Notes under the pieces: model-generated
What the model was told of the DNA's origin: nothing
The model's input: only the letters and a program-made list of their open reading frames with translations
The model's database searches: none
In this document: positions 1 to 43,251 of the stretch, in pieces
Layout of the letters: each line of letters starts with the position of its first letter
Position numbering within the stretch: position 1 is the stretch's first letter
Assembly: GCA_022925895.1 (NCBI GenBank)
Contig: JAKSYS010000538.1
Location: 1-43,251, forward strand
Source of the DNA: Fragilaria crotonensis
Taxonomy: Eukaryota > Bacillariophyta > Fragilariophyceae > Fragilariales > Fragilariaceae
Length of the DNA stretch: 43,251 bases
Direction of reading: 5' to 3'
Translations under genes and position numbers: made by a program

Positions 1-117
1 CCCTAACCCCTAACCCCTAACCCCTAACCCCTAACCCTAACCCCTAACCCCTAACCCTAACCCCTAACCCTAACCCCTAACCCCTAACCCAGACGAAACC
101 CTAACCCCTAACCCCTG
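1..117. repeat. Telomere repeat tract (C-rich strand)
   Basis: Positions 1-90 are an uninterrupted run of 13 units plus a partial unit: nine heptamers CCCCTAA and four hexamers CCCTAA, in mixed order. A short non-telomeric break at 91-96 is followed by three more degenerate units to 117. On the G strand these read TTAGGG and TTAGGGG towards the chromosome end, so the window begins at or very near a physical telomere on its left side. The hexamer is the common eukaryotic repeat; the frequent extra G is a variant. Confidence 0.97.
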
Positions 118-172
118 ACGCACAAAAATTTCAAACACGGACGACGGCCAGACGAATATGCAACCGTAAAAC

Positions 173-476
173 AGTAAGACGGTATGACATTACCACGATA
201 CAACCTTACAACAGTACCACATTAAGACGGTATGACATTAGCATGGTACAACATTACGACGATACAACAATACAACGATACGACATTAGCACGGTACAAT
301 ATTACGACGATACGACATTAGCACGGTACAACATTACGACGATACGACAATACGACGATACGACATTAGCACGGTACAACATTACGACGATACGACAATA
401 CGACGATACGACATTAGCACGGTACGACGTTAGCACGGTACGACGTTAGCACGGTACTACATTAGCACGGTACAAC
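173..476. repeat. Subtelomeric 16-bp tandem array (19 units)
   Basis: Nineteen consecutive 16-bp units run without a single indel from 173 to 476. Two main variants alternate, ATTAGCACGGTACAAC-like and ATTACGACGATACGAC-like, so higher-order 48-bp blocks appear around 300-430. Degenerate units continue to about 525. Open frames over the array are by-products of a period that stays stop-free and are not genes. Confidence 0.9.
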
Positions 477-710
477 GATAACATTCAACGGTACGACATT
501 AGCACGGTATGACATGACTTCAACGGTAAAATGTATAAACGATACGGCATCACTACAGTGCGGACACCACATGGCCACGGCATCAGATTCGTTCGACATC
601 TGATCGGCACATGGTCACGACCACATGTCGTCACAACGTCGTCAACGGTACGATTACGTCGCCATTGAAGCGTCGCAATCGACACGTCGCCATCGACAAC
701 GTTGCAATCA

Positions 711-796
711 TCGTTCGACGTTGAACGACATCGAAGATGAATTGTTGTGTGTGTCGTTCGACGTTGAACGACATCGAAGATGAATTGTTGTGTGTG
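711..796. repeat. 43-bp tandem duplication
   Basis: A 43-bp sequence beginning TCGTTCGACGTTGAACGACA occurs twice, at 711-753 and 754-796, with no visible mismatch. It contains the short palindrome TTCGACGTTGAA. The preceding 530-710 stretch is made of loosely related CGACG/ACGTCG-rich sequence. I see no gene here. Confidence 0.85.
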
Positions 797-870
797 TAAT
801 GAAATCTTCACAGTACAAACCTACGTGGAATTTTACGTAGAATATTTCTTGTGTGATAATGGTTGACGCT

Positions 871-1185
871 ATCGTAGGCACACGTAGACTCTCAGTATGG
901 TACATACATCGTAGGCACACGTAGACTCTCAGTATGGTACATACATCGTAGAGACACATAGACTCTCAGTATGGTACATTCATCGTAGAGACACGTAGAC
1001 TCTCGGTATGGTACATACATAAAAGGTTTGCGCTGTCGTAGGCACACGTAGACTCTCGGTATGGTACATACATTGTAGAGACACGTAGACTCTCAGTATT
1101 GTACAGACATCGTAGAGACACGTAGACTGTCACTATGGTACATACATCGTAGAGACACGTAGTCTCAGTACAGTACATAAATGGT
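871..1185. repeat. 37-bp subtelomeric tandem repeat (8 units)
   Basis: Units start at 871, 908, 945, 982, 1035, 1072, 1109 and 1146. Each carries the core CACGTAGACTCTCAGTATGG followed by TACATACATCG. Spacing is exactly 37 bp except for one 16-bp interruption between the fourth and fifth units. The phrase GGTTGACGCT or a relative precedes the first and fifth units and follows the last, which suggests a higher-order block of four units plus linker. Minus-strand open frames across it are artefacts. Confidence 0.9.
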
Positions 1186-1745
1186 TGACGATAGGAACGT
1201 TCGTGCGAATACCGCACGAATTATGTACGTTGTAGATCGTACGAACGTTCGGCGAAATATACTTGGGAATGGCTGTACAAGTACTTCCCTGAATGTATAC
1301 GTATGCGACGAAATCTACACATGAAAAGAAGATGTGTTACATTGTTTATACAAACGGGATAGCTAAGTAAATGTTTTCACTGATTCGTCATTCTTCGAAT
1401 GTAACATATGAAGTTGTTAAGTAAATTAATGTGTTAACCATTTCTTATCATTTAAGTAATAATTATACTTAAGACGAAATGCTTCTAACTGATTCTACAC
1501 TCTTCCGAATTGATAGATAAAGATGTTGAGTTGGAGTTTCTGTGTCTTGTGGGACTTTATTTTCAGAAACAGTCATCGTTAATTAATTCGTATACATAGA
1601 ACTCCAAACGTGTAAATTGTTGCTTTGTGCGAATTCGACTCCCTATGGCTTTGGTATAATGCAATCGGTGCACAGCAGTTGTGTTGCACTTTGCAAAACT
1701 GATTGACATTGTCAACCGTAAGAGACAGAGCATTCTCATTCTGAT
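1186..1745. other. Subtelomeric spacer without a recognisable gene
   Basis: AT-rich spacer. A perfect 8-bp inverted repeat (TTCGTGCG/CGCACGAA, 5-nt loop) lies near 1200-1221, and GAACGTTCGT/ACGAACGTTC form a wider inverted pair at about 1195-1252. I find no coding sequence or RNA gene. Confidence 0.5.
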
Positions 1746-2114
1746 CTACCATTTGGTAGCGTTTGAGTCCCCTGCCTTCTGACTTGTCTACCATTTGGTA
1801 GCGTCAGTTTCGCAGACATTCAAACACCGACAAAGCACTTGTGCCGGCTGAGGACAAAAACATTCCGTCTACCATTTGGTAGCGTTTGAATTTGTATCAA
1901 GCCATTCGGAGATCAGCGTCTGTTCAGCATTACTTACTCATTCTGGCAACTGCCACAAGCGAAATTGTAGTAGCTGTGGTTCGGTGACACCGTTGGCCAC
2001 GCGGAAGCATTGCTCACCATTTGGTGGTATTGTGCTGGTCGTTACGGACACTGATTGGTTTCGAACTCCGTTGAAGATTGAAACCTCGACAGCTTCCTGA
2101 CTCACCATTCGGTG
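1746..2114. promoter_or_regulatory. Five palindromic CTACCATTTGGTAG-like boxes upstream of gene A
   Basis: Three identical boxes, CTACCATTTGGTAG, lie at 1746-1759, 1788-1801 and 1869-1882. Two diverged boxes with CACCATTTGGTG and CACCATTCGGTG lie at 2015-2026 and 2103-2114. The first three are followed by GCG. Each is a near-perfect dyad, the shape expected for a dimeric DNA-binding protein. All sit within 510 bp upstream of the chosen gene A start at 2256, and nothing similar was seen elsewhere in the window. A regulatory role is inference from position and symmetry; a degenerate repeat is the alternative. Confidence 0.5.
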
Positions 2115-2255
2115 GTTGGCCTGCTTACAGTGTTTTATCTTGAGACGGCCTGTTTCGAAGTGATAGCACGTCGCGACTTCCATTCGGTTGTCCGTGCAGC
2201 ACTGCCAAGAAAGTTTGTAATAAATTTCTACGTGGAAACAAGTCTTTCTTTTCCT

Positions 2256-5046
2256 ATGTCGGAAACACACAAGAAAGGTAGCGCAACAGCGGGCCAAAAG
2301 GGAGCTGTCTGGAATAAGAGGACAAGAAGGGCATCATCGTCAACTCTTGGCTCGCGCGTTCGACAGCGAACATTTCCAAGTGAAACCGCTAGGCGCCTTA
2401 TGGCGACCATGGCTTTGGATTGTGGCAACCCTCGTGCGTTGTTGAAGATGACTGGCGGGGTCGTCGGTCATGTTGATTCGCTTATGCCTAGATCTGATTT
2501 TGTGGAATGCGATTCGGGTGACACCACCTTTCGTGACAACAAGGTTGGCGGTCGTCGCAAGACGGTCGAAGAAGCCGACAAATCCGACGAATCATGTACA
2601 ACTGTTGGTGGTGAAGATGGGGATGAGAATGAACAAACCATTGACAAGCAATCGAAGAAGAAGAAGCGGAAAGTCCTTATGCTGCTTTTCTATTCCTTCG
2701 AAGCCGCAAATGGCACGTACATTCTCGAAGTGTATTCCAAAGCAGGATGTTGCGGAGTTTGAACGTCTTTTCAACTCCTTCCAAAGCCAAATGTCATGTC
2801 CGCCTGGGTGTGACAATCGTCGCGTCGACGTTAACGCATTGATCATCAAGACTCGGGTTGTCACCATTATTTGGGCACTTCAGCGGCTGTATGGTGTTGA
2901 CAACGTTGTTTGCCAGAGATGCGTGGAAATGTGTGGAGAGCGCGTCGACGGTAAAGTTTTGTATAAGCAACACTTCGTAGAGATAGTTGCCATGGACGCT
3001 GTTTTGGCACGAACTCTGAGTCCCCCACGTGCTGTCACTGGAACAGAGACTGTTGACACTCCTGTCAGGTTCCTTGCTCAACGAAAAGAAATGTTGGATC
3101 CGAAATATGATCAATTGTTCCGCGCGTTTGTCGTCGTTGTCCCCGACGGCGCAACGTACTACTGCCACCGCGAGAGGCGGCGTGCCTGCATTGGTGTTGC
3201 CAACGCACTCATTCCGATGGACACGTCGTGGTTGAGAGTGAAACGAAATGGGAATCGCGGCGACCAATTCGCTCTTGGAGGCTACGTCTTGCGACTTTGG
3301 GATGGGCAACCTTACTGGAAGTTTAAAATTCGCCGTGGAGAATCAAATTTCCAGCTGCGACCAATCCCAAGGAATCCGGCGGAGCGTCTCTCGTGGAATG
3401 TCAAACGGTCCAATTTGAAAGTCTTGTGTGCGTACCAGATGGCTGATGAAGTGGGACCAGCTATGCCCCCAGATTTTGTGGACGGGAAACAGCTTCAACA
3501 TTGGCCGTCGTTGAGGCGCGCTTACCGAGCGGCTATCAACAACTCCCCTTCATCGAGGCGCGGTTGTAGGCACTACGCCCAATCACATCTTCACCGCCGT
3601 ATCGATCCGATGAAAACACTGGTCATCGACCCGAAAGAGGGAGATGTGGACCTCCGCATCGCGATTCAGGTTAAGCGTGCAGGTGACGAGAAAAAATTGG
3701 ATTCTAGAAACGGACCCAAGCGTGATCGACTTGCACTTTCTCGTGAGTCGGTTGTGCAAATCCGCTACTTGCTGGACTTGGGAAGCGGAGCCCCGAAATT
3801 GGTTTCCGAAGTTTGGGAACACGCGAGCACTGCTACAAAATGGAATCGCCAGTCTGCTCGGCGTGGACTGGGTGATATGGGATCCATGCATCCCATTGGA
3901 ACACGCATTATGAAGGACAACAAGACTCGCGAGAGATACAAGACATCCCGTGGAACTCTCCAACAAGAAGCGTTGCGTAAGGCAGTTGTTGCGTCCGCTC
4001 GGCTGGCGGCTGTAACCATCCCTACTGTCCTGCGGATCATACAGGATGTTGAAGAGGATGGTGACCTTGACCCTCCCGAAGGTGGAATGAATGGTGATGG
4101 AGGGTGTCTGCGTGTGTCGTTCACGATGGATGTGAGCGTTGACCTTGCGAATGCTTCCCATTTCGATGTGAATGATGCGACACAAGGGTTCAGCATATGG
4201 ACCGAAGACGAACCTGGCACAACAAAGGAATGGTACTTCGTCTTGCCGAATGTATACGGGAGGAGGAGCCCCAGTGTGGACGGAAAACCCGGTGACATTT
4301 ATCATGGGGTTGCCATCAAGCTGACGCATGGTGTCCTAATTGGGTGGGATGGTCGCGTCATACGGCACTGTACGTCCGTAATGGATCGTGGGAGCCCAGC
4401 AAATCACGTGTACGGTTCGTTTTTTGCGGCGAAGACTTCCGTCGTGGCGTACGGTGCGCGAATGGCTTTTGTGCGCGAAGCGTTGAGGAGAGTCCATGCA
4501 AAGCAGGACCGAAGACGGGATCGACAAAGAACTGCTACCGGCGAATCTGTGGGAAAGGCTGTGACATGTGTTGGTGCGGGTGGTGAAGGACTTGGAGATG
4601 TTTTCGGTGCCCCGATTCCAAAGAAGAGTAAACAGGATGATATGACGATGGATCGTGGTTCTGCAGATGAGAGGTCAGTTGATGGTGAGGAATCTTGGAG
4701 TGACTACACTTACGCTAGTGGCGGCAGCGATTCCACTGGTGGTAAAGACGTTGGCTTCGTTTTGGAAAGGGATCCATTTGTTGAACGCGTGGAAGACGAT
4801 TTGAAGGAAACGAAGGCTGGTGATGTTGTTGCGGTTGGTAGGGAGTCGGCGTGTCCAGTTGCACAGGATACCGGTCCGTTAACGTGTGGTTTCCCTCGTG
4901 AGGTGTCGGTGCCTGGCAGCTGTGATCGCGCACCAATTGATCTCGTAGAATGTGACGACGAGATCGGCGGTTACCTGGATTGCGTGGCGCAGTGCCCTGG
5001 TGATGTCGCATCACGTGATACGGCCGAATTTCGAGGAAAATTCTGA
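2256..5046 (+). CDS. Gene A: uncharacterised nuclear-like protein with possible HxD...H...R motif
   Basis: The predicted protein is about 905 aa from two exons. The open frame extends upstream to 2112, but the first ATG is at 2256. Exon 1 (2256-2672) ends in the basic run KKKKRK, a probable nuclear localisation signal. A 73-nt intron, 2673-2745 (GTCCTT...AAAGCAG), joins it in frame to exon 2 (2746-5046). The donor is not a strong match, so an ancestral frameshift is the alternative. Inside exon 2, a segment near 4159-4368 contains H-F-D and, about 55 residues later, T-H-G-V-L-I-G-W-D-G-R. That order resembles the metal and 2-oxoglutarate ligands of Fe(II)/2OG oxygenases, but I cannot assign a family. 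The C-terminus is acidic. A diverged, broken paralogue lies at 12934-13846, which shows that this is a real protein family. Confidence 0.75.
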
Positions 5047-5750
5047 TCGACGTAGAAAAATCCGTTCTAGGGAACAACACTCGAGTTCCAGTGTGGCTGC
5101 TGGTTTCATCGGCGATTATGTTGATGGTGAACAACGAACAAGCGGTTGGGAATTGCATCGGAGGTGTCAGAACTTTTTGTCGAGAGAAGTTGAGGTATGC
5201 GGCACTCGAAACGCACGTTGTGAACACGGATGCGGTGGTCGGCAGCCGAATCGGAGCGGTGGCTATGAGGTGCCTGACTTTGGTGGCAGGGGCCAGGATG
5301 ACAACCGACGGACTCCTTGCCGCGGTCGTGATCCTGGTTCGTGGCTAGGTGAACGGAAGCGCCCGCGTGGTGGGTTTTGGTGTGACACACGAGTTCGTGG
5401 CGAGCATTGTGACTTGGGACGAATCAATGGTGTGCCTGACTGGGAGCCTCGTGGACGTGGCGGGCACTGGGAACATCATCACGGAGAAGACTGCGTCGAT
5501 GATCGTTGGTCTGGCATTCCTCTTGCCGGATCACACCGGCAAGAGGTTCGTGGAACCACCAGTGGCACCCCGACGCGATGGACTGGTATTACCCCGCGGA
5601 GATCATTGTCATGATTTGCCGTCGGGTGGACGGAATCGTGGTGATTCGTCGTATAGGGGGGAAACACGAGGACGTGAATCATGCCTGATGAGGAATGATG
5701 GAAGGACGCCTGACGTAGATCAGCAACCTGCCAAATGTTTTCGGAAGTGA
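5047..5750 (+). other. Gly/Arg-rich open reading stretch downstream of gene A
   Basis: After the gene A stop, another frame stays open to 5614 and encodes a Gly/Arg/His-rich sequence with RGRGGHW and similar patches. A third frame continues to 5750 with GGRNRGDSSYRGETRGRES. RGG-like composition in shifting frames suggests either further exons of gene A or a decayed tail. I could not fix splice sites with confidence. The sequence lies 140 bp from the 3' end of the convergent helicase gene. Confidence 0.35.
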
Positions 5751-5889
5751 AAGTGAAAGCGAAACGAAAACGCAGCGATAAGTCGTGAAAATCATAAAAC
5801 GAATTATTGTTACGCTGACTGGAGTTTTAAGACAAGGGAAATCAAGTACATAGAATCAATGAGGACACCAACTATCCATGTATCGGTGT

Positions 5890-8800
5890 TTATAATGCTG
5901 TCTCCTGGGAGCTCAAGAATTGACAAAAAGATTCCTGGGTGGTGTAAATTCGTTCGATGTATTCCTGGAAGGTTCCCGGCATTTTTGAGCGGACAAAGTT
6001 GTGTGAAAGTAACCGTCGCAATCTTCCCTTCACGGGGCAGCTGTTGATTTCGTGCTTTGTAGCACCTGCTGCACCTTTGAAAACCCAGCACTCACAGCAT
6101 GCTCGCTTGTTCAAGTAATCCTTTTTAAAGGGACAAAGTTTGCGATCGTGTGTACTCACACCACATGCGTAACACATTTTCCATTGGAAACACACGTCTT
6201 TGTTCTCTGGCAGAGTCTTACTCCCAGTTCCTCGCAAGAGAGGTATTCCACGACATGTGGTTTTCCGACACACAAGACATGCCAATGACAGTTGGGTTAA
6301 TACACGTCGCGAGGCACATTCGTTCGTTCGGGCGTGATGAATGCGGCTTGTGGCGTCTTTTTGGAGACTTGTCAATGGAATGTTGCGACAAAAGTGGCAG
6401 GCACCGCAATTGTGATCCATGGCTCTCCCAAACAAAGCTGACAAGATCTTGATTGCACATCCCCTTTGTCCTTGGGAGGTGTCAGATAACCAATCGCGAA
6501 CTCCACTCGATGTCAGAACAGTTTTGAAGTTGGAATGGTCTTGTGAAGAAATAAAGTGCTCGTTCAAGAGCCGAGTGTAGCGGTGCTCGTCATCCTTGGT
6601 TCGGTGATTGGACAATTTGTCGGGAACGGCAAATAACACTTGGCCGAAGGAGGTTCGCATGTAGCTTCGCAATCTACCGAAGGCTTGTACTATCTGCATA
6701 GTATCGTACAGGTATCCTACGCAAACCAAATATCTGCAGGATGGATTTTCATTGCCAACCAAGCCCATGGTTGTCGATATGAGGATGTCTAACTTTCCAT
6801 TGCTCCATGCAGTGGCCGATTCTTCCACTTCTTGGTGAGTAGAATCGGAGGAAACAAACTTGCATTTGTATGGGGTGGTGGTGGAAAGCTGCTCGAATAA
6901 AGTTATGCCATCCTTCTTCTCGGCAACAATAATGTGAGCAGCACAAAGTGGACCTGATAGTCCTCCACTTGAGTCCATCTTTTTCTGTACGAATCGGGCG
7001 GCGAGGTTTACGTACAGAGATGAAAAGGCCACCTTGATCTTGAACCCTTGCGGAAACTGACCCACAACATGATTCCCATGGATTACTTTAAGGTCGCTCA
7101 TGTCATCGGTTTTGGACAAGCCGAGTTTCTTTGTAAATTTAGAAACCGCAAATGTTGGCATTGATCCACTTAACACGACGATGGGAATACCCAAACTTGG
7201 AAGTTTGGAATAAACCTTATATGTGTCGCGGAAACTTGTCTCAGAGAGGATGGTGTGGGCTTCATCTATTACAATTTTGTCGACAACATCCACCCAAGAC
7301 TTGAAAAGCTCCCCAGAGTAATGGAACAAATTGTTTAAGGCATCGAGGTTTAAGAACAGTAGGCTCGGGAGATTTTCTCTTTCTCGGAGTTCTTCCGGCA
7401 AAACACCATCAGAAGTGATGTCTTGCCCCGTGAAAAGATGGATGTTGGCCTTGAGTCCATGCTTCTCGAAGGCTGCCGAACATGTGGCAAACTGATATCC
7501 GGCCAGGAAGCGATATGGAGAAACATGGATGATGGTCTTGGAACTCTGGTTTGTAAGGAGGCGAGCAATAGTTGGGATTATATAGCATTCCGACTTCCCC
7601 TCACCTGGAGCTAGTAGAGCAATGCAATGTTGTGGTTTGGTGAAGGTTGTTCCATATCCGAACTCGACCAACTCTTTCTGCTGTAGTGACAAGTAATTGT
7701 TGTTACTGTTGCTTGCTGATGCAGACATCGGATAGCGAAGACGCATTGCCGCACGCAGGTCAGCCAAGGAAAGTGTTGCCGGGGATCGCGAGGTTTGATG
7801 TGATGTATCACCTATTGCAAAATGATATGCGCTGAAGTGTGTCTCCTCAGAACCTACTTGCTGGCTGGAGTAGGTCATCGAGTGCGTCAAGGAAGAATGA
7901 CCCATTTTTGAAGCTCCAATGGTGCTTGAGGAAAGGAAGTGATTGGGTTGGCCACCGGTCACAAAGTTGGAGACGCCAGCCCAAAAGTGCCGGACCTGTG
8001 TCATGTTTGGGACGGCGGATAAAGAAAAGAGATCTCGAATGATGTGTGATGGCCTGACATCAGAACGGTTGTTCCTTGTGGGGAAAATCAATCTGGGAGC
8101 ATTGGAACAGCTGGGAAAGAAGCTTCCTTTTGTTTGGACAAGAGATCGAAACAATAAGAAGTAACGAGTAATGATGGGGGGTAACTTGCGTTCAATTTCC
8201 TTACAAGTGCGTTGTGACATGGCATTGAAGCCTTTCAAGGAAGAAAGTGTGTAGTAGATTGTATTGTTGGTGAACAAGCAGTGAAACATGGTTGGATCAC
8301 GCAACTCATTCAACCTTGCAGAGCCACCACCAAAACCATGAAATGCCATCTCCAACAGTGCTGTCAAATGGTCAAAATGATCCAGAGGAAAAACAGAATC
8401 GGGCTTCCAAACGGGACATATATCTGCAAGGAAAAGGTCGCCGGTGTCGTCATCGACAACAACTTTTATGTTGCTCAGAACATCAACTACTGGCTCCCAC
8501 CAGCTCCCGACCGCCAAGTTTGATACTGCCACATTCATCAAACACACCGTCTGCGGTACAATTTGTGACCAGTCATCAAACCGAAAAGAAAACTGATCCA
8601 CCGTGATGTTTCCTATTTCATCAATTGTTGTCTTCCTCCTTTTGGGAAGTCGGCGGTGCATTTCACGAATTTGTCGAAGCATCGGAGATAGAAAATGGAG
8701 AACATGCGATTTTCTTACAGCCATGATAAGAGCGGGACCGTGTAATGTGAAAGCGTCTTCCAAAAACGAACATATAACGGAACAAATGGCGGCTTTCAAA

Positions 8801-9864
8801 ACTGATGCAACCTTTGCAATTACGGAAGAAATGGTGTCACAAGAGATCATTTTGATTTTGGAATCTTTCTTTTCAACGCGGAATCCCGTCATCAAACAGA
8901 ACTCAACTGCCAGGGGATGATGTTGCACGGAAGGTGGGATTTCAAGCATCAAATCCTTCAAGAAGTATGCAATTGAAAATCCGTCTCGGAAGTCAAATGA
9001 TTTGGCGGCAAAGAGACCACGTCGGTATGCAAATGATAAAAGCTTCTTGAGTTCAAAAAGTAAAGTAGATGGATCGTGTTGCATGGTGTAAGTCCAGCGT
9101 TGCGATACGTCTTCAACTTCATTGCCTTCAAATGTTTGCAACGCAGCACGGAGATTACCCGGCACCATCTTTATATTTTTCTGAGCATAATTCAGAAGCC
9201 AAACTTCGGCAAGTTGGTGAAGTTTCACCAGAAAGGACTCAGTCGCCGGATTTGGCGGTGAATGAATGGAGATAAAGTCAGTTTTGACTTTTTCAACAAA
9301 CTGCCTGACACCGCCACAACGTGAAATAAGTGGAGTGAACATATGAGTGTACGTATCATCGTGCTTCTCCCTTTGTGGAAGGAAAGGTAGAATTGCAGCT
9401 CTTGCCTCATTATAATCAAATTGTTGCTTGATCCTGGATGGTTCGGCACCCTGAAAAAATGATGTGACCTGTGATTGCGATACATATCTACCACATGAGA
9501 GCTTGATAAGATCAGCTTTCTGAAGTCTTGTTCCATTGCATCCCCATGTTTGGCAGTGACGATCAGCATTGGCCTTCCTCAAAAATGAAGGTCCGCATAT
9601 GCAGGAATAGCCAGAATAGGTATTTTTGTCCATTCGGAATTGTTCAATGCTTCCGGATGCCTTTGCTATGTTGAGTTGCATGTTATATCCATGAAGAAGA
9701 GATCGGACGGTTGTGATTCTGCTATCCATGCCATGTTTCTTGAGGTGGTTGCGAATGGATCGCTCATCCAATTTGATTGCTACATGTTTTTCACATTTGC
9801 AACAGCAGAGACCGAATGGGGAGAAGGTGAAGAGTGATTCTGGAATTGACTCGAGAGGAGTCAA
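5890..9864 (-). CDS. Subtelomeric zinc-finger / recombinase-like / SF2 (RecQ-like) helicase
   Basis: One open frame of about 1324 codons. Near residues 17-46 there is a C-x2-C...H-x4-H zinc finger (CCCKCEKH...HLKKHG), with a second Cys/His cluster at about 85-130. Near 620-665 the order VRHFW...GHSSLTHSMTY resembles the C-terminal boxes of tyrosine recombinases. The helicase core follows: Walker A APGEGKS near 752, DEAH near 866, SGSMP near 897 and QAFGRLRS near 1060. The tail is Cys-rich (CHFCRNIP, CLVCRKT, CYACG, CCEC). SF2 helicases use ATP to unwind nucleic acids; telomere-linked RecQ-type helicases with zinc fingers occupy chromosome ends in fungi. The left-most codon of the frame is TTG and no ATG precedes the zinc finger, so the true start probably lies in an upstream exon. 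One workable splice is exon to 9950, intron 9850-9949. A truncated paralogue lies next to it. Confidence 0.85.
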   Translation of the reverse strand: MTPLESIPESLFTFSPFGLCCCKCEKHVAIKLDERSIRNHLKKHGMDSRITTVRSLLHGYNMQLNIAKASGSIEQFRMDKNTYSGYSCICGPSFLRKANADRHCQTWGCNGTRLQKADLIKLSCGRYVSQSQVTSFFQGAEPSRIKQQFDYNEARAAILPFLPQREKHDDTYTHMFTPLISRCGGVRQFVEKVKTDFISIHSPPNPATESFLVKLHQLAEVWLLNYAQKNIKMVPGNLRAALQTFEGNEVEDVSQRWTYTMQHDPSTLLFELKKLLSFAYRRGLFAAKSFDFRDGFSIAYFLKDLMLEIPPSVQHHPLAVEFCLMTGFRVEKKDSKIKMISCDTISSVIAKVASVLKAAICSVICSFLEDAFTLHGPALIMAVRKSHVLHFLSPMLRQIREMHRRLPKRRKTTIDEIGNITVDQFSFRFDDWSQIVPQTVCLMNVAVSNLAVGSWWEPVVDVLSNIKVVVDDDTGDLFLADICPVWKPDSVFPLDHFDHLTALLEMAFHGFGGGSARLNELRDPTMFHCLFTNNTIYYTLSSLKGFNAMSQRTCKEIERKLPPIITRYFLLFRSLVQTKGSFFPSCSNAPRLIFPTRNNRSDVRPSHIIRDLFSLSAVPNMTQVRHFWAGVSNFVTGGQPNHFLSSSTIGASKMGHSSLTHSMTYSSQQVGSEETHFSAYHFAIGDTSHQTSRSPATLSLADLRAAMRLRYPMSASASNSNNNYLSLQQKELVEFGYGTTFTKPQHCIALLAPGEGKSECYIIPTIARLLTNQSSKTIIHVSPYRFLAGYQFATCSAAFEKHGLKANIHLFTGQDITSDGVLPEELRERENLPSLLFLNLDALNNLFHYSGELFKSWVDVVDKIVIDEAHTILSETSFRDTYKVYSKLPSLGIPIVVLSGSMPTFAVSKFTKKLGLSKTDDMSDLKVIHGNHVVGQFPQGFKIKVAFSSLYVNLAARFVQKKMDSSGGLSGPLCAAHIIVAEKKDGITLFEQLSTTTPYKCKFVSSDSTHQEVEESATAWSNGKLDILISTTMGLVGNENPSCRYLVCVGYLYDTMQIVQAFGRLRSYMRTSFGQVLFAVPDKLSNHRTKDDEHRYTRLLNEHFISSQDHSNFKTVLTSSGVRDWLSDTSQGQRGCAIKILSALFGRAMDHNCGACHFCRNIPLTSLQKDATSRIHHARTNECASRRVLTQLSLACLVCRKTTCRGIPLLRGTGSKTLPENKDVCFQWKMCYACGVSTHDRKLCPFKKDYLNKRACCECWVFKGAAGATKHEINSCPVKGRLRRLLSHNFVRSKMPGTFQEYIERIYTTQESFCQFLSSQETAL

Positions 9865-10102
9865 TCAAGTCGGATGTTGTTTTCCGTGTTTCGAATGCTT
9901 CTAATGAAAGCTGTTGTTGTTGGACAATGGATTCGGACACAAACGAAACCTCCGCTTTTCTTTTCAAAGAGGTGGAGCAAAGCATGGTGAAGATGGGATG
10001 TATATGTGAGGGAGTGAACGAAAATGTGGCGCCACATGGAATTTCAAATGCTTTCGATGTACTGAAGTCTACGGCAGGAACTCCGTTGCTCACGATGCAC
10101 AT

Positions 10103-10239
10103 TCCCTTAAGTAAATATGACTCAGGATGTTCAAAAAATTACTCAGGATGTACAAACCCATATCAGAAATTACTCAGAATGTATCAAGTAAAAACATATG
10201 TACCTGAAGAATTTTTATGTGTTTTTAGCCCCGCCCCCT
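10103..10239. repeat. Spacer with three short ACTCAGGATGT repeats
   Basis: Between the two helicase copies, ACTCAGGATGT or ACTCAGAATGT occurs three times (about 10121, 10141, 10171), each followed by an A/T-rich stretch. The truncated end of the downstream pseudogene abuts this spacer. No coding sequence is seen. Confidence 0.4.
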
Positions 10240-12540
10240 TAGGGCCAAAAAATTATAGGGCGATACATGAATTATCATTTTGCTTCTTTGATTGCCGATC
10301 CGTCTTGCAATTGTGGGAATAATGAAAACTTCAGATTTTCCTTCACCAGGGGGGAGAAGTCCAAAGCAATGTTGTTTCTGCATTGAGTCATTGTGACAAC
10401 CGTATCCAAACTCAACAAGTTCCTTCTGTTGAGATGAAAGATAGTTGTGACCATCTGATGAAATAGCCTTCGGGTACCGTAGCGACATTGCCATCCGAAT
10501 ATCACCCAACGATAGTTTGCACAAATGGATTTTTGACATCTCGTATGATGTCCCCGATGGCAAAGTGATAAGCATTGAAGTGTGATTCAGCCCGGTCGCT
10601 TGTTTGAATAAGCAACACCATGTGTCATCTTGAGTGCCCCATTTTCGATGCTGCCACAGAGCTTGCCGTGGATGTGAAAAGGCATTTCCATCCTCATCAT
10701 CACCAGTAACAAATGATACACAAGCCCAAAACTGTCGAATCTGCCGCATATCGGGTGATGAATCCAAATTGAAAATATTCCTGATCACATTTGGAACACC
10801 AAAATTTGAAGGTGTTCTCCGCTTTGGAAAAATCAAAAGGGAATCGGATTGCTCAAAAAGATTTTCATTTGCATTGACGAGAGATCGGTACAACAAAAAG
10901 TATCGAGTGATAACAGGAGGGAGTTTTCGCTCGACTTTCTTGAACCGACGACGAGAAGAACTGTTAAAACCCTTCAGTGACGTCATGGAGTAATAAACAG
11001 CATCATTGCTGTACACGCAGTGGAACATAGTCGGTTCTGTCAACTCTCTCATCCTTGCCGAGAAACGCCATCTTCAACAGTGCCATAAAACAATCCAATT
11101 GATCAACGAGGAAAGAAAGTCCAACATTCCAACAGGGAGTGACATCAAGCAAGGAAATGTCTGCCGTGTCATCATCGACACGGATTCTGATAAATGTTGA
11201 TGGATCAACCACAGGCTCCCACCAGGAACCATCAGCCAAATGAGTTAATGACTCACGCATCAAGGTGACAGCTGTGGGGACTATGCGTGACCAGATGTCG
11301 TATGGAAATGCGTGTTGGTCAACAATGATATTTCCACCTGAGTCAATCATAGTTTTTGCCTTTTTGTAGTCGTTCATGCATTTCGTATTTGTCGAACCAT
11401 CGGTGACAGAATGGAGTACGGAGCCTTGCGAATAGATGACACAAGCAAATCTCCAGAATGGGTGGATGACTGCTCTGAAAAAGCAGATGACGGAGCATAC
11501 TGCTGCTTTCAGAAGGGATGCTACCTTGGAGAATAACGATGACACAGTGTCACAGGATATCAGAGAGATTTTTGATTCCTGAGCAGATACACGAAAAGGA
11601 AACATGAGACAGAATTCCACCACAAAGGGATGCGTGGCAACTGATGGTGGAACTTCAAGCAAAAAATCTTTCAAAAAATATGCGACTGCAAATTCATCGC
11701 TTTCATCAAAACCCCTTGATGCAAAAAGGCCCTTGCGATAGGAATAGGATAAAAGCTTCTTCAATTCAGGTAGTAAGCTGGTTGGATCATGCTGCATCGT
11801 ATAAGTCTTTCCCTGTGACATACCATTGACTTCACCAGCATCAAAATTTTGTAGTCCAGCGCGGAGATTCCTGGCACCATCAAAATATTTCTTCTGCGCA
11901 AAATTCAAAAGCCAATTTTCAGCTTGGTTATGAATTTTGATCAGAACTGTCTCATGCATTTGGCTCGGTGGAGAATGGATAGAAATGAAGTCATTTTTAT
12001 CCTTCTTACAAAGTCTTGTGGACAAACACAACCATCAATGATGGGGTGTACATGTGTGTGTACGTATGGTCGTGCTTTTCCCTGCGTGGAAGGAAAGGAA
12101 GCAAAGCCGCTCTTGCCTTGCAGTAATCAAATTGACTGAGGTACAGTGTTGAAGAACTTGTCAATTTGCACCTCTGAAACAAATTGACCACAACACAATT
12201 TGATGAGCTCAACCTTCTGGAGACAAGACGGATCACAACCCAACCTTGTGCAGTGACGGCGTGCGTTGTCCTTTCTTGGAAAACTTCACCGCAGATGCAT
12301 GAAAATCCCTTATAAGTACTGTTGTCAATTCGAACGGCTCAATTGTTCCAGCAGCCTTTATGACTTCCAGTTTTGTTACAAAAGTATCAAAGGGAACGGA
12401 TAGATGCGGCCCTGCTGTCAAAACCATGTTTTTGACATGCTCACGGATGCATCTCTCATTGATCTGATAGACACTTTTTGGGCAGAGTCGACACCCAAGT
12501 CCAAAGGGAGAAATGGAAAATATACCTTGAAGTGATGCAG
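10240..12540 (-). pseudogene. Truncated, frameshifted paralogue of the subtelomeric helicase
   Basis: Successive minus-strand frames match the intact gene in order. The zinc finger is at about 12500-12425 (ISPFGLGCRLCPKSVYQ...REHVKN). The central region occupies 12031-11003. The segment with KLPPVITRYFLLYRSLV lies at 11052-10700, and the helicase start with Walker A PPGEGKS at about 10350. Frames change at least four times and in-frame stops are present, for instance just after the GHS box near 10640. The copy ends at HVSPYNFLA, before the DEAH box, so most of the helicase core and the Cys-rich tail are missing. It is a dead segmental duplicate that lies head-to-tail with the intact gene. Confidence 0.9.
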
Positions 12541-12790
12541 GGGTGACTGTTGATCAGATGCTTGCAAAGGAGACATGTTGTTGGTAGTCACCTCTTGTAT
12601 CTCAAGGGTGGTCATCATGATGTGATAATGGCGCTTGTACCAGGAGTGCCGAGTGCATAGTTCAAAATTGGGCGGCAAAAACATTTTGACCATACCTGGT
12701 TTAACATACACGTAAAAACTATCATTCAATGAGTTGATGCACCTAAATTGCGCCATATTTTTGTACGAGCAAATTGTACGGATAGCGTTT

Positions 12791-12880
12791 TCCCTCCGGA
12801 CGTAGTCGTTCCTAAGTAAAAAACCCTCCGGACGTATAAAATTCCCCTCCGGACGTACAAATTTCCCCTCCGGCCGTATC
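12791..12880. repeat. Short direct repeat CCCTCCGGACGTA (x4)
   Basis: CTCCGGACGTA or CTCCGGCCGTA occurs four times at about 12794, 12825, 12847 and 12868, separated by A/T-rich spacers with AAGTAAAAA. On the minus strand the frame reads repeated RPEG motifs. The repeat lies just outside the N-terminal end of the helicase pseudogene and may be part of a decayed promoter or a junction. Confidence 0.5.
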
Positions 12881-12933
12881 AAGTAAAAATATATATACTT
12901 GAGGATTATTTATCTACTTTGAACCCCTTTTCC

Positions 12934-13846
12934 TTAGGGAACCATCAGATTCGAAGCATAGGGACGCATCGCACCATTAAAGTCAAAGCCAGTACCAATG
13001 GCGTGCATTGTGCCAACATCACCACCTTTAGACCTCACACTCCCACCCTTTCCCAGTCGACGGTTCAACACAGTGTTGTGGAATGTGATGTGGTTCAATG
13101 CCCCAAGTAGGTGCGTGTGGTGGTCCCATTCGTCACGATACATAGCAGATTGCCGGTCGGCTTCGCCATCAACGACCATCAGGTTCCTGATCATCACCAC
13201 CGACTGCCGATCAGCACAATGACCCACAGTGTCAACATCAATCCAAACATCCACGTAGTGATCGAGTGCTGGATCGATGATCCAACACTGTTCAGGGAGC
13301 CTAAAGTGGTGGCAACCCATGGCATAGTGGCGGCCATTCGCTCATCCTCGCACTGTTGGACCTCGCCAGGCGGCGGTTATACTCAGCCTTCAAAACACCT
13401 TGCGGCCAACAGCCAATATCCTGGCTGTTGAAAATGTCCGTGGCAGCATGGGACCATCACTGTCATGACACTGTACTGCCCTATAGATTATGCGATTCTG
13501 TCGTCGTGCAATTGTTTTGTGGAGGAAATCCTCCAAGCCGACACACGGTTGAAGTCGCGATAGTACTTTGCAGACCATCGGGTATCCGAAAACCTTTTCA
13601 CGTAGCCATCCTTGCCAAATGTGTACGTGACTTCGGCAACTCCTGTAACACCACTGCTGGATAGCGGCGTCACCGGCCGTTCCCTTCATGCGCAGCCAGC
13701 TCATGTCGAGAGGAATGAGTGACTTTGCAACCCCCGCATCACCTTTGCGGCGCTCCCGTGCACATTAAAACACGCCACACTGAGGCATAAACAGAATCAT
13801 TGTCCTGAACTTGTAATCGAATGCATCGTTGAGGTCCTCAGGTTTG
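12934..13846 (-). pseudogene. Decayed paralogue of gene A
   Basis: The minus-strand reading CARERRKGDAGVAKSLIPLD then MSWLRMK matches gene A's CHRERRRACIGVANALIPMD then TSWLRVK. The preceding LFMPQCGVF segment aligns with gene A's VVVPDGATY block. Further on, RRLGKGGSV...GTMHAIGT aligns with gene A's RRGLGDMGSMHPIGT. Stops (for instance before CARERR) and several frame changes show that it is dead. The C-terminal part with the HxD motif is missing. It lies immediately upstream of the helicase pseudogene on the same strand, so both neighbour families were duplicated together. Confidence 0.75.
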
Positions 13847-14330
13847 TAACACCAGGAGGTTCCGGGATATCCTCTTAACAGGAGATGGTATTGCGAATCC
13901 TGTAGAAGTTAAACTCACTCCGGAGTACTTGTAGTCCGGGAGTGTCCTTTCGCCAGTAGGACACGGTTTCAGTATCTGCTACCAGGTACTAGTACTAGTA
14001 AAGACACAAGGTTGCACCGTATGATCCATTATGCATTGCAATTTACATAAGAGTATGGATACAATTTTAGTAGCAAGCAGTTCTTTATACTAGCTTATAG
14101 TAGAATCGACATTCTTTCCTTTCAACATGATACTCAGGGTCAAAGTGACATTCAAGTTTTTGAATGTTCCGTTATTCGGCACACGTAGAAGCCATTCCTT
14201 GTACATTACACTTGTCGCACTTTGCAATTAGAAGTGGTCACTTTTTAACATGAAATCGTCATACGGAGAAATTTTCTTTTGATGAAACGTGAATATCAAT
14301 TCCGAGATGGAATCTTGATATTCAGTTTTT
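13847..14330. other. Spacer, no gene seen
   Basis: Contains TGTAACACCAGGAGGTTCCG and the mini-repeat ACTAGTACTAGTA, and becomes A/T-rich to the right. An LTR was considered but no second copy or polypurine tract was found. I see no coding sequence. Confidence 0.4.
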
Positions 14331-14450
14331 TTCAGTTTTCTTAAGCAGATTTCAGTTTTCTTAAGTAAACTTCAGTTTTCTTAAGTAGACTTCAGTTTTC
14401 TTAAGTAGACTTCAGTTTTCTTAAGCAGACTTCAGTTTTCTTAAGTAGAC
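14331..14450. repeat. 20-bp tandem repeat (6 units)
   Basis: Six exact-length 20-bp units TTCAGTTTTCTTAAGTAGAC (variants TTAAGCAGAT, TTAAGTAAAC, TTAAGCAGAC) run from 14331 to 14450, with a partial unit at 14321. The units contain the palindrome CTTAAG. There are no spacers, so this is a minisatellite and not a CRISPR array. Confidence 0.92.
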
Positions 14451-15259
14451 AGATGCGTTTGGAATTCTCCTGCAAACATAACGGCTTTGGGATACTCGGA
14501 GTAGAAGAGGATATGCATTTGAGCCGGAGGAGATGGAAAAAGATCGGAACTACTACTACTCTAGTACTACTAGCTAGCTAGAGATAGTATTACCCCAACA
14601 GTTCTTGTAGACCTAATTGGAAGTTTCGCGGACCAACCAAACACGTTGCAAGTCCCTTATAACTGCTCGATCTACAAAGGGGATCTGGAGCGAGAACCCG
14701 AGACTACTTGATTCCAAACGTATTGCATTGTAGCGGCCGGCAGTTCCAACCAACAAATGAATGAACCATCATTGACGAAGACTGGTTGAAGGGTGACATT
14801 CGCTCTTGTCGCATACATGACAAACGTGACAGGAGCTTCAGCAACGTGTGTAAACGAACAATCAAGAATTGCCTTCTCCAGACAAATCAGCAATCATGTG
14901 TCACCAGTTTGAACTTGCTCGAGTCCCATTTCATATTCGGTCTTCCATTGTTATGAATCGTACTTGACGACTCAAACTGCTATTTATTATGGGAAGAGGA
15001 AGGGGGGTCTATCTACGGTAAGCACCATCAAGCCATAAGGCTGCCATGCTCGCATGCCGGCATGCCTTGCTGAAGAACTTTGCAGAATACTGGCATAATC
15101 TTTGAATCAAGGACAACACCGTGAACCGTAGTCTCGCCACGAGGCCACGTGAGATGGCAATCGATCCCCGACTTCACCGCGGTTCGAACACACCCAGGAG
15201 GACGACGACATCCTCTGCCGTCGCGACTGACAAAACCTAACCGGGTGAATGCGATGAAA
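14451..15259. other. Spacer, no convincing gene
   Basis: A minus-strand open frame at 14672-14893 and another at 15028-15276 have no recognisable domains. Part of it may be decayed sequence belonging to the kinase remnant on its right. Confidence 0.3.
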
Positions 15260-15514
15260 AATACCAGATAGATCATTTAGAGTGAAGCCACTTTGAATGT
15301 GAGCTTCCATCATGATAGCGTTTTCTTGGCGGGTCAAGAAGCCCATTTTGTGCGACAATTCCAAGAGACTCTACCTGTCGACAAAACTCTTCGGGTACTC
15401 TCTGGCAGCTCCAAAGTCGATCAAAGTGGTAGTTCGGCTTCCAACATCATACAAAAAGTTACCCCAGTTTGGATCTGTTTGCATGAATCGCCACACACAT
15501 AGCTCCTGAATCAT
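15260..15514 (-). pseudogene. COQ8/ABC1-type atypical kinase fragment
   Basis: Read from 15514 leftwards, the minus strand gives [19 protein letters not shown] then [18 protein letters not shown]. These are the catalytic N and metal-binding DFG-like D-F-G-A signatures of the ABC1/ADCK/COQ8 family (QTDPNWxNF...DFGAxREY). A stop at 15371-15373 is followed in another frame by GFLTRQENAIMMEAHIQ, which also fits the family (GFLTG.E...M..AH). Upstream, around 15540-15625, NVLPVVIDKVLNLDQDEQNR may be more of the same gene. The N-terminal kinase lobe is absent and frames are broken, so this is a transposed gene remnant. COQ8 proteins normally support ubiquinone synthesis in mitochondria, with relatives in plastids. 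Confidence 0.75.
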
Positions 15515-15604
15515 TAACTAAAAATTTGACGGCCAATCCGATTCTGTTCATCTTGGTCCAAGTTTAACACCTTGTCGATCACAACTGGTAAGACATTGAC
15601 ATCG

Positions 15605-16020
15605 TAGAATGCCATGGCATATCACAACCCGGCCACGTCGTGCGACGTTGCAACCGTCGGCAACGTTACAAGCCGATCGTTATGACGATGGCATCGTACC
15701 ACGCCGCCACATCGTACGATCGTACGACGTTGCCACGGTGGGCCACGCCAAGCCGTACGAAGCTGTCATCGTGCGACGCTGCCACATTGTACGACGATGC
15801 AACCTTCGGACCCTCAAATTCAGCAATCGTACACTCCAGTACAACATGTAGGAATTGTACACAATTTGAACGAAGTACAACATGTACCCCAGTATCAAGT
15901 ATCAAGTACTGTACATGTACTCTGCGTAATACCTACTAGTAGTATTTGTACCAGTACAATGTGTACGAAGTAGAGTAGAGTACTTAGTATACTACTGTAC
16001 TCCGTAGTACTTTAGTACTT
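15605..16020. repeat. Degenerate CGTACGACG and GTAC-rich repeats
   Basis: 15605-15830 is built from short CGTCGTGCGACG/ATCGTACGACG phrases similar in style to the subtelomeric sequence at 530-710. 15850-16020 is rich in GTACTGTACATGTACT-like palindromes. All open frames here are low-complexity artefacts. Confidence 0.5.
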
Positions 16021-16160
16021 TACTGCCTGGTCATGGTCACGGTCAGTGATCACATATAAGTTATACCTGGACAATGTCATTACTTAACAAGAACTTGTCG
16101 TATGAGCACTTGTCGTATGATACATTATTTGGTACTCTGGACTCTGGAGAAGAATGGTGA

Positions 16161-16202
16161 GTCATGGTCATGGTCATGGTCATGGTCATGGTCATGGTCA
16201 TG
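16161..16202. repeat. Hexanucleotide microsatellite (GTCATG)7
   Basis: Seven perfect copies of GTCATG. The flanking sequence also holds partial GGTCATGGTCA matches near 16030. Confidence 0.95.
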
Positions 16203-16679
16203 TTTCATTCCAAGTCACATGACCGGTTCAGTTGATTAATTTTGTAGCTCTTGTGCAGCTAATTATAAATTGTGATGCAGGCAATACGATGGAAATCATT
16301 TAGAATTTTCTTCGTATGTAATTCATTATTTGAGCTATCTATAAAATAAGTTAATATTAATTAGAGGCGAGGTTTTTTTCAATAGCCCATCATATAGGTC
16401 GATTGGTTTTCCCTAGGAGAGAAGGAAACTATTTATTTAGGCCATAATCTCCTAAGTAACTAGGACCATGTTCCATACAATGCGGAACAACGGTTGCAAT
16501 AGGAGCAAAAGAAACTATTTTACATAGCATTACAATTTGTAAGTGTTTCCTTAAAAAGAAATGGCTAAGTAAGAATTACATAGCAAAATGTGGTAAAGTA
16601 GGGAACGAAGGAAATTATTTTTTATGTTTGACTATGACCGAATGACCCAGAGACAACATGCCTTGCAAATCACAACAAG

Positions 16680-17130
16680 GTCACTACAGACCATTCGGGC
16701 CTTTAAGGGGTGAACCAATCCGGCCGGGCAACCGTTATATGGCAGCTTCGAATATCACAGTTTTACAATTTTTGTTCGATCAGGAATTTCAATTTGCGAT
16801 AACTCAACCAATTCTTGAAACGACGATAAAAGCGTGCAGGATGTCATTGAACGTATGGTGGACTCTCACATACTGCACTCCTTCATCGTCGTTTCAAGAA
16901 TTGGTTGAGATATCGCAGATTGAAATTCCAGACTGAAAAAAGGAGGACCGTTAGTTTCTCCAAATTAAACAGTGCATAAAAAAATAAACCATGATCTAAA
17001 ACAATCGAACCCCTAAGTAGATTAAAGAAATAACAGTAAAAGACGGGTAAATTTTTATATAAAAATGGACTCATAACCAGAAATTGATTTCGGTCCTAAT
17101 GGCCCGAATGGTCTGTACATGTAGTGAAAT
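16680..17130. mobile_element. Foldback / MITE-like element with nested inverted repeats
   Basis: An outer inverted pair joins TCACTACAGACCATTCGGGCC (16680-16700) to its complement at about 17099-17130, which carries a 6-bp insertion (CATGTA). A strong inner hairpin lies at 16783-16827 and 16885-16929. These are 45-bp arms with two mismatches around a 57-nt loop. The element encodes no transposase. Such nested terminal and internal inverted repeats are typical of non-autonomous DNA elements. Target-site duplications were not identified. Confidence 0.6.
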
Positions 17131-17224
17131 CTCCTCAAATGCAATGTGATTTTTACGCAAACTACTACAGTACTCGTAGTTCGTTTAGCTACCGAGTTCC
17201 GGTGTACGAGTATTTTTTACGGTA

Positions 17225-17581
17225 GTGGATCTATTGTACTCGAGTACGTTATACGATACATTACTCCGCATGGTGAAAAAAAGGCGGCGTACATTTGTAC
17301 ATCGAAATTTGTGCCATTCTAAGGTGTACTTAGAATATGACATGATGCAGGAGACAAGGATGTGCCGATGCATATTCCAAGAGCAACCTCGTGATCATGA
17401 AAGAGATGATTGCTACATTCTACTGGTGTTTCGAATGAACAAGCACCACAGTAGTAACGAAGAGGGAAACATCATATTGCCTGCTGCATGTTGGAGGGCC
17501 CTCGTGAAAGATATGCTTGAATGGTTTGGATTTTGGATGGTCCAAAAGCCATTAATACGATGCTCCTATTTGTATTTGTGA
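17225..17581 (+). CDS. Small hypothetical ORF, doubtful
   Basis: A 118-codon frame starting MDLLYSSTLYDTLLRMVKKR and ending RCSYLYL. There is no recognisable domain, signal peptide or membrane segment. It converges on the 3' end of the unknown gene at 17620 with a 38-bp gap. It may be only chance or the 3' region of the neighbour. Confidence 0.2.
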   Translation: MDLLYSSTLYDTLLRMVKKRRRTFVHRNLCHSKVYLEYDMMQETRMCRCIFQEQPRDHERDDCYILLVFRMNKHHSSNEEGNIILPAACWRALVKDMLEWFGFWMVQKPLIRCSYLYL

Positions 17582-17619
17582 GATCAATGAATCCAGTGCG
17601 CGATTATAAGTTTGATGCT

Positions 17620-19656
17620 CTAAGATGGCTTAGAGAAAGTCCATTCGGTCTCTTCCTCTATGATGGAGTTTTGATAAGAGGAAGATGAATCAAGATACTT
17701 GAGAGGCAGTCCTTCTTGTCCTTCGTCCATGAGGGTGTCTACTAGCAAATCAATAGGGAAGGGCATCGATTTTTTCCTTGCGTCCTTGTCTTTGGCAGAG
17801 GGAGGAGTAAATTGAGGAGTATACTGTCCATAAGCAGGATTGTTGTGCTCGCCCTCAGGAAAAGGAGCCATTGGTATAACAGGATTGGTGGAAGCTGAAG
17901 GAAATTGTCGAGTGTTGTCCTTGTTTCCGTGTGTCACTGGTGCTGTTTCCTTTTGGGCATAATAATGAGTAAACGGAGGAGGAGTATAATGCCCATGATC
18001 ATTGTTGTGCTTGTCCAAAGTGGAAGAAGCCGCGATTGCGGCATTGGCGGACCTTTGTGGGAACTGTTGGGGTGAATAATGTAGGAGGCGAGACTTGTTA
18101 TCCATGCGAGGGAGAACCTGAGCGGAGGCAGACGAGTTGTTTGAAAAGTGTTCGTTCCTGACGATAGCGTGTCCATGTGGGGATGAACGAGGAATGGTGT
18201 ACCTGTTGGTGGTGAGGCTTGGGCTATCCACACTTCCGACAATTTTGTGGCGCATGAACTTCTGCCTTTATTCATTCCTTCACGATGAAGCACCAGAAGG
18301 GAACGCAGATTGAATCAGATCGAGCATCAAAACAAGGCTATAGATTGTTACCTTTGCATACCTTCCATGGCTCTGATCAAATCATCTTCATAGGTATTGT
18401 CCTCATCATCTTCCTCATCGACAATTCGCTCCGTGGCTTCAACAATATGAATCTTCCAGGAAATCCGACATGGCAATGAAGAATATGGGATCTGGCCAAT
18501 CATGACAGGGAGTTCATATGGAGCACTGATCAGCTTGATCTCGCCGTCTTTGGATTTCGGAGAGTATATGGTATTTGAAAGGGACATGTACCCGGGGAAC
18601 TTCAAAAGGAAGTTTTTCAATTTCCTCTTTTCAGAGTTTTGAATTGCATTCCGAGTGATATCACGAGCTTCTTTCACTTTGTCACACGAATTGGTTCCTT
18701 CCTTCTCAGATACGAGACGATGGTCCAATGCAAAAGATGCAGATTGTGCAGGAAACTGGATGAATACATCAGGACGGTTTGGCAAGATAAAGGCTTTGTA
18801 AAGACCTTTCGTGACATCTCGTACATCAGCAACCAGTCCGATGGAGATACCATCATGAAGCTTTCCTTGGTGCTTCTTTCCTGAGAAGGCAAAAACAAAG
18901 ACTTCCCTGTTTCGTTCCGGGAAGCTTAAGTCAACGTCGATTTCAACTTGAATTTGCAATTATGAAAACAGGTGCAAGTTAGGTGAGTAATCCAGCAGTC
19001 CAGCAGTCAGTATAAAGAATGCTTCGCTCACCATAGTTTTCTGTTTGTAAAGAATGCTCAATGTAGGTGGCGTTCTTGCTTGCACTTTGCGATACCCTAC
19101 TTGGAGCTGCAACACTGGTAGAAAGCATTGGTGTTCTTAGTGATTCCAGGATCAGTTTGTCCTTGGATGTTGACCGGAAAAGAGGAGGCGATGAATAGAC
19201 TCTCTGTGAAGGTGTTGTTTCTGATGGAGGGGTGGATATGGAATCCTGCGAAGTGTCTAAACCGTCTTGTTGTTCTTCTTGGGGCTTTATGCGGAGGAGC
19301 AATGCTCGGTATTGTTTGCAATCGTACCGCTTCCAATATGCCACCTTGTTCTGGATCTGCTTTCTTAGTGAGGATCCTGACTCACCGTAGACTCCAGGCT
19401 TTCTATCACAGATGAAGGCAAGAGAAGCGGAATCAATCCCCCCAAAAGCTTCGATGTCAGTAAAAAGTTCTGTTTCAACTCTTTGTGGAATGCCTCTAGC
19501 TTTTTCTGGCGTTCTCGAAATTTTTGCTTTGTTGCTGGGAAATTCCGCCAAGGAAGTTTTATGAGGATCACTCGCATCTCCATGTTTGCAAAGGGCGCCA
19601 AGTAATCCGGCGCAAACGGTAGAAATCAATCGTAGACTTGTACATTCAGACACCAA
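17620..19656 (-). CDS. Uncharacterised three-exon gene (divergent partner of 20060-20569)
   Basis: Three exons join in frame: 19656-19032, 18946-18352 and 18265-17620, about 621 codons. Intron 1 (18947-19031, 85 nt) is GTGAGC...TTCAAG, phase 1. Intron 2 (18266-18351, 86 nt) is GTAACA...ATAAAG, phase 2. The first codon of the open frame is TTG and exon 1 has no internal ATG, so a short upstream exon probably holds the start. Exon 1 carries ELFTDIEAFGGIDSASL and LRKQIQNKVAYWKRY, which look like a small helical module. Exon 2 carries VEIDVDLSFPERN, DGISIGLVADVRD, GLYKAFILP and VFIQFPAQSASF, followed by an acidic patch. Exon 3 is Pro/Ser/His-rich and probably disordered. From memory similar proteins recur in diatom genomes, but I know no function. 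Confidence 0.7.
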
Positions 19657-20059
19657 ACAATACTATGTATGCAAGTAATGGTACATGCGAATTGTAGACA
19701 TGACACTACACAATATATGTTCCACCGAATCGTGTTCAGACACACTTCGAGACACACACTTTGGTGGAAGGATGCATCTTGCGGATTCAAGGATTTGTAC
19801 CAGCATTGTATGTGTTTCTAACACAATCTTAAGACTTCTGAGGCCTGGTTCCAGAAACGTGGAATCAATTCCATGGGAAGGAGCCTCTCATACACACGGG
19901 TTGTGTGGGCGTATGTAGGATCAAGTAGTATGTGTGCTGTTACTTTGTACGAGGAGTAGCTACCTGGCTGGTGTTGTTGTTTGAAAGAACTAGTGCTTCC
20001 AACAAAAGCCCACAAACAGATAGCTAACGACCCGAGCATCAAGGACACAACAGGTCGAG
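19657..20059. other. Intergenic region of the divergent pair
   Basis: About 400 bp separate the unknown minus-strand gene from the plus-strand gene at 20060. It may hold promoters for both, and probably the missing first exon of the minus-strand gene. No specific element was recognised. Confidence 0.35.
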
Positions 20060-20569
20060 ATGGAATCCACTCCAGAGACTCATCCCTGGAGGAACAGCAA
20101 GGCGCAGAAGATTCTTCAAGAACTCCTCATTTCTGGCGAAATTCCGTGCACAACTACAAACAAGGCAAAAATGGAGGAAATTTGGAACACGTATTGTCTT
20201 CCTCGGCAAGAGTTTGCTGGTTTCAGATTTACGAAGTTCCCTGCGAGACTTCGAGCGATGCAAAAACGCCACGCCACGCAGGGTGGACAAGCAGACTCAG
20301 AATATGCAGCTCTATTGCATCACAAACAGCACTTCCCAACCCCAATTCTCAATCATCGTGGTGAGCCCCAGTGGCATGGCTCAGATGCTGAACGGCTTCT
20401 CAAGGCTGATGTTTCTGCCAAAATGCACGAGACAATGGCTCCCCAGCAGCTGCATCGAACAAGAACAGAGTACCAGATTTACCCTCTGGAGGTGTTTCGA
20501 AAACACATCCACCAGGAAGTGCGTCTACAAAAACTTTATTTACAGTATGGCCATCACCAGCAGATGTAA
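20060..20569 (+). CDS. Uncharacterised 169-aa protein with two repeats of one domain
   Basis: Starts at the ATG of MESTPETHPWRNSKAQK and ends with YGHHQQM. Two related units of about 55-60 residues can be seen. The first begins PWRNSKAQKILQELL and ends FRFTKFPARLRAM. The second begins PQWHGSDAERLLKADV and ends YPLEVFRKHIHQEVR. The shared plan is W-x-x-S-x-A-x-x-L-L, then a short linker, then a TR/R-x-E-[YF] region and F-x-x-[FV]-x-x-x-[LI]. Bulky aromatic anchors with basic helices could be a small DNA-binding fold, but this is inference. The gene is divergent from 17620-19656, without a visible intron. I recall similar proteins in diatoms, unverified. Confidence 0.7.
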   Translation: MESTPETHPWRNSKAQKILQELLISGEIPCTTTNKAKMEEIWNTYCLPRQEFAGFRFTKFPARLRAMQKRHATQGGQADSEYAALLHHKQHFPTPILNHRGEPQWHGSDAERLLKADVSAKMHETMAPQQLHRTRTEYQIYPLEVFRKHIHQEVRLQKLYLQYGHHQQM

Positions 20570-21035
20570 ACGAAGATGAAGTCAATTTGTAGCATTTTTG
20601 CAAGATGCTCTTCTATCACTTTGACAACTTGAGAATTTATACTTCAGAATTTATAAAGTTGGGAACAGTCGACAAGGTCAATGCATGTCTAGTGCAATAC
20701 AACCATACTATAGAGGAGCTTTTTATTGACTTATTCTGTTAGCTCAGGAGTTGCAGTTTGTGTCGATGAGAACATGTGGCCGGAGGCACTTGACGTCACA
20801 AGCACGCCAATCTTGCTGCAACAGCAAGTCAGACAACATTCGAGAAACATCTCCTGTGCTCGACCAACATGAGTTCGTACACTCTAGCATTCAAGCGGAA
20901 ATCCAATCATAAGGAATGATGGAGTACTAGTAATTGTTGACGATGCTGCCTTAATACCCCTACAACAAGTCTATCTGATGAGTGCATGGCGGAGGAATTA
21001 CTGTCGTTGTTGCAGTTGCTCTTGCCTTGACATTA
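20570..21035. other. Intergenic, no gene seen
   Basis: A/T-rich region between the convergent ends of the 169-aa gene and the transposase gene. No terminal inverted repeat for the transposase gene was recognised here. Confidence 0.4.
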
Positions 21036-22081
21036 CTAGATGTCGAACAAAGGGGCACCATTTTCCAATTGATACTGGACTATGACACATACGGCTTCAA
21101 AGCATTGTTTGTGACGCTCCATGCCATGGCGAAATCTTGTGTCAAGACAGGAATAACTTTTAATCCTTGCGTTGAATGTTTCATGTCGTGCACGTGCTCG
21201 TGTCTATTTTCAAAGCAATTATTTGTGAGCTGCAGCCAGTTAAGAAGCAGTTCAAACAAAGCAGCACATGACGTAGTTTCACACACCTTGAACTTTCGAA
21301 GTTCTGCATTATCATAGGAACTCGGTGTGCACAAAATGCCCCTTTCCCCTCGATAGCCCTTGTCAGCAATTCCCTTTGCACCAACAGGGGTCATCCCTTT
21401 CAGCTGTTCACGAAAGACTGTGACATCATGTTTTGATCCAACAAATGGGCCATTCATCCAAACCAAACCAAGGTCTCGCACTGACAGGGCAAGTTCATAA
21501 TCTAATCCAGCTTGGTTGAACTTATGTGAGTACAATTTGGTATTCTTTGCTAGTGTAGGATGGACAAGTTCGTTGATGCGACAATGCACTCCATCCACAG
21601 TGTAAAGGATTATCTCTGTGCACGATTCTGATGTCCATGCCTCTGGCTACACAATCTGTTAAAGACGAGGAGGCAAGTGAGTTCACTAGCATGATAATAC
21701 CCAGAGCAAGCACACTCATCTTATTACCTTTTTTGCTTTCAATGCTTGGACCTTTTCCACGTAGAACCATACCCACTTCCGAGCTCCCGTTTCACACGTG
21801 TGCCACATCCCAGCCAATTTCTCTTCCGATGGATACTCCTTCAGGAAGTAAAGAGCCATGAGAAACTTGTCAAATGTGGCATTTCTTGGGTGTTTAATAT
21901 CCTGTGATGATACCAAATCTTCCCACATAACAGAGCAGACAAGGTTTGACGAGCCATAGTATGACTGGAAGCGTCGCACATTTGTTGCTCCCTCTACACG
22001 CAGCTGACGACCGGTATCAAAACCAGCACAAAGCAGCCCAATTCTCAAGACTTTGTCTGCATTGAAGATGCGATTAACCAT
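21036..22081 (-). CDS. HARBI1/PIF-Harbinger-like transposase (DDE superfamily 4), three exons
   Basis: Exons 22081-21728, 21646-21287 and 21203-21036 join in frame to give about 293 aa. Intron 1 (21647-21727, 81 nt) is GTAATA...GTGTAG and intron 2 (21204-21286, 83 nt) is GTGTGT...AAATAG, both phase 0. The frame extends upstream to 22192, but the first ATG is at 22081. An N-terminal helix-turn-helix-like stretch (ATFDKFLMALYFLKEYPSEE) precedes the catalytic core. The core has TVDGVHCRINE (D at about 136), GSKHDVTVF (D at about 192), ADKGYRGE and, in exon 3, RARHETFNARIK (E at about 246). The C-terminus HKQCFEAVCVIVQYQLENG fits the family. No stop or frameshift is seen, so it may be recently active or domesticated. 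These enzymes cut and paste DNA at short TAA-like sites, usually with a Myb-like partner protein, which was not found here. Confidence 0.88.
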
Positions 22082-22470
22082 GTTGCTGAGATGTTTGGTG
22101 TGGCACAGTGTAATGTGGCGTTCTTGATGAAGAGAAAGTGATACTGTTGAAATCTGCGTTTGATGGCTGGTGTCGTTTAAACGTGGTTGCAACGAACTTC
22201 ACGGCAACAATGCACACACGATACACGATCCTCGTCCAAATAAAGGAGTGTGACTTGTGTCTTGTTGTGATTCGAGAGTAGTCATGCATGTCTACTGCAT
22301 CATACGTACACCATGTGCCAGTACGCGCAGTGAATTCCTAATGTGCCTCGATTGTACGTACTGTACAATCATTGTATTGTACACAAAATATACAGTAGTG
22401 GTCAGTGGTATTAGCCTCGTGGGGGAGTCCATGTCCATGTACGTTTCAGTTTCATGAAGTGTACGTTACC
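22082..22470. other. Upstream region of transposase gene
   Basis: No gene is evident. Several GTAC-rich palindromic stretches lie near 22310-22400. I found no clear terminal inverted repeat pairing with the 20.6-21.0 kb side. Confidence 0.35.
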
Positions 22471-22560
22471 GTTTGATTAAGTATGTTTAAGTTTGACTAA
22501 GTAAGTTTCAGTATGATTCAGCAAGTTTCAGTTTGATTCAGTAAGTTTCAATATTATTCA
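22471..22560. repeat. 20-bp tandem repeat (about 4.5 units)
   Basis: Units of the type GTTTGATTCAGTAAGTTTCA repeat with period 20 from 22471 to 22560, with a few substitutions per unit. It differs in sequence from the 20-bp array at 14331. Confidence 0.8.
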
Positions 22561-23006
22561 AGAGGCGATGGCTAAGATTCCATTGCCGAACTTCGGAGTA
22601 ATTAACAATTCTTCATAGAAAAATCCGTGAAGAAGAAAGCTTCCATGTCATCAAATGTTTTTCATAATAAGCACAACACGTGCTCACTTCAACGAAGGAG
22701 GTATTGCATTCCCAAGCCCTATCGTGGTACTAATTACAAATTATGTATGGTTACTTAAACTTTTATGCCTACTACAAATGTTGTACTGGAGTACTTATAA
22801 CAGTATGATAACATAGAATATCTACACGGTTTATAATTATTGTTGTCGCATAAGCTACATGACAAGTAGAGTACTCCGTACGAACTCAGACCTCAAAGAA
22901 GGAATCCTCAGGAATACTACCAGTACAAAGTACCTTCTACGACTGTGCAAAGGATCACTGATCTACCGGGATTTACGTAGAATGCTGCAGTAGGTCAATA
23001 TGTGCT
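22561..23006. other. Intergenic, no gene seen
   Basis: A/T-rich with several GTACT/AGTAC motifs. No open frame of note. Confidence 0.4.
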
Positions 23007-23914
<908 letters not shown>

Positions 23915-24000
23915 AACTGATGCCTGGCAAGGCGATGTTCTCTTCGACTTCGCAATCAGATCACTATCACGTCGATTGACGACATGGTATTCCTCTTCCC

Positions 24001-24110
24001 GCTGTATGGCAGGAAAAGGAAAATGTCTTGTTCAGAACCTCTCACTGCTGTATGGCAGTGCAACGAGCGCGTGATGGATGAAACAACCTCCACTCTCCGC
24101 TGTATGGCAG
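24001..24110. repeat. GCTGTATGGCAG motif, three copies at exact 49-bp spacing
   Basis: The 12-bp motif occurs at 24001, 24050 and 24099, exactly 49 bp apart, while the intervening sequence is not visibly conserved. It lies upstream of the Asp-rich gene. A decayed 49-bp tandem repeat or spaced binding sites are both possible. Confidence 0.5.
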
Positions 24111-24441
24111 GAGGAAAGGATGCGACAACAACACAAGAGAACGATCCGACAGTGATAAGCTACTTCTTGCAAAGTGCTTCAAAGAACACAATTTGAAAGG
24201 TTGTGTACAAACTGTGAGTGATAGAAAGCCATACACTTGCGAATGGCAACGACGTAGTACAGCGTGTACGACACATACTGAAGACTTAAAAATTACTCTG
24301 AGTACTTTACTCTAAGTACATTTTTTTAATGCATACATTTTATAGGTAACATATACCATGTGACTTGACCCAAAAAGTTCAGGAGCACAGAAATCACTCT
24401 AAGTACTCTCAATACACACGGCAAGGGTGGCGAGCACATGG

Positions 24442-24458
24442 TCGGTGCATACCAAATA
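24442..24458. repeat. Target-site duplication of LINE-A, left copy
   Basis: TCGGTGCATACCAAATA, identical over 17 bp to 30367-30383. It is immediately followed by the A-run that marks the element's end. Confidence 0.88.
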
Positions 24459-24587
24459 AAAAAAAAAAAAACCTCAAATCTAAGTTAACGTGCTGCCGCT
24501 TCTTTCGTGGTATAAAAGGTCGACTCGCACGACCAGATATGATCCGAGTGGGACCACGTCCAGTATCAGTAATTCGCTGTACGGTAT

Positions 24588-25490
24588 TTACCGCACGGGT
24601 TCAAAATAAGACCGTATCGATCTCACCCCTGCTATCGCTTTCTCCTTTGCTCGTTTTGCGCTTTCTTTGAAAATTGGTACATTCACCGTTAGCCAATTCC
24701 GAGTTACCCATAGTGGCTTATGCATATGTTCGTGTTCTTCACGAAGTAATAGTTCGCGGACTCTCGGTTCATATTGAGACGCTTGCCATATACTTCTCGC
24801 AGCTGCGCTGAAATCTCTCGCTTTTCCGCATGGCACGGTCTGCTGCGTCGCTCCCGTGTAACTCTTCGTTCCTTATCTTCCATAGCTTTTGCCATTCCTT
24901 CCATATCAAACAAATCAGTTTAGTTTGCCATCGGTGACCGCTGCGCCTGTCCTGTGTGCCTCGTTGGGACCGCAACCTTGCATAATGGTCGTCTTGAATC
25001 CGGCTCCATTCCGCACTGAACCTCCCGTTGATCGTTTGGCGCCAACCGATCGAATTTTGCTGGGTGATCAACGCTCGAACATCAGTGGAAAAGAAAATTG
25101 GCGATGCTTGAAACTCGACTTCCTCATTTGTGACCATCCAGTCTCTTATTGTTTCGTTCCATAAATTGCGAAGTAATGGATTTGTTTCTTCTTTAGCGTG
25201 GAACTCATCAATGATGTGATGAAAACTGTCCCTCCATTCTGACGACTTGCGGCCGTACACTTAAGGATATGGTCCCTGGTTTCCCGGCATGTTCCACAAC
25301 CTGGGCACATTCGTGTTCTGCTTTCTTGCTTGTTTAAGCGTTCAAGAGTGGGTAAGCACTCGTGTACCAGTTTTGTGATGTGTATCCGTTTCTTTATCAT
25401 CTGTTTCATCGCCTTTCCATGCGCCCGCCAGTTAATCGTAGCCATAGTTGCTTCGGTGTACCCATACTTGGCTTGAATGTATTCTCGCAA
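24588..25490 (-). pseudogene. LINE-A ORF2, zinc finger and C-terminal region
   Basis: The block 25490-25146 has CPGCGTCRETRDHILKC, a C-x2-C-x8-H-x3-C knuckle of the kind at the end of many LINE polyproteins. The blocks 25260-24769 and 24836-24588 continue in other frames with a Trp-rich helical region (LIWKEWQKLWKIRNEELHG). The protein ends GVRSIRSYFEPVR. The last residues align with the Q-x-x-I-x-x-F-F ends of LINE-B and LINE-C, with V in place of Q and Y-F in place of F-F. Confidence 0.8.
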
Positions 25491-25581
25491 TGGTCCTATT
25501 GTCGCCCGGTGTCGGATATCTTGCGCATACTTCGAAGTTTTTGTTCCTCTGGATAAACAAGAAATGCTCCTGTATTCGGTG

Positions 25582-26418
25582 TCATGAGTGCATATGGATG
25601 TGCGCGTCCATATTGATCTTGATACCTCCCGCTAAATCATCAGCGTCGACGTTTAACTGCGCCCGTAGAGTAAGTCTATTGTACGCCTTCTTCTTGTCCT
25701 GGTGGCCTTTAACATAGACCAGTTTGACTCCTGGCATATGTGTAAGAGCATATCGGATTTCAACGAGTAAATCCCATTCAGGTATCAAAGGATCAAGGGG
25801 GGTGAGATTCCTGGGAAGTGCAGTCGGGGCAGATGCCGCAGGGCCCCCGTCCCGATCTCGTCCGAATATTGTGTCAAGCATGCTTTGACTATCTGTCCCG
25901 ATTGTACCGTCCCATGGTTCAATCATGTTTGTATATTCAGACAGCCTCAACAAAAATCGCAGAATTGACAGCATGCCACTGCATTCTGCTCGGTAGGAGT
26001 CCATTACGTATCCCCTTGATGGTCCCATTCCCGTCGCTACTCGTTCGCCTTGGGATGTGCTAATCATCCATCCGAATGATCCGTCGGTGCCATACTTCTC
26101 GGAACCATCGCTCCCGGCTTCAAATCCTTGGTGTAACTCTAAACATGCTGTATACGGATCCACAAATAAGTCTGTATGCCGCAGGAGATCGACCTCCCAT
26201 GCATCAAGCTGTTGAACGTAGTCGTCAAACGTAGCCACTGGTAACGGTCGCGGTTGGATACTCCGAGACAGCTTGTTGATTATTTCCCATCGATGCATTC
26301 TTCCTGCCTGCTGAATTTCCACGGGTACTGCCATATTCGGAATCTCCCCCCTCTTCGATATTGAGATTGCTTTCTCTATACATTCGTTGAGTGTCTTCAA
26401 GCTTCCGACATTTGACAT
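25582..26418 (-). pseudogene. LINE-A ORF2, RNase H domain
   Basis: The four catalytic acidic positions can be seen: D in SDGSEKYG (near 26109), E in SYRAECSGML, D in GTDSQSML and D in NVDADDLA near the end, with the conserved H in VKGHQDKKKAYNR. The domain degrades the RNA strand after first-strand synthesis. It overlaps the end of the RT frame by 22 nt in another frame, another frameshift. Confidence 0.88.
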
Positions 26419-28966
26419 ATTCCCCTCCCATTCGTCGCACGTATAATGTCGATCTGTAGACGTAAGCAGGGTAAGATATCCGACTTTCTGTGGTAGTTAG
26501 TAACCAAGGCCCCAAGGGTTGGACCAATGTGCCGTCGGGATAGCTCCATAGCGCATTTGCTTTTTTTCCATAATTTCCATGATACTGCAGATGGTAACTC
26601 TTGATGCACCTTCATCCACCTCGGACGATTGCTGAACAGTGATTCTTGACCCGTGAGTTTTGCTTGATCTAACTGCGTTCCCTCTGTCGTCGCCAAATCC
26701 GATATTGTCAGCGCTCCCAGGTATAATCGACAATAATTGATTCGCCTGATTTCATTATCGCTGAATCGACCTGATGCTAATATCCGATCCATAATGAATT
26801 CATCGTGACGTCGCTCTAGTGGTGCAACACCCGTGTAGTCCAACTGTATTCCTGCTTTGATAAAGGCCAAATATCCACGCAGGGAACTTAACCATTTGGA
26901 TTCCAGATGCGGGAGATTATCGTACACATTTTCCATCAACGGTAGTGAGGTCCCAACACAGTATTGTGCCCAAGCTACGGCACATCGGAGTAGCCTTCCT
27001 GCTGTTGTCTTGTTGCGCCAATGCCTCAAGAATAATTGAACTTGTCCGATACCTTGTTGGTCATACAATCTCCTGAAATTAGCGCCGCCGTATTCCAATG
27101 GACCGTATATGATAGCTCGTTTTGTGTTCCGATTATATCCACATTTCGCAATGATGATTGACATCGCTTTCCGTTGAATATTGTTTAATTGAGCTGCCGT
27201 GAAGTGTGAATTTGCGAGGGGATAACCGATACTTGGTAAGTAGCACGCGTAATAGAACGTCCATGCTTCTTCTGGGGTCAATGAACATTGATACAAAAAT
27301 TCGACCGAATTATCGCTCTTGGATTTCAGTTGTCGATATTGTTCGCGCTGTGTGCCCGCCGGATCTTTGTAGTGACCCAAGGTTTTGTGTGATGCATATG
27401 GAGACAAGTACGTGAGTTCTTGATCGATTCCTGATGCGGGATCTTTTACGCGGACTCCTTTGAACTGAGACGAATCCGTCATTAGGATAGGGGCTCCTGT
27501 TACCGTGAATTGCCAAGCCATAACGTGATACGAGCACTTCGATGGTTCTAATGCTCCTCCAGAAATCCCAAGCAGTTCCGCCCAGAGTTGTGCGTTATTT
27601 TCCAACTGGGTGATAATCTGATGGCGTGCATTTTCCGTTTCCTCATGATCGAACAGGTTGGTTTGCCCGTTTGAGTCATCGACGAAGCCGACCATACCGA
27701 GTTCCACTGTTTCTGATGTACTTGGATTTTTGTAAGTTGCCTTTGCTGCTTTCTGGTCATAGCAATCGTAAAGTAGACTCGACAAGAAACACCATATAGC
27801 AGGAGAATTACCACTTCCTTGTCCTGTTCCGTATATTGGGTGAGTATTGCTATGCGTGTAGCTCTCTCTGCTAATCCCATTTCGGTTCTGATGTGATATC
27901 TTGCGTGCTTTAGCGTCCGCGCGTTTGACGCTGTCACTGAAGGGGCACTCAAATGTCTGACTTGCAACCATTGCCAAGTTTGGAACAATCCGGTCGTAGC
28001 ACGAGGCTGCATCGTAATTCGTCTGCACCAATGTTTTTCTTGTTAAGCGGAAATCTCAAACTGAAGTTCTTCGATGAATACTGGGTCTATTGCATTCCGA
28101 TGAGGTCGCGATCCATATTGGCCATCGTTTAGAAGTGATAGACTCTCTGCGTGATACAATGCTGATCGCCATTTTAATCCCATCGCTAGATTGTAATCTG
28201 CTTCATACAGATGGATAACTCTGGTACGATGGATCCGAATGTTCCCTGGTTCTTTGAACAGTATACTATTTGCCACTTTCTGCCACCGGCGATAGGAGTA
28301 TCCTCGAGTCAGGGCGTAGTTTATCAAGTGCAAATGAAGTTGGAACAAATCGGACTGCATTTTGTCAAGTTCTTCCCGATTGGCTTTGTGTTCTTCATCT
28401 TCATCTTCTGGAATGTTGGAATATTGATGCTTTGCTATCAATGCTTTGTAATGCCCGAGATGTAATCCTGATGGTGAGGTCGCAGTGGATTCTCGCCATA
28501 CTTGTAGTTTACTCTTCATCTCGCCCTCGGTTATGGAGGCCATGTGTTCCATTGTCGCTATTTCTGCTGATTGTTTCAAATGATCTAACAACAGTCGAAG
28601 ATTGCTTTGCATTTCCGGATCGTGTTGGTAAGTTCCTGTTAGTAGTTGTTTCGCTGCCGAACGCTGGCCTGTGAATCCAAGGTCTGTACTCAACGGTGGA
28701 ACAGTGAACGGAGTCCCTTGCGCTTGTCCGAAATGCTTCTGATTCCGTGTCCGAAGATGATGCAAAACTTGAGTTGGGATATCAATCTGTTGCCACGAGG
28801 TGCACTCTTTTGGATCCATCGTCAAATCTGTCGGTATTTCGATACGTGTAACGCCTTGTCGCTCATGAGTCAGTCGTAATCGTCGCAACTTTGAGAAGAG
28901 TTGGTTGAGGGCTTCCGCTTTTTTGTAGATGTCGCAACCTTGTAGCTTGATCCTGATCACTTGCAA
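26397..28966 (-). pseudogene. LINE-A ORF2, reverse transcriptase domain
   Basis: Two frames, 28966-28043 and 28031-26397. The first holds the finger region with SPSGLHLGHYKAL and RPHRNAIDPVFIEELQ. The second holds motif A YDAASCYDRI (near 28016), motif B GTGQGSGNSPAIW, motif C FVDD (near 27686) and the following GGALEPSKCSYHVM. The break between them is a frameshift just before motif A. The thumb-side signature NRNTKRAIIYGPLEYGG is shared with LINE-B. The frame then runs on in a long connection region to 26397. Confidence 0.92.
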
Positions 28967-29184
28967 CCGCCGATGCTGTCAATTCGTCGATCTTTTTTCT
29001 TCTTTCGCTTGCCCTTACTTCGTAACTGGATTTGACCAATTCTTGAACTTGGCGTTTCAATTCTTTGAGTAATTCTTTACACGCTTGTGTGGTTCTGGGC
29101 ATCTCTTCGGATGGAAAAACGTCCTGCCACTCGTGCTGTATGACCTCCCAATTATCCAATCGTGTCCTCGCCATTGATAAGCAC

Positions 29185-30329
29185 TTATTCACCACTTGAA
29201 CTTTTTTTCCTAGCTTGTGCTAAGTCGACTGACCAGAATGGTTTGTCGAAGTGAGGAATGGTTTGTTCAGCTGCAAGGCTCGCCGCTTCTACATCTTTAT
29301 CGAGTCTTTCTGCAAATCGATGTCTATTCCCTGGCAATTCTAAGCGTTTCATCCTGTCGAAGACGTTATGTGCATCCAGATACTTGTGTTTTGCTTTGAT
29401 GTATGCCGTCACCTGTTTCAGATTGTTTGCCTTCAACACTCGTGGCTCGTATTTTGATAATGGTTGAATCTGAATTCCGAACAACTTGTCTGTCGAAAGA
29501 TCCACAAAATACGTTCGATGGTCCGTTTGGTATCTTGCGTTGAATGCTTCATACCCTGCTTTTTCCACTGCATTAATTACATGCGGGGTGGCGAGGGCGT
29601 AATCCAAACATCTCTGGCCGCGGGCGTAAGTTGCTGGAAGTCTGCCTCCGTGCCGGTGCTTCATTACATCAATTAAGCCAATGTCGTCTACTATTTTTTG
29701 CATGGAGTCTTGTTCGTCTCCGATTTGCTCATTGAAGTCGCCGACCAAGAGAATTTCATGACGTTCGCTGCGACATTGCTGAAGAAACCGTTTCAAATCT
29801 CGCCGAAAAGCCTCTCTGGGGCGATCACCGGATCTTGTTCTTGGATGAGAAAACTTTGTTGTTGAGATGCCGCTGTCATCAAACCTTTGCCTGGACTATC
29901 TGTAACGACTTGATAAGCTGAGATTACTGTAAATATAACACCTGCTCTTCCCTGAAATGTTTGACTTGTCCATCGACCCCATTTGTCTTGTGATGTAGAC
30001 TTGATTCTGCCTGTAGCGTTTCCCATTGTCATCATGAATGTGCCGCCTGGTTTATATAAATTCTTGAAGACGACGGGGGTGTTTGCGAAGTTAATCCGTG
30101 ACCGTTGCCAGTACTTACGTGTAGTATCGAATACTATACTTCGAACTGGTGATTGCATGGAGTCGAGGTTGTGTTCTTGTCCGCACGCTATGTCCGCCTG
30201 TACTTCTTGTAAAGTTGTGCAATATGTATCGAATTGTCCTCCTCTGCGATCCAGTGTAAATCCGTTGACGTTTGCCGAATAAACTCTGAGTATTCCGTCT
30301 CCTTTATTTTCCATTTCATCGCCCCACAT
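29185..30329 (-). pseudogene. LINE-A ORF2, AP-endonuclease domain
   Basis: Begins MWGDEMENKGDGILRVYSAN, with the N-terminal N of the endonuclease fold in VYSANVNG and the acidic residue in CGQEHN. The frame breaks near 29810, where one base is missing before REAFRRDL, and resumes at 29796. The second block has GDFNEQIGDE (catalytic D/N, near 29742), YARGQRCLDYALA and DHRTYFVD (catalytic D-H). The enzyme nicks target DNA to prime reverse transcription. A basic linker follows to 28863 in another frame. Confidence 0.88.
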
Positions 30330-30366
30330 ATGATTATTTCGTTGATTCGTTGTCGACAATTGTATC

Positions 30367-30383
30367 TCGGTGCATACCAAATA
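30367..30383. repeat. Target-site duplication of LINE-A, right copy
   Basis: A perfect 17-bp match to 24442-24458. It fixes the 5' end of LINE-A at 30366. Confidence 0.88.
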
Positions 30384-30960
30384 GCTACGCCGTAAAAAAT
30401 GAGTGTGTTTATCACATGACCGATATGTGATAAACAACAATCAAGATGTATATTACGCAGAGTAGTATACCAAAGTATTGTAGATAGAAAAATTTAATAT
30501 GTACTAATGTGATATTATTTTGTATCGCGAAAAAATTTGTGGCGTATGGAAGAACGTATGTAACATTATAATGATTAACATGATATAAAATGTAACGGAC
30601 GCACCATATTTACAGAAACAATTCCAAAACTCATGTTACTTGAATAGTATGATTAGTACCCAAATTAGTCGAAGTAACTTGTCACGCGAAACATTATGAA
30701 ACATCAACTGACAATAAACAAACTAGAAGTTTAAGGTGGATTAATTACATAATCACTATACAAGGGTCAATACATGCGATTTCAAAAAGATATGTTCACA
30801 AGATTGTTCAACAATGCACGACTTCATTCAAACAAGGCAAAAACATACTAAGCACGCAATAGTAGCCTTGCAACATATCGCATAGAATTTGCTGTTCAAC
30901 AATAGTTTAATAGTTTGATAAGACTACCACTTCCCACTCTCCTTCTTGTGTACATCCATC
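30384..30960. other. Intergenic, no gene seen
   Basis: A/T-rich region between LINE-A and the + strand pseudogene. The stretch ATCACATGACCGATATGTGAT near 30412-30432 is a loose inverted repeat. No promoter motif was recognised. Confidence 0.4.
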
Positions 30961-32792
30961 ATGGGTCCATCGCCAGCTACGAAAGACAACGGTCCACCGG
31001 AGGAGACAGCTTCGGAAGACGAGGGTCCACCGGAGGAGATGATGATTCCTCCTCGTCGCAAGTCCCCTCGCACCCGTAAAAAAGAAGCGAAGGCGACAAG
31101 AGTGGCGGCGATTGAGGAGGAGTTCCAGAAGAGTGCAAGGAGGCAACTGAACCAGAATCCAAAGAACAAGACGAATGAAAAAGGTACAAACAAGACGAAT
31201 GAAAAAGGTACGAACAAGGCGAACGAAAAGGTACAAACAAGACGAATGAAAAGTAAGAAGAATGTTGTAAGTACTACTACCAACCAGAATGATGAGGGAA
31301 CCACTGCTGCGGCTCCAATTGATGAGCGAACCGCTGCTGCTGATTCACTTAATACCGACGAGAAGAAGAAAGAACAAGAACCCGCAGGTAAGCACAAATA
31401 CTACCAACAAATCGAGTAAGGGCAGCAAAAGTGGCAAAACTTGTGAAGAAGACGGTAGCACGTAGGGTGGTGACAAGGCGTAACCCGGCACCACCTGAAG
31501 AAGAGGAAGAGCAACATCGGATGACGATAAATCATCGGTGGCAGAAATTGTTTTGGTACGTACAGTGGGTACGAAACATAATCCAAAACCACGTGTAAAG
31601 GAAGAGGAAGAAGAAGAGCAAAACTCCGCTGCTAATCATTCACCAGATCCACCACGCTATGTCAATAGGGACGATGTTGATGATGACGAGGAATATGAAA
31701 CTAGCTACCATACTGCTGACCATTCATCATCAGATGATGACGATGACATTCTTGTGGACAATTAAAATGAAGAAGCAGTGGTGGATTGTGATCAGGAGGA
31801 TTTGTCAACTTCAAGCGACGAGAAGTCACGAAGGCCAAGGGCGTAGGGACAACGAGTGTACTACGGGTCATACAGCCAGTAAAATCCCAACGGTTGCGAT
31901 TGTTGCCAAAGCACCAACAAGTGCTGCCGCATCAACTCTGGGACTTGATGGTGAAACGCTCCACATACACGGGATGTTGCGATCGCAGTCAATTAAAAAT
32001 CGGCAAAACATGTCACTGACCGTGTACGAATATTTGTCAAATCCGATATCTTCAGGAAGATCAAGTTTATAAACAGTGATGCGAGTTTTCAACAGGCAAT
32101 CAGGTTGGTGATGGATCATGAGAATGTGCCGGAACAGCAGCGTGGTCATTTCCAGATGCTATACGAGAGCGTGTTTAATGAAGCCTTGAACACCAAACAA
32201 AGTTCTTGTGAGCAATCGGGTGGAAAGATTGTTCGAGACACCATTGCCAAGTTTAAATTGACTGGAGAGGAATTGTTCACAATGGACGAGCTCTGTAAGC
32301 TGAGAAGAGCCACAACGGAACGCGAGTTGCAAGCTTTCTATTGGTTTTGGAACATACTTGGAATGCGTGTGCGGAAGGAGGTCTTGGGAAAGCACAAGAC
32401 AAGGCAGTTGATTTCGAAGCAAGAGAGCCCGGTGGTCGTGGCAGAATTGTCACAAAAGTGACGAGGCATTTGCGTTACTAATGTTTGAAAATTATATTGA
32501 TGAGTGGAAATCCTTGCCTCCTGTTGCTGATGAGGCCGAAGATTCTGATTCAGAGCAAGGACAACGAAAGAAGAAAGCGAAACCTAGACAGCGAGGAGCA
32601 TACACACGAACAAAAAGTGGGCACTGCAAATACGGTGGGTGGAGTCATGAGGGAATTGCACGATTCAATGAACTTTACAGCCTTGTGCAGGAAGACAGGC
32701 AATGCACCCAAGCAGAGGCAATGGAGAAGCAATTACTGGCGTTTTGCATGAGTCAGGCAGGTCTAGTGCATGGACGAAAATGTAAAACGTGA
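30961..32792 (+). pseudogene. Degenerate hypothetical gene, low-complexity N-terminus and helical C-terminal domain
   Basis: Starts with MGPSPATKDNGPPEETASED and a Lys/Asn-rich section in which NKTNEKGT is repeated. It continues in shifting frames through KLVKKTVARRVVTRRNPAPP, acidic patches (31538-31765), NRQNMSLTVYEYLSNPI (about 32040), AIRLVMDHENVPEQQRGHFQ (from about 32090) and MFENYIDEWKSLPP (32481). It ends CKYGGWSHEGIARFNELYSL...GRKCKT at 32792. A donor-like CAG|GTAAGC at 31388 suggests a real intron, but frame changes near 31770, 32045 and 32460 need one-base slips. The family is unknown to me by function; I recall similar diatom proteins. The 3' end abuts the 3' end of LINE-C. Confidence 0.6.
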
Positions 32793-32881
32793 ACTAATTA
32801 TTTGGGTTGTCACCATATAATGGCCGGCAGGTCGCACTTGTGTACCCATTTCCAGCGGTCGCCCGCGAGAAAATATTGTTA

Positions 32882-32895
32882 ACCTAAACCCTAAC
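32882..32895. repeat. Short interstitial telomere-like sequence
   Basis: CCTAAACCCTAACC lies immediately downstream of the C-terminal PIP-like box of LINE-C, where the coding strand reads GGTTAGGGTTTAGG. Two units only, so chance is possible. Confidence 0.4.
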
Positions 32896-33902
32896 CACTC
32901 CGGAAAAAAATTTGTGATCAGTGTCTGTGCCGTACCGTCTTTCGTTAATTCAGCTGATGATTGCTTCGCCTTGCGTAGCCACCGACGCCTTGTAGCGGGA
33001 GTACCGGCCAAGATCTTAGACAGGGGTCTACGACAGTAATGTTGGTCACCTGTGCGAAGAAGATGCGGCCGACTATGATAATACGTAATCTCCGCTGCTT
33101 CAGTAGATCGAATGTTAACCAGAGTCACGTCATGCTGGGAATGCAGTACCTCATTCCGCGATAACCAGAGCCGTCGAGTATGTGCACTCAAAGCAGTAAT
33201 TATCTGCTTCATGCGCATCGCTCCTCGTCGTGCATCCCGAGTCTTGCGATGCATATCGTATTGTGCCAGTATTCCCAGTGCTTCGCAAAGTACTTTCATA
33301 GAGCTTTCCCAGCCTATTTGTGTTTGGGCCTCCAGCGCCGCGGGTAATAGATCGTGGAAATGGGATGAGAACTGCGATATCGGCGGAGAATATGGAGTAT
33401 CCGCTTGTTGAAGTGACAAAAACCATCCGCCAAAAGATAACGTACCGGGTGAACATCAGCAGTCAATATATCAGACCGTAACTGGTCAATGCTCGACAAA
33501 AAGGATGGATTATCTCGGCATCGGAGGAAATGTTGAGCGTTTCATCCGCTGTTTTACAGCAGGACAAAGTTTCAATGACATATCTTTCACTGGGGCCTCT
33601 CGAAATCGTCGTTCGCCAAGGTAATTGGTCATGCACGAATTTGAAATGCTGTCCTCGATGATTTGGTCAGGTCGTTTGAAATGTTGCCCAAAGGTGTGAA
33701 AATCAATCATATCCCAGGTACCGTTATTCCACCGATGGCGTTGTTGAACATATTGACGGAGGTGATATCCATTAACGTGGAAACGAATGCATTCATCGTA
33801 TTGACTGGTGACAGGAGTGCCATTTATATAGAGCGAGATCTGTTGATCCGGCCGATGATCGACAGATGCAATGGCCCGAAGCCTGCCATGTTGACGGTAT
33901 CT

Positions 33903-33914
33903 TGTTGCCAAAAA
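33903..33914. repeat. Target-site duplication of LINE-B, 3' side
   Basis: TGTTGCCAAAA followed by one more A. The matching 5'-side copy is at 43179-43189 with four As. With five Ts on the coding strand, the pre-insertion LINE-C RNase H would read in frame across the site. Confidence 0.8.
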
Positions 33915-34041
33915 TAAATAAATATAAACTAATTATTGGGTTAGCACCGTCTCCAACCTTTGTCAAGATTGAAGTGTGTACCCCGGAGTGGCGTCACTGT
34001 ACTAGTACAGTGTCGCGGCCCCTTACTAAAATGTTCCACGA

Positions 34042-35530
34042 TTATAGTCTCTTGAAGAATTCCGTAATCGCAGTTTGGGTTTTACCGTCGTGTTCGTACC
34101 GTGCTCGAGCGTTTCGCATGTACAGTAACCACCTCCTCCTTACTGAATGACTTGCACGAAGTAAATCTCCCAGTGGACGTTCACAGAAATGTCGGTCGCC
34201 CGCGCTTACGAGTTCAGGATGGTTGTGAAGATGAGTGATCTCAAATAATTCTGGACAACGCAATCCTCGCATACCCTGCGAGTCATGGCCATGTAGTTTT
34301 TGGTTCCGTGCTTTCCACATCGACATACTGAATTCGTGGGTTGCTCGAATGATTTTCCGCATAGTCTGGAGACCCTTTGCCTGGATTATTTCCTCCGTAT
34401 CACCTGCTGGTAGGGATGCTAGGTATCGCCACTCGACTGTGAAGAACCCTCGCATGGCTGCAGACCATCCAATCCGTGACTGTTGTGCCACCGCCTTCAC
34501 GATCGAAGATTGATGGAGACTCGGATACTCCGTCATATCCAAATGCTGGTCCTTGTTTTCCAGCCAGTTTAACAACATATGCTTGAGCGCCTTGACGGGT
34601 GGGAGCAGACTCGCAGTGTCTATCGCTCGTCTAAACAGACCAAGGGCTGTCTCTCGTCCTGGATTTTCAATACATTGGAGAACGTGGTCGTCATCTTCCT
34701 CCACCCGAAAACAGCATGGACACAATCTCATGGTTGGGTCTTTTATCTTCGCCACTTGGTACCTCCGTAGTCCAGTGTGTCTCTGGTTGTTCATGAACTT
34801 GACTTGTGCAGTGTGCTTAGATGGGGTCAGCGACCGGCAGAACTGGCTCAGTAGTTGAATATCAATCGTATTCCACTCGTCGTCGGTCCACTTGTGACGA
34901 GCTTGTAAATGTTGACGCAAATGATAGCCGTTGATGTGGAAGCGGATACACTCCTCCACCTGTCCTACTTGCTGAATGCCTTGAATCCAAATGGAGACTC
35001 TCGACTCTGGAATATGGACCGTGATTTCTCTGGACTGTCGTCTTGTGGTACCATTGCGATATTCGGTAGCTAGTTCGTCCGCGCGGTTGTTTCGGATGAC
35101 ATCCTTGCTTGGATTTTTTGTACTTTGATGACCTTTTACCCATGTTGGTAGAAGCTGAGAGCGTAGAGAAGTTCGATACGATCTTATCTGGGCAAGGAGA
35201 TCTGAGTTTGTGGGTTGTTTCCACCTGGGCTTATGGGCTGAAGTATGCTTCTCGACGTTCGAAATTGCTGCTTTACTGTCACACACCCACCGTAGCTTCC
35301 CCCTGAATCTTTGTGCCCCACTGGTGAACGAGCAACGACAGTAACAGGAGTGGAGCAGCCAATCCAGCAATCTCGCATCGAGTCGAATTAGCAACATCTC
35401 TGGGCCCGTCGACTGGTCCCGATCCTTCGTACAGGATGATATTCTCTGAAGTGCTCAGTGTCCACCCGAATGTACCCCTAGCATCTTTCAAACCGCCGTC
35501 GCTAGCAATCGTGAGATTCTTTTTCGAGCG
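34042..35530 (-). pseudogene. LINE-B ORF2 RNase H, zinc finger and C-terminus
   Basis: RNase H starts with IASDGGLKDARGTFGW (near 35500), with STRCEIAGLAAPLLLL supplying the E. After a frame change the rest is in 35397-34042: CDSKAAISNVEKH, TWVKGHQSTKN and NNRADELATEYRNG. The zinc knuckle is CPCCFRVEEDDDHVLQC (C-x2-C-x9-H-x3-C). A helical Trp-containing region follows. The protein ends GKTQTAITEFFKRL with a stop at 34042, and QTAITEFF is a canonical-looking PIP box. This 451-codon frame is the longest undamaged part of the element. Confidence 0.92.
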
Positions 35531-36005
35531 GCTGGCTTCCCATACTTCTGCTTCAGATACACATAGTCGGACTGAACTGAGTAACCGTCGTTGATAAGGG
35601 GGGTAGCGTTTCCATTTGGATGCTGTCCGTACTATTAGTGAAAAGATCAGCGGGCTCTTCCCGCGGCCGGATATTCTGCTTGATTTCTTGCAGATTGTCT
35701 ATCGGTCTCCTCTTCCATAAGTCTCCATATCGTAAATAATTTGACGAGATATAACGTCGCCATAGTCGTCGTTGGTGGGCGGACGGTCGCTCTGGCGAGG
35801 CCACCCAGGTATGGTTTCGAAATGTGGAGGCCTGTCACCCCTAGGAGATGTTGGGAGATCTTTCTGTGGTCGTGGAGCAACACAAGTCAGACAGCTTGAA
35901 ACATTGCAGGTATAGGCGAACCAAATTTATATCCCTTTGTTGAACACGAGAGTATCGGGATAGCCGATCAGGATCCATGATTGCCGTATCCTGCTTCCCT
36001 TTAGA
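35531..36005 (-). pseudogene. LINE-B ORF2 connection between RT and RNase H, decayed
   Basis: Short minus-strand frames (35553-35804, 35647-35883, 35927-36163) overlap in different registers. They carry no named motif, but their position corresponds to the connection region that is intact in LINE-A. I treat them as frameshifted remains of the same ORF2. Confidence 0.55.
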
Positions 36006-37943
36006 TCAACTTGTAGTACATCCGTAACATGGATCGCCATGTTGTGATTCGACAGAAATTGGCGGAGAGAAAGGATCCACGTTGGCGTCAGGTAATCCAA
36101 AACGATTGTTGGATGCTCCAGAAGATGGGACAAAATACCCGCTTCCAACTGAAGCGTCTTCAAGTATGACCAAAAGTTCTCCCACTTCCGTACGACGGTA
36201 GATATGATGGCGAAAGTACTTCACCATCTCAATTCCACACTCGGTGCGAAGATCCATCAGTCCCAATCCTCCCATGGAAAGCGGCCCGTGGCGGACTGCT
36301 GTTGGTAGATTCCTATTCATCCCTAGCTTTTGTACAATTGCCGGCAATATCCTTGTTTGTATCTGTTCCAACTCCTCCTCATCGATCGCTAACGCTGGAA
36401 GCGAGTATCGCATTGCTGGCTCATAGGTTGTTCGTACGAAAACTCTTATGTCGCTCGACGTCAACCGTGGTGTCTGTATCCGGGATGCGTACTCGTCGGC
36501 CTTTTTCTTCAGTATGGAAACGTGGTGGGAAAAATCGCCGATCGGGTTTGGTAAACTCAAGTATTCGTGTTGCTTGATTGAGTGATTGTCGGCGAATTAC
36601 AACTCGGTGCGGATCTTGTCCTTGGCTCAATCTGACTGTTGCGAGGGGATCTATCGTTTGCTCTCGAAGAATGGGACGTCCTGACCTCCAATCCCAATAC
36701 ATGACAAACCACGAGCATTTTGAAAGATTTAGAGAACCTCCGGAGTAGTGCAATAGTTTCTCCCATGTTTGTGCTAGATCTTCAAGGCTTGTTACGAGAT
36801 CTTCAAAGGACATACTTCCGTTGTCCGTGAATCCGAGGGCAGTGTCGTCCACAAATGCATCCACCAATCTCGAATGCGTATTGACGCCGTCCGATGATCG
36901 GAAGCTCATTCGGAGGGGACTGACTCGCTCCAGCGTATTCAGAAGAATGACTACCAACGTGAGCCAAACAGCAGGATGCTCCGCTGCCTTGCCCCGTACC
37001 AAAAGAGGAGCAAATGGAGTACCTGTATAGGAATTCTCCGACACTCCATACACAGTTTTAACCATATAGCGCATAAGTTCCAACGATTGGGCGTGAGACC
37101 TTACAGCATTGATCGGCATGCCGCATCGTCGGGCGGCCAACATTCCCAGGGCTACTATGATACGATCGAAACACGCAGACGCGTCATTATCGAATCGAGC
37201 GTAGTTGGTCTTCAAAAGTCTACTCATGTCGGCCGTTAGTTGGGTCAACATGATAGGTTCCATTGTCGTTTTCCTGGAGTTGAACCGTGTTGGCCCGAGT
37301 TGAGTAGATTCATCTGCACTGCTCTCCGTACCAGTCGCGATCCCAAGTGAGTTTCAGGAACAAGTTATAGTCTGCCTCGAACAGATGAATGATACGTAGA
37401 CGATTGATTTTGGGATCTCCCTTATCTTTTCGATCATGACGTTCACTGCTTTTGCCATCTGGGAATAGATATCCCGCGTGTCACAACAATGTTCAAGAAT
37501 TTGGCCATACTGTCGAGCAGGATCGGATCCTGTACCAACGCTTTATAGTGACCGAGGTGTCGTCCAGATGGGGACGTAGTGGTAGATTCCTTCCAACTTA
37601 GGATTCCTTTCTTGAAATCCTCACTGGAGATGGTAATGGGGATTGGATCAGCGTCTTGTACCGAGTTGGGAATGGTGAACGACGCGAGAAACTCTTTCAA
37701 TAGCATGTCGTCTCCATGCCATGAAGATGGTACTATCCCCCGTAGGAGATCCTCGGCTGCAGGAGACAAACTGGTGAATGTTAACGCGTCATGGATCGTG
37801 CCATTGCCGCAAGGTGAAGAAGCTGCAGCTCTGAATGCGTCTCTATTGAACTTGACAAGGTGGGCTTCGATTTCCTCGCGAGAGATGATGGTGTCCCACA
37901 TTATGTCCGCGGGAGGTCTCCTCCAATACCGTGTGCACATCGC
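36006..37943 (-). pseudogene. LINE-B ORF2 reverse transcriptase, frameshifted
   Basis: The finger region in 37940-37443 has SPSGRHLGHYKAL. The block 37263-36421 has motif A FDNDASACFDRI (near 37194) and motif C FVDD (near 36855), then GGSLNLSKCSWFVMYWDW. Motif B, GTGQGSGAS, lies in another frame at about 36974-37000, so two compensating slips flank it. The block 36560-36006 has the thumb-side signature NRNLPTAVRHGPLSMGG seen also in LINE-A. Confidence 0.9.
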
Positions 37944-39818
37944 CGGGCTGAGTTACCTTGCTGGCTTCTTTCTCGCGAGGAATTTTCAACTTTGTGAGTG
38001 GAGAGTATTCCCGGTTTAATCAAGTTTTTGATATGTGAAAACATATTTCGATTTGATTCACTGAGAGTGTTCGTCGTACGATTTTGGCCTTTCGCATGGA
38101 TTCATGTTTCGTGTGGTGATTAGTGTCAGCGTCGTATGTGTCTAACAGATCTTGAAAACTCTGTTGGCGGTGAGACAATGAATGTTTCTGAACGATGCGC
38201 AGTTGTTTAGATGCCTCGTTGAGACGCTTTCTGACCGTGTTCACATCCAATGCCTGACCAAACTCGGGAAGTCGAAAGGACGAGTCAAATTCTTGAATCT
38301 TCGTTTCCCATCTTTGAAAGGTTTCTTGGTAATCTGCCCCATGTAGGAGTTCGCGCAGTCGGAGTTTCCAGTATCGCATTATCACCCCCGTATTGCGTAG
38401 TTTCGGCGACCATTTATATGTTTTCGGTTGGATGTGGAGAACCTTTTCGGCATGCATCATCGCGCGGCCTTGGTCGTTGTCCCACGCACATAAGAGTTTG
38501 CGGAGTTGTGGCGTTGTCATTTCCTGATGACGTGCATGTAACTCTTGGATCCGAGATTCCATATTGTGAGTCTCGTAGTATTTCCGGACTCCCGATAGAT
38601 ACGTAGCAACCATTTCTGGATTTCCACTGTACAACGATCTCATATTCGGTGTATCCATTGGACTATCAACCGTATCCCTAGGATTTCTTCCAGTCTTAGA
38701 TCGACATAGAGACCTCGGTGATCTGATTGTGGGCCCTCTATATAAGCAAGACTGCCTTGGCGCATTACAGAGGATACAACTTTTGGACACCCAGTATATA
38801 ATCGATCCGTCGATTCGCTGAACCAATAAATGTGGATGGGGCAGGGTGAGTGCTGTGTAAGTCAGACAAATCGCAGGATCCAATAAATTCCTGCAAGTGC
38901 TTATCCTGATAGATGGTTCCGTTTGCGTCCATCATTACCAAAATCGAGTGCCCTGCATTCTGGAGCTTCATGATTGTCTGTCGGAGATCTGATAGTATCC
39001 TCTGTCGGGGCTGGGAGAAACTTCACCTTGTCTCCGGTAGTACTCATGTTCCCTTACCAATGCACTCCCTAGTGGCGCCTGCCTTACTGATCCTCGCATA
39101 CTCTGTAGACAGTGAGTAACGAAAGAGTGGATCCGCCTTTACCTTCGATGGTGATTCCACTCCATCTGCCCAGTCCTGTAGGGTCGCAGATTCCTGGACC
39201 TTGAACTGTCGTTGTGTGTTTTCCTCGGATAGTGGTGAGACATCCCCTGCCTGAAAAGATTCGCTACGAACATCGATCCACCTCCGTTATTGGGTACCCA
39301 AAGACTGTTTTCCCCAATCTAAACTGTCTCTAACACTCGCTGTGTATTCCATTTGGAGATGGTATTGTTGCCACGCGGTGTTTGTCTCAGCCAATCCAAA
39401 ACAGTCGACCTGAATGCCGCCATCTGGGACATGTAGTATTTGTAGTCCTCCAATCCGGAGGAATACGTCAATCCTTTACATTCTGAAAGAATATCCTTAA
39501 CGAACGTGGGTCTTTATACACAACCGCATCACCGAATGATTGTGTAGCCTGTGGGTCTGTTTGCTTTCTTGCTTTGATTCGTCCAGGGCGATGTCTCGGG
39601 AGCATTAAAACTGATGACAGATGTGGCAGTGGTGGATGCCTGTCTTGTCCTTGTGACATATAGCGGCCTCTTGTTCTGTTGGACATTCCGCCATTGCATG
39701 ATTGACCAAATGGAATCGTGGTAGTATCTAGGCTGTTCATTTCCTCGTTCGCGGTAGTCTCTCCTCGTGTCCGCATCACCTCCTCTGTACGCTGCTGATT
39801 ATGATGCTGTGTCGCCAT
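37944..39818 (-). pseudogene. LINE-B ORF2 start, endonuclease and linker, heavily decayed
   Basis: ORF2 begins at the ATG 39818 (MATQHHNQQRTEEVMR), which overlaps the ORF1 stop by 20 nt. SLRIFFQNVKD near 39485 is the first strand of the endonuclease. Other remnants are HSILVMMDANGTI (near 38940) and SANRRIDYILG (near 38800), matching the DxN and RxxDY motifs. The linker (38650-38030) is helical and basic. At least three frames are used. Confidence 0.82.
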
Positions 39819-42800
39819 TAATCAGGTTTGCCACCGTCTGGATCGAGGGTCTTGTGTATTGATCGTCCAGATCGGTTGGGGCTTCGCGGGATGCAAGGTT
39901 CCCAATATGATGTTGTCCGCTAGCCTGGTGTAGGGTATTAGCGTGTTGTAGTTCCTCGAAAGCATCTTCAAGGTTTAAGCAGACGTCCGACGACTCAGAC
40001 ATATCCTCAAGAAGGTCTTCACCACCGATTCCATGAATTGCGAATCCTTCACCCTTCTCTTCTTGGTATGCAAGGCCCTCTATTGGTTTAATCTTGTCCT
40101 TATCTATCTTATCCGCAATTATGCAGTTGTTGTGTTCGTCATCGCCGATTCGGTGTTTGGATCTTGTATGCTGTTTCTTTTTCTCAGGAGATCTGTAAAC
40201 GCTCGTGTCTTGGGATGAGTCCTGAGATGTCTTCGATTTCGTCGATCCAGAATGCACGCTCGACCCGCCACTATGTTGGCTTCTTTTGTTTGCCCTAGGA
40301 TTTTCCAAATTTCCAGGGTTTGAATACTTCGTGCCGTCGATGTGTTGTCGTGTCATTGCTATTTCCATTTTGTCCGCCATGGCTGTCATAAACTGAGATA
40401 ATTGTTCGAATTGTTTCCTCATGTCCAACATCGTGTATGACATGTCTTGTTGGCTTTCCATTGTGAGAAGTATCTTGTCGTTCATGTCTGAAAATTGGTG
40501 GGATGTTTCCTTGGAAAGTACCTCCAAATTATCTGATAAGATCTTTTGCTCTTTGCCGATTGTTCCAGCTTCACATTTGAATGTTCTAGTTGCGTCTGGA
40601 CTGCCGACATTTTGGTATCCAACTCCTCTATTCTTGTGAATTGCCGTTCAAGATTGTTCAAGCGGTCCGATGATATCTTCCCTGATGTTTTCGACTCCTG
40701 TTGTTGTCGTTTGATTAACTGTTCGAGTTCATGGAATCTAGAGTCCGTGCTATTCATTCGAGAGACAACTGTCATTGATCGTGTTGAGGTTGTGCTTCTT
40801 TCCTCTTCCATACTTGTGGCAGAACTTGCCTCCGACCCGAGGTACGGATTGTTTTGCTCATGGTTGTTGCGTTGGTTAGTTGTTCCAGTGGACTGATCGC
40901 TACGGTTGTTGGACGCCTCAGATGGAGTTGGCCATGCTTGTTTTGTGCGTTGGAGATGTGAGTTCAGACTGGTGTTCTGTGAGACTGTTTGGGGCTTGTT
41001 GTGATTGGAATTGTTGCTTGGCGACGTTGAATCTGACCTTGGTTGTCCTTCTGGTTCTCGGTGCCATGTTGTCGCCATCGACATTTGTTCCAGGAATTGC
41101 ACATTTGCTTGGATCTCCGTCTGAATGACTATTACGTCGGGAAGACCTGGTAAATTGTCTCTGAACCTTGCTTCTCGATGACTCGGAGCCTTGATTTGTA
41201 TTGCTGCCATTGATATTGTGCGCGTTTAAAATAATGACTCAGGTCACCAAATATGCCTTGTTGTCATTTGTCCCGTTAACTGCATCGCATAAAGCTGAAG
41301 TGGTTCCGTCCTTTTCTTTAAGAGATGCTATCCATTCTCGTGTAGATCGTTTTGTTGTTGATCCGTCTTCATGGTATTCAGTGCGAACTTGATCAAGATG
41401 AGTGACTTGTGGAGAAAGTGTGATCGCTTGCAATGACTTTGCCCACCTGTCATGGAACTGAAAATGTTTCCGAACCTGTTCGTTGCTCATTGTGCCTAGT
41501 GCGTATCTTGGTAAGAACAGAGCGATACCTCGTCCCGTCATGATCGGAAGAAGTGCTTGGCACAACGGTGTGACATGTTTCTCCCCGCATTGGATCGTGA
41601 GATGTGGAATTAGCTGATCCATAGGGCACTTTTTCTGTCGAATGACGTCAAAAATGGAGCATGATCCGGCAGTAAACTCCTTAAATACTTGTTGTACCAG
41701 AGTTTATGAGTGGTGTTCGGAGCTTTGAGCAGGATATATCCCGCTGTAACCATTTTACCACTTGAGCTCGCAGAGTTTGAAATTGTGACATCAAGTTGTT
41801 TTGTTGTAAACTTTTCCTTCATCATTTCAGAATTCTTCCACATGGACGGATTGTTCTTAAAGCCAAAGCGGACTCCAAATATCATCTGAGATCGCTCTGG
41901 TATCATTGTAACTTTCGGAGATATATAGTCTCGTAACCCGATAGCTGTTAGATTTTGCACCGAATTTGACATCATCAAATCTTCGCTTTCCCACCGGTAC
42001 AGCATTCCGTATTGTTCGGGAGAATATCACTCACTAAGTTGTAGATTGCTTCATTCATTTTATTTTTTGTCGCTTTCGTATACTGCCAAATCCTCCGGTG
42101 GGAACCATTTGATCGTGACTCGATGGGTACCATCGTTTGTCGGAATGTTTGGATGTGGTGCTGTTTGGGTGGTTGTATTGTTCCATGGCGTCGTACTCTC
42201 CTTTTCATTTAGATCATGTCGGTTGTTACCAAATACGTGTTGGGTTTCCTGTTCAACTTCGTTATCCGTCACATTTCGACCAAGTGGAAGTTGCTGAGAA
42301 TCCTGCTTCTTATTCTCTCTCATCGTTTTGTTGAGCTGGTCAGCTTTTTCCCCTTTCCTTTCGATCACGTCTTTGTTCTTTTGGATCAATGGGAGTTGTC
42401 CTCGTTGTTCCGGCAGTTTGTTTTCCATGGGTCGATAGTTCCTTGGTAATTCTTCTGGGGGAAGATTAAAACCAGGAGCAAAGGCACCGACAACATTGCT
42501 CGTATTCACGTTAATAATGGACTGCTGATTTGGTGGGCTCTTTGATCGACGGCGTCCTGAAACTGGGATCCAAGCTTGGGCATCGTCAATCTCCATTTCC
42601 TCTTGCTGTTTGAAAAATCGCATCTCTTTCCAAGAGTAAGCAGTGGTATCGGTTTCGTGCAATGTCGTTGGGTCATGGACCGCTAGATACGGTTGAGAGA
42701 TGTTGGTTGCCCAATCGTTTAACTTGACTGGAACCTGGAGATCACGATCAACGTGACTCATGAAGTTATACCAGATTGCTCTATGGACCATGAGAGGATC

Positions 42801-43084
42801 CGTGTTAACAGCTGCCCAAACTTTGTCGCATTCGAAACAATCTTCGAACACAAACAATCCAAGATGAATGTATCGATTCCAGTTGGTTGGGTGTCCGTAC
42901 TGCCGATAGGCCTGCGCGTTGGCGTTCCTACGATAACGTTCTTGGCGGGAAAACCAGTCGGGGCTTCGGGAATGGGTTGATCTACCCAGGTGTCAGTCTC
43001 GAATCCATACATCGTGTGCGATGGAGTCAAATCGACGGGGAGAGCCGAAGGAGGCGTGGGAGCCGTTCCTTCGGTCATGGTCAT
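39799..43084 (-). pseudogene. LINE-B ORF1 (coiled-coil protein), frameshifted
   Basis: The protein starts MTMTEGTAPTPPSALPVDLT at 43084. It continues through FECDKVWAAVNTDPLMVHRA (frame from 42857), VTIKWFPPEDLAVYESD, GLRDYISPKVTMIPE (42005-41610), KHVTPLCQALLPIM and STREWIASLKEKDG (41622-41239). Next comes a Ser/Asn-rich segment with long coiled-coil patterns (FHELEQLIKRQQQE, NNLERQFTRIEELD, DMRKQFEQLSQFMTAMADKM). It ends ANLINGDTAS. Frame changes occur near 42865, 42050, 41615, 41220 and 40535. ORF1 proteins of LINEs coat the RNA as chaperones; the coiled coil would support multimerisation. I see no CCHC knuckle or clear RRM. Confidence 0.85.
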
Positions 43085-43178
43085 GATGCTTGGGGTACGC
43101 GACAACTTCCTATTTACTGTACGCAATTACGGACTGCGGACAGACTGTACTTGCGAAACTCTAAACTAGAAAATTGTG

Positions 43179-43189
43179 TGTTGCCAAAA
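43179..43189. repeat. Target-site duplication of LINE-B, 5' side
   Basis: TGTTGCCAAAA, identical over 11 bp to 33903-33913. It separates the 5' leader of LINE-B from the rest of LINE-C. Confidence 0.8.
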
Positions 43190-43251
43190 GTCGGCGTCGA
43201 TATTAAGGCGTGCAGACACAGGGAGCCTATCGTAGGCCATGGAGTTATCTT
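43190..43251 (-). mobile_element. LINE-C, upstream part (RNase H), continuing beyond the window
   Basis: The minus strand reads DNSMAYDRLPVSARLNIDAD up to the LINE-B target site. LINE-A has the corresponding KKKAYNRLTLRAQLNVDADD in its RNase H. The next residues of the domain (LATRYR) are found 9.3 kb away at 33914. This shows that one LINE-C copy was split by LINE-B. The rest of LINE-C must lie to the right of the window. Confidence 0.9.

Follow-up and report, generated by a model that had tools for sequence, protein, structure and literature searches.

A conserved C-terminal PIP box in diverged LINE ORF2 proteins of the diatom Fragilaria crotonensis, a candidate tether to PCNA

Introduction

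Do the ORF2 proteins of diatom LINEs end in a peptide that engages the host sliding clamp, PCNA, and if so, is that peptide kept by selection? The question is raised by a 43,251-nucleotide stretch of Fragilaria crotonensis DNA (contig JAKSYS010000538.1 of assembly GCA_022925895.1), referred to here as the window, in which two LINEs, LINE-B and LINE-C, carry a match to the PCNA-interacting (PIP box) consensus in the C-terminal part of ORF2 and a third, LINE-A, ends in a similar string that lacks the Q. The initial annotation proposed that the motif is a conserved, C-terminal PIP box. The proposal matters beyond this locus because the part of human L1 ORF2p that contacts PCNA, and the step at which it does so, are disputed in those portions of PMC10830420 and PMC7617806 that were available to us. 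Throughout, the strict motif is Q-x-x-[ILM]-x-x-[FY]-[FY].

Results

Three LINE copies in the window

The features of the three elements are listed below.

34042..35454, minus strand: LINE-B ORF2 C-terminal open frame, 470 aa, with the end of an RNase H-like region, a zinc-type motif, the C-terminal region and the PIP box
34045-34077, minus strand: LINE-B ORF2 C-terminus QTAITEFFKRL, with the PIP box QTAITEFF at 34054-34077 and the stop codon at 34042-34044
36421..37353, minus strand: LINE-B reverse transcriptase region, with the motifs FDNDASACFDRI and DAFVDD recognised by eye
32763..33455, minus strand: LINE-C ORF2 C-terminal open frame, 230 aa, with at least 150 scored matches in its own genome
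32904-32927, minus strand: LINE-C PIP box QTLITNFF, with 46 aa of frame remaining after FF
24603-24626, minus strand: LINE-A Q-less PIP-like motif VRSIRSYF, followed by EPVR and a stop codon at 24588-24590
24769..25260, minus strand: LINE-A ORF2 C-terminal region, its frame broken ahead of the motif
26397..28055, minus strand: LINE-A reverse transcriptase region, with the motifs YDAASCYDRI, GTGQGSGNSPAIW and VGFVDD recognised by eye and an RVT_1 match at E 0.1
29185..29895, minus strand: LINE-A AP-type endonuclease region, Exo_endo_phos at E 4.5e-4, under the cut-off, which relatives exceed

Re-reading the positions in the window confirmed the C-terminal strings given in the initial annotation for all three elements, each on the minus strand; the LINE-A copy ends in VRSIRSYFEPVR. 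The placement of the motif at the extreme C-terminus held for LINE-B, in which KRL and then the stop follow, but not for the window copy of LINE-C, whose frame continues well beyond FF. An extension beyond the PIP box (window 32763-32903 in LINE-C) is common to LINE-C and L068, the C261 copy with a 2003-aa frame, and is absent from most other relatives. In the LINE-B C-terminal frame the zinc-type motif reads CPCC...H...C by eye and the RNase_H match (E 0.018) is under the Pfam cut-off, and a Pfam search of the LINE-B reverse transcriptase region returned no match. The LINE-B ORF2 is divided among several frames, and the LINE-A copy is frame-broken, as the frame of its motif differs from that of the ORF immediately upstream. 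All three window copies look dead, being broken or incomplete, and relatives were therefore needed for the test.

The remainder of the window holds several further features. Minus-strand frames at 39799-42992, upstream of the LINE-B ORF2, include one with a weak coiled-coil match under the cut-off and are a possible ORF1. Also on the minus strand are a DEAD/DEAH helicase frame of 1324 aa (5890-9864), a broken second helicase copy beside it (10225-12034, by eye) and a DDE_Tnp_4 transposase fragment barely below Pfam's cut-off (21080-21646). A 20-bp tandem repeat unit at 14311-14470 recurs in a diverged form at 22467-22566, 8 kb away, and a long array with 9-base spacing (23046-23510) reads as poly-Asp, poly-Met, poly-Ile or poly-Ser depending on the frame.

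Relatives in the host genome

Relatives were taken from the window's own genome only (62.1 Mb, 881 contigs). A search with the LINE-B tail gave at least 94 matches, with 34-100% identity among the matches listed (90 of 735 candidates scored), many of which sit within open frames of 500-2000 aa. The LINE-C and LINE-A tails gave at least 150 matches each, with 150 of 384 and 150 of 418 candidates scored, respectively, and about 140 of the 150 listed LINE-C matches, as counted by eye, extend through query residue 184, the second F of the motif. No relatives outside this genome were confirmed in IMG/VR, GTDB contigs or phage records; as these collections are prokaryotic or viral, absence from them is uninformative on other eukaryotes.

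In total, 119 loci of the B/C lineage (L001-L119) and 32 of the A lineage were fetched. Loci L001-L030 were those returned by the search, L031-L050 were taken down the LINE-B match list in order, L051-L110 were mostly picked among matches reaching the motif region, and L111-L119 were picked for matches stopping short. Because this selection favours copies with tails, key counts were redone on L001-L050. The 110 in-frame B/C copies were reduced to 100 unique copies and then to 97, with three dropped because their frames end ahead of the motif position. Alignment A1 comprised 30 of 32 references and P0001, excluding L037 and L039, whose frames are broken before the motif. Profile A3 was built from 68 of 78 sequences (weaker, long-tailed or near-duplicate copies excluded), profile A4 from 73 peptides (L025, L072, L085, L104, L114, L118, L119 and duplicates excluded), and A5 from 26 of 29 sequences (near-identical ones excluded).

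Conservation of the motif in the LINE-B/C lineage

As the initial annotation had proposed, a PIP box is conserved at or near the C-terminus of separate, strongly diverged B/C copies, and the constraint falls exactly on Q, I/L/M, F and F. Across the 97 unique in-frame copies, motif positions 1, 4, 7 and 8 are occupied by Q in 93, I/L/M/V in 94, F/Y in 93 and F/Y in 89, and these positions hold 3.6, 2.4, 3.6 and 3.6 bits of information, compared with 0.9-1.5 bits at positions -1, 2, 3 and 6 and 0.6-0.9 bits beyond the motif. A T at position 5 (85 of 97) and a G at -3 are also conserved in this set. In alignment A1, which spans 31 C-terminal regions, Q460 does not vary, while T464 and F466 are conserved at 90% or more. 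Five of the 97 copies (L011, L013, L014, L019 and L030) have T-D at positions 5-6.

The strict motif was present in 81 of the 97 unique tails, while shuffled tails contained a mean of 0.16 and a maximum of 2, and a chance origin was rejected on this comparison. Split by group, it was found in 21/24 tails from L001-L030, 37/40 from L001-L050, 43/53 from L051-L110 and 1/4 from L111-L119; the nine loci of this last group, with matches stopping short, yielded four in-frame unique tails and were otherwise mostly frame-broken. With duplicates included, 113 of 122 C-terminal rows had an anchor and 94 were strict. Long ORF2 frames (821-1362 aa) contained the strict motif once, near the C-terminus, in 13 of 15 cases, against a shuffled expectation of 0.035 per protein; it was absent from the other two, and no second strict motif was found in these 15 frames, which cover little or nothing upstream of the reverse transcriptase. 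Clustering at 60% identity, conducted on 92 of the 97 copies (L025, L085, L114, L118 and L119 dropped), placed a strict PIP box in 24 of 27 clusters, and the three clusters without one are those of L073, L074 and L104, each of which has a second strict PIP box downstream.

Related elements lacking the motif, which the initial annotation had named as evidence that would count against its proposal, were mostly not found; 16 of the 97 copies do lack the strict form, and among these several are frame-shifted and five carry another strict motif further downstream. The motif string of L093 conceals a one-residue insertion. The distance between a conserved RRW and the motif Q is 20 residues in 82 of 91 copies, and both the stretch between them and the tail beyond the motif are variable.

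Codon-level constraint

In order to compare Q, I and FF with neighbouring residues, as the initial annotation had suggested, dN/dS was approximated with a home-made parsimony count on a FastTree tree of 91 of the 97 copies (L025, L085, L104, L114, L118 and L119 dropped because of a frame shift within or close to the motif or because they could not be aligned). Among these copies from the window's own genome, the anchors were more constrained than the flanks. At Q, where 10 synonymous changes and no non-synonymous one were counted, dN/dS was 0.00; it was 0.10 at FF and 0.14 over the four PIP positions. The x positions gave 0.56, the linker 0.50, the residues immediately beyond the motif 0.74, and the domain that precedes all of these 0.28. 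The 39 copies from L001-L050, whose choice did not depend on reaching the motif, gave 0.00 at Q, 0.05 at FF and 0.11 over the four PIP positions; for the x positions, the linker, the residues immediately beyond the motif and the preceding domain the values were 0.59, 0.52, 0.77 and 0.28. Codon usage in 71 unique motif-bearing sequences was CAA in 46 and CAG in 25 for Q, TTT in 38 and TTC in 18 for the first F, and TTC in 39 and TTT in 29 for the second. This free use of synonymous codons at Q and F means that it is the peptide, and not the DNA, on which selection acts.

Likeness to known PIP peptides

A 14-position profile of 73 motif peptides (A4) was searched against 177,635 PDB sequences with E up to 10. 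All four matches were PIP peptides of PCNA clients, three from p21 and one from DNMT1 (E 0.03-0.25), and full-length PIP proteins were absent from the matches; because short chains profit from the length correction, this result is strong as an identification and not as an E-value. A PCNA chain is present in the same PDB entries for 1axc, 6k3a and 5e0u, and presumably also for 4rjf. The reversed-profile control gave two matches, both to unrelated proteins and neither a PIP peptide. The broader profile A3 matched mostly TAL effectors, none with an independently passing stretch, and its three matches with such a stretch were p21 (two sequences) and DNMT1; narrowing the profile to A4 eliminated the TAL matches. 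The likeness to the PIP boxes of p21 (QTSMTDFY) and DNMT1 (QTTITSHF), the sole A4 matches in the PDB, includes the T at position 5. These are host cell-cycle and methylation proteins, and their homology to LINE-B/C is limited to the motif.

A second motif in long-tailed copies

Seven copies whose frames run past the end of the fetched DNA were extended, while L068 and L085, whose frames also run on, were left unextended. In six of the seven (L073/L141, L074/L145, L101/L142, L102/L143, L103/L147 and L104/L144), a second strict PIP box lies close to the true C-terminus. Five of these second sites read QQRMT[AES]F[FY]PG, 19-21 aa ahead of the stop, and that of L073 is QMSILRYF, 3 aa ahead of the stop. 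The second site lies 38-43 residues beyond the first in five copies and about 65 residues beyond it in L104, embedded in unrelated P/T/R-rich sequence. The ancestral site remains strict in one of the six (L101) and is mostly decayed in the others, with V at position 4 as the departure in L073. The seventh extended copy, L100, has kept the ancestral QSLITQFF and carries a 32-aa tail with no second site. On a tree made from a short stretch, five of the second-site copies group in a single clade (support 0.95), with the sixth standing apart, and the second site may therefore have arisen twice. The relocated motif constitutes a natural experiment, and it suggests that selection keeps the peptide and not its place in the fold.

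The Q-less end of the LINE-A lineage

The initial annotation had described the LINE-A string as a variant of the consensus that the other two match. This needs correction in that LINE-A belongs to a separate lineage that conserves a Q-less form of its own, and for this reason a decayed LINE-B motif was rejected as its origin. The pattern G[VMT][RKQ][STNA][IL]xx[YF][FWL] is present in 29 of 32 LINE-A loci, a descriptive count since the pattern was written after 19 had been seen, and the remaining three loci are frame-broken. A stop follows 3-13 aa past the motif in 28 of the 29; for L134, none was seen in the fetched DNA. A LINE-A profile gave four PDB matches, namely two nanobodies (the best matches, attributed to chance), an HN protein in which no stretch passes, and, from RNase H2B, the peptide SGMKSIDTFFG (3p87), a single weak match at E 1.1. 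We take 3p87 to be a PCNA complex. Its PIP box is Q-less, preceded by Gly, and aligns with the form G[VM][RK]SIxxYF of the LINE-A lineage, an analogy that at this E-value serves as a lead. In the portions available to us, PMC6068448 describes a functional PIP box in RNASEH2B and PMC6881253 reports Q to be absent from 34% of the confirmed PCNA motifs reviewed. We read the LINE-A end as a putative Q-less PIP box, with less confidence than for the B/C motif.

Host PCNA and element architecture

The host genome encodes PCNA in at least two exons, which match human PCNA residues 1-114 and 124-258 and carry QLGIP in the connector loop and YYLAPKI at the end; judged from sequence, this clamp looks intact and canonical. 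A FEN1-like host protein (the top XPG_I match) carries QARMDSFFKAV near its C-terminus, and the host thus appears to use ordinary PIP boxes.

Colinear AP-type endonuclease, RVT_1 and C-terminal matches were found in seven A-lineage members (C98, C114, C273, C5, C507, C7 and C129). The endonuclease exceeds the cut-off in all seven, and RVT_1 exceeds it in C5, C114 and C273 and falls under it, with E at most 0.001, in C98, C507, C7 and C129. A single 2025-aa frame of C129 holds the endonuclease, the reverse transcriptase and the C-terminal match and reaches the motif (L157); the 1978-aa frame of C7 holds the same three, with a stop preceding the motif (L137). In the B/C lineage, C108 and C878 each have an endonuclease over the cut-off ahead of the C-terminal match, the two not sharing one frame, and C794 and C550 have RVT_1 matches under the cut-off (E 1e-4 and 1.9e-4). 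RNase H (PF00075) matches were weak and under the curated cut-off (E 0.018 in P0001, 8.1e-4 in L050). Overall, Pfam, NCBIfam and PDB searches of the ORF2 frames gave few matches, and the reverse transcriptase is very diverged. A LINE-like ORF of 4666 aa, a single open frame with an endonuclease over the cut-off and a strong RVT_1 match, was also seen on contig C155 of this genome (G000) at about 62389-64770 (minus strand).

Discussion

The LINE-B/C motif very likely binds PCNA, and the C-terminal tail of the B/C ORF2p is probably a PCNA-interacting peptide that would tether the protein to PCNA-loaded DNA. Solved PIP-PCNA complexes suggest, by analogy, that Q, I/L/M, F and F would sit in the Q-pocket and the hydrophobic pocket of the host's clamp, and the short tail would thereby tether an EN-RT-RNase H protein and its RNA to PCNA-loaded DNA, either replicating or under repair, at which nicking and target-primed reverse transcription would take place. 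The LINE-A lineage probably achieves the same tethering through its Q-less, RNase H2B-like version. Physical binding to PCNA, and the stage of retrotransposition at which it would be needed, are what we infer from these sequences, and the coupling of target-primed reverse transcription to replication forks put forward in the initial annotation is likewise a proposal.

That the conservation stems purely from a recent shared ancestor, or from a 3' signal at the nucleotide level that the reverse transcriptase reads, can be set aside almost entirely. Several copies are indeed 98-100% identical to the window copy, but the motif is kept in many copies at 34-55% amino-acid identity, and the codons at Q and F vary freely, with every one of the changes at Q being synonymous; both readings were rejected on this divergence and codon variation. 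A structural role is improbable as well. If the tail folded back as a strand or plug on the ORF2p C-terminal domain or RNase H, with Q/I/F/F merely resembling a PIP box, then the near-fixed spacing between RRW and Q would be as expected for a structured element, and the additional conservation of G at -3 and T at position 5 would fit. However, the sequence from RRW to the motif is variable, six copies carry the motif further on, within unrelated P/T/R-rich sequence to which a contact inside the protein would not be expected to move, and what the motif profile matched in the PDB was four peptides of PCNA clients.

T-D at positions 5-6 of a PIP box marks degrons. Part of the family might accordingly use the motif as a CRL4-Cdt2 degron, with ORF2p destroyed on chromatin-loaded PCNA, and the frequent T at position 5 is in keeping with this; we regard it as very improbable, however, as D at position 6 is limited to the five copies noted above and a self-destruct signal is hard to reconcile with strong purifying selection. 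The reading that competes most closely concerns timing, in that PCNA may be bound once the first strand has been made, to serve second-strand synthesis, gap repair or ligation, and not for target choice. The consulted parts of PMC5371812 mention possible processivity or repair roles for PCNA, and those of PMC6068448 propose RNase H2 recruitment for L1; the latter version would be less needed here, since the elements have an RNase H-like region of their own (a weak Pfam match). We give such a late role roughly one chance in three, and are evenly divided on whether the main role of the tail is recruitment to PCNA-loaded (replicating) DNA as opposed to later processivity or repair. On the preferred reading of a PCNA tether, the existence of two LINE lineages with p21-like and RNase H2B-like ends, together with a new PIP box on an extension, may mean that the tether is near-obligate and replaceable and that these are lagging-strand or fork-directed retrotransposons, a proposal we make tentatively and would sooner doubt than assert.

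A search of open-access titles and the starts of abstracts, with subscription papers and preprints outside its scope, returned no description of a C-terminal PIP box in a LINE among the matches listed. The papers retrieved (PMC5371812, PMC7617806, PMC5821459, PMC10830420, PMC6068448, PMC5821460 and PMC10830416), as far as their accessible parts indicate, deal with human L1, with DNA transposons or with bacterial elements. PMC5371812 describes, in its consulted portions, PIP boxes in the pogo, Tigger and Lemi1 transposases and beta-clamp motifs in bacterial transposases, which are likewise clamp motifs of mobile elements; unlike the LINEs here, these are DNA transposons without a reverse transcriptase.

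The closest comparison is human L1, whose ORF2p, an EN-RT protein too, contacts the sliding clamp of its host, as is proposed for the elements here. In L1 the interaction is reported, in the parts of PMC5371812, PMC10830420 and PMC7617806 available to us, to be required for retrotransposition. The initial annotation took a PIP box between the endonuclease and reverse transcriptase of L1 as established. Such a site has been proposed and has since been questioned, with PMC7617806 placing PCNA on the wrist domain; the same portions of PMC10830420 and PMC7617806 set an NTE PIP box at 407-415 against a wrist PUB site. In contrast to these sites between EN and RT or on the wrist, the elements described here are of a very diverged lineage and carry a canonical peptide at or near the C-terminus. 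If this reading is true, the requirement for PCNA could be tested by deleting the tail or changing Q/FF with the catalytic domains untouched. Engagement of PCNA by human L1 through other parts of ORF2p was known, and what appears to be new here is the form of a C-terminal peptide.
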